The notes beneath the pieces were generated by a model. The model was not told the DNA's origin. It saw only the letters and a list, made by a program, of their open reading frames with translations, and did not search any database. A DNA stretch of 51,410 bases from an uncultured Clostridium sp. (GTDB lineage Bacteria > Bacillota > Clostridia > Oscillospirales > Oscillospiraceae), in contig CAJFVL010000005.1 in assembly GCA_904420465.1 (NCBI GenBank), positions 1 through 51,410 on the forward strand. The letters are read 5' to 3'. A program made the translations under genes and the position numbers. Below, in pieces: positions 1 to 51,410 of this stretch (positions within the stretch are counted from its first letter, which is position 1; every line of letters begins with the position of its first letter).

Positions 1-118
1 CCGTTTTAATTTTGAAATGCTCAGCGGCTTGATTTTGTGTTACCTTTTTTGCTTCTCTAAAAATCTGAAATTTCTACTTGACTTTTATTAGCAGGTCTTC
101 CACTTCATCCATCATACG

Positions 119-158
119 CGCGGCTGAGCTGACCTGCATTCAGATCAGCTCAGCCGCG
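119..158. terminator. Stem-loop after the leftward operon
   Basis: Positions 119-132 and 145-158 are a perfect 14-base inverted repeat around a 12-base loop. It begins 24 bases beyond the stop codon of the alpha/beta hydrolase at 183, so it sits where a transcript terminator or 3'-end stabiliser would. There is no clear U-run on the leftward strand, so an intrinsic terminator is likely but not certain. Confidence 0.5.
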
Positions 159-182
159 GACAGACGCTTATAATGCTATGGT

Positions 183-995
183 TCAATCCTCCAGAAATTG
201 GTCAATCAGCTCGCAGACAATCTCGGGCGCTTCCACCGCGATAAAGTGTCCGTGGCCCGGCACAGGGACAAACTTCACCTTCTTCGCGTTGACCAGCCCC
301 TCCATCGCCGTGTGATAGTAGTGCTCCGGGACGTTCCAGTCCTCCTCGCCGCGGATCAGCAGGCAGGGGCAGGTGATATTCTTCAGGTCGGCCGTCACAT
401 CGTAGTTGTTATAGATGGACAGGTCAGCCTTCTTCGTCCGCCCGCACTCCTGGCACACGCCCCACATGATAAATTCGTGGGCCTCAGGGGGGCACTTGCT
501 GCCGATCAGGCTCTCCGAGAAGTCCCAGTGGGAGTGCTGGCAGCTGACATAGGGGTTGTCCAGCAGGTCCACCGTGGCGCCGTAGGAGCTCCCCATGGCC
601 TTGATATAGGTGGAGCCCTGCATGGAGACCATGGCCCGCACCGGATAGTGCTCCGCCAGGTAATAGACGATATTGCCCGCCACCGAGCACCCGATTACAA
701 TGGGGTCCTCGATCTCCATGGCCTGGATGAAGTCCCAGATGAATTTCCCGTACTCCCGGTAGTCCGTAATGCCCACATTGCCGGGAAGCGGCCAGGACTT
801 TCCGTGGGCCGGCATATCAAACGCGACCACCCGGTATTTGTCCGCCCAGATCTCCATCATGCCGTGATACTGGCGGCAGTCTCTGCCGGCAGTGTGGAGC
901 GCCACAATCGTCCCCTTGGGATTCTGCGGGCCGTTGTTGGTTTCATAGTAGGTCTTGATCCCGTTGACCAGGATGTATCCGCCTGTAATCGCCAT
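183..995 (-). CDS. Alpha/beta hydrolase
   Basis: A 270-residue alpha/beta-hydrolase-fold protein, probably a cytoplasmic esterase, lactonase or C-C hydrolase. The nucleophile elbow GCSVAG places the serine near residue 104. A likely acid lies in GEEDW (218-219), and the histidine is in GHGHF (about 250), so the triad looks intact. I start at the ATG at 995 because an AAGGAGGGAG ribosome site precedes it. A GTG at 1016 overlaps the upstream stop but would place that site inside the gene. It is the last gene of a leftward series and follows an SCP2-like protein by 17 bases. No substrate can be assigned. The operon context of hydratases and a dehydrogenase suggests an ester, lactone or thioester intermediate of a carboxylic acid pathway, which is inference. 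Confidence 0.85.
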   Translation of the reverse strand: MAITGGYILVNGIKTYYETNNGPQNPKGTIVALHTAGRDCRQYHGMMEIWADKYRVVAFDMPAHGKSWPLPGNVGITDYREYGKFIWDFIQAMEIEDPIVIGCSVAGNIVYYLAEHYPVRAMVSMQGSTYIKAMGSSYGATVDLLDNPYVSCQHSHWDFSESLIGSKCPPEAHEFIMWGVCQECGRTKKADLSIYNNYDVTADLKNITCPCLLIRGEEDWNVPEHYYHTAMEGLVNAKKVKFVPVPGHGHFIAVEAPEIVCELIDQFLED

Positions 996-1012
996 GTTCC
1001 GCACTCCCTCCT

Positions 1013-1408
1013 TCACGAATCGCAGATCGCTTTCGCGATCAGCCGCATGACCTGGGCCATGATGGTGTTGTTCTGGCGGTTGGCCAGCGCGCTGCCCAGC
1101 TGCTCAAAGGGGTGCGCACAGTGCTTGACCGAGATGGCCAGCTGGAAATTCCGGTGGGTGAAAAACTCGTCCCACTGGGCCTGGGTTCCCTTGATGCCCA
1201 CATTGTAACCGTTAGCCGGGACCCCGATCTCCACGTTGATGACCGTCCCCTTGTAAAAATAGAGGTTGTAGGGCGTCTGGTCAAACACAAAGGTCATGTC
1301 CCCGGTAAAAAAGCGGCCGTCCCAGTAGTTTTTGAACTCCTCCGCCTCCGGGCCGTTGAGCATCTCCTTCAGCTTTTGAAATTTTTCAAGTCGCTCTAAA
1401 TCGGTCAT
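1013..1408 (-). CDS. Small protein, possibly SCP2-like
   Basis: A 131-residue protein without signal peptide or membrane segment. I do not recognise it firmly. The middle has alternating hydrophobic strands (TFVFDQTPYNLYFYKG, then VINVEIG and YNVGIKG), a conserved-looking QWDEFF segment and a C-terminal helix. This layout resembles SCP2 sterol-transfer or lipid-binding domains. The ATG at 1408 is preferred; a TTG at 1426 would add six residues. The gene lies directly upstream of the alpha/beta hydrolase, so the two are probably co-translated. If the SCP2 reading is right, it could carry acyl-CoA or a hydrophobic intermediate, which would fit the SCP-x-type thiolase further upstream on the same strand. 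Its base composition is GC-rich like the hydrolase, unlike the next gene upstream. Confidence 0.7.
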   Translation of the reverse strand: MTDLERLEKFQKLKEMLNGPEAEEFKNYWDGRFFTGDMTFVFDQTPYNLYFYKGTVINVEIGVPANGYNVGIKGTQAQWDEFFTHRNFQLAISVKHCAHPFEQLGSALANRQNNTIMAQVMRLIAKAICDS

Positions 1409-1549
1409 TGCTTGCTTCAACTCCAAAATAGTCTTTTACAATATGGCAATAAAACTTAGCTTTCGTTTGGACTCCTATCACTTGCAGAAGGCAGACCTAA
1501 ATATGAGATCGAAAAAAGAGGCACGCACAGAGACGATTGCTGATCTACT

Positions 1550-2830
1550 TTACAGGGGAATAAAAATCGGAGTCGCAATAATGACCGAAATTGCAGCCAA
1601 AACATTGAATCCAAGATTGACTTTTGTATAGTCACGAAACCGATATCCACCCTGCATTGTCAATGTAATTGGATTTGCGCCAATTGGAGTGGAAAACGGC
1701 ATATTGGAGGCCATAATAATCGCCATCACAATGGTTGCCGGATTAAATCCAAGCACTTGAGCAATGGAAACTGCGATAGGAATCAGGATCAGAGCAGTAC
1801 TCATATTAAGCATGAAATTGGTCATAGCCGCTGCCAGGAATACAAACACTGTCATGTACAACATAGGGCTGGAGTTCTCTCCAAGCAAAGCAATACACTT
1901 CTCAGCTATGAACACACCAGCGCCACTGTTGTCAACACCAGCTGCAAACCCTACCGCACCGGCAATAGTTGCTAAAGTATTCCAATCTGTGGTGCCCCAC
2001 ATGCGCTTTACACTAATACATCCGCACACACAGACCACCAAGGCACCCAACAGTCCGGTTACTGCCATATTCCAGCCGTAAAGTGTCAGTGCAATGCAGA
2101 CCACCAAAGTAATAAGCGGAATCCAGGTTCGAAGGCTTTTTGGGTTCCCCTCCTCCAATTCATTTCCGCTTTGTTCCATGAGAGCCTCCTCAGGGTCGGG
2201 GAAGTCAAATGCTTTTAACTGAATGCGGTATCCCACAAAATAATACCACAGTAGCATCAGAATCATCATTGGCAGACCTGGGCCAAAAAAGTCCCACATG
2301 CCAAATTCAGCCACACCATACTCAGGAAGAGTTGCATTCACCGACAACTGTACGGTTGAACCAATCAGTGTACAGCTTCCGCCGGCCACAGCAGCAATAC
2401 CAATGCCCATATAAAAGTTTTTTACCTTAAACTTCCCGCCAGAGCTTCGTGCCAGAATAGAGGCAATGCTCATAAATATAATAACGATACTGGTATTGGA
2501 CAAAAACATGGATGTAATTCCAGCAGCAGCCAACAAAATCAATAACACAGTTTTTTCACTGAAGCGGGAAATAAATAATATTTTCTTGCTGAGATACGCT
2601 AAACACCCTGTCTCAGAAAGAGAAGTTCCAACCACAGCAATACCAAAACAGAAAATAAGCGCACTATTCGAAAACCCAGCTGTCATATCGCTGACAGAGT
2701 TAATTCCAAACAGCACCATGGCCAGGGAGGACAAAAGCGCAGTGATGGAAGTTTTAAAAAATTCTGTTGCAAACAATATAATTGTAACAGCAATAATTGC
2801 GATTGCAATATAGATCTGGGAATTTTCCAT
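1550..2830 (-). CDS. SLC13/DASS-type anion transporter
   Basis: A 426-residue polytopic membrane protein of the ion-transporter superfamily that includes the SLC13 (DASS) carriers. These usually carry di- or tricarboxylates or sulfate with sodium. Many hydrophobic helices run from residue 7 to the C-terminus. Two features typical of the family are visible: an SNTSIVIIFMS segment in the first half, and a matching second-half segment with NFMLNMSTALILIPIA and MPFSTPIGANP. Both resemble the paired SNT/TPIG-type substrate and sodium signatures. Length is normal. A strong GGAGG site precedes the ATG. It lies in the A+T-rich cassette with LeuC/LeuD-like hydratase subunits and a hydroxyacid dehydrogenase, so a carboxylate substrate is the natural inference. 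Confidence 0.85.
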   Translation of the reverse strand: MENSQIYIAIAIIAVTIILFATEFFKTSITALLSSLAMVLFGINSVSDMTAGFSNSALIFCFGIAVVGTSLSETGCLAYLSKKILFISRFSEKTVLLILLAAAGITSMFLSNTSIVIIFMSIASILARSSGGKFKVKNFYMGIGIAAVAGGSCTLIGSTVQLSVNATLPEYGVAEFGMWDFFGPGLPMMILMLLWYYFVGYRIQLKAFDFPDPEEALMEQSGNELEEGNPKSLRTWIPLITLVVCIALTLYGWNMAVTGLLGALVVCVCGCISVKRMWGTTDWNTLATIAGAVGFAAGVDNSGAGVFIAEKCIALLGENSSPMLYMTVFVFLAAAMTNFMLNMSTALILIPIAVSIAQVLGFNPATIVMAIIMASNMPFSTPIGANPITLTMQGGYRFRDYTKVNLGFNVLAAISVIIATPIFIPL

Positions 2831-2909
2831 TATGGATGTACCTCCTTCTGTATTTAACTTTTGTAGAAGAGAGAATTTTGCCAGTTAGGAAAATCAACCG
2901 ATTTAAACA

Positions 2910-3419
2910 CTATTTCCCCATCCTAACACGCTTGATGTATTCCATGATTCCGCCACACTCAATTAAATGAATGCTTTTTTCTGGGATCTTTTCACATTTC
3001 AAAACCTTTTCAGAATCCAAAAGGTGAAGTTCATTTTTCTCCCAATCAAATTCTACCCGATCGCCTTTTTTTATTGCCTGCAATACTCCTTTACACTCAA
3101 TCAGCGGAACTCCCCTCAACGAATTTGCCCGATAAAATCCAGGGCAAAACGATTCCGCAATAAACGCACAAATTCCGTGCTCTTTCAAACCAATTGGGCC
3201 ACCAAAATGGGGATGCCCATATCCAAAATTCTCTCCACAGACTACAACATCCCCATCTTCAACATACTGCTGAAAACTTGGGTCGAGATCATTCATGCAT
3301 ACTCTTTTTAAAAGAACCGGATCCGATACTGTACAGCTGTCCATACCACAAATCAAATCCGCATCAAAATCCGGCTCATCAAAAACATAGGCAACTTTTC
3401 CCTTAATTTTCGGTAGCAT
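2910..3419 (-). CDS. Divergent LeuD-type hydratase small subunit
   Basis: A 169-residue aconitase-superfamily swivel domain, homologous to LeuD and DmdB, which pairs with a LeuC-type iron-sulfur subunit to add or remove water. The N-terminus GKVAYVFDEPDFDADLI matches the usual GKVW.FGD.IDTD region. At residues 65-74, where LeuD proteins carry GxGSSRE, this one reads FGYGHPHFGG. The catalytic serine and the adjoining arginine of the family are therefore absent or moved. The downstream IAESFCPGFYRANSLRGVPLI segment is normal. It follows its large subunit by 26 bases. The changed active-site loop argues for a substrate or chemistry other than isopropylmalate. The second LeuD in this window, at 22.7 kb, keeps GCGSSRE. 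Confidence 0.85.
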   Translation of the reverse strand: MLPKIKGKVAYVFDEPDFDADLICGMDSCTVSDPVLLKRVCMNDLDPSFQQYVEDGDVVVCGENFGYGHPHFGGPIGLKEHGICAFIAESFCPGFYRANSLRGVPLIECKGVLQAIKKGDRVEFDWEKNELHLLDSEKVLKCEKIPEKSIHLIECGGIMEYIKRVRMGK

Positions 3420-3445
3420 ATCTATTACCTCATCATTCTGGCATT

Positions 3446-4693
3446 TTATAAAACAGTTCGGGGATCTGTAATCACTCCCGTTAAAGCTGCTGCCGCAATT
3501 GTATATGGACTCGCAGTAAATATTTCTGCCTTCTTGCTTCCCAATCGGCCAGGCACATTAATCTGGGCGTCCGCAAGGCATGTTTCTTCCGAGGCCAGAG
3601 GTGCCATTTTCCCATAGCAAAAATCACAGCTTGGAAAATGCATCCGTGCACCGCACCGAATCAGCCGTTCCATCATCCCATTCTTTGCTAATTCTTCTTG
3701 AATCCGGATGGTACTGGGCACACATACCAAACGAAAGCCTTCTTTTACATGCCGCCCATCTAAAACTTCCAATACCTGTTCAAAATCCTGAATTCGACCA
3801 GAAGCACATGAGGCCACCAACCCTGCATGAACTGTTCTGCCAAGGAAGGCATCAATCTTGCACACATTAGCTGGAGTTGGAGGGGCCAGGAGCATCGGGG
3901 ATAGCTGGCTCAGGTCAATCTCGAACGTCTTCCAATATACTGCATCCAAATCTGGCGCATACACTTTCTCCCACTGAATTCCGTGTTCTTTTAAATAGTC
4001 AAAAGTGCGTTCATCTTGTTCGCAAACAGTTGTCTTTGCCCCTAAAAACATAACTTGATTGCAAATCGTAAACCGATCGTCTACTGAAAGATTGGCTAGT
4101 CCGTCCCCTCCGATTTCAATGCAAGCATTCATTGCGCCGCTAGGTCCAATCGTCCGCAGCATTTCTATTTGAACATCCCTGCCAGTTACCCCTTTTGGCA
4201 GATCTCCATGAAAGTTAACCCGCACAGTAGGCGGACAGGTAAGTTCAAGAGATTCCATGGCGAGCGGCTCAATAATGCCCCCACTGAGCGGAAACAGTGC
4301 AGCCCCCAAGGCACCAAACAGGCAGGCATGTCCATCATGATGCAATACAATCATACCAGGCTTTAAAAAGCGCTCTGCTATAACCTGGTGGCTGACACCT
4401 TCGCCTTCAATAATGTTGTAACCGAATTGTTTTACAAATTTCCAAGTAGTCTTATGAATCTCCTGCTCCTCAGGTGTACCGCCCGGATAGCAGTGGTCCA
4501 GTCCAATGACAACTCGCTCCGGGTGCTTTACTTTTTCCACGCCTAATTCTTTCATCTGATATGGAAATTTTTCCATGTAGGCAGGGAGCTCATACGCACA
4601 GGTCAGATCGGGCTCAACCATAACATTCTCTAATGGTTCTATTCTTCTTCCTACATGGTCGGAAAAAATTTTTTCAATTATTGTTTGTCCCAT
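3446..4693 (-). CDS. LeuC-type hydratase large subunit (first copy)
   Basis: A 415-residue aconitase-family large subunit that should bind a [4Fe-4S] cluster and act with the small subunit just downstream as a (de)hydratase of a 2- or 3-hydroxy carboxylate. The cluster cysteines are in SCASGR (C296) and SCDFCYG (C356, C359). GVSHQVIAE and HHDGHACLFGALGA match conserved LeuC segments, although the usual GTDSHT reads HHDGHA. The C-terminal INVPGRLGSK and ITDPR ends are typical. The sequence is distant from the LeuC-like protein at 23.2-24.5 kb, so the two are not a recent duplication. Being beside an SLC13-type carrier and a D-2-hydroxyacid dehydrogenase suggests carboxylate catabolism rather than leucine synthesis, since no leuA or leuB is present. 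Confidence 0.88.
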   Translation of the reverse strand: MGQTIIEKIFSDHVGRRIEPLENVMVEPDLTCAYELPAYMEKFPYQMKELGVEKVKHPERVVIGLDHCYPGGTPEEQEIHKTTWKFVKQFGYNIIEGEGVSHQVIAERFLKPGMIVLHHDGHACLFGALGAALFPLSGGIIEPLAMESLELTCPPTVRVNFHGDLPKGVTGRDVQIEMLRTIGPSGAMNACIEIGGDGLANLSVDDRFTICNQVMFLGAKTTVCEQDERTFDYLKEHGIQWEKVYAPDLDAVYWKTFEIDLSQLSPMLLAPPTPANVCKIDAFLGRTVHAGLVASCASGRIQDFEQVLEVLDGRHVKEGFRLVCVPSTIRIQEELAKNGMMERLIRCGARMHFPSCDFCYGKMAPLASEETCLADAQINVPGRLGSKKAEIFTASPYTIAAAALTGVITDPRTVL

Positions 4694-4736
4694 AAAGAAC
4701 TCCTTTTGCTTCTGTTATTTCCTTCTAAAGATTATT

Positions 4737-5729
4737 TCATCTGTTTTCTATGTGCTCCTTATAATCTGGGTTAACAAGAAATTGCATTTTTCCCCCATTG
4801 AAAAATTGATTGAACTCCTCTGCAAGTGCTAGGATAATCCGGTCCAAACTCTCATAGGTAGATGCCGCAATATGCGGGGTCGCAATTAGATTGGGTGCCT
4901 TTAGAAGCTCGCAGTCATCAGGGGGCGGCTCCTGGGCAAAAACATCCACCGCAGCTCCCGCGATGATACCTTCTCTCAACGCTCGACAAAGATCAGATTC
5001 CACCACCAGTGCTCCACGCATTTCATTAATAAAATAGGCAGTTGGTTTCATTAGTTTCAGCAGATCATAGTTTACCATTCCGGTGGTTTCTGGGGTTAAT
5101 TGGACATGAAAAGAAATAAAATCAGACACCGCCATAATTTCTTCAAGGGTGCTCTTTTTCTCAACACCTGCACCTACTTGACTCATCTCTTTTTCTGGCA
5201 CATATGGGTCATAGGCAATAACTTTCATTCCAAACCCCAGTCCTGCCATCTGAGCAAGCTGTCTTCCAATTCTGCCCAGCCCCACAATGCCCAATATCTT
5301 TCCTTGGATGTCATGCCCAATAAATAAATCGCGGTCTTGAAAACGATGTTCTTCCCTCAACGCCTTGTCCGCAGGAATTGTCTTCTTGCTGAGGTTCAAG
5401 ATCGCTCCCATGGCATGTTCCGCTACAGAAATACAATTGGCCGCTGGGGTGTGGGTAACCGCAATTCCTTTCTGTGTTGCATATGGAATATCAATCCCAT
5501 CTAAGCCAACGCCATGCATCCCAATAATTTTCAAATTGGGTGCCGCATCAATCAGCGTTTGCTTTACTGGGGTCATGCGTGCAATAATTCCATCGCATGC
5601 ACAAGCTATTTTTCTTACATCCTCTACTGAATTCGATTTAGACCATAGTAATTCAAACCCATGTTCTTGAAGAAAATCAATCCCACACTGTCTAATTTTA
5701 TTTGTCACCAAAATTTTAGGCACTGCCAT
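4737..5729 (-). CDS. D-2-hydroxyacid dehydrogenase (first copy)
   Basis: A 330-residue NAD-dependent dehydrogenase of the D-2-hydroxyacid/phosphoglycerate dehydrogenase family. It interconverts a 2-keto acid and a D-2-hydroxy acid. The Rossmann motif VGLGRIGRQ sits at residues 149-157. The catalytic set is present: Arg238 in NEMRGAL, Glu267 in FAQEPPP and His286 in TPHIAAS. There is no C-terminal ACT domain, so it is not the regulated serine-pathway enzyme. It is the first gene of the leftward A+T-rich operon, with a TTGACA-type promoter and a palindrome upstream. It probably reduces or oxidises a product of the LeuC/LeuD-type hydratase encoded next. Specificity cannot be read from the sequence. 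Confidence 0.88.
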   Translation of the reverse strand: MAVPKILVTNKIRQCGIDFLQEHGFELLWSKSNSVEDVRKIACACDGIIARMTPVKQTLIDAAPNLKIIGMHGVGLDGIDIPYATQKGIAVTHTPAANCISVAEHAMGAILNLSKKTIPADKALREEHRFQDRDLFIGHDIQGKILGIVGLGRIGRQLAQMAGLGFGMKVIAYDPYVPEKEMSQVGAGVEKKSTLEEIMAVSDFISFHVQLTPETTGMVNYDLLKLMKPTAYFINEMRGALVVESDLCRALREGIIAGAAVDVFAQEPPPDDCELLKAPNLIATPHIAASTYESLDRIILALAEEFNQFFNGGKMQFLVNPDYKEHIENR

Positions 5730-5777
5730 TCTGTATCAATACCCCCTCTTTTTTAAAATAATGGACACCGTAGTGCT

Positions 5778-5818
5778 TCACATCATGTGACATTACAATC
5801 CAAACAGTCTATTGTCAA
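5778..5818 (-). promoter_or_regulatory. Promoter and palindrome of the A+T-rich operon
   Basis: On the leftward strand a perfect TTGACA (5813-5818) is followed by TGTAAT (5792-5797) with a 15-base spacer, slightly short. A perfect 13-base palindrome, TCACATCATGTGA, lies at 5778-5790, just past the -10 box where a repressor would block initiation. The region 5730-5893 holds no gene. The repressor is unknown. Confidence 0.5.
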
Positions 5819-5893
5819 TTAACAATAAATGGTAACCACTAAAACCGACGTTTTGCCACCTTGCTTTTTTCTCCATTTATATTCGTTTTAGGA

Positions 5894-7078
5894 TTAAATC
5901 ACCCCCTCTTCCCGCATTTTCTGCAGCTGCTCCGGCCCATATCCCAGCACGGAGGCATAGACCTCATCGTTGTGCTGTCCCAGAGTGGGGGCGGGGCAGC
6001 GGATCTCAGGGCCGCCCTCCTCCATCTTGATGGCCGAGTTGACAAAGCGAGTGGGGCCGACCTCGGGGTCATCCACCACGGGGAACATGTTGCGGGCGCC
6101 GCCGATCTGCTCGTTGGCCACCACCTCATCCAGCTTCAGGATGGGCGCGCAGGCAAATCCCTTGGGCAGAAGGGTATCAATCACCTCCTGGGTGGTCTTG
6201 GTCAGAGTCCAGGCCTCCACAATGGGGTCCAGCTCCTCCCGGTTCTTCACCCGCAGGGCGTTGGTCTCAAAGCGGGGGTCGTGGAGCAGCTCTGGGTGGC
6301 CGATGATCTCCACCAGCATCCCCCAGAATTTGGGGGCGCTGCCGTTGATGACACAGTAGCCGTCCTTGGTGTGGTACCCGCCCCCCGGCGCAGAGGAGGT
6401 GTAGCGGTTGCCGTTCTTGGTGGGCACCTTTCCGGTGGCCAGATAGACCTCGAACATGCTGGCGGCGGCCACCACACAGCCGTCGGTAAGGGAGACGTCG
6501 ATCATCTGCCCCCGGCCGGTCCTGTCCCGGTAGCGCAGGGCCGCCAGGATGCCGATGACCAGATGGAGGCCCCCGATCACGTCGCCGAAGGAGGCGCCGC
6601 AGCGGACGGGGTCGTCCTCCGGCCAGCCGGTGATGCTCATGACGCCGCTCCAGGCCTGGGACATGGTGTCATATCCGGCGCGGTGCTTATAGGGCCCCGT
6701 AGAGCCAAAGCCGGAGATACAGCCATAGATCAGGCGGGGATTCACCTTTTTCAGCTCCTCATAGCCCAGTCCCAGCTTCTCCATGGTGCCGGGACGGAAG
6801 TTCTCAATCAAAACATCTACGTTTTTGACCAGCTCCAGAAAGACATCTTTCCCCTTTTTCAGGTCCAGGGTAATGCCCTTTTTGCTGCGGTTGAAATTCT
6901 TGTAGTAACAGCTGACCCCGTTCTTCATCGGGGCAAATCCGCGGCTGTCATCTCCCCGGCCCGGCTGCTCCAGCTTGATGACCTCCGCCCCCATATCGCC
7001 GAACAGCGCGGCGGCAGAGGGGCCGGCCAGAACACGGCCCATATCCAGCACACGGATACCTTCCAATACGCCTGCCAT
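5894..7078 (-). CDS. CaiB/BaiF-family CoA-transferase
   Basis: A 394-residue class III CoA-transferase that moves CoA between an acyl-CoA and a free carboxylic acid. The N-terminus (IRVLDMGRVLAGPSAAALF) and the segments KGITLDLKKGKD and IENFRPGTMEKLGLGYE are family hallmarks. The aspartate that forms the covalent intermediate is predicted at D166 in SFGDVIGG. Length is typical. The ATG at 7078 has an AAGGAG site. It is downstream of a thiolase and an HMG-CoA-synthase-like fusion on the same strand, with a 35-base gap, so it likely activates the substrate or recycles the product of that acyl-transfer or thiolysis system. The region is GC-rich, in contrast to the next operon. Confidence 0.9.
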   Translation of the reverse strand: MAGVLEGIRVLDMGRVLAGPSAAALFGDMGAEVIKLEQPGRGDDSRGFAPMKNGVSCYYKNFNRSKKGITLDLKKGKDVFLELVKNVDVLIENFRPGTMEKLGLGYEELKKVNPRLIYGCISGFGSTGPYKHRAGYDTMSQAWSGVMSITGWPEDDPVRCGASFGDVIGGLHLVIGILAALRYRDRTGRGQMIDVSLTDGCVVAAASMFEVYLATGKVPTKNGNRYTSSAPGGGYHTKDGYCVINGSAPKFWGMLVEIIGHPELLHDPRFETNALRVKNREELDPIVEAWTLTKTTQEVIDTLLPKGFACAPILKLDEVVANEQIGGARNMFPVVDDPEVGPTRFVNSAIKMEEGGPEIRCPAPTLGQHNDEVYASVLGYGPEQLQKMREEGVI

Positions 7079-7113
7079 ACAATTCTCCTTTCGACTTCCT
7101 GAATCCGGCTCTC

Positions 7114-8313
7114 TCAGCCCTTCTCGTTTCCGAGAATGATGCAGGCCGCAATCTGGGGCGGGCCGCCGAAGGTCTGGGAGAGTCCGCGGTGGACGTCCTT
7201 CAGCTGACGGGCCGGGTTGTCCACCTTATACTGCAGCTGCTTGTACACCTCATAGGTCATGCGGATGCCGCTGGCGCCCACAGGGTGGCCAAAGCACTTC
7301 AGACCGCCGTCCACATTGACGGGGAGCTTTCCGGTCCGCTCGAAGAAGCCGTCCATCACATGCTGGTAGGCCGTGCCCCGGGGGATAAAGCCGAAGTCCT
7401 CGTAAATGCACATCTCCGTGATGGAAAAGCAGTCATGCACCTCGGCCAGGTCCAGATCATTCTGGGGGTCGGTGATGCCGGCCATGTCATAGGCCATCTG
7501 GGCGCAGTTGCGCAGAGACTCGAAGCTGGTCCAGTCGAAGTCGCGGCAGCGGTAGTGGGGGGTGATCATGTCGGTGGCGCAGCCGAAGCCCTTGATATAA
7601 ATGGGATCATCCCGGAATTTTTTGGCGATGTCGGCCCGGGTGATGATGGCACAGGCCGCGCCGTCGCTGTTGCCGCAGCAGTCATACAGTCCCAGGGGGG
7701 AGGCAATCAGGGGGGCCTTCATGACCTGCTCGATGGTGATGACATTGTGGAAGTGGGCCTTGGGGCTGAGGGAGCCGTTGTAGTGGTTCTTGACGTCAAT
7801 CTTGGCCAGCATGGTCTTGCCCTGCTCATAGGTGAGGCCATACTTCTTGAAGTAAGCCTCCGCGATCAGCGCGAAGGAGCCGGGGGCGTCCCGGCGGGTC
7901 TCCCGGACCGGGTTCAGGCCGCGGCCGACGCCCAGTCCGCCGATTCCCTTGTCCTTCAGCTTCTCCGCTCCGATGGCCATGGCGATGTCGCACATGCCGC
8001 TCTTTACGGCCAGGCAGGCGTTGATCAGGGCGATGTGGCCCGCCGTGCACCAGTTCTCGTTGCGGGTGATGGGGATGCCGTGCATCTTCAGCGCGTCCGC
8101 GACGGGCGTACCCGAGCAGTTGTTGGGGGCGTTTGTGTTGGCAAAGTAAGCCACCTGAACGTCCTTGGGGCCGATCCCCGCGTCCTCAAAGGCCTCGAAG
8201 GCCGCCTCGATAATCAAATCCTCCAGGCCGGTATCCCAGCGCTCTCCAAACTTGGAGCAGCCCATGCCGATGATCGCCAGGTCGTCCCGGAACCCATCCT
8301 TGAAGTATTTCAT
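7114..8313 (-). CDS. SCP-x-type thiolase
   Basis: A 399-residue thiolase-fold protein of the lipid-transfer-protein or SCP-x type, not the biosynthetic acetoacetyl-CoA thiolase type. The nucleophilic cysteine is predicted at C89 in NENWCTAGHIAL. HDCFSITEM (H293) and CFGHPVGASG (H343) are the C-terminal catalytic segments. Such proteins catalyse C-C bond formation or thiolytic cleavage, and in archaea and PhlABC-type systems they work in complex with an HMG-CoA-synthase-like protein and an OB-fold protein. Here the fused partner ends directly at this start (TAA immediately before ATG), so the two are surely translated together. It probably supplies the only working thiol active site of the pair. 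Confidence 0.9.
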   Translation of the reverse strand: MKYFKDGFRDDLAIIGMGCSKFGERWDTGLEDLIIEAAFEAFEDAGIGPKDVQVAYFANTNAPNNCSGTPVADALKMHGIPITRNENWCTAGHIALINACLAVKSGMCDIAMAIGAEKLKDKGIGGLGVGRGLNPVRETRRDAPGSFALIAEAYFKKYGLTYEQGKTMLAKIDVKNHYNGSLSPKAHFHNVITIEQVMKAPLIASPLGLYDCCGNSDGAACAIITRADIAKKFRDDPIYIKGFGCATDMITPHYRCRDFDWTSFESLRNCAQMAYDMAGITDPQNDLDLAEVHDCFSITEMCIYEDFGFIPRGTAYQHVMDGFFERTGKLPVNVDGGLKCFGHPVGASGIRMTYEVYKQLQYKVDNPARQLKDVHRGLSQTFGGPPQIAACIILGNEKG

Positions 8314-9750
8314 TTACAAACTCTCCCTTCTGACCGGCCGAACCTTCCAGAAGTAGTTGGGGAAATTGCCCAATTCGTGCATCTTCCGGAAGGTGAACTC
8401 CAGGTCCATTCCCACCTTGACTTCCTCCTCCTTGAAGTTGGTCATGATGGTATAGATATGGCACCCATTGGGGTCCTCCGCCACCGCCTGGATAATCAGC
8501 GGCGCGTCGCTGCGGCCGGCGTACTGGTCCACCGAGAAGGTATACAGCTTGCAGATGTGGTCGGAGAGGCGGACCTCCTCGTAGTCATCCAGGCTGCCGC
8601 AGACGTCACAGACCCGGGCCACCGGATAGAGGGGGGCGCCGCACTTTTTGCAGACACTGCCGTGGAGGCGGAGATTGATGTTCTGCTCCCGCCAGGTCTG
8701 GGCGGTGGAAGCGGGCAGCCGGAACGCGCCGCCCGGCTCGGCGGGGGCAATCTCCCGCCAGGAGAGAAAACGCGCATAGGAGTCCAGTTCCGCCCTGGTA
8801 TCCAGGTAGTGCTGAATCTGTCCCTTGCCGGCCAGGCGTTCGATCTGGTCGGTCACTGTCACGGAGAACGCGTTCGCCCCGTTTCCATAGTCCAGGACCA
8901 GAATCCTCTCGCCGGCCGAGGCCTGCTCCAGAGCGTTTGCCAGTCCCAGCAGCCCCTGGGCCGCGCCGGTGTCGCCCGCGTTCATCAGCAGGGTGTCCGC
9001 CAGCTTCTCCGGCGGAATGCCCAGCTTCGCGGCCATCTTTCCCTGCAGCTTGCCGTTCTGTCCAGGCAGGACCACCTTGTCGAAGTCGTCCAGCTGGCTG
9101 CCCGTCTCCCGCTGGAACTTCTTCCAGACCAGCTTGATCTCCCGAAGATAGCCTTCCTCGTCGCAGAAGCGGCCCTCCGCGTGGCGGGTATACCGCTCTC
9201 CCGCATTGCGCCAGTAGTCGTTGATCTCCTCGCTGACCGAGGTGAAGTGGTTGATCTCAGCCAGCACGTCATCGCCGCTTCCCACTACCACGGCGGCGGC
9301 TCCGTCGCCGAAGTTGGTCTCCTGTCCCGATTTGGGATAGCCGTTGCGCTGGTCGGCCGCGGTGACCAGGATGTTCTGCTCCGGATTGGCCCTGGCCCCG
9401 TCCAGAGCCGCCTTCAGGGCGTTGGTGCCCGCGCGGGTGCTGGCCGCGACATCGACGGTAAATACGTTTTCATCCGGGAGGTCGCAGGCCACCGCCACCA
9501 GGGTGCTGTGGGATTTCTCCGCATAGGGGCCCGTGGTGGAGGCAAAATACAGCGCGTTGATCTGCTCCCTTGGGATCAGGCGGAAGCACCCCATGGCCGC
9601 TTCCACCGCCATGGTCACACTGTCCTCATCCGCGTCCGCGATGCTCTTTTCCCCCTTTCCTCCCTTGCCGCCCCATGCCTTGCTCAGCACGCTTCTCGGC
9701 AGATAATTGTAGGGGAGATATGTCCCCAGAGATTTGATACCGGTTTTCAC
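8314..9750 (-). CDS. HMG-CoA-synthase-like domain fused to Zn-ribbon/OB domain
   Basis: A 478-residue two-domain protein. Residues about 1-330 follow the HMG-CoA synthase/KAS III fold. Residues about 350-478 form a rubredoxin-like zinc ribbon (CKKC at 367-370, CDVC at 381-384) plus the OB-fold acyl-CoA-binding domain formerly called DUF35. The synthase nucleophile position appears changed: where relatives read A-C-x-A-G-T, this protein reads STRAGT (T105). The later catalytic histidine region reads VVLPGQNGK, without the expected histidine. The synthase domain may thus be structural. The arrangement matches PhlA and PhlB joined in one chain, with the adjacent thiolase as PhlC. The GTG start has an AAGGAG site. 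It is the first gene of the leftward operon. Confidence 0.85.
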   Translation of the reverse strand: MKTGIKSLGTYLPYNYLPRSVLSKAWGGKGGKGEKSIADADEDSVTMAVEAAMGCFRLIPREQINALYFASTTGPYAEKSHSTLVAVACDLPDENVFTVDVAASTRAGTNALKAALDGARANPEQNILVTAADQRNGYPKSGQETNFGDGAAAVVVGSGDDVLAEINHFTSVSEEINDYWRNAGERYTRHAEGRFCDEEGYLREIKLVWKKFQRETGSQLDDFDKVVLPGQNGKLQGKMAAKLGIPPEKLADTLLMNAGDTGAAQGLLGLANALEQASAGERILVLDYGNGANAFSVTVTDQIERLAGKGQIQHYLDTRAELDSYARFLSWREIAPAEPGGAFRLPASTAQTWREQNINLRLHGSVCKKCGAPLYPVARVCDVCGSLDDYEEVRLSDHICKLYTFSVDQYAGRSDAPLIIQAVAEDPNGCHIYTIMTNFKEEEVKVGMDLEFTFRKMHELGNFPNYFWKVRPVRRESL

Positions 9751-10097
9751 ATCAGGTAGCTCCTTTCCGCCCGCGTCACTTCTGTTTCCAAAATACTTGG
9801 CGAAATAATCTAAAAATTTACAGAGACTCAGGCCTTCCCTTGTATGAAATTATATTTTTCTTTCCGGGTTCAGTCATCCGATTCTGACGCAAAAATCCAG
9901 GGGTGTTTTCCTCTTTTTCTACAAGCGGCGGATGGGGCACGCCCGAACGGGAGTAAAAAACGGCAGCCCCGGACAGCGCCGAAACAGCAATAAATTTCTT
10001 ATTGATGCCCCTTGAAAATTTTGATACTATAAGCAGGTAGAGGTGCCGCGGCCGGGGTATTCAGGCCGCACAGGAATCGGGAAAGGAGACGGCCGGA
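9751..10097. promoter_or_regulatory. Divergent promoter region
   Basis: These 347 bases hold no gene. Leftward, TATAAT (9849-9854 on the other strand) with ATGACT (9872-9877) at a 17-base spacing should drive the acyltransferase operon. Rightward, TTGATG (10002-10007) and TACTAT (10025-10030), also 17 bases apart, should drive the pucR-type gene. A GCGGCC/GGCCGC inverted repeat lies near 10040-10065. The PucR-type regulator may bind here, but no shared operator motif stands out. Confidence 0.5.
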
Positions 10098-11705
10098 ATG
10101 AATGTCACGGTAAAGGACCTGCTGGAGCTGCCCATCATGCAGAACGGGAGCAAGCTGCTCTCTGACACGGGACTGGACAACATTGTACAGTATGTCACAG
10201 TGGTGGAGGCGCCCAAGATTCACTTTCCGAACTATGGGGGCCATATCTTCGTGCTGACCACCCTGTCCGCCTATTCGGAGTCTCTAGACAAGATCAATGA
10301 GTTTGTCCGCCGGCTGTGCGAGGTCAGCATCTCCGCCATCGGGATCAAGCTGGGCCGCTTTGTCAACGAGATTGACCCCTCCACCATTCAAATTGCCGCG
10401 GAGCACCATGTGGCCCTGTTTGCTCTGGACCCGTCTTTGTACTTCAGAGAAATCATCAGCGAGGTGCTCTCCGTCATTACCGGAAACCAGCGGATTACCT
10501 TAAATAAGATCAACCATCTCAACCAGAATGTAATTGAGGCGATTGTACAAAACCACAGCATCCAGGATCTTCTGGATGTCCTCAGCAGTGAAATTACATG
10601 CTACTGCTGCTGTCTGAATCCCGCCGGAGGAAAAATCGCCGAGTCCTCCTCTCTGAAGGGCCCCTTTGACACGCGGCAGGCGCACGCCTTTGCCCAGCGG
10701 TTTTTTCAGGAGAACACCGGCCCCACCATGTCTTACGCACAGGAGGGCAGCATTTTCATCTTTCCCTGCGTGCTTCAGGAGAAGCTGCTGGCGGCCGTCT
10801 GCATTGTGGCCGCCGACCCTACCCTGGACCTCGTCATCCCCCTGTGTCAGGCCATTGTCAGCGGGATCTGTGTCAAATTTCTGGAAGAAAATCTAAAAAC
10901 CGAAACCGAGCGCGGACTGATCTCCTCCATGCTGGATGACATCCTGTTCTCCCACCACTCCGACTCCAGGGCCATTGCCGAGCGGCTGGAGCTGCTGAAT
11001 TTTGTACCCCGCAAATACCACACGGTTATCCTTCTGTCCCACGCGTCCTCCACCCGGGACTACAACTGGATCAACGCTGTGGACAACATTGACAGCGTCT
11101 TTGCCCGGGAGTTCACCTCGGCCATCACCTTCAAACGGGGCGGCGAGTATATTGTGCTGGCCTCCTATCTCTCCGACGGGGTTACGGCGCGGCTCGGAAC
11201 CATTCTGGCCAAGTGTCAGAGCACCCTCTCCGTCCTGGGGCCGGACTCCTTTGAGATAGGCTGCGGCATCCCCATCACCGACCTGTCTCAGATCGGAGAG
11301 TGCTACCGTCAGGCAAAGGAGGCGGTCCGCTTCGGCCAGCTCGTCTCCCCCGGCCAGCATGTCTACCTGTATAACAGCTTTTTTGAGCTGGGCCTGATCT
11401 ACTGCGGCGTGGGAAGCTGTGAGGCCCGGATTTTCTACGACCGAATCATCTCCCCCATCCAGAGCTACGACAGGCAGGCCAAAAGCGATCTCTGGCCCAC
11501 CCTGGAGGCCAGCTTCCGCCATGACAAGCTGGAGCAGGTTGCCGAGGCGCTGCACATTCACATCAGCACCCTGCGCTACCGCCTGCAGAAGATTCAAAGT
11601 CTCACCGGATACAACTACTTCAACAGCCGGGATCGCATGACGCTGTATCTGGCGGTCCTGCTGTTTCAGGTCTCCTCCGATCTGACCTCATGGGATCAGT
11701 CGTAA
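10098..11705 (+). CDS. PucR-family transcriptional regulator
   Basis: A 535-residue regulator of the PucR/CdaR type. The N-terminal ~130 residues form the PucR sensing domain (VTVKDLLELPIMQNG, then YGGHIFVLTT). The centre is a GGDEF-like CdaR region. The C-terminal residues about 460-530 carry the helix-turn-helix of the family (EALHIHISTLRYRLQKIQSLTG). Members generally activate nearby catabolic genes in response to a substrate or metabolite. It reads away from the acyltransferase operon and toward the AbrB permease and fumarase-type genes. It could control either set; its place at a divergent promoter supports both. An AAGGAG site precedes the ATG, and an intrinsic terminator follows. Confidence 0.9.
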   Translation: MNVTVKDLLELPIMQNGSKLLSDTGLDNIVQYVTVVEAPKIHFPNYGGHIFVLTTLSAYSESLDKINEFVRRLCEVSISAIGIKLGRFVNEIDPSTIQIAAEHHVALFALDPSLYFREIISEVLSVITGNQRITLNKINHLNQNVIEAIVQNHSIQDLLDVLSSEITCYCCCLNPAGGKIAESSSLKGPFDTRQAHAFAQRFFQENTGPTMSYAQEGSIFIFPCVLQEKLLAAVCIVAADPTLDLVIPLCQAIVSGICVKFLEENLKTETERGLISSMLDDILFSHHSDSRAIAERLELLNFVPRKYHTVILLSHASSTRDYNWINAVDNIDSVFAREFTSAITFKRGGEYIVLASYLSDGVTARLGTILAKCQSTLSVLGPDSFEIGCGIPITDLSQIGECYRQAKEAVRFGQLVSPGQHVYLYNSFFELGLIYCGVGSCEARIFYDRIISPIQSYDRQAKSDLWPTLEASFRHDKLEQVAEALHIHISTLRYRLQKIQSLTGYNYFNSRDRMTLYLAVLLFQVSSDLTSWDQS

Positions 11706-11725
11706 ACGCACGGCCGGCAAAAAAG

Positions 11726-11769
11726 GACTCCCTTTTCTCAAAACGGAGAAAAAGGGGGTTCTCTTTTTG
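11726..11769 (+). terminator. Intrinsic terminator after pucR-type gene
   Basis: An inverted repeat (about 11726-11739 with 11745-11760) containing CCCTTTTCTC and GAGAAAAAGGG is followed by a T-run at 11763-11767. This is a typical rho-independent terminator 20 bases after the stop codon. It separates the regulator from the permease gene. Confidence 0.8.
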
Positions 11770-11879
11770 TAGGATCGTGGGAAGATTTCCAGCGGTATCT
11801 GTGATATTCTAAACATAATCCATAAAATATTATGCCAGACTGAAATCCGCATTACCACCGTTCTAGGAGGCGTACCAGA

Positions 11880-12926
11880 GTGAACCTGACCCTGACGATC
11901 CTGGTTTCTGTGCTGGGCTCCTACCTGTTTTACAAGCTTAAGATCCCGGCGGGAGCCTTGATCGGCGCCATTGTGTTCAGCGCGTGCTTCAATATTTTTA
12001 CCGATATGGGTTCTTTCCCCGCCGCCATGAAAACCGTTCTGCAGGCCATCGCGGGCGCCTTCATTGGCCAGCGCGTCACCAGGAGCGATTTAAGGGAGCT
12101 GCGTCAGACTCTGGGCGCCGGAATTCTGATGTTCCTTTTCATGGGCTGTTATACCATCCTGGTGGGAAATCTGCTCACCCGGGTCACCGAGCTGGACCTG
12201 GCCACCGCCCTGGTGGCCTCCATGCCGGCCGGCCTGAGCGACACCGCCATCATCAGCGCCGATCTGGGCGCGAATGCCACCCAGACCACGGTGATTCACA
12301 CCGTCCGCACCCTCTTTTCCATTGTGATCCTCCCCCAGGCGGCCTTTCATCTCTGCGGCTGGCTGGAGCGCCGGTCCATCCCCACAGGCGGAGGGGCAGC
12401 CCGCAGCCTGGAGACCAAGTCGGCAGAGAGCCGGACCATGCGGAACGTCCTTCTCACCCTGCTTCTGGCCGAGGGCAGCGGCCTGCTGGGAAAGCTGAGC
12501 GGCATTCCCGCCGGCGCAATGACCTTTGCCGTGTTCGCGGTTGCCGCCCAGAACGTGGCCGCCGGAACGGCATATCTGCCCAAGCGGCTGAAGCTGGCCG
12601 CCCAGTGCATGACGGGGATCATTGTGGGAGTCAACGTGACCATGGAGGACGTGCGGAACATGGGTCTGCTGATCAAGCCGGTGCTGATTGTCCTTGTGTG
12701 CACTGTGGCCTGCAACTATATCTGTGCCCTTTTAATCCACAAATTCTGCCGGCTGGACATCTCCACCAGCCTGTTCGGCTCCATTCCGGCCGGCGTTTCG
12801 GACATGGCCCTGATTGCCACCGATCTGGGCGGCGACGCACCCAAGGTGGCGGTGCTGCAGCTGGTGCGCTACATCAGCCTGTTCAGTGTGATGCCCTTCC
12901 TGATCAAGCTTTTGACCGGCGGATAA
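11880..12926 (+). CDS. AbrB-family membrane permease
   Basis: A 348-residue polytopic protein of the AbrB/AmoA-regulator family (not the AbrB DNA-binding protein). About ten hydrophobic segments are visible. The protein is an internal duplication: SMPAGLSDTAIISADLGA in the first half matches SIPAGVSDMALIATDLGG in the second. Members are thought to be transporters, and many sit beside carboxylate catabolism genes. The GTG start at 11880 is preceded by AGGAGG. It is the first gene of a rightward operon with fumarase/tartrate-dehydratase subunits 45 bases downstream, so uptake of a dicarboxylate such as tartrate or a fumarate analogue is a fair inference. Confidence 0.85.
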   Translation: MNLTLTILVSVLGSYLFYKLKIPAGALIGAIVFSACFNIFTDMGSFPAAMKTVLQAIAGAFIGQRVTRSDLRELRQTLGAGILMFLFMGCYTILVGNLLTRVTELDLATALVASMPAGLSDTAIISADLGANATQTTVIHTVRTLFSIVILPQAAFHLCGWLERRSIPTGGGAARSLETKSAESRTMRNVLLTLLLAEGSGLLGKLSGIPAGAMTFAVFAVAAQNVAAGTAYLPKRLKLAAQCMTGIIVGVNVTMEDVRNMGLLIKPVLIVLVCTVACNYICALLIHKFCRLDISTSLFGSIPAGVSDMALIATDLGGDAPKVAVLQLVRYISLFSVMPFLIKLLTGG

Positions 12927-12971
12927 CTGCCCGGACGAAAAATACAGTACAGCCAGAGGAGGTCATTTTGC

Positions 12972-13850
12972 ATGGAGACAGTCAGTCTTGATACCATCAA
13001 GTCGGCGGTCAAAACCGCCTGGGTCCGCTCCCTGACCGAGATCCAGCCCGACGTGCTGGAGGCGCTGCAGCAGGCGGCCCAGCGGGAGAGCAGTCCGCGG
13101 GGAAAGCAGTATCTGGAAATTCTCGTCCAGAACGCCCTGCGGGCCAGGGAGACCGGCATCGTCATCTGCCAGGATACGGGGGTCCCCACCTTTTTTGTCA
13201 AGACGCCCCTGAATTTTCCCTACACCGGCGATATCCGGGAGCCCTTTGACAGCGCCCTTCGGGAGCTGACGGCAGGGGAGTTCCCCATGCGCCCCATGGT
13301 GGTCCATCCCCTGAAGCGGACCGACCGGGGAGACAACACCGCCGCCAACGTCCCTTTGATCCATGCTGAGCTGGACAACAGCATTGACTACATGGAGATC
13401 AAGGCCATGCCCAAGGGGGCGGGCTCCGGCATCTGGGCCACCCTGCAGATGCTCCCGCCCTCGGTCGGCGTGGAGGGCGTGAAGAAATTTGTGGTGGACT
13501 CCGTCCTCCGCGCAGGCTCCAACCCCTGCCCGCCGCTGATCATCGGCGTAGGCATCGGCGGCCCGCTGGAGGAGGTGGCCCGGCTGGCCACCGAGGCCTC
13601 CGCCCGCCCCATCAACAAGCGGCACCCCGAACCGGACATCGCCGCTCTGGAGGAGGAGCTGCGGGACGCCCTGAACATGAGCCAGATCGGCCCCATGGGA
13701 ATGGGAGGCGACACCACCGCTCTGGCGGTCAACATCGAGTATTCCGGCACCCACCGGCCCTGGATGCCAGTGGCTGTCAACATCAACTGCTGGCCGGGCC
13801 GCAGGGCGGTCTGCCGGATCTATCGGGACGGCCGCGTGGAACAAGTATAA
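12972..13850 (+). CDS. Class I fumarase/tartrate dehydratase, alpha subunit
   Basis: A 292-residue alpha subunit of the iron-sulfur fumarate hydratase/L-tartrate dehydratase family (FumA N-terminal half or TtdA). It should hold a [4Fe-4S] cluster that acts as Lewis acid in reversible hydration. Three likely ligands are C66 in VICQDTG, a cysteine in SNPCPPLIIGVGIGG and one in NINCWPGRRA. The usual KGAGSEN segment reads KGAGSGIWA, so an active-site glutamate-asparagine pair is replaced. That hints at a substrate other than fumarate. The beta subunit follows after 14 bases. Context with a permease and a regulator argues for a catabolic rather than central-metabolism enzyme. Confidence 0.9.
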   Translation: METVSLDTIKSAVKTAWVRSLTEIQPDVLEALQQAAQRESSPRGKQYLEILVQNALRARETGIVICQDTGVPTFFVKTPLNFPYTGDIREPFDSALRELTAGEFPMRPMVVHPLKRTDRGDNTAANVPLIHAELDNSIDYMEIKAMPKGAGSGIWATLQMLPPSVGVEGVKKFVVDSVLRAGSNPCPPLIIGVGIGGPLEEVARLATEASARPINKRHPEPDIAALEEELRDALNMSQIGPMGMGGDTTALAVNIEYSGTHRPWMPVAVNINCWPGRRAVCRIYRDGRVEQV

Positions 13851-13864
13851 GGGAGGGGTACGAC

Positions 13865-14479
13865 ATGGCTAAAACGGTACATCTGCAGATTCCTCTGTCC
13901 GAGGAGGACGTCCGCGGGTTGGAGCTGGACGATGTGGTCTACCTCACGGGAGACGCCTACTGCATGCTCTACGCGGACCATTACACCCTCCTCCTGGACA
14001 TGCTGAAGCGCGGGGAGCCTATCCCCATGCAGCTGGAGGGCGGGGTCATTTACAACACCGGCGCCATCTGGCGGAGAACCGAGGACGGCGGGTACAACCT
14101 GCGGGCCCTGGGTGCCACCACCAGCTCCAAATTCAACGCCCAGACGCCCGAATTCATCCGCGCCACCGGAATCCGCGCCGTCATCGGGAAGGGCGGCATG
14201 GACCAGGCCACCCTGGACGCCATGGCGGAGCGGGGCTGTGTCTACCTGGCCATTGTGGGCGGCTGCTCCGCGGTCTATACACCCGCCGCCAAGATTGTGG
14301 ACGACTACTGGCCCGAGCTGATGCCCACCGACAACCAGCGGTTGAAGTTTGAGCTCCGGGAGTTCGGTCCCCTGTACGTCGCCATGGACGCCAAGGGAAA
14401 CAGCATCTACACCCAGTGCGCTGACAACGCCCAGATCCACAAGCCGGAAATCTACGAAAAGCTGGGAATCAAGCCGTAA
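13865..14479 (+). CDS. Class I fumarase/tartrate dehydratase, beta subunit
   Basis: A 204-residue beta subunit (FumA C-terminal half or TtdB type) that completes the active site of the alpha subunit encoded 14 bases upstream. Recognisable segments are LEGGVIYNTGAI (for the usual GP.iY..GP), LGATTSSKFN (for GPTTSxRM), IGKGGM and the VGGCSAVYTPA region. Length is normal for a stand-alone beta subunit. The GATTSSKFN variant again differs from true fumarases. The two subunits together should form an oxygen-sensitive hydro-lyase in the cytoplasm. The substrate is not certain. Confidence 0.9.
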   Translation: MAKTVHLQIPLSEEDVRGLELDDVVYLTGDAYCMLYADHYTLLLDMLKRGEPIPMQLEGGVIYNTGAIWRRTEDGGYNLRALGATTSSKFNAQTPEFIRATGIRAVIGKGGMDQATLDAMAERGCVYLAIVGGCSAVYTPAAKIVDDYWPELMPTDNQRLKFELREFGPLYVAMDAKGNSIYTQCADNAQIHKPEIYEKLGIKP

Positions 14480-14513
14480 GGGCACCATGCCGCCCCAGCA
14501 GGAGGCAGATCCT

Positions 14514-15098
14514 ATGAATTCAACCATTCAGGATATTTTGTCCCGGCGCAGCATCCGCCGCTTCACACAGGAGGAGGTTTCAGAGCAGGACCTGGAGCTC
14601 ATCCTCCGGTGCGGCCTCTATGCGGCCAATGGCGGAAATCACCAGGTGGTGCGTCTCACCGCGATCCGCGACCGGGCGAAGCTGGACGAGCTGGTCCGGC
14701 TGGCCCGGGAGGAATTCATCCAAATGCCGATCATTGAGGGGCAGTACTGGAACACGGCGCTGCGCCGGGCGCGCAGCGCTCCCGATTCCTATGACTTTAC
14801 CTTCCACGCCCCCGTCCTCATTCTGGCCACGGCCCCCGCCGACTGGCCCAACGGGATGGCGGACAGCGCGGGGGCGCTGCAGAATATGCAGGTCGCAGCC
14901 TGGGCTCTGGGGCTGGGGGCCTGCTGGGTCAACCAGGTGCACTGGCTGACCAAAAACGCCCGGATTCGGGAACACCTCTCCCAGTACGGCTTTCAGGAGG
15001 GGGAGGACGTATACGGGAGCATCGTGCTGGGCCATCCCGACGGCCCCAGGCCGGACCCTCTGCCCCGAAAGCCGGGACGGGTCGCCATCATCCCATAA
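14514..15098 (+). CDS. Nitroreductase-family FMN oxidoreductase
   Basis: A 194-residue flavoprotein of the nitroreductase family. The N-terminal ILSRRSIRRFTQEEVSEQDL is the phosphate-binding RR/SIR motif that contacts FMN. AANGGNHQVVR and the later MQVAAWALGLGACWVN segment are equally typical, and GHPDGPRPDPLPRK is the C-terminal hallmark. It would reduce a small electrophile or quinone with NAD(P)H, or act as an ene-reductase on an unsaturated acid. The start at 14514 has an AGGAGG site. It lies 34 bases after the fumarase-type beta subunit and is part of the same operon. No redox substrate can be deduced. Confidence 0.88.
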   Translation: MNSTIQDILSRRSIRRFTQEEVSEQDLELILRCGLYAANGGNHQVVRLTAIRDRAKLDELVRLAREEFIQMPIIEGQYWNTALRRARSAPDSYDFTFHAPVLILATAPADWPNGMADSAGALQNMQVAAWALGLGACWVNQVHWLTKNARIREHLSQYGFQEGEDVYGSIVLGHPDGPRPDPLPRKPGRVAIIP

Positions 15099-15125
15099 AC
15101 ACAGGAATAAGGAGGTCGATGTCCC

Positions 15126-15926
15126 TTGAAGCGCGCCTATACTCAGATTCCGGAGGGACAGATGCATTACCGCTGGGCGGGAAGCGGCCCTGACGCGTTC
15201 ATTTTTCTCCACATGTCGGGGAGCTCCTCCGATGAATTTGAGGCGGTGGGCGATCAGCTGGCAGCGCGCGGCTGCCGGGCGTATGCGGTGGACCTGCTGG
15301 GATTCGGCAGCTCAGACGCGCCGCCCCGGTACTACTCGCTGGCCGACCACGGGGAGACCATCGTCTCCTTTCTGGACTCCCTGGGACTGGATCGGGTCTA
15401 TCTGTATGGAAACCTGGCGGCGGCCAACCTGTGCGTCCACATCGCCGTCGCACACCCGGACCGGGTGTGCGGAATGGTGCTTGCCCACCCCCTCCACAGC
15501 CCCAACCCGGAGCAGTACGCTCAAAAGCGTTTTCTGCCGGAGTACTCCGTCATCCAGCCCAAGGCGGACGGCAGCCACATGCTGGAGCTGTGGCGCAGGT
15601 CCTATAAGTACGGAGAGGCTCCCGAGGTCTGTGAGGCCCGATGCCGCTGTCTCCACACCGCGGGGGACTGGGGAGAGACCCTTCACTGGGCTCTCTTCGA
15701 GGACACCCCTGTCAGCCAGCTCTTTCCCCGCATTTCCGTGCCCACAGTGGTGGTCGGGTATGAGTCCTTCGGCGATCCGGCTCAGCTGGAGCAGCTGACT
15801 CCCCTCATTCCCAGGGGGACGTTTGAGTTCTGCCCCGGCGGAACCCCCTATGTCTCCCGCGCGAGACCCGGCCAGGTCACGGAGCTGATCCTGAAGCACT
15901 TTCCGCTCCCCTTGGAGCCGGTTTAA
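15126..15926 (+). CDS. Degenerate alpha/beta-hydrolase-fold protein
   Basis: A 266-residue protein with a clear alpha/beta-hydrolase layout: FIFLHMSGSSSDEF in the oxyanion region, AYAVDLLGFGSSDAP, then VYLYGNLAAANLCVHIA at the nucleophile elbow. The usual GxSxG serine is replaced by leucine (L97). The C-terminal position normally holding GH reads GGTPYVSRARPGQ, with no histidine, and the acid loop reads GYESFGDP. The triad is therefore missing. The frame is intact and codon use is normal, so it is not an obvious pseudogene. It may be a binding or lyase-type member of the fold. The start is a TTG at 15126 with AAGGAGG upstream. It ends the PucR-side operon. Confidence 0.8.
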   Translation: MKRAYTQIPEGQMHYRWAGSGPDAFIFLHMSGSSSDEFEAVGDQLAARGCRAYAVDLLGFGSSDAPPRYYSLADHGETIVSFLDSLGLDRVYLYGNLAAANLCVHIAVAHPDRVCGMVLAHPLHSPNPEQYAQKRFLPEYSVIQPKADGSHMLELWRRSYKYGEAPEVCEARCRCLHTAGDWGETLHWALFEDTPVSQLFPRISVPTVVVGYESFGDPAQLEQLTPLIPRGTFEFCPGGTPYVSRARPGQVTELILKHFPLPLEPV

Positions 15927-15965
15927 TTTGATTCCATTCCATACCTCTCTTTCTTTCCATGGTCC

Positions 15966-15995
15966 AGAGCGGCTCAATGATCATTGGGCCGCTCT
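15966..15995 (+). terminator. 30-base palindrome, terminator-like
   Basis: Positions 15966-15980 pair with 15981-15995 with a single mismatch (AGAGCGGCTCAATGA against TCATTGGGCCGCTCT). It stands 40 bases after the hydrolase stop. A near copy occurs at 16200-16228, and the two flank the structured repeat. No T-run follows directly. Confidence 0.55.
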
Positions 15996-16200
15996 GAGAC
16001 TGTCAAAAAAGCGGCAAAGCCGCTTTTTCGAGAAAGGCTGCACGAAATTTTTTCCTCGATTTCTTGCGAAATTGTCGGTCAAAATTTCGTGAGAGGTGTC
16101 ATTTCCGACGTACACGCCGCCGGAAATGACGGAATTTCATTTTATTCCGCCGTCTGCGGACGGCGGAACTCCTTGCAGGAGGGCTTTTTTGACAAGCTGA
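15995..16200. repeat. Structured MITE-like element
   Basis: About 206 bases bounded by imperfect terminal inverted repeats: the left end (15995-16012) has CTGTCAAAAAAGC and the right end (16183-16200) has GCTTTTTTGACA. Inside are several hairpins: GCGGCAAAGCCGC; CACGAAATTTT (16041-16051) with its complement (16081-16091); GTCATTTCCG (16098-16107) with 16121-16130; and TTCCGCCGTC (16145-16154) with 16159-16168. No protein frame is convincing. It looks like a non-autonomous mobile or REP-type element rather than a gene. The whole gap 15927-16321 is explained by this element, the two flanking hairpins and the prpF terminator. Confidence 0.65.
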
Positions 16201-16228
16201 GAGCGGCTCAATACATTTGGGCCGCTCT
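16200..16228. repeat. Second copy of the GAGCGGCTCAA hairpin
   Basis: AGAGCGGCTCAA (16200-16211) pairs with TTGGGCCGCTCT (16217-16228) with one mismatch. It is nearly the same as the hairpin at 15966-15995, so the structured element lies between two direct copies of one stem-loop. It may be the original terminator split or duplicated by insertion. Confidence 0.55.
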
Positions 16229-16250
16229 GTGCATACTTACAGCAAAAGGC

Positions 16251-16281
16251 GGCGGCCCGGCGAATCCATCGCCGGGCCACC
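16251..16281 (-). terminator. Terminator of the leftward prpF-type gene
   Basis: A GC-rich stem (16251-16263 with 16269-16281, one mismatch, loop of five) lies 40 bases beyond the prpF-type stop. On the leftward strand it is followed by CCTTTTGC, a short U-run. This fits a rho-independent terminator. Confidence 0.7.
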
Positions 16282-16321
16282 GCTCCAAGGCTGTCTCTGC
16301 TGTCTGTTTCCTGGGCCGGCG

Positions 16322-17500
16322 TCAGTCCCGGACGTAAACATAGCCCTCCATAATCCTTCGGGCCGTCCGGTCCAGGTTGCCGCTGACCACCGTGTGGGTG
16401 CCGTCGGGGTTCTCCTTCAGGTCGGCATAGGCGTCCATAATCCCCCAGGGATGCCCGATCCGCACATGGGTGACCCGGTTGGAGGGGTTCCGCCCCCCGC
16501 CGCAGACGATCTCATTTACAAGCGTCCCCGGCGTGTTGGCTGCCGTCACGGTACAGATGGCTCCCGTCCCCATATAGGCGTCGATCATCTTCATGTTGAC
16601 CGAGAACAGGCGTCCCACCAGATCAATCTGGCCGGCCCCGATCTGCTTTCCGCTTCCGGCGGTATAGTCCACCGGCTTTGTGACAAACGCGATCTTGGGC
16701 AGCGTCTGGCTGTTTTTGCGGGCGTCCTCCAGATCCTTGGCAAAGCCCAGGGTGATGGCCCCGGTTCCCCGGATGATCTCCAGCTTTCTGCAGATCTCTC
16801 CGCAGTTGGGCAGGGCGTTGAACTGGGCGGGGGTCTCCGTCCCTGTGACGCCGAAATCCTCGGGGTGAACAAAGATCACCGGGTTGGCCGCGTCCACAAA
16901 GCTGTACTCATAGACCTTCCCCTCGATCTCAATGGTATCCTTCGGGCTGCCGGTGGGCAGAAGCTTTCCGGAGGCAGCCCCCTGCGGACCGACAAACTTC
17001 AGGGTGACCTTCGCGCCGGTGCCGGGCACTCCGTCGATGGCAAAGTCTCCTTCGGTCATGGCCCGCCCGTCCTTGACAGGCACCTGGGCGATGATCTCCT
17101 TTTGGGTGTTGGTGTTGAAGATATGGACCTCCGTCATGGGTTCCACCGCCTCCACCAGACCCTCGTCAATGGCAAAGGGTCCCACTGCCGAGGAGATATT
17201 GCCGCAGTTCATGGTCTTTCCCACGATGGGAGCCATCACGTCCACCTGGCCGAAGTCATAGTCCACGTCGATGCCGGGGCGCTGGCTCTTTTTGATGACC
17301 GCCACCTTGCTGGTGGAGGTATTGGCGCCCCCCATGCCGTCAATCTGCCGCCGGTCGGGGGAGCCGAAGGCACTGAGAATGACCTTGTCCCGCTCCTGCG
17401 GGTCCTGGGGCAGATCCCTGTCATGGAAAAACAGAGCCTTTGAGGTGCCTCCCCTCATATAGACACAGGGAATCTTTCTATTGGGTTTGTATTCTGCCAT
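16322..17500 (-). CDS. PrpF-family isomerase
   Basis: A 392-residue member of the PrpF family (diaminopimelate-epimerase-like fold). Relatives include 2-methylaconitate and aconitate isomerases, 3-methylitaconate delta-isomerase and 4-oxalomesaconate tautomerase. All move a double bond in an unsaturated di- or tricarboxylate. The conserved MRGGTSKALFF segment (residues 15-25) provides the lysine and substrate contacts. MNCGNISSAVG (C99) is the cysteine loop. Length is typical. It reads divergently from a LysR regulator and sits beside MmgE/PrpD, citrate lyase and LeuC/LeuD genes, so the substrate is probably an aconitate-like acid that must be isomerised before hydration and cleavage. The exact acid is open. 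Confidence 0.9.
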   Translation of the reverse strand: MAEYKPNRKIPCVYMRGGTSKALFFHDRDLPQDPQERDKVILSAFGSPDRRQIDGMGGANTSTSKVAVIKKSQRPGIDVDYDFGQVDVMAPIVGKTMNCGNISSAVGPFAIDEGLVEAVEPMTEVHIFNTNTQKEIIAQVPVKDGRAMTEGDFAIDGVPGTGAKVTLKFVGPQGAASGKLLPTGSPKDTIEIEGKVYEYSFVDAANPVIFVHPEDFGVTGTETPAQFNALPNCGEICRKLEIIRGTGAITLGFAKDLEDARKNSQTLPKIAFVTKPVDYTAGSGKQIGAGQIDLVGRLFSVNMKMIDAYMGTGAICTVTAANTPGTLVNEIVCGGGRNPSNRVTHVRIGHPWGIMDAYADLKENPDGTHTVVSGNLDRTARRIMEGYVYVRD

Positions 17501-17597
17501 GGGTATTCCTCCTTGCTGCCGCAGACAGGTTCAATTCCTCTGCTTACAGATATTTTTTTGATCCTCAAGCGAACCAACACAGAACGGAGTGGATGAT

Positions 17598-18581
17598 ATG
17601 TTCCAAAACTACGAATATTTTCTCGCTCTGGCCGAGACCCGGAACATCTCCCGGGCCGCCGAGCAGCTGTATGTCTCCCACCAGTGCCTCAGCCGCTACC
17701 TGAAAACCCTGGAACAGGAGTGCGGCCTGACTCTTTTCAACCGCAAGCCGGCGCTCTCTCTGACCTACGCCGGAGAGGTGATGCTGAAGGCCTTTCGGGA
17801 GGTTCAGCGGATTGAAAACAGCACCAGCCTGGCTCTGGCCGAGCTGAAGGACGGCAGTCTGGGAACCGTCCGCCTCGGCATTACCGAGGGGCGGCTGCGG
17901 ATCTTCCTCCCCGACCTGCTCAAGCAGTTCGGCATCCTGTATCCCAGCGTCACCCTGCAGGCGGTGGGCGCCCCCACGGCGGAGATGATCCGCTCCCTGC
18001 TGGACAACAAGCTGGATCTGGTTCTGGGCGGCTCTACGGACCAGGCCTGCCCGGGGCTGAAGTACGACACCATTCTGCAGGAAAACATGTACCTGATTGT
18101 CTCCGACCAGCTGCTGCGCCAGTACTTCCCCGACCGTTTTCCGGCCTGCAGGCAGGACTTTGCGGCGGGGGCGGACCTGCGGGAGTTTCAGTCCATGCCC
18201 TTCAGCATTGCCGCCCAGGGCTACCACTCCCGCACTATGGTGGAGGACCTGCTCCAGGCGTCAAACCTCTCCCTTAACATCATCTACGAGGCCCGCCAGC
18301 CCGACCTGCTCCACATACTGACCGCCCGGAACTACGCCGCCTCCTTCTGCCTGACCATGTACCTGCCCAATATTCAGGCGCTGAACCGCTCCGCGCCGGC
18401 GGACAACCAGCTGAACGTGTTCCCCATCCGGGGGCTGACCGCAAAGAATCCGGTCTTTCTCATCTCCCAGGAGGGGCGCTACATGCCCGACTACACAAAG
18501 GCCCTCATCCGGCTGATCCGCCAGCAGTGTCAGGACTGCTGCGCGGCAGGGGAGGAGCTTCTTCAGACAGCAGCTCCATAA
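17598..18581 (+). CDS. LysR-family regulator (prpF/citrate lyase locus)
   Basis: A 327-residue LysR-type regulator. Residues 1-60 form the winged helix-turn-helix (EYFLALAETRNISRAAEQLYVSHQCLSRYLKTLEQE region), followed by the two-lobed inducer-binding domain. The ATG at 17598 matches the usual LysR beginning; a GTG at 17589 is possible. It is divergent from the prpF-type gene with a 97-base gap, the classic arrangement for a LysR protein controlling its neighbour. Its 3' end overlaps the 3' end of the opposing PrpD gene by 77 bases. The inducer is likely the pathway substrate or intermediate, which is inference. Confidence 0.9.
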   Translation: MFQNYEYFLALAETRNISRAAEQLYVSHQCLSRYLKTLEQECGLTLFNRKPALSLTYAGEVMLKAFREVQRIENSTSLALAELKDGSLGTVRLGITEGRLRIFLPDLLKQFGILYPSVTLQAVGAPTAEMIRSLLDNKLDLVLGGSTDQACPGLKYDTILQENMYLIVSDQLLRQYFPDRFPACRQDFAAGADLREFQSMPFSIAAQGYHSRTMVEDLLQASNLSLNIIYEARQPDLLHILTARNYAASFCLTMYLPNIQALNRSAPADNQLNVFPIRGLTAKNPVFLISQEGRYMPDYTKALIRLIRQQCQDCCAAGEELLQTAAP

Positions 18582-19920
18582 CCGGGTCAATCCGCTCCAT
18601 TGTATCCAGCTCCCGGAAGTCCCGCACCAGCTGGTCCACCGCCGCCTCGGGCAGCAGCAGCTCCGCGTTCCTCCGGAATTTCTCCTCCAGCTCGGGCCAG
18701 CCCACGGGATTCCTGGGGGAGCCCTTCAGGTCGTACAGCTCTTTCTGATAGACCGCGCCGTCCTTCATCTGAATGGTCACCCTGGCCCCGCGTCTGGCCG
18801 GGAAGGCCGCCTGGACCTCCGGGTCGATGGAGCAGGCGACCCTGCGGGCCAGCGCCAGAATCTCAGGCTTGGTATACGACTGCTCCGTCAGGTGTCCCAC
18901 GCCGAAGCCGCCGTCCACCAGAGCCGCCGCCGCTCCATAGGCCAGGCTGAACTTCGCCTCCCCGGCGTTTTTCGGCTCGGCGATGTGCCCGGTCAGATCA
19001 TAGGCTACCTGGTGGGTCCCGATCTGAATCCTCTCCACCTCCTCCGGGTGAATGGAGTGTTCCCGCGCCAGGTCCAGAACCCCCTCGATGCCGGGCTGGG
19101 CGTGGCGGCAGCAGGGATAGAGCTTGTTGTAGGTGTCTCCGATGGAGTAGACCTCACCCAGCCCGCGGCAGACATCCTCCACATCCACGTCGGCCGACTG
19201 GGTCTGGAAGAGCCCGTCCTTCCCCTCCAGGGCTGACAGGCAGCCCTCCATGCCGCTTTGTGCAAGGTATGCGGCGAAAATTCCATTGTAGGCGGCATTT
19301 CCCACCTGAACGCACTTGGAGCGCTGGCCGGAGCGGGTGGCCTCCATGGTGCCGCTGGCCAGCATTCCGGCCTGCCCCAGGGCGGCTGCCAGCTGCTCCG
19401 CGTTCAGCCCCATCAGATACCCCGCGGCGGCGGCCGCTCCATAGACGCCGCAGTTGCTGGAGGGATGGAAGCCCCGGTTGATCTGGTTGGGGTTGACATG
19501 GGCGGCAATGCGGTAGGTCACCTCATACCCCGCCGCCACGGCGGCAATGACCTCCCGGCCGGTGCGGCCCAGGGCCTGCCCCATCACCAGGGCGGTGGGG
19601 ACCACCACAGCCCCCGCGTGGCAGCCCGCGTTCTTGTGTCCGTCATCCAGCTCCAGAGAATGGGCGTAGACGGCGTCAATCATGGCGGCCCGGGCGGCCG
19701 GGAAGCGCCGTCCGGGCGCCCCGATGATGGAATAATCCCCCGTCCCCAGGGACAGGCCGACCTGCTCCAGATTCCGGGCGTACTCCCAGTTTCCTCTCCC
19801 CGCCAGCGCCGCCCCCACGGTATCCATGATCCGCTCCTTCGCCTGGGATATCGCCTCGGGGGGCAGCTTTTCACAGGTCAGGCCGGCGATGAAGGCGGCA
19901 AACTTCTGCGTCAAAAACAT
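18505..19920 (-). CDS. MmgE/PrpD-family protein
   Basis: A 471-residue MmgE/PrpD-family protein, a fold that includes 2-methylcitrate dehydratase and cis-aconitate decarboxylase. It has the two-domain family pattern: the helical N-terminal domain holds DTVGAALAGRGNWE, DAVYAHSLELDDGH and HPSSNCGVYGAAAAAG, and the smaller domain follows with CRHAQPGIEG and KFSLAYGAAAALVDG. Length fits PrpD. It is the last gene of the leftward leuC-leuD-citD-citE-citF series, 39 bases after citF, with a GAGGAG site. It may dehydrate a citrate-like substrate, or take it in the reverse direction. Together with PrpF it is the part of the operon not expected in a normal citrate fermentation locus. Confidence 0.9.
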   Translation of the reverse strand: MFLTQKFAAFIAGLTCEKLPPEAISQAKERIMDTVGAALAGRGNWEYARNLEQVGLSLGTGDYSIIGAPGRRFPAARAAMIDAVYAHSLELDDGHKNAGCHAGAVVVPTALVMGQALGRTGREVIAAVAAGYEVTYRIAAHVNPNQINRGFHPSSNCGVYGAAAAAGYLMGLNAEQLAAALGQAGMLASGTMEATRSGQRSKCVQVGNAAYNGIFAAYLAQSGMEGCLSALEGKDGLFQTQSADVDVEDVCRGLGEVYSIGDTYNKLYPCCRHAQPGIEGVLDLAREHSIHPEEVERIQIGTHQVAYDLTGHIAEPKNAGEAKFSLAYGAAAALVDGGFGVGHLTEQSYTKPEILALARRVACSIDPEVQAAFPARRGARVTIQMKDGAVYQKELYDLKGSPRNPVGWPELEEKFRRNAELLLPEAAVDQLVRDFRELDTMERIDPVMELLSEEAPPLPRSSPDTAGGSAG

Positions 19921-19959
19921 GGCTGACTCTCCTCGCTTATCTTGATCCCTCCGGCGGGC

Positions 19960-21516
19960 TTACCGCTTGATCTGCCGGATCACGTCAATGACGGTCCCGT
20001 CCCGGTACTCCACAACGCAGGTGATCCGGTCGGTTGTCTCAATGGGCTTGGGCACTCCGGTCATGGACTCCGCCAGCTCCTGAAGGGCCTGGATGGTGGT
20101 GAGCCTGAGGGAGGAGTGCTCCAGGTCCTCTTTCAGCTCCTGGTAATTCCGGTGTTTGGGATTGAGGGCAACACCAGCCTCGGTGACAACAGCGGCCACC
20201 GTCTCTCCCGGGGTACACAGGGTAAAGACCCGCTTGACCACGGAGGGGGTCCGCCCCCGGATGATGGGCAGGGTCACAATGGAGATGGCCGCGCCGCCCG
20301 CCACGTCCGGACCTCCGCCCAGTCCGCCCATCATTTCGCCGGAGGAGCCTGTCAGGATGTTGACGTTGAAATCGGTGTCCACCTCCAGGGCGCCCAGAAC
20401 GCCGAAGTCCTCCCGGTTCAGGAAGCCTCCCTTAGTGTAGGCGTTGGCATAGTCCGCGTTGTCGATCTCCACCACGCCCGGCCGGTCAAAGATGGCCCGG
20501 GCGGCCACCGCGTCAAAGCTCTGGCTGCACTCTACCGCCCGCACCAGTCCCTCGTCGTACATGTCAATGATGGCGGCAGGGATTCCCCCCAGGGCAAAGC
20601 TGGCCTTGACCCCCCGCTCCCGCATCCGGTCCGCCAGATACTTGGTGGCCGCAATGCTGATGGCCCCGGCTCCGGTCTGGAAGGAGAAGCCATCCCGGAA
20701 CCGGCGGGAGGCCGCGATCAGATCCACCGTGCGCTGGGCGATCAGCAGATCCCTGGGGTTTTTGGTCAGCCGGGCCGCCCCCGCCCCGATCTTCGCCGGG
20801 TCGCCGATGGAGTCCACCCGCACAACATAGTCCACATACTGCTGGGAGATGCTGGCCGGCAGACAGGGGTAATCCACCAGATTGTCGGTGATGACAATCA
20901 CACAGCGGGCATGATGGGCGTCCACAAAGGAGTAGCCCATGGCGCCGCAGGCGTTGGGGCCGATCTGCCCCGTGCAGTTGCCGTAGTCATCTGCGGCGGA
21001 GGCCCCGATAAAGGCCACGTCGATGGTCAGCTCGCCGGACTCGATGGCCCGGGGCCGGGCCCCGTGGGGCCGGAGGATGACGGGATTCTCCATCTCGCCG
21101 GCCAGAACGGCGTCCCCCAGCTGGCCGCGGATGCCGCTGGCCTCGATGCGGTCAATGGTCCCGTCCCGGACAAAATCCACAATGGAGGGCTCCTTGATGT
21201 TCACCACGGCGCTGGGTGCGAAGCGAAGCCCCTTGATCCCCAGCTCGCGGATGGCGGTCAGCACCTGCCCCACAATCTGGTCCCCCTCCCGGAAGGAGTG
21301 GTGGAAGGAGATGGTCATGCCGTCCTCCAGACGGGCGGCAAGGATAGCCTCCTTCAGGCTGCCCACCAGTTTGGACTCCCCGGGGACCCGGTGGCCCGCC
21401 GTGCGCCGGGTCACAACAGGGCCTGTATCAGGCAGCGGCTCATAGGGACCGGCGTAGGGGCGTACACGGTACGTTCCAATTTGTTCCGGAAGCTCCCGGC
21501 CAAGACTGTTTTTCAT
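19960..21516 (-). CDS. citF: Citrate lyase alpha subunit
   Basis: A 518-residue citrate lyase alpha chain, the acyl-ACP:citrate ACP-transferase that exchanges acetyl for citryl on the acyl carrier subunit. Family segments are plain: the N-terminal SLKEAILAARLEDGMTISF and HHSFREGDQIVG, then VDVAFIGASAADDYGN-type CoA-transferase loops and the C-terminal LCTPGETVAAVVTEAGVALNP. Length is normal. The ATG overlaps the citE stop by four bases (ATGA), showing translational coupling. It follows citD and citE in the canonical D-E-F order. The true substrate could be citrate or an analogue made by the neighbouring isomerase and hydratases. Confidence 0.95.
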   Translation of the reverse strand: MKNSLGRELPEQIGTYRVRPYAGPYEPLPDTGPVVTRRTAGHRVPGESKLVGSLKEAILAARLEDGMTISFHHSFREGDQIVGQVLTAIRELGIKGLRFAPSAVVNIKEPSIVDFVRDGTIDRIEASGIRGQLGDAVLAGEMENPVILRPHGARPRAIESGELTIDVAFIGASAADDYGNCTGQIGPNACGAMGYSFVDAHHARCVIVITDNLVDYPCLPASISQQYVDYVVRVDSIGDPAKIGAGAARLTKNPRDLLIAQRTVDLIAASRRFRDGFSFQTGAGAISIAATKYLADRMRERGVKASFALGGIPAAIIDMYDEGLVRAVECSQSFDAVAARAIFDRPGVVEIDNADYANAYTKGGFLNREDFGVLGALEVDTDFNVNILTGSSGEMMGGLGGGPDVAGGAAISIVTLPIIRGRTPSVVKRVFTLCTPGETVAAVVTEAGVALNPKHRNYQELKEDLEHSSLRLTTIQALQELAESMTGVPKPIETTDRITCVVEYRDGTVIDVIRQIKR

Positions 21517-22412
21517 GTTGCCTCACCCCCAAACCGAATTCCTGCCGCAGCCGCCTTGGCCAGGGTGGCCCGGGCCCGCAGCTCCATGGGCTTATCCACC
21601 ATGCTGCCGTCCAGGGTGCACACGCCGGTGTGGCTGCGCGCGGCCTCCTCCAGCGCCTCCAGCACCCGCACCGCATTTCGGATTTCCTTTTCCGTCGGCG
21701 TGAAGCAGGCATTCACCGGATCAATCTGCCGCGGGTGGACGCAGGTCTTGCCGTCAAAGCCCAGCGTCCGGGTCATCTCCAGATCCTTCTCCAGTCCCTC
21801 ACTGTCGTCCAGGTCAGAGAACACCGCGTCCTGGGCGGAGATCCCCGCCTCCCGGCAGGCCAGCAGCACCGCGTTGCGGGCGTAAAAGATCTCCCAGCCC
21901 GGCTTGGTGCGCCGGGCGTTCATGCTGGCGGTAAAGTCCTCCGCGCCCAGGGCCATGGCCGCCACCCGGGGGCTGGCCTTCGCAATGGCCCGGGCGTTCA
22001 GCACCCCCTGATAGGACTCGATGTTGCACCACAGCTTGATTTCTCCCTGGGGCAGGCCCGCCCTGGTCTCAATCTCCGTAATCTTTTGGTCAATGGAGAC
22101 CACCTCCTCGGGGTACTCCACCTTGGGAACCCGGATGGCGTCCGGCCGTGCGCGGACCACTGCCTCCAGATCCTCGGCCAGCTCCTTGGAGTAGATGCCG
22201 TTGACCCGCACCACAATGTACTTGTCCCGGGGACGCTGGTACTTCAGGATATTGTAGACCAGCAGCCGGGCGGCGTCCTTCTCCTCCGCCGAGACCGAAT
22301 CCTCCAGGTCGTATACCAGACAGTCCTCGTTATAAAATCCGGCCTGAATCATTTTCACCGGGCTGCTCCCCCCGGCATAGAGGGAGGTGCGCATCAGTTC
22401 ACTTTTCTCCAT
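21513..22412 (-). CDS. citE: Citrate lyase beta subunit
   Basis: A 299-residue CitE-type citryl-ACP lyase of the HpcH/HpaI-related TIM-barrel family. It cleaves citryl-ACP to acetyl-ACP and oxaloacetate with a divalent metal. Conserved segments are RTSLYAGGSSPVKMIQAG, DCLVYDLEDSVSAEEKDAAR, LWCNIESYQGVLNA and GFDGKTCVHPRQIDPVN; the metal ligands are the acidic residues in DLEDSV, NIES and AEDF. The ATG at 22412 has an AAGGAGG site, so 26 extra upstream codons in frame are unlikely to be used. The gene overlaps citD by 14 bases and citF by four. Confidence 0.95.
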   Translation of the reverse strand: MEKSELMRTSLYAGGSSPVKMIQAGFYNEDCLVYDLEDSVSAEEKDAARLLVYNILKYQRPRDKYIVVRVNGIYSKELAEDLEAVVRARPDAIRVPKVEYPEEVVSIDQKITEIETRAGLPQGEIKLWCNIESYQGVLNARAIAKASPRVAAMALGAEDFTASMNARRTKPGWEIFYARNAVLLACREAGISAQDAVFSDLDDSEGLEKDLEMTRTLGFDGKTCVHPRQIDPVNACFTPTEKEIRNAVRVLEALEEAARSHTGVCTLDGSMVDKPMELRARATLAKAAAAGIRFGGEAT

Positions 22413-22707
22413 GGGGGTCCTCCTTTTCCCAGGGGAAGGCCAGCTCCGCCGCGCGGCAGACGGCGCACTCCATCCGGGCCCGGATGGCAAAGTCCAACGC
22501 TCCCTTGTCGTGGACCTCCACCAGGGCGTCCGTCACCTGAAACTCCTCCAGCACCGCGCGGAGGGTCCGTTCAATGGCCTCGCCGAACATCGCCTTCACG
22601 TCGCTGTGCAGATTGATCTGAATTCCCCCGCCGGGGTTGGGATAAAGGGAAATCTGTACGTCGCTGGACTCCAGCGTCCCGGCCATCGCGGGCTTCTTCA
22701 GCGTCAT
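22399..22707 (-). CDS. citD: Citrate lyase acyl carrier subunit
   Basis: A 102-residue CitD protein, the acyl carrier of citrate lyase. The attachment serine for the phosphoribosyl-dephospho-CoA prosthetic group is predicted at S14 in AGTLESSDVQI, the standard CitD motif. The rest (NPGGGIQINLHSDVKAMFG and the ALVEVHDKGALD stretch) is typical. It overlaps leuD upstream by four bases and citE downstream by 14, so all are one translational unit. It is loaded by the CitX-CitG fusion and CitC encoded across the divergent promoter. Confidence 0.95.
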   Translation of the reverse strand: MTLKKPAMAGTLESSDVQISLYPNPGGGIQINLHSDVKAMFGEAIERTLRAVLEEFQVTDALVEVHDKGALDFAIRARMECAVCRAAELAFPWEKEDPHGEK

Positions 22708-23231
22708 AGGCTCGCCCCCTTCGCCTGCTTCTTCATATAGGAGAACAGCCCGCCGGCCTGCATGATGTCCCGCTCCAGGTCGCTGACCGCGTCCCCGTGG
22801 AGCACCGCGCCGGTATCCACATCCCGGACAGTTCCGCTCTCCAGATCCACCTCCAGCTGATCTCCTGTGCGGATCTCGCCCCGCTGAATCGCCTGGGACA
22901 TCCCCTTGATGAACAAAACGGGGTATCCGTTGTTGATGGCGTTCCGGTAATAAATGCGGGAGCAGGTCTCCACCAGAAGGCAGGGCACCCCGGCGTACTG
23001 CAGACAGTACACCGCGTGCTCCCGGCTGGAGCCGCAGCCAAAGTTCTTCCCCGCCACCACAAAGTCGCCGGGTTTGACTTCCTTTGCAAAGCGCTCCATA
23101 CCCGGATAGTACTCAAAGGCGTACTGAGGCATCTGTCCGGGGTCCGTCTCCGCCAGATACTTGTTATGATAGATCAGGTCGGTGTCCACATCATCGCCGA
23201 ACACCCAGGCCCGGCCCGTCTGCTTGCTCAT
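22704..23231 (-). CDS. LeuD-type hydratase small subunit (second copy)
   Basis: A 175-residue aconitase-superfamily swivel subunit of the LeuD/DmdB type. Unlike the copy at 2.9 kb it keeps the canonical loop GCGSSRE (65-71), plus [10 protein letters not shown] near the N-terminus and the [11 protein letters not shown] segment. It starts 13 bases after its large subunit and overlaps citD by four bases. Being inside the citrate lyase operon strongly suggests it hydrates an unsaturated tricarboxylate to the lyase substrate, rather than acting in leucine synthesis. Candidate reactions are cis-aconitate to citrate, or a methylated or chain-extended analogue; which one is inference. Confidence 0.9.
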
Positions 23232-23244
23232 GACAGAACCTCCC

Positions 23245-24525
23245 TTAGTTCAGAATATCCCGGGGATCTGTGATGCAGCCCCGGATGGCCGTGGCCATGG
23301 CGGCCATGGGGGAGAGCAGATAGGTGTGGCTGCCCTTGCCCACCTTGCCGATGAAATTCCGGTTGTTGGTGGCCACTCCCACGTCTCCCGCCGGAAGGGC
23401 CCCATAGTGCTCCGCTGTGCACAGGGCGCAGGTGGGGTTTGTGAACACCACCCCGGCCATCAGGAAGTCCTGGACCAGACCGTCCCGGACACATTTCAGC
23501 TGCACCTCCGTGGTGCAGGGGGTGATGATGACCCGGGTATTGGGGTCCACTTTGCCGCCGCCCGCCATCAGCACCTCATGGGCCGCCCTGATATCCTCAT
23601 AGCGCCCATTGGAGCAGGAGCCGATGTGGACCTGGTCCACATGGACGCCCGCCACCTCCCGAACCGGCCTGACATTGTCCGGCGCGTCCGGACAGGAGGC
23701 CATGGGCTCCAGCTGGCTGACGTCGTACTCCAGCACCCGGCAGTACTCCGCGTCCGGGTCGGCGGACAGGGCGCGGACCCGCTCCCGCACCTCGTCGCCC
23801 GCCCGCTCCGTCAGCCACTCCAGCACCGGGCCGCCGGGCATGATCAGGGGCACCTTGCCGCTCATCTCGGTGACCATGGAGCACAGGGTGATCCGCTCGG
23901 CCAGGGAGGCCCGGTCAATGGTCTCCCCCACGAATTCCACCGCCAGATAGTCCATTCCGCCGGCTCCCAGGTCGCCCACGATTTTGGTCAGCAGGTCCCT
24001 CATGCAGGTGCCCCTTGGGAACTCGCCCCTGACCACAATCTTCATGGTCTCCGGAACCCGAAACCAGCAGGTGCCGTTGACGTAGGCGGCCGCCACATCG
24101 GAGTTGCCCACTCCCGTGGCAAAGGCGCCCACCGCCCCCAGCAGATTCATGTGACTGTCCGTTCCCAGCACCACGTCGCCGGGCTTGATCAGCCCCGCCT
24201 CCAGCATCACATGCTGGCCCACGCCGTGGTTGATGTCAAACAGGTGGGGAATCCCCTGGCGCTTTGCAAATTCCCGAATGATTTTCTGGTTGTTGGACAC
24301 CTTCTCTGAGTGGGAGGGAGCCTGAAGGTCGAAGGTGAACGCCACCTTGTTGGGGTCCCACACCCTGGCCTCCTTCCCCATCTCCTGCTCAAACTGAAGG
24401 ACGCAGTTCGCCCCTCCGAAGTCCCGGGCGGAGGCCAGGTCCACATTGCACCAGACCCGCTCGCCCACCTGGACCGGCCGCCCGGCGGCACGCTCCATAA
24501 TTTTTACGATGGCTGTTTTTCCCAC
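23245..24525 (-). CDS. LeuC-type hydratase large subunit (second copy)
   Basis: A 426-residue LeuC/DmdA-type iron-sulfur hydratase subunit. The cluster ligands are in GSCSNGR (C304) and TCALC (C366, C369). GTDSHMNLLGAVGAFATG and the end SPMAAMATAIRGCITDPR are canonical. I start at the GTG at 24525 (preceded by AAAGGAG): it gives MGKTAIVKIMERAAG, the usual LeuC beginning. A farther upstream ATG at 24726 would add 67 unlikely residues. It is the first gene of the leftward operon leuC-leuD-citD-citE-citF-prpD. The gene order itself argues that hydration by this enzyme feeds citrate-lyase-type cleavage. Confidence 0.92.
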   Translation of the reverse strand: MGKTAIVKIMERAAGRPVQVGERVWCNVDLASARDFGGANCVLQFEQEMGKEARVWDPNKVAFTFDLQAPSHSEKVSNNQKIIREFAKRQGIPHLFDINHGVGQHVMLEAGLIKPGDVVLGTDSHMNLLGAVGAFATGVGNSDVAAAYVNGTCWFRVPETMKIVVRGEFPRGTCMRDLLTKIVGDLGAGGMDYLAVEFVGETIDRASLAERITLCSMVTEMSGKVPLIMPGGPVLEWLTERAGDEVRERVRALSADPDAEYCRVLEYDVSQLEPMASCPDAPDNVRPVREVAGVHVDQVHIGSCSNGRYEDIRAAHEVLMAGGGKVDPNTRVIITPCTTEVQLKCVRDGLVQDFLMAGVVFTNPTCALCTAEHYGALPAGDVGVATNNRNFIGKVGKGSHTYLLSPMAAMATAIRGCITDPRDILN

Positions 24526-24583
24526 TGTGCGCTGCTCCTTTCCATCTGCTCCAACGGCTGACACAGCCCTTTTTGATGCCTTT

Positions 24584-24612
24584 ATGTTACACAGAAAAGA
24601 GGGCGCTGGAAA
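24584..24612 (-). promoter_or_regulatory. Candidate promoter of the leftward cit operon
   Basis: Read leftward, TTTCCA (24607-24612) and TAACAT (24584-24589) stand 17 bases apart, each four of six to consensus. Transcription would begin about 50 bases before the leuC GTG. Support is only positional. Confidence 0.35.
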
Positions 24613-24637
24613 GCAGAAGATTTTTGACGGACTGCAC

Positions 24638-24684
24638 CTTTTTGTTGCACCCGCTTCAAGGGATTTCTGGAACTTTTTGTTGCA
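24638..24684. repeat. Direct repeat in the divergent cit promoter
   Basis: CTTTTTGTTGCA occurs exactly twice, at 24638-24649 and 24673-24684, 35 bases apart, between the divergent leuC and amidohydrolase genes. Such spacing suits a regulator binding two sites on one DNA face. The LysR protein at 17.6 kb or an unlinked regulator could be the binder. Confidence 0.5.
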
Positions 24685-24725
24685 GGCCGGCACGTTTCTT
24701 TTGCTTTTCTTTGGTCTCTGTCCCA

Positions 24726-24734
24726 TGCTATAGT
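24726..24734 (+). promoter_or_regulatory. Extended -10 promoter of the amidohydrolase-citC operon
   Basis: TGCTATAGT at 24726-24734 is a good extended -10 element, 39 bases before the chosen start at 24773. The -35 region is weak, which suggests activator dependence. Confidence 0.4.
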
Positions 24735-24772
24735 AGGCTTAAACGATACCATATCAGCCAGGAGGAATGATC

Positions 24773-25603
24773 ATGGAACACACGGCGGCTCTGTCCTTTG
24801 AAATGCCCCGAAACGCCTGCAACGCGCACCTTCACATCATAGACCCCGCCTTTCCCAACGATGGAAAGGCCGCGGCCCAGGCCGGCACAGTGGAGGACTA
24901 CGCCGGCATTGCCCGGCGGTTTTCCCTGCCCCGGGCCGTGTTTGTTCAGGCCAAGCCCTTTGGACTGGACAACGCCTGTCTGCTGGACGCAATCGCCCGC
25001 TTCGGCGCCGGCAGCGCCCGGGGCATCGCCGTGCTCAACAGCACCGTCTCTGACCAGAAGCTGGAGTGGCTCCACGCCCGGGGCGTCCGTGGCCTGCGCT
25101 TCAGCGTCTGGAACCCGGAAAATGCCGTTGTCTCCTTCGACGACTGCCTGCCCCTGGCCCGGCGGATTCAGCATCTGGGCTGGAACGTGCAGCTGCACAT
25201 GAGCTCGGCCCAGCTGATCCAGCACGCGGAGGTCATTGAGCAGCTCCCCTGCCGGGTGGTCGTTGATCACATGGGGCGGCTGGACCCCCGGCTCGGCACC
25301 CGAGATCCCGCATACCCTCTCCTCTGCCGGTGGATCGACCAGGGCAACACCTGGGTCAAGCTGTCCGGCCCCTATCTCAACACCGCCTCGGGATTCCCCT
25401 GGGAGGACGCCGCCGCCACCGCCCGGGCCATTGCCGAATTCGCCCCCCAGCGCGTGGTATGGGGCAGCGATTTCCCCCATGTGACAGAGCGGCAGAAGCC
25501 TGACGAGGCCTGCCTGGTCGAGCTGATCGCCCAGTGGCTCCCCACCTCCCAGGCGAGGCAGCTGGCCCTGGCGGACAACCCTCAGGAGCTTTACGGCTTC
25601 TGA
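24773..25603 (+). CDS. LigI-like amidohydrolase
   Basis: A 276-residue TIM-barrel metal-dependent hydrolase of the amidohydrolase-2 family. It most resembles 2-pyrone-4,6-dicarboxylate lactonase (LigI) and related lactone hydrolases. Metal or substrate residues are visible in NAHLHIIDP, RAVFVQAKPFG, RGLRFSVW, VVVDHMGR and VWGSDFPHV. I use the ATG at 24773, seven bases after AGGAGG; an ATG six bases upstream is too close to that site. It heads the operon with citC and citX-citG, so it likely opens a lactone or hydrolyses an ester that yields the tricarboxylate used by the citrate-lyase-type complex. That link is inference. Confidence 0.85.
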   Translation: MEHTAALSFEMPRNACNAHLHIIDPAFPNDGKAAAQAGTVEDYAGIARRFSLPRAVFVQAKPFGLDNACLLDAIARFGAGSARGIAVLNSTVSDQKLEWLHARGVRGLRFSVWNPENAVVSFDDCLPLARRIQHLGWNVQLHMSSAQLIQHAEVIEQLPCRVVVDHMGRLDPRLGTRDPAYPLLCRWIDQGNTWVKLSGPYLNTASGFPWEDAAATARAIAEFAPQRVVWGSDFPHVTERQKPDEACLVELIAQWLPTSQARQLALADNPQELYGF

Positions 25604-25621
25604 CCCCGGGAGGGTAAACTT

Positions 25622-26674
25622 ATGGACACATCCATTGACGAGCTGAGGCTGGAGCGGCTGTCCCTGCGGTATCCCCGGGACCGGGCACGGCTTGCGGACT
25701 TCCTGGCCCGGCATCACCTGAAGCTGGAGGAGGATGTCCAGTCCGCCTTTGTCCTGCTGGACGGGTCAGAATCCCTGGCCGCCTGCGGCTGCGCGGCCGG
25801 GTCCGTTCTGAAATGCTTTGCGGTGGAGCCCTCCCTGCGAGGACAGAACGCCCTTGGCCGTCTGGTGTCCGCCCTGGTGCAGGACCGCTTTGCCCGTGGA
25901 ATCTATGACCTCTTTATCATCACCCGGGCGGAAAACGAGGCGCTGTTCCAAAACTGCGGCTTTTACCCGGTGGTCCGCACCCAGGCGCTGGCTATGCTGG
26001 AAAACCGTCCCAACGGTCCCCGCCTGTTTGCCCAGGGACTGAAGCGGCCGGAGGACGCGGGGAAGCAGGCCGCCGCCATTGTCATGAACTGCAACCCCTT
26101 TACCTTGGGCCACCAGGCGCTGGTTGAATTTGCCGCCCGCCGCTGCGAGCTCCTCCATATCTTCCTGGTGGAGGAGGACCGCTCCCTCTTCCCCACCCCT
26201 GTGCGCTACCAGCTGGCCGCCGAAGGGACTGCCCACCTGCCCAACGTCCGCCTCCACCTGAGCGGCCCCTATGTCATCTCCGCCGCCACCTTCCCCACCT
26301 ACTTTGTCAAGGCCCAGGAGAATGCCGCCCTTCTGCAGGCCCAGCTGGACGTCACCCTGTTTGCGGAAAAGCTCGCGCCAGAGCTCCACATCGTACAGCG
26401 CTTTGCCGGCCAGGAGCCGCTTGACCCCACAACGGCCGGCTACAACCACACGATGCGCACACTTCTCCCACGATATGGTATTCATTTCTGTGAGTTTCCC
26501 CGAGTCATGCAGGACGGCCAGCCCATCAGTGCCTCCCGCGTCCGGAATCTGCTGGAGAGCCGGGGGGTGTGCGATGAGGTGCTCGCCCTTGTCCCGGAGT
26601 CCACAGGCCGCTATCTGAAGGACAACTGGCCGCTGAAGCCCCAACGCAGCGGCGCACACCCCCCCTTCCTCTAA
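25622..26674 (+). CDS. citC: [Citrate (pro-3S)-lyase] ligase
   Basis: A 350-residue CitC protein. It acetylates the prosthetic thiol of CitD with ATP and acetate, switching citrate lyase on. The N-terminal ~140 residues form a GNAT-like domain (FAVEPSLRGQNALGRL is its CoA-loop relative). The rest is a nucleotidyltransferase fold with the motif NCNPFTLGHQ (156-165) and the late SASRVRNLLES segment, which corresponds to the ISSTxVR signature of the superfamily. Length is normal. It starts 18 bases after the amidohydrolase. Its presence shows that the complex in this locus is a true acetyl-thioester enzyme. Confidence 0.95.
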   Translation: MDTSIDELRLERLSLRYPRDRARLADFLARHHLKLEEDVQSAFVLLDGSESLAACGCAAGSVLKCFAVEPSLRGQNALGRLVSALVQDRFARGIYDLFIITRAENEALFQNCGFYPVVRTQALAMLENRPNGPRLFAQGLKRPEDAGKQAAAIVMNCNPFTLGHQALVEFAARRCELLHIFLVEEDRSLFPTPVRYQLAAEGTAHLPNVRLHLSGPYVISAATFPTYFVKAQENAALLQAQLDVTLFAEKLAPELHIVQRFAGQEPLDPTTAGYNHTMRTLLPRYGIHFCEFPRVMQDGQPISASRVRNLLESRGVCDEVLALVPESTGRYLKDNWPLKPQRSGAHPPFL

Positions 26675-26687
26675 AAGGAGGTCCCCG

Positions 26688-28052
26688 ATGAGCGTGGAGG
26701 TCGCCCCCATGGACATGCTGAGGGCCCGGGAGGCCCGGGCCCTCCGGCAGCAGGAGATTCTGGCGCGCTGTCGCCGCCCTGTCATCTCCTTCACCATGAA
26801 TATTGCCGGGCCTGTCAAAAACAGCCCGGTCATCCGCCGCGCCTTTCGGGAGGGCATGCTCCGGCTGGAGGATGTCCTGGCCGCCCGCGGTCTGCCCACC
26901 CTTTTCCGGGAGGAGACGGACCGCCCCACCGGCTGCGAGGCCCTGTGGGTGGTGGACGGTCCCAGCCGCATTTTGAAGGAGCTCTGCACCGGAATCGAGG
27001 ACCGGGACTCTCTGGGCCGCCTCTTTGACCTGGACGTGCTGGACCCGGAGACAGGCCGGTGGGGGAGAGAGGAGCTGGGCCTTCCGGCCCGGGGGTGTCT
27101 GGTGTGCGGCCGTGCAGGAAAGGGCTGCTCCTCCCGGCGTCTCCATCCGGTGGAGGAAATCCGGCAGAAAACAGATGCCATTCTGTGGGATTTCTTTGCC
27201 CGGCAGGACCGGGCCCGGCTGGCCGCCCTCGCCGGAAAGGCCCTGCTCTATGAGGTATGCACCACGCCCAAGCCGGGTTTGGTGGACCGGCATGACAGTG
27301 GCAGTCACCGAGACATGGACGTGTTCACCTTTCTGGACAGCACCGCCGCCCTTCTCCCCTACCTGGAGCGCGCGGCGGCCATCGGCCAGGAGACCGCCCA
27401 GAGGCCGCCGGAGGAGACCTTCTCCCTGCTGCGGGAGGCCGGCCTGGGGGCGGAGCGGGATATGTTCCAGGCCACCCGGGGAGTGAACACCCACAAGGGG
27501 GCCATTTTCTCTCTTGGCTGTGTCCTGGGGGCCGCCGGGCGGCTCTGGACCCCGGAGGGGCCCTGCCGGGACCCGGAGCGAATTCTGGCGGAATGCGGGA
27601 ACATGGCAGCTCCCGCCGTGGATCAGACGTTCTCCGCGCTGACATTGGAACATGCCCGCACCGCAGGGGAGCGGCTCTATGTCATGTATGGCCTGCGGGG
27701 GGTGCGGGGGGAGGCGGCAGACGGCTTTCCCTCCGTCCTCCAGATCGGCCTGCCTGCCCTCCGGGCCGCTCTGGACCAGGGGGCGGGGCTGGAGGAGGCG
27801 GGGACTGCCGCCCTCCTTGCCCTGACAGCCCGAACCGCGGATACCAATCTGATCGCCCGGGGCGGAACGGAGGGGCAGCGGTGGGCGGCGGAGCGGGCGG
27901 CCAGCCTATTGGCCCCCGGACCGCGGCCGGACCGCGGGGCGGTGGAGCAGCTGAACCGGGAGATGATCGGGAAAAATCTCTCCCCCGGCGGCTGTGCCGA
28001 CCTGCTGGCCATCGTCTACTGGCTGACCTTTCTGCTGTCCGAATCCACTTGA
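26688..28052 (+). CDS. citXG: CitX-CitG fusion for citrate lyase prosthetic group
   Basis: A 454-residue two-domain protein. Residues about 1-175 are CitX, apo-citrate lyase phosphoribosyl-dephospho-CoA transferase (GCEALWVVDGPSRILKELC and RLFDLDVLD segments, then a cysteine-rich RGCLVCGRAGKGC). Residues about 180-454 are CitG, triphosphoribosyl-dephospho-CoA synthase (EVCTTPKPGLVDRHDSGSH, ATRGVNTHKGAIFSLG, DTNLIARGG). It makes the prosthetic group from dephospho-CoA and ATP and attaches it to CitD. Fused CitXG proteins are known elsewhere. The ATG has an AAGGAGG site 14 bases after citC. A strong hairpin follows. Confidence 0.93.
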   Translation: MSVEVAPMDMLRAREARALRQQEILARCRRPVISFTMNIAGPVKNSPVIRRAFREGMLRLEDVLAARGLPTLFREETDRPTGCEALWVVDGPSRILKELCTGIEDRDSLGRLFDLDVLDPETGRWGREELGLPARGCLVCGRAGKGCSSRRLHPVEEIRQKTDAILWDFFARQDRARLAALAGKALLYEVCTTPKPGLVDRHDSGSHRDMDVFTFLDSTAALLPYLERAAAIGQETAQRPPEETFSLLREAGLGAERDMFQATRGVNTHKGAIFSLGCVLGAAGRLWTPEGPCRDPERILAECGNMAAPAVDQTFSALTLEHARTAGERLYVMYGLRGVRGEAADGFPSVLQIGLPALRAALDQGAGLEEAGTAALLALTARTADTNLIARGGTEGQRWAAERAASLLAPGPRPDRGAVEQLNREMIGKNLSPGGCADLLAIVYWLTFLLSEST

Positions 28053-28124
28053 TTTTCTCAGTCCGGGCGTCAAGAACTCAGTGCCGCTGTCCAGCGCCTT
28101 CGCCCATCAGCTCCGCCCATAAAT

Positions 28125-28164
28125 ACCGTCCCCCGGCCTGCCGTACGGCAGGCCAGGGGACGGT
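28125..28164. terminator. 40-base palindrome between convergent genes
   Basis: Positions 28125-28144 pair with 28145-28164 with one mismatch, a very GC-rich stem with almost no loop. It lies between citXG and the convergent HD-domain gene and can serve both. No strong T-run follows on the rightward strand. Confidence 0.65.
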
Positions 28165-28230
28165 TCTGGTGCCTTAAAATTATTTTGTCAAAACGATTGG
28201 GTTTCAGTGCATCGCCGCTGAAATTTCACA

Positions 28231-28767
28231 TCAATTGTTTTCACAGAGGTGGACACATCCCGCCGCGATGGAATCACACTTGGCGACAATGATAGCCTCG
28301 GGGCTCTTGTTGGGCATGCTGAGCTTTGCAGTGTGGGAGGCCACGATGTGGGTAATTTCCAGTGGGATTTGATACTTCTGACACAGGGCGACGCCATAGA
28401 TGCCGTGGGATATCAGTTTTCCCCAACCTGTCCGGCCGCCAGAGGCGGAATATTCCACAATCTTGCAAACATCATGGAGCAGCGCACCCGCCACAACATA
28501 GTCCACATTCAGCGGAGCGGGCTCCATCTCATTGTAAGCCTGGGTCACCGCATAGCTGTACTGAGTCACCAGGGCCACATGGTGGACAAAGCTAAAACGG
28601 CGGGGGTCCGCGCCCGGCATGAAGGGGATGTCCTCCAGCCGCTCCCAGTCCGACTGGGAGCAGGCCTCCAGCCAAATGTCCAGCACCGTTTCCTGCAGGC
28701 CGACATCCCGGATAAGGGAAAACTGGGGCAGCAACTTACATAGCTGTTCCTTGGTGATTGAGATCAC
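28231..28767 (-). CDS. HD-domain phosphohydrolase
   Basis: A 178-residue HD-superfamily hydrolase. The metal-binding histidines and aspartate are visible in VHHVALVTQYS, GALLHDVCKI and THIVASHTA. Length and pattern fit small HD proteins that act on nucleotides or related phosphates. I start at a GTG at 28767, preceded by GGGAGG; a TTG at 28785 overlaps the HpcH stop and would place that site inside the gene. It is the last gene of the leftward TctABC operon, and its role there is unknown. Similar HD proteins occasionally sit with HpcH-type aldolases and transporters, but I cannot assign a reaction. Confidence 0.8.
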   Translation of the reverse strand: MISITKEQLCKLLPQFSLIRDVGLQETVLDIWLEACSQSDWERLEDIPFMPGADPRRFSFVHHVALVTQYSYAVTQAYNEMEPAPLNVDYVVAGALLHDVCKIVEYSASGGRTGWGKLISHGIYGVALCQKYQIPLEITHIVASHTAKLSMPNKSPEAIIVAKCDSIAAGCVHLCENN

Positions 28768-28781
28768 AGAGTGCACCTCCC

Positions 28782-29540
28782 TCAATCGCAGCGGAGTTCT
28801 TCCAGACTCTCCTTCATGGCTGAGAAGAGCAGCGTCTCATCCCGGCCCAGGGAGAAGCACCTAACTCCCTTCTCCTTCAGCTCCTGAATTCGTTTTTTGC
28901 TCTTGACCATCAGAGTGGGATACTTGCCATACTCCAGAGCCTTGCGGATGACCAGGTCCTCGGCGGCCAGAACGTCTGGATGGCTATTCTGCCCCGGGAT
29001 GCCCAGCGCCTGGGACAGGTCATTTTTCCCGGTAGCCACCATGTCGACACCTGGGACAGACAGGATGTCGTCAATGTTCTCCAACCCGGACTTATCCTCG
29101 ATCTGGACGATCAGGGTGACGTCATCGTTGGCCCAGGTGGAGTAGTCGCTCATCTTGTACTGGCCAAAATTCAGGGCCCGGGAGGCGCCGCTCATGCCCC
29201 GCTGTCCGTAGGGGGCATATTTGGTGGCCTGTACGGCCTGCTCCGCGATCTGGCGGCTGGCCGTATGTGGGACCATCAGGCCGCTGGCACCTAGATCCAG
29301 CAACGCACTGGCGTTGCTCAGGTCGGGAACTCGCAGCTGTACCGGCAGATCCAACAGCCGGGCGGCCCGGATCATGTCCATAAGAGTTCCATTATCGAAC
29401 AGCATGTGCTCGCAGTCGATGCGGATGAAGTCATAGCCCGCCCGAGCTGCCATTTCCACTATTACTGGATCGCTCAGGCCCACATTGAGACCGTAGCTGC
29501 ACAGGCCCGCGGCCGCGCGCTCCTTGATGTTCTTTCTCAT
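28782..29540 (-). CDS. HpcH/HpaI-family aldolase
   Basis: A 252-residue class II metal-dependent aldolase of the HpcH/HpaI/GarL family. It typically splits 4-hydroxy-2-oxo acids to pyruvate and an aldehyde or keto acid. Hallmarks are DFIRIDCEHMLFDNG, the LGASGLMVPHTAS segment, the metal ligands in VQIEDKSG and GKNDLSQALG, and the PYGQRGMSG loop. Length is normal. It lies four bases downstream of the tctA-type gene, so substrate uptake and cleavage are co-expressed. A pathway with a hydroxyacid dehydrogenase making the 2-oxo acid and this aldolase cutting it would be coherent, though unproven. Confidence 0.9.
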   Translation of the reverse strand: MRKNIKERAAAGLCSYGLNVGLSDPVIVEMAARAGYDFIRIDCEHMLFDNGTLMDMIRAARLLDLPVQLRVPDLSNASALLDLGASGLMVPHTASRQIAEQAVQATKYAPYGQRGMSGASRALNFGQYKMSDYSTWANDDVTLIVQIEDKSGLENIDDILSVPGVDMVATGKNDLSQALGIPGQNSHPDVLAAEDLVIRKALEYGKYPTLMVKSKKRIQELKEKGVRCFSLGRDETLLFSAMKESLEELRCD

Positions 29541-29543
29541 GAT

Positions 29544-31061
29544 TCATTCCTCCTCTTCCAGCTGTTCTAGGGTATCGCCCAGGTTCTTCTTCTTGGAAAT
29601 GTAATTCATAATAAAGGGGGATGCCACAGACAGTACAGTCAGCGCCACCAGCAGCAGGGACAGCCAGGAGCCGAACAGGCCCTGAATCAGGTTCCCGTGG
29701 GAGACGGTGATGACCCGCAGCAGGTTGCTCTCCAGAATACTGGAGAGAATGTATCCCAGGATAAAGGCGGAGGCCGGATAGCCAAACTTCTTCATGATAT
29801 AGCCCAGCACACCGAACGCCAGCATAACAAAAACGTCAAACATGTTGGAACGGGAGGAGTAACAGCCCAGAATGCTGAAGGTAAAGATCAGGGGAACCAT
29901 GATCTCGTGGCTGACATTCAACACCTTTGTGATAACCTTCGCCCCGTAGAATCCGGCAAAGAGCATGATGAAGTTGGTAATCAGCATAGCCCACATCAGG
30001 CCGTAGACAATATCTGTATTGGTATTGAACAGCTGAGGTCCCAGGTTCAGACCCTGCACCATGAAAGCGCCCATGATGGCGGCGGCGGAGGTGCTGCCGG
30101 GGATGCCCATGGTGAGCAGCGGAATGAAGGAGCCGCCGGTGACGCCGTTGTTGGCCGCCTCAGAGGCGATAATACCCTCGTAGGCGCCTTTACCGAACTT
30201 CTCCGGATGCTTGTTCATCTTCTTTGATGTGTCATAGGCGATGAAGCTGGCGATGTTGCCGCCGGCAGCGGGGATGATACCTACAATAACACCAATAATG
30301 GAAGCTACAATGTAATCCTTTAGATAAGGCTTGAAGCAGGAAAACAGCTTCACCTGCTCCTTCTCCTCCTGGAAGCGCTCCCGCTTTCCCGCCTTCTCCT
30401 CCAGCAGGGAGATGGCCGACGGGATAGAGAACATGCCCAGCAGAACAGCGGTCAGCTGGAAGCCGGAGGCCAGCTCCACCACCCCAAAGTCATACCTGGG
30501 GAAGGCGGTGGCCGGGTCCATACCCACTTGGGCGGCCAGCATGCCCAAAAGGCCCGCGATCAATCCCTTGATCATGGAGTCGGAGGACAGGCTGACCACA
30601 ATGCTGATACCGAACACAGCCACCCAGAAATACTCGCCCGGTCCAAAGGCCAAAACGACTTTGGCGAGAGGGGGCGCAATGAACATAAGGGCTGCCACAC
30701 TGATGACACCGCCCACAAAGGAGGACAGGGCGCTGAGCTGCAGGGCACGCCTCGGCTTGCCCGACATGGCCAGCGGATAGCCGTCAAAGGCGGTGACCGC
30801 CGCCGACGCGGCACCCGGCACATTGAAGAGGCAGGCTGTGATGCTGCCGCCGTACATGCCGCCGTTGTAGATGCCGCCCAGCATGGACAGAGCGGGGAGC
30901 GGGTCCATGGCGAAGGTCAGGGGGACCAGCAGGGAGATGGCCAGCGTGGAGGACAGGCCGGGTATGGCGCCCGCCAAGATGCCGATGATGGTTCCGGCGG
31001 TCATATAGAGAAAGTTCTCGATGGTCAGGATGGCCTGCAGGCCAATCATTAAATTTTCCAT
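29544..31061 (-). CDS. Tripartite tricarboxylate transporter, large membrane subunit
   Basis: A 505-residue TctA-family permease with about eleven to twelve hydrophobic helices. It is the channel-forming subunit of a tripartite tricarboxylate transporter. Typical segments are GTIIGILAGAIPGLSSTLAISLLVPLTF, here residues about 22-49 (only its GAIPGLSS core is needed to recognise the family), and the second-half repeat GIIPAAGGNIASF. The TctB- and TctC-type subunits are encoded just upstream on the same strand. Substrates of the family include citrate, tricarballylate and aromatic or dicarboxylic acids. The neighbouring citrate-lyase locus makes a tricarboxylate attractive, but the operon also stands on its own. 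Confidence 0.92.
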   Translation of the reverse strand: MENLMIGLQAILTIENFLYMTAGTIIGILAGAIPGLSSTLAISLLVPLTFAMDPLPALSMLGGIYNGGMYGGSITACLFNVPGAASAAVTAFDGYPLAMSGKPRRALQLSALSSFVGGVISVAALMFIAPPLAKVVLAFGPGEYFWVAVFGISIVVSLSSDSMIKGLIAGLLGMLAAQVGMDPATAFPRYDFGVVELASGFQLTAVLLGMFSIPSAISLLEEKAGKRERFQEEKEQVKLFSCFKPYLKDYIVASIIGVIVGIIPAAGGNIASFIAYDTSKKMNKHPEKFGKGAYEGIIASEAANNGVTGGSFIPLLTMGIPGSTSAAAIMGAFMVQGLNLGPQLFNTNTDIVYGLMWAMLITNFIMLFAGFYGAKVITKVLNVSHEIMVPLIFTFSILGCYSSRSNMFDVFVMLAFGVLGYIMKKFGYPASAFILGYILSSILESNLLRVITVSHGNLIQGLFGSWLSLLLVALTVLSVASPFIMNYISKKKNLGDTLEQLEEEE

Positions 31062-31076
31062 GGCAAGACCTCCCGA

Positions 31077-31505
31077 TCACAAAAAGAAGGGCTGGGGCAG
31101 ACGCAGGGAGAGAAACTGCGCAAAGCACAGGAAAGCAAAAATGCAGAAGCCGATGGGCACGCCGATGAGAGCGGCCTTGTTTCGGACTCCATACCAATAC
31201 ATCACCAGGGCGATATACACAATGGTCGAAATATAAAAGCCGAGGCCGGTCATCAGAATGGCATAGGCCAGAGTGAACAGGATCAGCGGAATCACTCTGT
31301 TGAAATGGATTGTCACCGTCTTGGGTGAGGCTTTGATCAGGGTTCGGATGATCTGCGCCACTGAAAGCAGGGCGATCAGCCCGATGGTGATACGGGGCAG
31401 AATGGCCGCGCTCTCAGTAAAGTCCAGCGTTCCCACCCACGCCGTGGCGCAGAACACCAGCAGCACGATGGAGCAGACAATGTCCGCGCGCTTCATTTTT
31501 ATCAT
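31077..31505 (-). CDS. Tripartite tricarboxylate transporter, small membrane subunit
   Basis: A 142-residue TctB-family protein with four hydrophobic helices, the usual size and topology. Segments such as DIVCSIVLLVFCATAW near the N-terminus and the central ILPRITIGLIALLS are family-like, and the last helix ends with LCFAQFLSLRLPQPFFL. It lies between the TctC- and TctA-type genes (15 bases before the latter), the standard order C-B-A. It helps form the membrane complex that accepts substrate from the binding lipoprotein. Confidence 0.88.
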   Translation of the reverse strand: MIKMKRADIVCSIVLLVFCATAWVGTLDFTESAAILPRITIGLIALLSVAQIIRTLIKASPKTVTIHFNRVIPLILFTLAYAILMTGLGFYISTIVYIALVMYWYGVRNKAALIGVPIGFCIFAFLCFAQFLSLRLPQPFFL

Positions 31506-31565
31506 AGTTGTCCCTCCTTACAGATGGGCCCTCCGCACGGAGCAGAGGGCCCCGCGGCTTCTCTT

Positions 31566-32558
31566 TTACTCCACCGCGTTCGCCGCGATGATTTCCTGGT
31601 AGACCGCCTGCATCCGGACTAGTTCCTCCTCGTATTCCTGATAATCCAGGAATTTGGGAATCAGACTCATGGTATCCATTTTCTCCTGGCACTCGGGGTC
31701 CTGCAGAGCCTGCTCCACCGCGTCGGAGACCTTCTTGACAATCTCTTCGTCCACGCCGGCGGGCATCAGAATGCCTCGGTCAGAGCTGTTGTAGACGGGA
31801 TAGCCCAGCTCCTCAAAGGTGGGGACGTCGGGCAAAAAGTCCAGCCGCTCCTCTGTCATAACGCCCAGGATCTTCACCTGGTCGATATACGTTGTGACCT
31901 CGGACGCGTTCAGCACGCAGACCTGGACGTGGTCGCCCAGACAGGCAGTGACCCGGTCGGTGGTGCCGTCGGCATAGACCACCTTGTTGACCTCGATTCC
32001 TGCCTCATTGGCAAACTGCTCCCAGGCCAGGTCATCATCCGCATTGAGGGCGCCGATGGCCACCGTCAGCTCGCCAGGGTTCCCCTTGGCATAATTGACG
32101 ATGTCCTCCAGGGTGTTGAATTCGCTGCTTCCGTTAACAATAAACACGTTGGGGTCGGTGGCAATGTTGCACACCGGCTGGAAGTCCTCCAGAGTAAAGC
32201 GGCAGCTCTCCTTGGTCAGCGGGAGGGTCAGGAAGCCGGGGTGGGCTCCCCAGCACATGGTGTAGCCGTCCGCCTCTGTGTTGAAGGCCAGCTCTGTGTA
32301 AGAGATCTCACCGTTGGAGCCCTCCATGTAGGAGATGATCACGTCCTGGCCCAAGATATCCTCCACATAGGGCTGAAAAACCGCCCGGGCGGTCAGGTCC
32401 GCGCCGCCGCCGGGAGAAAAGCCGATGACAAGGTCAATGCTGTCGTTGGGATAGTCGGCCACCGGGTCGCCGCTGCCGCCCGAGCTGCCGCAGGCGGTGA
32501 GGGCCAGCATCATCGCTCCGGCCAGGCAGAGAACCAATCTGCGGGTACGCTTTTTCAT
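31566..32558 (-). CDS. Tripartite tricarboxylate transporter, binding lipoprotein
   Basis: A 330-residue TctC/Bug-family substrate-binding protein. A signal peptide with lipobox LALTAC predicts a lipid-modified cysteine at C23, followed by a GSSGGSGD linker. The mature part begins YPNDSIDLVIGFSPGGGADLTAR, the family pattern for the carboxylate-binding loop, and includes SEFNTLEDIVNYAKGNPGEL. The protein would be anchored outside the membrane in this Gram-positive-type cell. It is the most abundant component in such systems and defines specificity. Gaps to the flanking genes are 42 and 60 bases. Confidence 0.92.
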   Translation of the reverse strand: MKKRTRRLVLCLAGAMMLALTACGSSGGSGDPVADYPNDSIDLVIGFSPGGGADLTARAVFQPYVEDILGQDVIISYMEGSNGEISYTELAFNTEADGYTMCWGAHPGFLTLPLTKESCRFTLEDFQPVCNIATDPNVFIVNGSSEFNTLEDIVNYAKGNPGELTVAIGALNADDDLAWEQFANEAGIEVNKVVYADGTTDRVTACLGDHVQVCVLNASEVTTYIDQVKILGVMTEERLDFLPDVPTFEELGYPVYNSSDRGILMPAGVDEEIVKKVSDAVEQALQDPECQEKMDTMSLIPKFLDYQEYEEELVRMQAVYQEIIAANAVE

Positions 32559-32600
32559 AGTTCAAATCCTCCTCACTTTTTCATTATTTTTCTCTATTCC

Positions 32601-33581
32601 TTACTTTTTTACAACAAAACGGTCCTTGGGGTTCAGGGGTTCTCCCCGGGAGAATTTTTGAATGTTGGAGAAAGCGTGCTCCGTCACATGCAGCACATTG
32701 TCTGAGACACCGCCGCCGCAGTGGCAGGTGAGTACCACGTTCTCCAGGCCCAGCAGCTCGTTGTTGGGGTCAATGGGTTCCTGCTCGAAGGAGTCCAGTC
32801 CGGCTCCCCGCAGCTTCCCCGACTTCAGCGCCTCAGTCAGGGCGGCCTCGTCCACCACCCCGCCCCGGGCGGTGTTGATGAGAATGGCACTGGGCTTCAT
32901 CATGGCCAGCTGCTCCGCGCCGATCATGTGCTTTGTGCTGGGCAGGAGAGGGACATGGACCGAGAGGATATCGCTGCGGCGGAGCAGTTCCTCGAGGGAT
33001 ACGGAAACTGCGTCGTATTTCTTCTCGTCCTCCGGCGACAGAGGAAACACATCGTAGTAGATCACCTGGGTGTTTTCGAAACCCCGGAGCATCTTGGCCA
33101 CCTCTTTGGCGATGTTGCCAATACCCAGCAGTCCCACCGTCTTGCCGTGAATCATCTGGCACTGGGCCCGCATCTTGGACTTGACCCACTGCCCCGCCCG
33201 CATGGTGGAGTCCACATAGGGGATCTTCCGATTGACCGCGAACATCAAACCCAGAGCCAGCTCGGCCACGGGGACGGAGTTGGCGCCCGCCGTAATGTAG
33301 ACGGGGACACCACGCTCCTCGGCGGCGGCGCAGTCAATCTTATCAACCCCAATGCCCCATTTCTGGATCATCTTCAGCTTCTTGGCGGCCTGGATGTACT
33401 CCCGGGGGACGGGGATGCCGCCGGCGATGATGTAATCGGCATTCTCCAATAGCCGCAGGTGCTCCTCCGTATCGGTCCGCGAGGTGGGACGGACCAGTTC
33501 AAAGCCCTCCGGCAGGATGGAGTTCTCCATTTTGACCACCTCAGGGTCGTGGATCTCCAGCCAGACAATCTTCTCACTCAT
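32601..33581 (-). CDS. D-2-hydroxyacid dehydrogenase (second copy)
   Basis: A 326-residue NAD-dependent D-2-hydroxyacid dehydrogenase. The nucleotide motif reads GLLGIGNIAKE at 150-160, with alanine in the third glycine position. Catalytic residues are Arg239 (NTARGGVVDE), Glu268 (FEQEPID) and His287 (LTCHCGGG). No ACT domain. The ATG at 33581 is preceded by AAGGAGG. It lies between the DUF6282 hydrolase and the TctC-type gene, so it probably acts on the imported acid or a product of it. It is only distantly related to the copy at 4.7 kb. Confidence 0.88.
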   Translation of the reverse strand: MSEKIVWLEIHDPEVVKMENSILPEGFELVRPTSRTDTEEHLRLLENADYIIAGGIPVPREYIQAAKKLKMIQKWGIGVDKIDCAAAEERGVPVYITAGANSVPVAELALGLMFAVNRKIPYVDSTMRAGQWVKSKMRAQCQMIHGKTVGLLGIGNIAKEVAKMLRGFENTQVIYYDVFPLSPEDEKKYDAVSVSLEELLRRSDILSVHVPLLPSTKHMIGAEQLAMMKPSAILINTARGGVVDEAALTEALKSGKLRGAGLDSFEQEPIDPNNELLGLENVVLTCHCGGGVSDNVLHVTEHAFSNIQKFSRGEPLNPKDRFVVKK

Positions 33582-33628
33582 GTACGATTTCCTCCTTATA
33601 TTTAAAATATGAAAGACAACCAATCCGT

Positions 33629-34495
33629 TCAGTCAAGGCCAAATACGGCTGCGGGGTGCTCCTTGAGCATGTAGTCCAGGTCGCCGGCATCCATCCCCTT
33701 CTTCTTCAGACAGTAGAGATAGCTGCTCAGCACTTCGGCCGGCATAGGCTTGGTCGGGGTACCGGCATCACTAGTGATGATGCAGTGCCGCACGCCGGCG
33801 GCACGGATCAGCTCAATATCGTAGGCAATAGTGGAGCAGCCCGGCATAGGAAACACCGCTCCTGCTGTCATCTCGATCACAGCGCCAAGCTCAGCCAGTT
33901 GAGACACCTGTTCACAGTTCAGCGCGGGAACCTTATACTCCGGATGGGTCACGATAACGGTGGTCCCGATATCTTTGCCCTTGCGGCAAATGAGGAGGGC
34001 TTCCTGATAGCTTAGGTGGGAGGTGGCCACAGGGACCTGGTAGTCCCGCCCCAGCTCCAGGATAAGATCCACCGCCGGGATGAGATTTCCAGCCTCGTCC
34101 AGGACCCCATAGGGCATGATGCCAGTTTTTAGGCCATATTTGTGGAGAACGGTCTCTCCCTTTCCGTGTACCTGAAAGTCCGCCTTGGAGCAAAAGGTGG
34201 GCATAAAAATTTCCTTTGCCCCCATTTTCATGGCCGCCTCCGCTGCAAAGGGGTTGATCCCTCCCACGGAGGCATTCAGCACAAGGGAGCCGTAAACCCG
34301 GAGTGTGGAAACCTGCTTTTGGGCGTGATAGGCACGGCTGACCGTACATTCCAAATGGTTTTTCAGCAAAATTCCCTTAAAGCCGGCAGCTTCGCAAGCT
34401 TGGGCAACCTCGATATCATCCCCAACCCGCTCCACTAGATCAGGGCCGGTATGGATGTGCATGTCATAGGCCCCGGATACGTCATACATCGCCAT
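33629..34495 (-). CDS. DUF6282-type metal-dependent hydrolase
   Basis: A 288-residue protein with an amidohydrolase-like beginning: YDMHIHTGPDLVERVGDD carries the HxH metal motif. Later histidines and acids in LLKNHLECTVS, VATSHLSYQE, VTHPEYKVP and ITSDAGTPTKP complete a metal-binding TIM-barrel pattern. I recognise it as the DUF6282 family, whose reaction is not established to my knowledge. The ATG at 34495 has an AGGAGG site. It is the first gene of the leftward transporter operon. A hydrolase of a cyclic or amide derivative that is imported by the transporter is a reasonable guess. Confidence 0.8.
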   Translation of the reverse strand: MAMYDVSGAYDMHIHTGPDLVERVGDDIEVAQACEAAGFKGILLKNHLECTVSRAYHAQKQVSTLRVYGSLVLNASVGGINPFAAEAAMKMGAKEIFMPTFCSKADFQVHGKGETVLHKYGLKTGIMPYGVLDEAGNLIPAVDLILELGRDYQVPVATSHLSYQEALLICRKGKDIGTTVIVTHPEYKVPALNCEQVSQLAELGAVIEMTAGAVFPMPGCSTIAYDIELIRAAGVRHCIITSDAGTPTKPMPAEVLSSYLYCLKKKGMDAGDLDYMLKEHPAAVFGLD

Positions 34496-34859
34496 AAGCA
34501 ATCCTCCTGACTGTGTGTTGTACCTCACCCGCCCCACTTCCAACAGAATGAGTAGCGTGGTGAAAATGAACAATTTTTATCTTTGATAGCTGCATTATAT
34601 CATCGAGATTCTCTATTGTAAAACAGCACTATTAGGACAAAAAATAAACGTTTATATTTATAAGCCTCTTCTTATTGGATGTATTTCACAAAATAAATTC
34701 TTTATATTTAGTTAATACGCCAGTTATTGGCAAACTAATATTTGAAATATAGGTGTAAAATAATATAGATTGACAGTCTTTTGCCCGCTATGATAGATTA
34801 AAGATATCTATTTATAAAAATCTATTTTTATATCCCATCAATCACATGGCGGTGAGGCA
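34496..34859. promoter_or_regulatory. A+T-rich divergent regulatory region
   Basis: These 364 bases hold no gene. Leftward, TTTACA (34617-34622) and TATAAT (34594-34599), 17 bases apart, form a strong promoter for the DUF6282-Tct operon, about 90 bases from its start. Rightward, a perfect TTGACA (34770-34775) with TAGATT (34794-34799) at 18 bases serves the LysR gene. Candidate LysR sites between them are the 13-base palindrome ATATTTGAAATAT (34738-34750) and GCCAGTTATTGGC just upstream. Two imperfect copies of ATCTATTT follow near 34805-34830. Confidence 0.6.
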
Positions 34860-35801
34860 ATGAACTTTCAAAATTTAAAGTATTTTCTGACCGTAGCGCG
34901 GGAGATGAGCTATACCAAGGCGGCGGAAAAGCTCTACCTCTCTCAGCAGGCACTCAACGGACACATCCGAAGGCTGGAAGCAGAGTGCGGCACCCCGCTT
35001 TTCGAACGCACGCCCAAGCTTCGGCTCACCTATGCGGGAAAATGTGTGGCGGAACATGCAGAGCGGATTATAGACCTAGAAAACCAGATGACCATTCAGC
35101 TCTCCGACATTATCAACCTGCGCAGCGGGCATCTGTCCATCGGGACCTCTTACGCCAGGGGGAGGATCTTTCTTCCGGAGGTGCTCCCCATTTTTACCCA
35201 GCGGTTCCCCACCATCGAATTAACCCTGCACACCGGGATCTCAAATGAGCTGGAAAAGCTGCTGCTGGACGGAGACCTGGATCTTCTGGTTGGATTCCCT
35301 CCCTTTGCCAGCGAACAAATTCAGACCGTCCATGTGATGTGGGAACAGCTATGTTTGGTAGTCCCCAAGAGTATACTGGAACGGAAATTTCCCAATCCAC
35401 GCACTGTTGCCAGCCATTTTCTGCATCATGGAGTGGATCTGACCGCCTTTCAGGACGTACCGTTTCTTATGATGCGGAAAGGAAATCGGGTCCGTGAGAT
35501 TGCAGACCAACTCCTTACAAAAGAGCATTTAGAGCTTAAAATTTTAATTGAGAGCGCAGATATTGAGACCCTTTTGGGACTCTGTGTTCGTGGAATGGGA
35601 ATTACATTCAGCTTTGAATCGTTTGCCCAAAAGGCCCTTATGGGCATCGGCCCTGACCGGGAAAAGATTCATATTTTCCCTTTCCCTACGCAGGAGTTGA
35701 AAAAAGAGATTGTCATCGCCTTTCACCGAAACCGCTACCAGAGCAAGGCAGCGAAAGACTTTATCGACCTGACCAGAGAAGTTTTTGAACAGATGCAGTA
35801 A
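34860..35801 (+). CDS. LysR-family regulator (Tct operon)
   Basis: A 313-residue LysR-type regulator. The N-terminal helix-turn-helix (NLKYFLTVAREMSYTKAAEKL, residues about 4-24, and LSQQALNGHIRRLEAECG) is followed by the periplasmic-binding-like effector domain with INLRSGHLSIGTSYARGRIFLPE. It is divergent from the DUF6282-PGDH-TctCBA operon, so it is the probable activator or repressor of that set. It resembles the LysR protein at 17.6 kb in the passage GTSYARGRIFLPE versus GITEGRLRIFLPD, suggesting similar effectors. Its A+T content is higher than its neighbours. Confidence 0.9.
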   Translation: MNFQNLKYFLTVAREMSYTKAAEKLYLSQQALNGHIRRLEAECGTPLFERTPKLRLTYAGKCVAEHAERIIDLENQMTIQLSDIINLRSGHLSIGTSYARGRIFLPEVLPIFTQRFPTIELTLHTGISNELEKLLLDGDLDLLVGFPPFASEQIQTVHVMWEQLCLVVPKSILERKFPNPRTVASHFLHHGVDLTAFQDVPFLMMRKGNRVREIADQLLTKEHLELKILIESADIETLLGLCVRGMGITFSFESFAQKALMGIGPDREKIHIFPFPTQELKKEIVIAFHRNRYQSKAAKDFIDLTREVFEQMQ

Positions 35802-35838
35802 GCTCTTTCATTCTGCCGCAAGTCAGCCTAGAAAATTG

Positions 35839-35879
35839 AGACAGGGCATCAGATCTTCTCTGATACCCCGTCTTACGTT
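35839..35879. terminator. Bidirectional terminator
   Basis: AGACAGGGCATCAGA (35839-35853) pairs with TCTGATACCCCGTCT (35859-35873) with two mismatches and a five-base loop. A T-rich tail follows rightward, and the opposing xdhC-type gene ends at 35924, so it can stop both transcripts. Confidence 0.7.
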
Positions 35880-35923
35880 TTATTTCACTGTTCCCTTCTG
35901 ATTCAGCTGGAACGGGCCAGGTC

Positions 35924-36937
35924 TCAGACCGGCGCTCTTCCTGACCTGTACTGAACCAGCTGAGCGGCGATGGAGAGGGCAATTTCCGCCGGAGAGTCCC
36001 CCCCGATGGGCAGGCCGATGGGGGAGACAATCCGGTCCAGATCGGACTGAGAAAAGCCCAGCTCCCGCAGCTTTTCCGCCGCTGCCGCCGCCTTGCGGGC
36101 GCTGCCGATGACGCCGATGTACCGGGCTGGAGTGCGGAGCATCTGCCGCTGGATCAGCAGGTCATGCTGATGCCCCCGGGTCATAATGCACAGGTAGTCA
36201 TCCCGGGTCACGGTGATCTGCTCCTCCAGCCGGGCAAAATCCGCCACCCGCACCTCCCGGGCCCCGGGAAACAGGGCGGGGTCGGCAAATTCCGGCCGGT
36301 CCTCCAGCACGACACAGGGGAAGTCCAGCGGAACCAGCACAGGGACCAGGGCCTGGGCCACATGTCCTCCCCCAAAGATATAAACCATTCCCGGCTGCTG
36401 AACAGGCTCACAGAACCAGCTTCTCCCCTCCGCCTCCCGCAGAACAGGGTGCCTGGGCAGGCCGTCCGTCACCTCAACAGGCAGGTCCCCCGCCGCCCCC
36501 CCCGGCCGGCGGGGCCACAAGGCGGGGGCGGCCCCTTCCTCCAGGGGAATGAGCAGCCAGAAGGGCTCCCCCGAGGCAAAGCGGGCTCCCGCGTCCCGGC
36601 ACAGGTCCAGCATGCCGGCGTCCCCGGCGGGGATGGGGGTGAACAGGACCTGGACCTGTCCTCCGCAGGCCATGTCCAGCCCGCCCCGAACCTCCTGATT
36701 CAGGACAAAGTCCTGCCGGACCGGGCCGGCGCCGCCCAGCAGCTCCCGGGCCTGCTGGATGCAGCGGTGCTCCAGCAGACCGCCGCCCACAGTGCCGGCC
36801 CGAAGCCCCTCCTCCGTTACCAGCATCCGGGCCCCGGCCCCCCGGGGGGACGAACCGCCGCTGGCGGTGATGGTGACCAGCACGGCGGGCCGCCCCGCCC
36901 GAAGGATTTGCTCCAGGGTCAAAAACAGCTCCTTCAT
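35924..36937 (-). CDS. XdhC-family molybdenum hydroxylase maturation factor
   Basis: A 337-residue XdhC/CoxI-family protein, which binds molybdenum cofactor and readies it for insertion in hydroxylases. The N-terminal XdhC domain has LVTITASGGSSPRGAGARMLV and a conserved cysteine in GLDMACGGQVQVLF. The C-terminal Rossmann domain has VYIFGGGHVAQALVPVL and the ending SPIGLPIGGDSPAEIALSIAAQL. The ATG at 36937 follows a GGGAGGAG site and overlaps the stop of the NifS-like gene (ATGA). It is downstream and coupled to that gene, and the pair belongs to a selenium-dependent hydroxylase accessory island. Confidence 0.9.
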   Translation of the reverse strand: MKELFLTLEQILRAGRPAVLVTITASGGSSPRGAGARMLVTEEGLRAGTVGGGLLEHRCIQQARELLGGAGPVRQDFVLNQEVRGGLDMACGGQVQVLFTPIPAGDAGMLDLCRDAGARFASGEPFWLLIPLEEGAAPALWPRRPGGAAGDLPVEVTDGLPRHPVLREAEGRSWFCEPVQQPGMVYIFGGGHVAQALVPVLVPLDFPCVVLEDRPEFADPALFPGAREVRVADFARLEEQITVTRDDYLCIMTRGHQHDLLIQRQMLRTPARYIGVIGSARKAAAAAEKLRELGFSQSDLDRIVSPIGLPIGGDSPAEIALSIAAQLVQYRSGRAPV

Positions 36938-38139
36938 CTTCCCCTCTCCTCCCGTTGATCCATGGGACTCCAGCCCGGGCGGCCCATCAGCTCCTCCAGC
37001 GCGGCCAGCGCCCGGTCCACCTCCTCCGGCGTATTCTGCCAGCCGAAGGAGAACCGGACCGTCCCCGCCGGCAAGGTCCCCAGTGTCCTGTGGGCGGCGG
37101 GGGCACAGTGGAGTCCCACCCGCGTCACAATGCCATAGTCCTCGTCCAAAAGGGCCGCCACCCTGGCCGGGTCTGCCGGCCCCGTCCGCACGGAAACCAC
37201 CCCCACCCGCCCGGTGAGGTCCGGGCGGCCGACGGGGCAAAAACGGCTCCTCTCCGGGTCCAGTGCATTCAGTCCCGCCAAAAAGCGGCCGGTCAGCTCC
37301 AGTTCATGGGCAAGGACCCGCTCCATTCCCGTCTCCCGCAGCCAGAGCAATCCCGCCCGCAGTCCGGCGATCCCGGGCAGATTCAGGGTCCCCGCCTCGA
37401 AGCGGTCGGGGAGAAAGGGCGGAACCTCCTCCGAGTGGCTGGCGCTGCCCGTCCCCCCGGAGATCAGCGGCTCCAGCTCACCGGCCAGCCCCTCCCCGAA
37501 CAGGACGCCCCCAATCCCCTGTGGGCCCAGCAGCCCCTTGTGCCCGGTAAAGGCTAGGGCGTCGATGCGCATCTCCTCCATATCCAGCGGCAGAAGGCCA
37601 GCGGTCTGGGCACTGTCCACAAAGAACCGCAGGCCGTGGGCCCGGCAGAATTCCCCCACCCGCCGGATGGGCAGGACGGTGCCGCACACATTGCTGGCGT
37701 GGGTCATCACCACCGCCCGGGTGCTTTGCTGCAGGCATTCCTCCAGCCGCTCCGTCTCCAGCGTCCCGTCGGGGCGGCATGGGACCCGGGTGAAGGTGAC
37801 CCCGATTCGGCCCAGCTGCGCCAGAGGCCGCATCACCGCGTTGTGCTCCATGGAGGAGACCAGGACATGGTCCCCCGGGCGCAGGAAACCCTTCAGCAGG
37901 ACGTTCAGGCTCTCCGTAACATTTTTTGTAAACACCACATTCCGGCCGTCCGGCCCGTGAAACAGCCGGCACAGCAGCTGCCGCGTCTCGTAAAGCAGCT
38001 CCTCCGCGGCGTAGGCCCCGCCGCCGCTGCTCCGGCCGGCATTGCCGCCGCACCGGGTGAGGCAGCGGTACACCGCCTCCGCCACAGCGGGGGGCTTTGG
38101 AAACGAGGTGGAGGCGTTGTCAAAATAGATCGGATTCAA
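36934..38139 (-). CDS. NifS-like aminotransferase class V (Se/S mobilising)
   Basis: A 401-residue PLP enzyme of the aminotransferase class V, cysteine desulfurase/selenocysteine lyase type. PLP residues are visible: the N-terminal YFDNASTSFPKP, MEHNAV (H99), FVDSAQTAG (D175) and the lysine in FTGHKGLLGPQG (K201). It should release sulfur or selenium from (seleno)cysteine to a persulfide or perselenide. Context with SelD, a Se-carrier domain, yqeB and yqeC favours supplying selenium to the cofactor of molybdenum hydroxylases. The TTG start at 38139 has AAGGAGG. A promoter TTGATT-N17-TATACT lies just upstream. Confidence 0.88.
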   Translation of the reverse strand: MNPIYFDNASTSFPKPPAVAEAVYRCLTRCGGNAGRSSGGGAYAAEELLYETRQLLCRLFHGPDGRNVVFTKNVTESLNVLLKGFLRPGDHVLVSSMEHNAVMRPLAQLGRIGVTFTRVPCRPDGTLETERLEECLQQSTRAVVMTHASNVCGTVLPIRRVGEFCRAHGLRFFVDSAQTAGLLPLDMEEMRIDALAFTGHKGLLGPQGIGGVLFGEGLAGELEPLISGGTGSASHSEEVPPFLPDRFEAGTLNLPGIAGLRAGLLWLRETGMERVLAHELELTGRFLAGLNALDPERSRFCPVGRPDLTGRVGVVSVRTGPADPARVAALLDEDYGIVTRVGLHCAPAAHRTLGTLPAGTVRFSFGWQNTPEEVDRALAALEELMGRPGWSPMDQREERGR

Positions 38140-38163
38140 AGGGTCCCCTCCTTACTCCCGGCC

Positions 38164-38192
38164 AGTATAGGTCAGATCCGGAATAAAATCAA
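38164..38192 (-). promoter_or_regulatory. Promoter of the NifS-like and xdhC-type genes
   Basis: Read leftward, TTGATT (38187-38192) and TATACT (38164-38169) are 17 bases apart. Transcription would start close to the TTG at 38139, giving a very short leader. Confidence 0.65.
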
Positions 38193-38242
38193 ACAGGTTT
38201 TTTTAGATATTATCGAAAATAGGGTTGGACAGTGTCCCTCCT

Positions 38243-38262
38243 CCCCTGCTATACTGCAGGGG
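38243..38262 (+). promoter_or_regulatory. selD promoter with operator over the -10 box
   Basis: The extended -10 TGCTATACT is centred in a perfect inverted repeat: CCCCTGC (38243-38249) and GCAGGGG (38256-38262) flank the hexamer TATACT (38250-38255). A protein bound to this palindrome would cover the promoter core. A weak TTGGAC stands upstream at 19-base spacing. The selD start is 28 bases downstream. Confidence 0.55.
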
Positions 38263-38289
38263 AAACATCCGTACAGGAGGGACGCCATC

Positions 38290-39585
38290 ATGATCTGCAT
38301 CGCCACCTGCACCACCCGCTTCGGGGCCATGCGCTGCAAAAAGCTGTGCGACTCCCATGGACTGCCCGCCCAGCTGATGCCGGTCCCCAGGGCCTTGAGC
38401 AGCAGCTGCGGCACCTGTGTGCGCTGGGAGTGCTCCGGCCCCTATCCCCAGGAGCTCCACACCGACGAGGTGGAGCAGGTTGTCCGCGTCACGGAGGAGG
38501 GCGGGTACCAGGTGCTCTACCGGGCGGAAGGGGGGCGGGCGGCCTCCTGCGCAGCCCGGGGCGGCGGGCTCGGGCTGTCCGGCTGCGGGGCCAAGGTGGG
38601 GGCGGACAACCTGGCCCGGATGCTGGAGGGCCTTCCCGCCCCCGCCGACCCCCGCCTGATCGTGGGGCGGGACAAGAGCGACGACGCCAGCGTCTATCTG
38701 CTGGACGACCGCACCGCCCTGGTTCAGACCGCCGACTTCTCTCCCCCGATGGTGGACGACCCCTTCCTGTTCGGGCAGATCTCCGCCGCCAACGCCCTGA
38801 GTGACGTGTACGCCATGGGGGGTGAGCCCAGGCTGGCTCTCAACCTGCTGTGTGTGCCGGAGGAGATGGAGCTCCAGGCGGTGCGGGAAATTCTCCGCGG
38901 CGGCGGGGAAAAGGTCTGTGAGGCGGGGGCCGCCCTCTCCGGCGGACACAGCATCCACGGAGCGGAGACTCTTTATGGCCTGTCCGTCACCGGCTTTGTC
39001 CGCCCGGATCAGGTGCTCACCAACAGCGGCGCCCGGCCCGGCGACATCCTCATCCTGACCAAGCCCCTGGGCGTCGGGGTGCTCATTGCCGCCGCCGGGG
39101 CGGGAATGGCGGAGCAGTCCGTCATGGCGCGGGTCTGGCGGCAGATGGCCGCGCTGAACAAATCCGCCCGGGATGTGATGGTGGGTCACCATCCTCACAG
39201 CTGCACCGATGTCACCGGCTTCGGGCTGCTGGGTCACAGCCTGGAGATGGCCCGCGGCAGCGGGTGCACCCTGCACATTTTGGCGGACCGGGTCCCCCAT
39301 TACCCCGAGGCCCTCACTCTGGCCGGCATGGGGTTTCTCCCCTCCGGCCTCCACCGCAACCGCACCTCCGCCGGGGCAAGCGTCGCCGTCCGGGGCGCCC
39401 TCGCCTCTGCTCTGGAGGACCTGCTCTACGACCCCCAGACCAGCGGCGGCCTGCTTATCGCCCTGCCGGAGGAGGCGGCGGCCCCCTGCCTGAACGAGCT
39501 GCGAGACGCCGGCGCGGAGGCCGCGGCCATTGGTTATGTCACACAGCGGGAGGACGCCTGGGTCACAGTCCACGGGGGCAAATGA
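38290..39585 (+). CDS. selD: Se-carrier-like domain fused to SelD
   Basis: A 431-residue fusion. Residues 1 to about 80 are a DUF3343-type putative Se/S carrier domain (FGAMRCKKLCDSHGLPAQLMPVPR is its pattern; only the core CKKLCDSHGLPAQLMPVPR is diagnostic, with the conserved SSSCGTC at 38-43). Residues about 95-431 are selenophosphate synthetase, which makes selenophosphate from selenide and ATP. The SelD catalytic pair is C99 and K102 in LSGCGAK, so cysteine is used, not selenocysteine. The ADFSPPMVDDPFLFGQIS and GGHSIHG segments are canonical. The start at 38290 follows AGGAGGG. The fusion implies selenium is handed directly from the NifS-like lyase to the carrier and on to SelD. Confidence 0.9.
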   Translation: MICIATCTTRFGAMRCKKLCDSHGLPAQLMPVPRALSSSCGTCVRWECSGPYPQELHTDEVEQVVRVTEEGGYQVLYRAEGGRAASCAARGGGLGLSGCGAKVGADNLARMLEGLPAPADPRLIVGRDKSDDASVYLLDDRTALVQTADFSPPMVDDPFLFGQISAANALSDVYAMGGEPRLALNLLCVPEEMELQAVREILRGGGEKVCEAGAALSGGHSIHGAETLYGLSVTGFVRPDQVLTNSGARPGDILILTKPLGVGVLIAAAGAGMAEQSVMARVWRQMAALNKSARDVMVGHHPHSCTDVTGFGLLGHSLEMARGSGCTLHILADRVPHYPEALTLAGMGFLPSGLHRNRTSAGASVAVRGALASALEDLLYDPQTSGGLLIALPEEAAAPCLNELRDAGAEAAAIGYVTQREDAWVTVHGGK

Positions 39586-39642
39586 GCCTCCCCCGGCATG
39601 CTTCCCCGCACCGGAGGGCGGAGGCATGCCGCAAATTCCAGC

Positions 39643-39703
39643 TTGCAATTCAGGGGCTCTTCTGTTATAATTTTCAAGCCGTGATATTTTTAAAAATATC
39701 ACG
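39643..39703 (+). promoter_or_regulatory. yqeC promoter with long palindromic operator
   Basis: TTGCAA (39643-39648) and a perfect TATAAT (39666-39671) have the ideal 17-base spacer. A perfect 24-base palindrome at 39680-39703, with arms CGTGATATTTTT and AAAAATATCACG, begins about at the transcription start. It is A+T-rich and lacks a T-run, so it is an operator rather than a terminator. Its outer bases resemble the CG-n-TATA style of molybdate regulator ModE sites, from memory; no modE gene is in the window. Confidence 0.65.
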
Positions 39704-39750
39704 ATTGCAGAAACACAGAGCACACAAACGGCGATAGGGGCGGATCGACC

Positions 39751-40440
39751 TTGCAGATTGGAATCATCGGAGCCGGAGGCAAAACCACCGCTCTGAGACG
39801 TCTGGCCCGGGAGGCGGGGGAGCGCTGCTCCGCACTGGTCACCACCACCACCCATATATTCCCCATCCGGCCGCCGGAATGCCGCCTCCTGCTTGTGGAC
39901 CCGGACCGGGCGTCTCTGCTGGCCGCCCTCGCCCAGCCGGGGGCGGTATGCGCGGGCAGCAGCGCCGGGCAGGGCAGGCTTGCTCCGCTGCCTGATTCCC
40001 TGCTGTCCCTGGGGCTGACGGCGGCCCGGCTGACCCTCTACGAGGGGGACGGCTCCCGGGGCCTGCCTCTGAAGCTGCACGCCCCATTCGAGCCGGTCCT
40101 GCTGCCCGGGACCGACCTGTGCCTGATTGTGGCCGGGCTCTCCGCCCTGGGGCGTCCGGTGGGGGAGGCCGTTCACCGCTTCGCCCTCAGGCCGGAGTGG
40201 GCCGCCCACCCCGAGACCCCCGTGGGGCCGGAGGAGCTGCTGTTCTGCGCTTTGGAGGCGGCGTCCTCCTCCGGACTGCCCCCCGGCCGGCTGCGGGTGT
40301 TTCTCAATCAGGCGGACACCCCGGAGGGGACACGGTCGGGGACGGAACTGGCCCGCCGGGTTCAGGCCCGGGGGCTGCGCTGCCGTGCCGGAAGTCTGAA
40401 CCGGCTGTCCGGCTCCCTCTGGTCCTGGCTGACCGCATAA
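39751..40440 (+). CDS. yqeC: YqeC-family selenium cofactor protein
   Basis: A 229-residue YqeC-family protein found with selenium-dependent molybdenum hydroxylases. A P-loop GAGGKTT (residues 7-13) shows nucleotide binding. TTTTHIFPI, YEGDGSRGLPLKLHAPFEPVLLP and FLNQADTPEG-like segments are typical. Its reaction is not established; it is thought to help make or insert the labile selenium cofactor. The TTG start at 39751 is preceded by a weak AGGGGCGG site. It has its own promoter and a large operator, and it converges with yqeB, leaving a 13-base gap. Confidence 0.88.
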   Translation: MQIGIIGAGGKTTALRRLAREAGERCSALVTTTTHIFPIRPPECRLLLVDPDRASLLAALAQPGAVCAGSSAGQGRLAPLPDSLLSLGLTAARLTLYEGDGSRGLPLKLHAPFEPVLLPGTDLCLIVAGLSALGRPVGEAVHRFALRPEWAAHPETPVGPEELLFCALEAASSSGLPPGRLRVFLNQADTPEGTRSGTELARRVQARGLRCRAGSLNRLSGSLWSWLTA

Positions 40441-40453
40441 ACGCCCTTTGGAG

Positions 40454-41302
40454 CTATAGCAGGGAGACGCCCTTCTGTTCTCCCGCCGCCAGCAGGGCCT
40501 CCACCACCCCGCCTCCGACGGCCCGGGCCTTGTCCGAGACAGTGTCGCAGTAGGCCACCTGCTCCAGCCGGGGGTCGATGTCGGCAATCTTCAGGCCCCT
40601 GGTGACAGGGTAGCCCTCCCGAATCAGCCCCCGGAGGACGCCGGTCAGAGAGGCCAGGACGGGGACCTCCCCCACCCGGGCAATGACCTGTCCCTCCTCC
40701 ACCACCGCGCCGATGTCGATGACCTGTCCCGTCCGGTCCCGTACATAGACCATGGGACCGCCGGCGGGGGCGTGGAGCACCCGCTGGCTGGTGTATCCGG
40801 CGATCTCGCCGGGGACCCCCGTGTCGGGGAGGGCGCTCCCCCGCCAGTGGACCCGGCCCAGATGGTGGCCCCGCATGCTCTCCACCACCGCGTCCACATC
40901 CCGGCCGGCGGTGAAGCCAGGGCCAACCCCCACCGTGATGGGGGCCATGTCCCGGCGGGTGCCCAGGTTCCGCTTGGCGATGATGGCGTCCACCACCGCC
41001 GCCGGACGGAGGACCGGCAGACAGGAGAGGTCCTCGTCCACCAGCAGCGGGATCTCCCCGGCCAGGCTCACTTCCTCCGCCTCCGCCGCCGCCCGGATCA
41101 GGCGGCAGGCGACCCCCTCCACCCGGGACACCCCCTGCCACACAGCGGGGCAGAATGCCGCCTTGCGGCGGATGGCGGAGGGGTCGGCGCACTCGGCGGC
41201 CGCCACCCGAAAGCCGCAGACATGAAGCCGCAGCAGGATGCCGCTGGCCAGATCCCCAGCCCCCCGGACCAGCACCCAGGGCCGTTCTGAACGTTGTCTC
41301 AT
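40454..41302 (-). CDS. yqeB: YqeB-family selenium-dependent hydroxylase accessory protein
   Basis: A 282-residue YqeB-family protein. The N-terminal WVLVRGAGDLASGILLRL is a Rossmann-like segment shared with XdhC-type proteins, and the VGVGPGFTAG and DTGVPGEIAGYTSQRVLHAPA segments are typical of the family. Its presence is a marker of selenium-dependent molybdenum hydroxylases. The ATG at 41302 is chosen because GGGAG stands eight bases upstream. It is divergent from the MoeA-like gene, with overlapping promoters between them. Confidence 0.88.
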   Translation of the reverse strand: MRQRSERPWVLVRGAGDLASGILLRLHVCGFRVAAAECADPSAIRRKAAFCPAVWQGVSRVEGVACRLIRAAAEAEEVSLAGEIPLLVDEDLSCLPVLRPAAVVDAIIAKRNLGTRRDMAPITVGVGPGFTAGRDVDAVVESMRGHHLGRVHWRGSALPDTGVPGEIAGYTSQRVLHAPAGGPMVYVRDRTGQVIDIGAVVEEGQVIARVGEVPVLASLTGVLRGLIREGYPVTRGLKIADIDPRLEQVAYCDTVSDKARAVGGGVVEALLAAGEQKGVSLL

Positions 41303-41341
41303 CAAACGCACTCCCTTGCATCACACGCTGATATGGTTGAC

Positions 41342-41371
41342 ATTGTAGCATGTTTGGGAGAGAAATACAAT
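41342..41371. promoter_or_regulatory. Overlapping divergent promoters
   Basis: Rightward, TTGTAG (41343-41348) and TACAAT (41366-41371) have a 17-base spacer. Leftward, TTGTAT (41365-41370) and TACAAT (41342-41347) have a 17-base spacer, with TGC before the -10. Each -10 box overlaps the opposite -35 box, so only one polymerase can bind at a time. They serve the MoeA-like gene and yqeB. Confidence 0.65.
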
Positions 41372-41428
41372 CCTGCATCGGGCGTCCGGCGCGCCGGCCC
41401 CGGCAGTTCAACAGGAGGTCAAGCAATC

Positions 41429-42451
41429 ATGAAGCTTCTGCCAGTCCAGGATGCCGTGGGACAGGTGCTCTGTCACGACATCACCCGGATCATTCCCGGG
41501 GTGGAGAAGGGTCCGGTGTTCCGCAAGGGGCACATCATTCGGGAGGAGGATGTGCCCGTCCTGCTCAGCGTGGGCAAGGAGCACATCTATGTCTGGGAGC
41601 ACAACGAGAACATGCTCCACGAGGACGAGGGGGCGGAGATCCTGCGGGACCTCTGCCAGGGGCCGGGGATGGAGGCCAGCCAGCCCAGAGAGGGCAAAAT
41701 CGAGCTGACCGCCCGGTACGACGGGCTGTTTCTGGTGGATGCGGAGCGTCTGCGGGCGGTGAATTCCCTGGGGGAGATGATGATCGCCGCCCGTGTCCCG
41801 GGCCCGGTGAAGGCGGGGGGCAAGCTGTGCGGCACCCGGATCATCCCCCTGGTCATCGAGAAGGAGAAGATGGAGGCGGCAAAGCGGGCCGCGGGGCCGG
41901 AGCCCATCCTCCAGCTGCTGCCCCTGCGCCCCCTGTCCTTCGGGGTGGTGACCACAGGCAGCGAGGTCTACCACGGCCGCATCCAGGACCAGTTCACCCC
42001 GGTGCTGGCGGACAAGCTGGGGGAGTATGGCTGCACCATGGCGGCCCACCGGGTCTGCGATGACAACCCGGAGATGATCACCGGGGCCATCCGGGAGATG
42101 GCGGACGCGGGGGTGGAGCTGATCCTGTGCACCGGGGGCATGAGCGTGGACCCGGATGACCGCACCCCTCTGGCCATCCGGCAGTCGGGGGCCCGGGTGG
42201 TCAGCTACGGGGCCCCCGTCCTCCCCGGGGCCATGTTCCTGATGGCCTACCTCCCCGACGGCCGGCCGGTGTGCGGCCTGCCCGGGTGCGTCATGTACGC
42301 CGGGCGCACCATCTTTGACCTGGTGCTCCCCCGCCTGCTGGCTGGGGTGCCGGTGACGGCGGAGTGGCTGGCCGGACTGGGCCGCGGGGGGCTGTGTCTG
42401 AGCTGTGACGTGTGCCACTTCCCCAACTGCGGGTTCGGCACCGGAATCTGA
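41429..42451 (+). CDS. MoeA/MogA-like molybdopterin-binding protein
   Basis: A 340-residue molybdopterin-binding protein of the short MoeA-like type. Residues about 1-165 form an N-terminal domain ([36 protein letters not shown]). Residues about 170-330 are the MoCF-biosynthesis domain, with [22 protein letters not shown] and VYGLPG-like VCGLPGCVM. The C-terminus has a cysteine cluster, [12 protein letters not shown], not found in ordinary MoeA. The ATG at 41429 follows AGGAGG; a farther in-frame start is unlikely. It probably handles molybdopterin for selenium-containing hydroxylases, and the cysteines may bind metal or selenium, which is inference. Confidence 0.88.
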
Positions 42452-42471
42452 GGTTTGACAAGGAGCGCGCC

Positions 42472-42957
42472 ATGGAATTGACCCACATTGACAGGGAGGG
42501 CAACGCCCGGATGGTGGACATATCGGACAAGGCCCCCACCGTCCGCACCGCCGTAGCCCAGGGGCGGATCACCATGTCCCCGGAGTGCTTCGCCCTGGTG
42601 CGGGCGGGCCGGACAAAAAAGGGAGATGTGCTGGGGGTGGCCCAGGTGGCCGGCATCATGGCCGCCAAGCGGACCGCCGACCTGATCCCCCTGTGCCACC
42701 GGCTGAACCCGACAAAGGCGGAGGTGTCCTTTGAGCTGGACGAGGAGGGGTGCGCCGTCCTGGTCCGGTGCACCGCCGGCTGCACCGGGCCCACCGGGGT
42801 GGAGATGGAGGCCCTCACCGGGGTGTCCGCGGCTCTGCTGACCATCTACGACATGTGTAAGGCGGCCGACCGGGGAATGGTCATGGACGGCATCCGCCTG
42901 CTGGAAAAATCAGGGGGGAAAAGCGGGCACTTCCATGCGGAGGACAGCCATGCGTGA
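42472..42957 (+). CDS. moaC: Cyclic pyranopterin monophosphate synthase
   Basis: A 161-residue MoaC protein, the second step of molybdopterin synthesis. Hallmarks: [20 protein letters not shown], the [19 protein letters not shown] segment (its core [12 protein letters not shown] is enough), [23 protein letters not shown], and GKSGHF at the C-terminus. Length is normal. The ATG at 42472 has AAGGAG. It overlaps moaA by eight bases and is 20 bases after the MoeA-like gene, so the order is MoeA-like, moaC, moaA, MOSC-MogA. Confidence 0.95.
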
Positions 42958-43915
42958 CGGGCTGGGGCGGGAAATCAACTATCTGCGCATCTCCGTCACC
43001 GACCGCTGCAACCTGCGCTGCCGCTACTGCATGCCGGAGGAGGGGGTGCCCCCCCTCCCCCACGAGCAGGTGCTGCGCTATGAGGAGCTGCTGCTGGTGG
43101 CCCGGGTTGCCGTCACCCTGGGCATCACCTGCTTCAAGGTGACGGGGGGCGAACCCCTGGTCCGCCGGGGGTGCGCCGGTTTCATCCGGGCGCTGAAGCA
43201 TCTGCCCGGCGTGGAACGGGTCTCCCTCACCACCAACGGCCTGCTGCTGGAGGAGCACCTGGAGGAGCTGGCGGCGGCGGGGCTGGACGGGGTGAATGTC
43301 AGCCTGGACACCCTGGACCCGGCCCAGTACCGGGCCCTGACCCGGAGCAGCCGGGACCCGGCCCAGGTCCTCTCGGCGGTGGAGCGGTGCAGCACCCGCA
43401 TCCCCACCAAGCTTAACGCCGTGGCCCTGGAGGAGACGGCGGACCAGCTGATCCCCCTGGCCCGCATCGCCCAGCGGCTTCCGGTGGATGTGCGGTTCAT
43501 TGAGGCCATGCCCATCGGCCCCGGAGTTCAATCCCACCGCCGGCGGGAGCCCATCCTGGAGCAGCTGCTGGCGGTCTGGCCCGACCTGTCCCCCACCGGC
43601 GAGCGCCGCGGGAGCGGCCCGGCGGTCTACTACGGCTCGGCGGGGCTGATGGGACGCATCGGGCTGATCCAGGCGGTGAGCCACAGCTTTTGCCAGGACT
43701 GCAACCGTGTCCGCCTGACCAGCACGGGGGTTCTGAAGCCCTGCCTGTGCTACGAGACGGGGGTGGAGCTGCGCCCCCTCCTCCGGGCGGGCTGCGGCGT
43801 GGCGGAGCTGCGCCGGGTTATGGCCCAGGCCATCCGGCAGAAGCCGGCGGCCCACTGCTTCGGGCTGGGCTTGGCCGCGCCGGAGCACCGGAGCATGAAT
43901 CAGATTGGAGGGTAA
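42950..43915 (+). CDS. moaA: GTP 3',8-cyclase
   Basis: A 321-residue radical SAM enzyme MoaA, the first step of molybdopterin synthesis from GTP. The radical SAM cluster is C20, C24 and C27 in [12 protein letters not shown]. The second cluster lies in [14 protein letters not shown] and KPCLCYE. The chain ends in IGG, matching the essential double-glycine tail of MoaA. I use the ATG at 42950, six bases after GGAGG; an ATG at 42935 is less likely. It partners with moaC, overlapping by eight bases. Confidence 0.95.
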
Positions 43916-43919
43916 GCCC

Positions 43920-44861
43920 ATGGGAACCGTTTTGGCTGTCTGCACCAGCCCCCGGAAGGGGACCCAGAAAGCAAATGTGGGACGGGCCCGTCTGGAGGCG
44001 GGCTGGGGACTGTCCGGCGACGCCCATGGAGGCAGGTGGCACCGGCAGGTCAGCCTCCTCAGCGCCGACAAGGTGGAGGCGTTCAAGCGCCGGGGGGCCG
44101 ACGTGGCCCCCGGCGCCTTTGGAGAGAACCTGCTGGTGGAGGGCATTGACTTCCGCGCCCTGCCGGTGGGCACTCTGCTGCGCTGCGGGGAGGTCCTGCT
44201 GGAGATGACCCAGATCGGCAAGGAGTGCCACAGCCACTGCGCCATCTACCATCAGGTGGGCGACTGTATCATGCCCCGGGAGGGGGTCTTTGCCCGGGTG
44301 CTGGAGGGGGGCAAGATCTCTGTGGGAGATGAGATGACGGTGGAGGAGCGCAAGGCCCCCCTCCCACCCCAGGCGGCGGTGATCACCCTGTCTGACCGCT
44401 GCGCCGCCGGGGTGACGGAGGACGAGAGCGGCCCCGCCGTGGCCCGGCGTCTGACAGAGGCCGGCTTTGAGGTGGCGGAGCAGCTGATTCTGCCCGATGA
44501 CCAGCCCCAGATCCAGCAGGCCCTCATACGGCTGGCCGACCAGCGGCAGCTGGACCTGATCCTCACCACCGGGGGCACCGGCCTCTCCCCCCGGGACGTG
44601 ACCCCGGAGGCCACCCTGGCGGTGGCCCACCGGCAGGTCCCCGGCATTGCCGAGGCCATTCGGGCGGCCAGTCTGGCCATCACCCCCAGAGCCATGCTGG
44701 GCCGGGGGGTGTCGGTGGTGCGGGGGCGGACCCTGATCATCAACCTGCCCGGCAGCGTCAAGGCCTGCCGGGAGAGCATGGACGTGTTTCTGGACCAGAT
44801 GCCCCACGCCATCCAGCTGCTGCGGGGCATCCCCCAGGACTGCGGACGCCGGCCCGGCTGA
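43920..44861 (+). CDS. MOSC-MogA fusion
   Basis: A 313-residue fusion. Residues 1 to about 145 are a MOSC domain, with the conserved cysteine in IGKECHSHCAIY, and VAPGAFGENLLVEG. Residues about 150-313 are a MogA/MoaB domain that adenylylates molybdopterin before metal insertion: VITLSDRCAAGVTEDESGP, TTGGTGLSPRDVTPE and INLPGSVKA are all canonical. MOSC domains bind sulfur-carrier or Moco-type ligands. The ATG at 43920 follows GGAGG, four bases after the moaA stop. The fusion suggests sulfuration or selenation is tied to Moco assembly. Confidence 0.92.
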   Translation: MGTVLAVCTSPRKGTQKANVGRARLEAGWGLSGDAHGGRWHRQVSLLSADKVEAFKRRGADVAPGAFGENLLVEGIDFRALPVGTLLRCGEVLLEMTQIGKECHSHCAIYHQVGDCIMPREGVFARVLEGGKISVGDEMTVEERKAPLPPQAAVITLSDRCAAGVTEDESGPAVARRLTEAGFEVAEQLILPDDQPQIQQALIRLADQRQLDLILTTGGTGLSPRDVTPEATLAVAHRQVPGIAEAIRAASLAITPRAMLGRGVSVVRGRTLIINLPGSVKACRESMDVFLDQMPHAIQLLRGIPQDCGRRPG

Positions 44862-44978
44862 CGCCGGAGCAGTGCGCTCGCAGAAGCGAAACGGCCTGTC
44901 CCCGCCGGGCGAAGCGCGCCGACAAGGCGGGTTTGGGTATAGAGAGAAACCTGTTTCACGGCAAAGGAGGAACACACA
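44862..44978 (+). other. Leader of modA
   Basis: A 117-base gap before modA. CCCGCC and GGCGGG (about 44898-44925) can pair in a weak hairpin followed by TTTGGG. I see no convincing promoter and no molybdenum-cofactor riboswitch, although the hairpin could reduce read-through. Confidence 0.3.
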
Positions 44979-45863
44979 ATGAAAAAAATGCTGTCTATTC
45001 TGCTCTCCTGCAGCCTTCTGCTGGCCCTCGCCGCCTGCAGCGGCGGACAGAGCTCCAGCAGCGGAAGCCAGAGCTCCGGCGGCTCCCAGTCCCAGGGGGA
45101 GGCCTCGGGTTCCCAGACAGAGGAGCCGGTGGAGGTCGTTGTTTTTGCCGCCGCCTCCATGGAGGCCACCCTGACGGAGATTTCCGGCCTCTACAAAGAG
45201 GCGGCCCCCAATGTGGAGCTCATCTTCACCTTTGACTCCTCCGGCACCCTGCGGGACCAGATTCTGGAGGGAGCCACCTGCGACCTGTTCATCTCCGCCG
45301 GTCAGGCCCAGATGGACGCCCTGGACGCCGCCGACACCACCGGCACCAACACCGCCGGCAACGATCTGGTTTACTCCGACACCCGGGTGAACTTTGTGGA
45401 GAACAAGGTGGTGCTGGCGGTGCCCGACGACAATCCCGCCGGGATTGCGTCCTTCCAGGATCTGGCCACCGACAAGCTGTCCCTGCTGTGCCTGGGCAAC
45501 GAGGACGTGCCGGTGGGCTCCTACTCCCTGGAGATTCTGGACACCCTGGGCATCGACATCGCCCAGCTGGAGACCGACGGCAAGGTAACCTATGCCTCTA
45601 ACGTCTCCGAGGTGGCCACTCAGGTAAAGGAGGGCGCCGTGGACGCCGGCATCATCTACGCCACCGACGCCTTCACCTATGAGCTGACCCGGGTGGACGA
45701 GGCCACCGAGGACATGTGCAGCCAGGTCATCTACCCCGCCGCCGTCATGAAGAGCGGCAGCGGCGAGGCCGCTCAGGCCGCCGCCCAGGCCTTCCTGGAC
45801 TACATCCGCACCGACGAGGCGGCCGTGGCCGTGCTGGAGGGCGTGGGGTTCACTGTCCTGTAA
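44979..45863 (+). CDS. modA: Molybdate-binding lipoprotein
   Basis: A 294-residue ABC-type molybdate-binding protein. A lipobox LALAAC predicts a lipidated cysteine at C20, followed by a serine/glutamine/glycine-rich linker to about residue 48. The mature part begins VVVFAAASMEATLTEISG, the ModA signature, then FTFDSSGTLRDQILEGA and the LYLTD-type region. It brings molybdate or tungstate to ModBC. Its position directly after cofactor genes supports molybdate. The AAGGAGG site is clear. Confidence 0.92.
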   Translation: MKKMLSILLSCSLLLALAACSGGQSSSSGSQSSGGSQSQGEASGSQTEEPVEVVVFAAASMEATLTEISGLYKEAAPNVELIFTFDSSGTLRDQILEGATCDLFISAGQAQMDALDAADTTGTNTAGNDLVYSDTRVNFVENKVVLAVPDDNPAGIASFQDLATDKLSLLCLGNEDVPVGSYSLEILDTLGIDIAQLETDGKVTYASNVSEVATQVKEGAVDAGIIYATDAFTYELTRVDEATEDMCSQVIYPAAVMKSGSGEAAQAAAQAFLDYIRTDEAAVAVLEGVGFTVL

Positions 45864-45880
45864 GCCGCCGAAACGGCAAG

Positions 45881-46028
45881 CCGCTTGACAGATAGGAGTT
45901 AGGAGTGAGGAGATAGGAGCTTCGGAGTCCGGCAAAGCCGGACGGATTAAAATAGCCGCCAACGGCGGCACATCAACTCCTATCTCCTATCTCCTCACTC
46001 CACTCTCAACTCTTCACTCTCCGCTTGA
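45881..46028. repeat. MITE-like inverted repeat between modA and modB
   Basis: Between modA and modB lies an element with perfect 18-base arms, GGAGTGAGGAGATAGGAG (45902-45919) and its complement (45984-46001), inside longer purine-rich ends rich in TAGGAG. Inner hairpins are CCGGCAAAGCCGG and GCCGCCAACGGCGGC. CCGCTTGA occurs at both ends (45881-45888 and 46021-46028), a plausible target duplication. It interrupts an otherwise compact modABC operon and could alter the modB level. Confidence 0.65.
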
Positions 46029-46041
46029 GGCAGGTGCTTCT

Positions 46042-46728
46042 ATGGACTGGTTTCCCCTGTTCAACTCCCTGCGCATCGCGGCCATCTCCACCGTGCTGAT
46101 CTTCTTCTCCGGCATTTTTGCCGCCTACTATGTGGCAAAGCTGCCCCGGCTGGTGAAGGGGGTGCTGGATGTGGTCCTCACCCTGCCGCTGGTGCTTCCG
46201 CCCACAGTGGTGGGCTATTTTCTCCTGCGGCTGATGGGCCCCCGCCGTCCCCTGGGGGCCTGGCTGCTGGAGATGTTCGGCCTGCGGCTGACCATGGTGT
46301 GGTACGCCGCCGTCTTTACCTCGGCGGTGGTGGCCTTCCCCCTGATGTACCGCACCGCCCGGGGGGCCTTTGAGAGCTTTGACCCCAATCTGGCCTACGC
46401 CGCCCAGACTCTGGGCCGCTCCAACACCTGGATCTTCTGGCGGGTGCGGATGCCCTGCTGCCGGCAGGGCATTATTGCCGGAACGGTGCTGGCCTTCGCC
46501 CGGGCCCTGGGGGAGTACGGCGCTACCTCCATGATCGCCGGATACACCCCGGGCCGCACGGCCACCATCTCCACCACCGTCTACCAGCTCTGGCGCACCG
46601 GGGATGATGAGATGGCCATGCGGTGGGTGCTGGTCAACCTGGCCATCTCCGCCGTGGTTCTGCTGGCCGTCAACATGCTGGAGCAGAAAAACAGCACCCG
46701 CCGCAGAAGAAGGGAGGCGGCCGCGTGA
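46042..46728 (+). CDS. modB: Molybdate ABC transporter permease
   Basis: A 228-residue ModB-type permease with five or six membrane helices. The cytoplasmic loop that contacts the ATPase is seen in LGRSNTWIFWRVRMPCCRQGIIAG, of which RVRMPCCRQGI is the key part, and ARALGEYGATSMIAGYTPG is a family hallmark. The ATG at 46042 has a GAGGCAGG site. The final TGA overlaps the modC GTG. It forms the membrane channel for molybdate or tungstate. Confidence 0.93.
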   Translation: MDWFPLFNSLRIAAISTVLIFFSGIFAAYYVAKLPRLVKGVLDVVLTLPLVLPPTVVGYFLLRLMGPRRPLGAWLLEMFGLRLTMVWYAAVFTSAVVAFPLMYRTARGAFESFDPNLAYAAQTLGRSNTWIFWRVRMPCCRQGIIAGTVLAFARALGEYGATSMIAGYTPGRTATISTTVYQLWRTGDDEMAMRWVLVNLAISAVVLLAVNMLEQKNSTRRRRREAAA

Positions 46729-47759
46729 ATCTGACGGTTGACATTGAAAAAAGGCTGGGGAATTTTCATCTCCGGGTTCAGTTTTCCACCGGGGATGAGA
46801 TCACCGGGCTGCTGGGCCCCTCGGGCTGCGGCAAGAGCATGACCCTCAAGTGCATCGCGGGGGTGGAACGGCCCGACCGGGGGTACATCGCCCTGGACGG
46901 CCGGATTCTCTTTGACTCGGAGAAGCGGATCAACCTGCGTCCCCAGGAGCGCCGGGTGGGCTATCTCTTCCAAAATTATGCCCTGTTCCCCAACATGACG
47001 GTGGAGCAGAATATCCTCTGCGGTCTCCGCGGCCGGGCGGGCAGGGACAAGACGCTGGCCGAGATGGTGGACCTCCTCCAGCTGGATGGGCTGGAGAAGC
47101 TGCGCCCCAGCCAGCTGTCCGGCGGGCAGGCCCAGCGGGTGGCCCTGGCCCGCATCCTGGCCACCCAGCCCCGGCTGCTGCTGCTGGACGAGCCCTTTTC
47201 CGCCCTGGACACCCATCTGCGGGACCAGCTTCAGCCCCAGCTTCAGAGGCTGATCCATCAGCTGGGCCATCAGACTCTGCTGGTCACCCACAGCCGGGAC
47301 GAGGCCTACCGGATGTGCAGCCGCCTGTGCATCATGGACAGCGGGGAGCTGCTGCGGGAGGGGGGCACCAAGGAGGTCTTTGCCGACCCGGGCAGCACGG
47401 CCGCCGCCCGGCTCACCGGCTGCAAGAACATCGCCCCGGCCCGAAAATCGGGGGAATATCAGGTGGAGGTCCCCGACTGGGGCGTCCGCCTCACCGCCGC
47501 CCGGCCGGTGCCCGAAGCTCTTGCCGCCGTGGGCATCCGGGCCCACCACTTTCAGCACCGGGAGGAGCGCAACCGCCAGCCCGTCGCCTGCCGTCAGGCG
47601 CTGGAAGAGCCCTTTGAGTGGAACGTTCTCTTCCGCTTTGAAAACCAGGCCCCCGGCGCCCCCGACCTGTGGTGGCGGATGGCAAAGAGCGAAAAGCCCG
47701 ACCCCCTCCCCCAGGCGCTGGGGGTGGCGCCGGAGCATGTCCTGCTGCTGACCCGGTAA
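46725..47759 (+). CDS. modC: Molybdate ABC transporter ATP-binding protein
   Basis: A 344-residue ModC-type ATPase. Walker A is GPSGCGKS (31-38), the signature is LSGGQAQRVALAR, and Walker B is LLLLDEPFSALD, followed by the H-loop LLVTHSRDE. Residues about 235-344 form a C-terminal region in the place of the MOBE regulatory domain; it is rather divergent from classical molybdate-binding domains (ending LGVAPEHVLLLTR). The GTG start at 46725 overlaps the modB stop. A strong terminator follows. Confidence 0.93.
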   Translation: MNLTVDIEKRLGNFHLRVQFSTGDEITGLLGPSGCGKSMTLKCIAGVERPDRGYIALDGRILFDSEKRINLRPQERRVGYLFQNYALFPNMTVEQNILCGLRGRAGRDKTLAEMVDLLQLDGLEKLRPSQLSGGQAQRVALARILATQPRLLLLDEPFSALDTHLRDQLQPQLQRLIHQLGHQTLLVTHSRDEAYRMCSRLCIMDSGELLREGGTKEVFADPGSTAAARLTGCKNIAPARKSGEYQVEVPDWGVRLTAARPVPEALAAVGIRAHHFQHREERNRQPVACRQALEEPFEWNVLFRFENQAPGAPDLWWRMAKSEKPDPLPQALGVAPEHVLLLTR

Positions 47760-47787
47760 CATCTCATCTGAATCCCAAAGCCGATGG

Positions 47788-47814
47788 ACAGGCCCCCCCG
47801 GGGCCTGTTTTTTT
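47788..47814 (+). terminator. Intrinsic terminator after modC
   Basis: ACAGGCCC (47788-47795) pairs with GGGCCTGT (47801-47808) around a five-base loop and runs into a T-tract (47808-47814). This is a textbook rho-independent terminator, 28 bases after the modC stop, and marks the end of the cofactor island. Confidence 0.9.
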
Positions 47815-48041
47815 GCGCTGTTTTGGGACAATCCCGGCGGCGGGAATGGATCAATGCAGATTTTTTCCCGCTATTTGTATGCAAACGTACAACAAAGGGA
47901 GGATGCGCGCGGAAGGGCGAGGAGGGGAATACGGCGTGCCCTGGCAAACGGGCAAAACGCGCGCCCACAGGCGGCCGCAGACCGCCCCTGCAAAATCGTG
48001 GGCAAATCCCATTACCATATTTTTCAAGGAGGAAATGAGAG
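47815..48041. other. Intergenic region with a REP-like stretch
   Basis: Between the modC terminator and the next gene the sequence has GGCGGCCGCAGACCGCC (47970-47990 region) and GTGGGC/GCCCAC pairs, like GC-rich intergenic repeats I associate with Oscillospiraceae. No gene is evident. A GGAGG site precedes the small gene at 48042. The repeat assignment is weak. Confidence 0.3.
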
Positions 48042-48509
48042 ATGGCAAGCAATTACACAAGCAGCTACCAGCTGTGCCAATGGGAGGCGGGGGACAAGGT
48101 GCTCCGCACCGACTTCAACGAGGACAACCAGAAAATTGACGCGGCGCTGGGCGGCATGGCCACAAAGACTGAACTGGCCCAGAAGGCCCAGCTGGTGACA
48201 GGCACCTACACTGGGGACGGGACAGCCAGCCGGATCATCTCACTTGGGTTCCGCCCCAAGGCGGTGCTCCTGTTCCCCGAGGACGGCATTACCTGCTTTT
48301 TTTACTGTGATCTCAACCACTATGACTGTTATGGCGGCTTGATTTTGGACGGCCACCCGCTGCGGCTCCATAATAACCGCTGCAACATTGTCTGTGCGGA
48401 AATTACGGACAGCGGCTTTTCCGTCACATTCTATCAGGATCAGAGCCAAGCGGCCAATATCGTCACAAACCTGGAGGGCAAGGTTTTTCATTACATTGCG
48501 CTGAAATAA
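48042..48509 (+). CDS. Small protein, phage-tail-like ends
   Basis: A 155-residue protein without signal peptide or membrane helix. I do not recognise a named family. The N-terminus NYTSSYQLCQWEAGDKVLRTDF (its core YQLCQWEAGDKVLRTDF) and the following NEDNQKIDAAL resemble beginnings of phage tail-fibre or surface-attached proteins in Clostridia. GTYTGDGTASRIISLGFRPKAVL is a beta-type segment often seen in such structural proteins. It is monocistronic, with an AAGGAGG site and a strong hairpin after it, and no other phage genes are near. A domesticated phage structural gene is possible. Confidence 0.7.
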   Translation: MASNYTSSYQLCQWEAGDKVLRTDFNEDNQKIDAALGGMATKTELAQKAQLVTGTYTGDGTASRIISLGFRPKAVLLFPEDGITCFFYCDLNHYDCYGGLILDGHPLRLHNNRCNIVCAEITDSGFSVTFYQDQSQAANIVTNLEGKVFHYIALK

Positions 48510-48519
48510 GAGAGAAAGC

Positions 48520-48547
48520 GCACCCCCGGACCAAGGTCCGGGGGTGC
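48520..48547. terminator. Perfect hairpin between convergent genes
   Basis: GCACCCCCGGACC (48520-48532) and its exact complement (48535-48547) form a 13-base stem. It lies between the small gene and the SLH gene, which end facing each other. The T-run is poor on both sides, so it may act as a bidirectional terminator or as a transcript-end protector. Confidence 0.65.
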
Positions 48548-48572
48548 TGATGATATGCGCGTCAATCAGAGA

Positions 48573-51410
48573 TTACTCAATGGTAAACTTACCCTCGATG
48601 GTCTGATCGCCGCAGGTAATTTTGTAGGTGTAGCTGCCGGCGGTCAGAGGATTATACTTCAGAGAGTAGCTGCCGGCATTCTCCCACTGCTTGCCGCTGC
48701 CGATCAGGTCGTTCTGGTCGGTGACAATCACGACAAAGTAGTGGCCGCCAACAGAGACAGAATTGGCCGTCTCCTTGTACACCGGGCTTCCATTGCTGTC
48801 CAGGATATACAGGGTAGCATCCTGGCTGGCATTGGCAGCGGACACGCTGTACTTGAAGGTCACGACGTCGCCCTCGGCAAAATCAGCCGCGGTGGGCACG
48901 TTGCCGCCGATCGGAGTACCACTGCCATTGACGCCCAGACCGGCGAAGGTCACATCGTCGAACACATAAAGTCCGTCAGAGAGGACGTTCTTGATGTAGT
49001 CCTGTTGGTCAGCCACAGTGGTGGCGTAGTTGCCCTCTGTGACCATGCCCTTTGTGCTCACCTCAGTGGCGCCGGCGATGGCCCCGGTGGTGGTGCCGCC
49101 GCCGCCGGTGATGCCGCTGTCGTCAGGCATGACAACCAGGACAGTCTCAGCCAGAGGCGCGTCGTCATAGTCGTTGCCCACGGTCATGACATACACGCCG
49201 GTCACGTCGGTGTTGTCGGCGCCGGAGGCAGTATCCCAGGTGGTGATCTCGCCCACATCGCCCACGCGCAGGGTATCCACGTCGCCGTTGGCCTTCAGCT
49301 CAACGACCACAAAGATGGTGTCGTTGTTGTAGGCAAAATTCTGCTTGGAGCTGCCGCCGAAGGTGATGCCGTTCTTCAGGGACAGGACGCCGTCCTTGGC
49401 CACGGTGGCATAGTTGGCGGCGGCGGTTCCGGCGTTGCCGACCAGACTGAACTTGCTGCTCCAGGTCTGGATATAGTCATCGCCGTCGCGGCTGTTGATC
49501 AGGTACAGGCCCTTCTTGGCGCCATCGGCCAGGGTCTTGTTGGCAGTGTAGACATTATCCAGCTGCTCACCGTTGACGTCATAGGCGTCGGTGAAGCGGT
49601 AAACCGTCTTGTTGTTGCTGTCCTTCTCGGCCTGGTAGCCGGTGCCCTTCAGGATGACGAAGTCATCGTCGCTGGCCTCGCTGGTGAAGTTGCCGTGGAT
49701 AAAGACGATCTCGGCCACGCCGTCGCTGTTCAGAACAACTTCAACATCGGCGCCGGTCTTGCCGGACACGTTCTGATAGCCGGTCCAGGTCTTGTTGTTC
49801 TCCACATCCACAAACACAGTGCTGTTGTTGGTGGGTGCGTTGCTGGCAGCGCCAGAGGCAGTAATGCTGGGAACGTCCTGCTTGATGGTAGCGGAGGTGC
49901 CGGACTTCACGTCCACAACCTCCAGGTCATAGGAGTTGGAGCCCTTGATGAACTTGTAAACAGTGTTCTCAGCAACAACCTTCTCAGTGTCAACGGCAGG
50001 AACACTGGCGGTTTTGACCGCGTCATAGGCGGTGCCGCTGTCAATGATCTTGTCGATGGTGACAGTGGCCTCGGTGCCGTCATAGAACACAACCTTGGCG
50101 GAGGGCTCGCTGTTGAACACCTCGCCCACTTCCTTCACGAACAGGTAGTCCTCGGCAGTGGCAGCCTTGCCCTCAAAGGCCACGGCATAGCCGTAGGCGT
50201 CCAGGTACAGGGTGGCCTCCTTGTCGATAGCGGGGTTGGCATTGGCGGCGCTGTCCTCCAGGTTGTAGATGCCGGTGCCGATGCCGTTGTCGCTGGCGGC
50301 CTTGGTGTAGGCGTAGTTGTAGCTGTAGGTGGTGCCGTCCAGAGTGACATAGTCGGCGTTCTTCACAGCGGAGACAGTGCCGGTGACAGTCTCAGCCACG
50401 GCCATGGACTCAATCTCGCCGGAGGCCACGGAGGCGGTGTAGATGACGATGTCGTTCCGGCTGAACTCCTGGTCGGTGGTGAAGCTGTTGTCAGGCGTAT
50501 AAGCAGCGCCCTTGCCGTTGTTCACCTTGGTCTTGAAGCTGACGGTGACCTCGTAGTCGCCAGCCGTGCCAGTGACCTTGGTGACCTCGGCCACACCGGT
50601 GTCGACCAGAGTCAGAACCACGGTCTCCTTGTCGCTGTCCACGAACACCTCGGTCAGGACACCCTTGTCAGCGGTGAGCACGCGCTCGCTGCTGGTCTTG
50701 CTGTGAGAGATCGCCAGATCCCGGGCGGCGTTGGGAGAGGAAACGGTGTCCTCGGCCACCAGGCCGCCGTTCTGATAGATGGCCCAGCTGTAGTTGTCAT
50801 AGGCGGCGGAGCCCACGGCCTGATACAGGTCCTTCTCAGAGACCTTGGTGGTCCAGGACTGTCTGGCGCTGTCGGCGTACTTGCCGATCTCAGAGGACTC
50901 GTAGGTCCAGATGTTGGCGGGACGGTTGAAGTCGTCGCTGCCCTCATCCTTCTTCAGGTCGCCGTTGTACGGCTTTTCGCCCAGCTCCACGATGGAGCCC
51001 TTGGTGGCGCTGGTGGAGGAGGTGGGCTCCAGAGCGCTGATGGCGCGGGCATAGTCCTTGTCGCTGGTGATATAGTTGTAGGTGACGCTGCCGGCCTCGA
51101 CGGTCACGCCGTCGGTGTCCACCTTGATGGTGTTGTCGTCGGCCTCAACCATACCGGACTCCAGGGTGTTCAGGACCAGCTGGGCCACGTCGCTGCGGGT
51201 CAGGGCCTTGCGGGCGCCGGACTCCACACTGTCGAACAGGTCAATGCGGTTGGCCTGCGCGATGGTGGCAACCTCCCAGCCGCTCTTGAAGTCGGAAGAG
51301 TACTGGAAGTAGCCCAGGGCCTTCATCAGCATCAGAGCGGCCTGGACGGTGGTGACGGACTCGTCGCCGGAATAGGTGGTCTCGCTGGTGCCGCCGGTGA
51401 TGCCGTTGGC
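48573..51410 (-). CDS. S-layer homology surface protein (5' end outside window)
   Basis: The frame is open to the window edge, so the gene starts beyond 51410; about 945 residues are visible. The first ~85 visible residues are S-layer homology sequence: ANGITGGTSETTYSGDESVT, then MLMKALGYFQYSSDF and ARKALTRSDVAQLVLNTLES. SLH domains bind secondary cell-wall polymer. The remainder is long, acidic and threonine/serine/valine-rich, with a stretch of repeated beta-type segments and the C-terminal EGKFTIE. No catalytic motif is visible. It is likely a major surface or adhesin-type protein, with its signal peptide and first SLH repeats outside. Codon use is strongly biased, as for an abundant protein. 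Confidence 0.85.
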   Translation of the reverse strand, partial: ANGITGGTSETTYSGDESVTTVQAALMLMKALGYFQYSSDFKSGWEVATIAQANRIDLFDSVESGARKALTRSDVAQLVLNTLESGMVEADDNTIKVDTDGVTVEAGSVTYNYITSDKDYARAISALEPTSSTSATKGSIVELGEKPYNGDLKKDEGSDDFNRPANIWTYESSEIGKYADSARQSWTTKVSEKDLYQAVGSAAYDNYSWAIYQNGGLVAEDTVSSPNAARDLAISHSKTSSERVLTADKGVLTEVFVDSDKETVVLTLVDTGVAEVTKVTGTAGDYEVTVSFKTKVNNGKGAAYTPDNSFTTDQEFSRNDIVIYTASVASGEIESMAVAETVTGTVSAVKNADYVTLDGTTYSYNYAYTKAASDNGIGTGIYNLEDSAANANPAIDKEATLYLDAYGYAVAFEGKAATAEDYLFVKEVGEVFNSEPSAKVVFYDGTEATVTIDKIIDSGTAYDAVKTASVPAVDTEKVVAENTVYKFIKGSNSYDLEVVDVKSGTSATIKQDVPSITASGAASNAPTNNSTVFVDVENNKTWTGYQNVSGKTGADVEVVLNSDGVAEIVFIHGNFTSEASDDDFVILKGTGYQAEKDSNNKTVYRFTDAYDVNGEQLDNVYTANKTLADGAKKGLYLINSRDGDDYIQTWSSKFSLVGNAGTAAANYATVAKDGVLSLKNGITFGGSSKQNFAYNNDTIFVVVELKANGDVDTLRVGDVGEITTWDTASGADNTDVTGVYVMTVGNDYDDAPLAETVLVVMPDDSGITGGGGTTTGAIAGATEVSTKGMVTEGNYATTVADQQDYIKNVLSDGLYVFDDVTFAGLGVNGSGTPIGGNVPTAADFAEGDVVTFKYSVSAANASQDATLYILDSNGSPVYKETANSVSVGGHYFVVIVTDQNDLIGSGKQWENAGSYSLKYNPLTAGSYTYKITCGDQTIEGKFTIE

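Follow-up and report, generated by a model that had tools for sequence, protein, structure and literature searches.

A conserved gene module linking a divergent CitDEF-type lyase to an altered aconitase-like protein, possibly for fermentation of a branched short-chain acid

In DNA from an uncultured Clostridium sp. (51,410 nucleotides, the whole stretch analysed, hereafter called the window), genes for a CitDEF-type lyase are linked to genes for a LeuC/LeuD-type protein, a LigI-like lactonase and a PrpF-family isomerase, and this gene set is a real, conserved module that is present in several distantly related bacteria. The substrate of the cluster may be a small branched acid rather than citrate. 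The reading that we prefer, with a probability somewhat below one half (about 0.45), is a transferable catabolic module for the CoA-ester-free fermentation of a branched short-chain carboxylic acid.

Gene organization of the cluster

The features of the cluster are as follows (model scores are given with their cut-offs).

14514-15098, (+): nitroreductase-fold protein, a putative accessory member of the cluster
16322-17500, (-): PrpF-family delta-isomerase, nearest to 3-methylitaconate isomerase Mii
17589-18581, (+): LysR regulator (Pfam domain scan)
18505-19920, (-): MmgE/PrpD family protein (PF03972/PF19305)
19960-21516, (-): CitF, acyl-transferase subunit, of the same divergent clade as CitE (TIGR01584, 580.7; cut-off 501.45)
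21513-22412, (-): CitE-type C-C lyase subunit of a divergent clade (PF03328; TIGR01588, 308.2, cut-off 443.4 not reached)
22399-22707, (-): CitD, acyl carrier subunit (TIGR01608, 106.5; cut-off 63.5)
22704-23231, (-): LeuD-like small subunit (TIGR02087, 160.8; cut-off 108.95)
23245-24525, (-): LeuC-like protein, GTG start with AAAGGAG upstream (Pfam PF00330; PRK00402, 435.6; cut-off 385)
24633-24649, no strand: candidate LysR operator 1, dyad TGCACC-N5-GTTGCA, matching 11/12 of the pattern
24668-24684, no strand: candidate LysR operator 2, dyad TGGAAC-N5-GTTGCA, 35 bases from operator 1
24767-25603, (+): LigI-like lactonase of the amidohydrolase superfamily (PF04909)
25622-26674, (+): CitC, lyase acetate ligase (TIGR00124, 269.6; cut-off 262.1)
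26688-28052, (+): CitX-CitG fusion, which makes and loads the CitD prosthetic group (PF03802, PF01874)

All of the genes named in an earlier note on this DNA (CitDEF, CitC, CitXG, LeuCD, PrpD, PrpF, LysR and LigI-like) were found where that note had placed them. The LeuC ORF as listed, reaching 24726, is too long, and its start was set at the GTG codon. The LeuD/CitD, CitD/CitE and CitE/CitF pairs overlap, while gaps of 13 and 39 bases separate LeuC from LeuD and CitF from PrpD, respectively. The LysR and PrpF genes are mutually divergent, and PrpF therefore lies outside the citF transcript. With both the CitX and CitG domains present, the citrate lyase accessory set is complete. The part of the window ORFs scanned with Pfam contains no oxaloacetate decarboxylase domain, in agreement with the earlier claim that this enzyme is missing from the window. 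Homologues of the nitroreductase-fold protein, 38-49% identical, occur in or close to four related clusters. The window also encodes TctABC and CitMHS transporters, HMG-CoA-synthase-like and thiolase proteins (at 7-10 kb) and Se/Mo cofactor proteins (at 36-48 kb).

The LysR protein would control the divergent promoter. The two candidate operators are the sole sites in the window scoring at least 11 of 12, with a pattern that was derived from the window's own and related promoters and then scored on the same intergenic regions, so that the shuffle values do not amount to independent tests. Among the prpF-lysR regions compared (the window, G786 twice, G787, G791 and G1156), a LysR dyad upstream of PrpF is clear only in G791.

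Recurrence of the module in other genomes

LeuC of the window type was identified in ten copies from nine genomes (G000, G786, G787, G788, G790, G791, G802, G1061 and G1156). The order LeuC-LeuD-CitD-CitE-CitF is readable in six of these copies, cut by a contig end in three and different in one. The LigI-like gene adjoins LeuC in nine copies, divergently in eight and on the same strand in G788; in G802, the order is CitF, CitXG, LeuC, LeuD, with no LigI adjoining LeuC-LeuD. PrpF (79-90% identical) lies behind citF in eight of the nine loci readable there, three of which (L001, L002 and L005) start at or inside citD/citE and have their own LeuC off the contig, and a LysR relative (41-55%) adjoins PrpF in related loci. 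In the Acidaminococcus locus L006, PrpF was not found within the stretch read. PrpF behind citF is a more conserved feature than PrpD after citF: a PrpD-family gene immediately follows citF only in the window and in L006, where it is a different paralogue (28% identical). The earlier expectation that relatives conserve the order leuC-leuD-citD-citE-citF-prpD thus held from LeuC to CitF, whereas prpD falls outside the conserved order.

Of the 10 genomes listed for the window's genus, the same three carry both window-type proteins, LeuC and CitF, and the other seven carry neither; the window-type CitF of G1061 consists of two contig-edge pieces only. In G825, from the genus of G790, LigI-CitD-CitE-CitF are contiguous without LeuCD, which ties the lactonase directly to the lyase. 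The G787 contig (L003/L068) contains apparent frame breaks in LeuC, LigI-like, CitXG and LysR. Transporters vary from cluster to cluster, being TctABC-like, of the CitMHS/MatC type, a glutamate symporter or, as judged by eye, TRAP-like, and therefore indicate no single substrate. The recurrence in other genomes places the arrangement beyond chance, and the recurring LeuCD, LigI-like and PrpF neighbours bear out the earlier view of a conserved unit unlike an ordinary citrate-fermentation locus.

Sequence features of the encoded enzymes

CitE and CitF of the window type form a separate deep clade in trees that left out L052 and L083 (window copies), identical sequences and matches of <230 (CitE) or <380 (CitF) residues, and in which L096 repeats L006 (CitF). 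All subunits and accessory genes of citrate lyase (CitDEF, CitC and CitXG) are shared with the window, and CitD, CitF and CitC score above their cut-offs; however, CitE remains below the curated citE equivalog cut-off, reads W-C-N rather than M-A-A beside its ES motif and, together with CitF, has LeuCD, LigI-like and PrpF as neighbours. The acidic motifs ES and GAED, which we take to be Mg ligands, are kept in CitE, which fits a 2-oxo acid product. A second CitF, 42-45% identical, is present in 10 of the 18 genomes carrying the window type, which speaks against the window-type lyase being one more citrate lyase. In the genus of G790 (Acidaminococcus provencensis), all nine genomes searched carry a CitF 41-44% identical to that of the window, and two of the nine also carry the window type. 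CitDEF of Oribacterium (L009) groups within the LeuCD-linked subclade even though its genome has no such LeuC, a point against the preferred reading. Some lyase relatives come, according to their record titles, from rumen samples (L005 and L016). Citramalate lyase of the methylaspartate pathway has the same enzyme architecture, and its reference cluster (L040) contains mutase genes (by eye), a MAL match, CitG, CitDEF and CitC. This pathway was rejected, because no MAL match was found in G000 and the window CitE belongs to a different clade from that of L040, as does CitF; in addition, LeuCD are part of the window operon.

The LeuC and LeuD proteins share family, Fe-S ligands and base loop with LeuCD, homoaconitase and citramalate isomerase, and their nearest solved relatives are the isopropylmalate/citramalate isomerase subunits of M. 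jannaschii, but the cluster LeuC lacks His101, His147 and Arg452 (mAcn numbering) and LeuD bears a signature of its own, 12 residues followed further on by AFEYYPG. In an alignment of matches longer than 300 residues and at least 25% identical, from which near-identical copies had been removed, His101 is replaced by Leu and His147 by Gln in all ten copies, and Arg452 by Lys in nine, the tenth (L068) being garbled there. None of the 31 other sequences compared, which are whatever the searches brought in and no planned family sample, carries these changes, His/His/Arg being kept in 31/31. The Fe-S cysteines Cys358 and Cys424 are present in all ten copies and Cys421 in nine (L068 garbled), and Asp100, Asp165, Ser166, His167 and Arg447 are also kept. 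New His residues lie near in sequence, in GQH and APSH motifs (located in an alignment of matches longer than 330 residues, L052 excepted), so that the acid-base groups of LeuC may merely have moved. Models for 3-isopropylmalate dehydratase were not reached (LEU2, 348 against 611; leuC, 187 against 560; leud, 137 against 246). LeuD retains the GSSREHA base loop and, in an alignment of matches longer than 120 residues, the clade rows read YLAE against YLR in M. jannaschii homoaconitase; Ala thus replaces the Arg of the homoaconitase YLRT loop, a position that we take to be functionally important.

PrpF is nearest to Mii, which it matches with 332 bits as compared with 270 bits for PrpF proper, and, in an alignment of matches longer than 300 residues that leaves out L052, L083 and L121, has aligned identities at Lys73 and Cys107, the residues of Shewanella PrpF used for comparison (PMC5690661). 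The equivalog cut-offs for PrpF and 4-oxalomesaconate tautomerase were not reached (313 and 308 against 440), and a likeness to aconitate-type isomerases counts against the preferred reading: the loop GGANTSTSK resembles that of PrpF (GGATSSTSK), unlike that of Mii (AGADPLTSK). In the nicotinate fermentation of Eubacterium barkeri, Mii is paired with DmdAB, and its partner there is presumably a LeuCD-type hydratase; the window likewise pairs a Mii-nearest isomerase with a LeuCD-type protein, but its lyase is of the CitDEF type, not a dimethylmalate lyase, and no mutase was seen beside it. The LigI-like protein keeps Arg124 and the His/His/His/Asp set that we take to be catalytic in LigI, while Arg130 and Arg217, which we assume to be LigI substrate residues as is Arg124, are absent from it and from the relatives aligned. 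A 2-pyrone (LigI) route was set aside, as it needs oxygen upstream and these two Arg are absent.

The name PrpD did not hold: by similarity, the protein is no 2-methylcitrate dehydratase, scoring 44.9 against the prpD cut-off of 458 and matching, among solved relatives, iminodisuccinate epimerase (IDS-epimerase) with 138 bits against 34 for 2-methylcitrate dehydratase PrpD, with cis-aconitate decarboxylase also near, and a 2-methylcitrate route is weakened accordingly. Its catalytic positions read HEHHKK (alignment of matches longer than 300 residues and at least 24% identical, after removal of near-identical copies); five of the six IDS-epimerase catalytic residues (H85, D88, H99, H150, K198 and K266; PMC12290011) are kept, with Glu replacing D88 in the window and four orthologues.

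Candidate pathway and alternative readings

From the genes, their linkage, their clade and the residue changes, we infer the reactions, their order, their regulation and the substrate. The PrpF/Mii-type isomerase would shift a double bond in a methylene- or alkenyl-succinate, or catalyse a cis-trans interconversion. Water would then be added by the LeuCD-like Fe-S hydro-lyase, with its altered pocket, to yield a tertiary hydroxy acid, R-C(OH)(COOH)-CH2-COOH. After charging by CitC, and with its prosthetic group supplied through CitXG, CitDEF would exchange this acid onto the acyl carrier protein and cleave it to acetyl-ACP and R-CO-COOH, leaving acetate and a 2-oxo acid as the predicted end products. 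The lyase would also be fed by the LigI-like lactonase, which would open a lactone formed from this hydroxy acid or from the compound preceding it. Isomerisation followed by hydration and then C-C cleavage, as proposed earlier, is a reasonable sequence of reactions.

In all likelihood R differs from the carboxymethyl group that citrate carries, and the itaconate/citramalate/itatartarate class is our first choice of substrate. A more detailed version, which we put forward tentatively, is a previously undescribed fermentation, independent of CoA, of a branched acid able to form a lactone (e.g. itaconate, 2-hydroxyparaconate/itatartarate or a relative); the isomerised acid would be hydrated by a new aconitase subfamily with relocated catalytic His and cleaved to acetate and a 2-oxo acid by an ACP-dependent lyase of new specificity. 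An itaconate/branched dicarboxylate cluster of P. aeruginosa likewise combines a lactonase, acting on 2-hydroxyparaconate, with an MmgE/PrpD isomerase and with a lyase that splits C-C bonds in branched C5 acids (PMC9875883, PMC12290011). For itatartarate, the authors of PMC9875883 offer the speculation that it is dehydrated by an aconitase-like enzyme. This cluster differs in being CoA-dependent and in its small Rdo-type lactonase, and LeuCD and PrpF are not named in the passages considered.

The tricarboxylate substrate of the earlier note takes its plainest form in a fermentation of trans-aconitate (or isocitrate lactone), in which PrpF would convert trans- to cis-aconitate, LeuCD would form citrate and CitDEF would release acetate and oxaloacetate. 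Aconitate isomerases of the PrpF superfamily are known (TarA/TbrA, PMC11495376; Adi1, PMC4720413) and the window encodes TctABC and CitMHS transporters, but this substrate is unlikely in view of the Ala in LeuD, the LeuC pocket without two catalytic His, the subthreshold CitE (308 against 443 bits) with its separate clade, the 41-44% CitF in 9/9 genomes of the G790 genus against the window type in 2/9, and the lack of oxaloacetate decarboxylase among the ORFs scanned.

Rather more doubtful is a longer route from an alcohol, aldehyde or ring compound, of which the module would be the lower part: a Mo aldehyde oxidoreductase and reductases would make the acid and the LigI-like enzyme open a ring before isomerase, hydro-lyase and lyase act, as in nicotinate fermentation. 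In G1156, the genes that follow PrpF on the same strand encode PrpD, TctABC-like proteins (TctB being assigned from its position only), a reductase resembling old yellow enzyme, a Mo enzyme and a nitroreductase; the G791 cluster has a 66% identical Mo enzyme, which passes an aldehyde-oxidoreductase model, with an Fe-alcohol dehydrogenase adjoining, and the Se/Mo cofactor genes of the window would also fit. Nevertheless, among the nine genomes with this LeuC, Mo enzyme matches (E up to 1e-80) are confined to these two, none being found in G000, G786, G787, G788, G790, G802 and G1061, several of which are drafts.

Loss of His101 and His147 from LeuC could mean that the hydration activity of LeuCD is gone, since His101 protonates the leaving hydroxyl in aconitase and 20 active-site residues are described as conserved in all aconitases except aconitase X (PMC8184944). 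That LeuCD instead serves substrate binding, a different elimination or decarboxylation is nonetheless improbable: although two of the three catalytic His are replaced in all copies, His167, the Fe-S cysteines, the Ser base loop of LeuD and the other pocket residues listed above are retained, and the nearby new His may only reflect moved acid-base groups. An ordinary citrate-fermentation locus with chance neighbours, as typical CitF, CitD, CitC and CitXG might suggest, is very improbable given the neighbours conserved in distant genomes, the separate clade and the second CitF, and recurrence refutes a pure chance grouping.

Two further ideas were considered. An HMG/mevalonate route, for which the HMG-CoA-synthase-like and thiolase genes and the Mo aldehyde oxidoreductase of relatives were considered, was set aside because CitE keeps the presumed Mg-ligand motifs for a 2-oxo acid product. 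Hydroxycitrate lactone is chemically possible as a substrate, with no evidence for it, and the titles and abstract starts of the open-licence literature searched contain nothing on it in bacteria. Across all searches of this literature, the titles and abstract starts likewise describe no cluster of this make-up, although one may still have been reported; the Arcobacter genes for AcnD/PrpF and CitE-like proteins are arranged differently, as far as PMC2147049 describes them.

Automatic annotation would probably assign these genes to leucine biosynthesis and citrate fermentation, which we consider misleading. If the preferred reading, a CoA-ester-free fermentation of a branched acid, is true, the module would be a transferable route for an acid of unknown anaerobic fate, perhaps one that, like itaconate or its lactone, acts against bacteria or in immunity. 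The citrate-lyase family would gain a new substrate, and the aconitase superfamily would gain a member working without two His reported as conserved outside aconitase X (PMC8184944).

Organization of the locus and its flanking regions

The window is one entire contig (C5; 51,410 bases) of a draft genome of 2.35 Mb that is 88.6% complete. Scans with Pfam and NCBIfam models located every gene named in the earlier note, arranged as follows.

Left arm, minus strand: LeuC, LeuD, CitD, CitE, CitF and PrpD, overlapping or separated by short gaps
24525, left arm: start of LeuC, a GTG codon preceded by AAAGGAG
Right arm, plus strand: LigI-like, CitC and CitX-CitG
Beyond the left arm: LysR and PrpF, mutually divergent

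The idea that these genes form a conserved unit was borne out by comparison of ten LeuC copies. LeuC-LeuD-CitD-CitE-CitF is entire in six of them (the window and genomes G787, G788, G790 [Acidaminococcus provencensis], G791 and G1156). Three copies, two in Pseudoflavonifractor sp. 60 (G786) and one in G1061, are interrupted by contig ends, and one deviates, G802 having the order CitF, CitXG, LeuC, LeuD, nitroreductase. The LigI-like gene adjoins LeuC in all copies except that of G802, divergently in eight and in the same orientation in G788. Eight of the nine loci readable past citF have PrpF behind that gene (the exception is Acidaminococcus locus L006), with a LysR gene between citF and PrpF except in G788. 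Three of these eight loci (L001, L002 and L005) start at or inside citD/citE, and the genome of L005 (G789) gave no LeuC match at E-values up to 1e-40. PrpD orthologues (53–65% identity) are linked to the cluster in the window, G788, G790, G791 and G1156; no PrpD match was obtained in G786 or G787 at E-values up to 1e-20. The LigI-like gene has CitC and CitXG next to it in the window, one G786 copy, G787, G788 and G1061; in the other G786 copy CitC is visible before the contig end, and both genes are missing from this position in G790 and G1156. G825, from the same genus as G790, has LigI-CitD-CitE-CitF without LeuCD, next to a MatC/CitMHS transporter gene.

The divergent promoter contains the dyad TGCAAC-N5-GTTGCA. 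The window, G790, G1061 and both G786 copies have paired dyads 35 to 37 bases apart (in each G786 pair, one dyad is a weaker match), and in G1156 the paired dyads are 23 bases apart. G791 has a single dyad, as does G788, where it lies upstream of LigI. These counts are descriptive, because the pattern was derived from the same regions. No clear dyad was found in the promoter regions of G787 and G802. In a scan of the window, its two sites were the sole ones with at least 11 of 12 pattern matches.

Three further gene groups were observed in the window. A partly low-GC block (1550–9750) holds genes for a CitMHS transporter, a CoA-transferase and a thiolase, as well as for a D-2-hydroxyacid dehydrogenase and for an HMG-CoA-synthase-like protein that ends in a zinc ribbon. 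It also contains, at 2910–4693, a second LeuD/LeuC-like pair with 26–27% identity to the LeuC of relatives. An operon-like run on the minus strand (28231–34573: DUF6282, D-2-hydroxyacid dehydrogenase, TctC, TctB, TctA, HpaI-like aldolase and HD protein) is an additional organic-acid pathway adjoining the cluster. The region 35924–47759 is a cofactor cluster for selenium and molybdenum. It encodes XdhC-like, class V aminotransferase, YqeC, molybdopterin-binding, MoaC and MoaA-like proteins, an AIR-synthase-type (SelD-like) protein that includes a Se/S carrier domain, a MOSC plus molybdopterin-binding protein and an ABC transporter (SBP_bac_11, permease and ATPase), which suggests a selenium-dependent molybdenum hydroxylase.

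Distribution of the cluster

A CitF search of genome contigs yielded 51 loci, 18 of which (L001–L016, L047 and L050) are 68–86% identical to the CitF of the window and the remaining 33 are 38–48% identical. Hosts of the close group, as labelled, include Oscillospiraceae, Acidaminococcus, Oribacterium, [Clostridium] symbiosum, Peptococcaceae and Desulfovibrio. Cluster-type LeuC (81–89% identity) was found in 6 of the 17 close-group genomes (G786, G787, G788, G790, G791 and G802), twice in G786 and in two pieces in G787. Among 400 genomes of the window's family there were three matches, namely the window, G1061 and G1156, all in the same genus. No further match was found among 394 genomes of the order (E-values up to 1e-100); a phylum search (398 genomes) returned ten other LeuC matches, all merely 40–44% identical, and in the family of G788 (299 genomes) only G788 and G787 carry the gene. 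Because cluster-type LeuC is rare and patchy among the genomes searched, horizontal transfer of the cluster is suggested. The carriers belong to at least two families as labelled (Oscillospiraceae and Acidaminococcaceae), and probably to more. Within the window's genus (10 genomes listed), cluster-type LeuC and CitF co-occur in the same three genomes and are absent from the remaining seven; in two of those, the sole CitF is of 43–44% identity. CitF of G1061 is represented only by two pieces at contig edges. A second copy of the locus seems to be present in Pseudoflavonifractor sp. 60 (L001 and L002) and perhaps in G1061 (L165 and L166), judged in the latter from these two CitF ends.

Divergence of the lyase and of LeuCD

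In trees of 42 CitE and 51 CitF rows, the window falls in a clade (17 CitE rows and 19 CitF rows, one a repeat; support 100/100; long stems of 1.19 and 0.93, respectively) separate from eight rows regarded as ordinary citrate lyases on the basis of host and neighbouring genes, and also from L040, whose context marks it as a citramalate lyase. The placement of the latter two as sisters has support of 92/82 for CitE and a weak 70/27 for CitF. Beside the ES motif of CitE, W-C-N in the clade takes the place of M-A-A in the ordinary rows, with one row deviating at some positions. The window CitE scores 308 against a model cut-off of 443; CitF, CitD and CitC are above theirs. Additional CitFs of 42–45% identity occur in 10 of the 18 genomes with cluster-type CitF, and at L015 the two types are adjacent. 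Oribacterium L009 speaks against a strict coupling of this lyase to LeuCD: it lies inside the LeuCD-linked subclade, but its genome lacks such a LeuC (best match, 38%). Elsewhere in the clade, L141 neighbours a two-subunit hydro-lyase of the fumarase/tartrate-dehydratase type, and L047 has a weak fumarase-like match nearby. In L009, also of this clade, an ADP-ribosylglycohydrolase gene lies upstream of CitD (7664–8656, scanned). A gene resembling it occupies that place in L010 and L012, and L008 has a similar gene past citF on the opposite strand; by eye, sugar-type ABC transporter genes appear to be near these loci.

LeuC and LeuD are closest to the isopropylmalate/citramalate isomerase of M. 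jannaschii (350 and 154 bits, respectively); the homoaconitase of that species comes next (257 and 121 bits). An alignment of 41 LeuC-type sequences (10 cluster copies and 31 others; mAcn numbering) shows His101 and His147 as His in all 31 others and as Leu and Gln, respectively, in all 10 cluster copies. Arg452 is Arg in all 31 others and Lys in nine cluster copies, the tenth (L068) being garbled there. Asp100, Asp165, Ser166, His167, Cys358, Cys424 and Arg447 are retained in all cluster copies, and Cys421 in nine. PMC8184944 describes 20 active-site residues as common to all aconitases bar aconitase X, protonation of the leaving hydroxyl by His101, and a hydrogen-bond network of the fourth iron made up of Asp165, His167 and His147. 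LeuD carries a 12-residue signature, and its EYYPG segment includes two extra residues present in none of the other aligned rows. By these residue patterns, the cluster LeuCD looks like a distinct subfamily.

Other LeuC pairings were also noted. In L055, L060 and L061, LeuC-LeuD with a YLEL loop follows a LarA-like gene and, in the latter two, precedes a malic-enzyme-like gene (all by eye), possibly reflecting a maleate hydratase route to malate. In archaeal L019, L022, L023, L028, L030 and L045 (mostly Thermoplasmata as labelled), LeuC (34–41% identity to that of the window; only a 97-residue piece in L022) directly follows CitF, which is an independent case of LeuC paired with a citrate-lyase gene.

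Candidate pathway and substrate

PrpF is most similar to 3-methylitaconate isomerase (Mii; 332 bits), followed by PrpF (270 bits) and oxalomesaconate isomerases (199 bits); the window protein is under both curated cut-offs and retains the catalytic Lys and Cys positions. PrpD is closest to IDS-epimerase (138 bits) and cis-aconitate decarboxylase (133 bits); 2-methylcitrate dehydratase is more distant (34 bits). It retains five of the six catalytic residues, and the Asp is replaced by Glu in the window protein and in four orthologues. In the alignment, the LigI-like protein retains the catalytic residues and lacks two arginines that contact the substrate in LigI, so its substrate likely has fewer carboxylates than 2-pyrone-4,6-dicarboxylate.

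In the proposed route, an unsaturated branched acid would be converted by the isomerase and then the hydro-lyase, and cleaved by the ACP-dependent lyase to acetate and a 2-oxo acid; the LigI-like lactonase may supply the same hydroxy acid. The order of isomerization, hydration and cleavage put forward in the earlier note is kept as logical; its tricarboxylate substrate is not supported. With modest confidence, we prefer a branched C5–C6 acid of the itaconate/citramalate/itatartarate class to citrate. Some hosts may have a longer route: the clusters of G1156 and G791 continue to a molybdenum enzyme (66% identical between the two) and a nitroreductase; the G791 enzyme clears the aldehyde-oxidoreductase model NF045668 (1166 vs 1100), and the G1156 cluster also reaches an old-yellow-enzyme-like protein, for which the three best model matches are under their cut-offs. 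No such molybdenum enzyme was found in the other seven of the nine carrier genomes, that of the window (G000) included, at E-values up to 1e-80.

The component families are already known. No description of the gene combination, the altered LeuC or the separate lyase clade was found in the open-licence papers searched, and there is a real chance that the cluster represents a new pathway.
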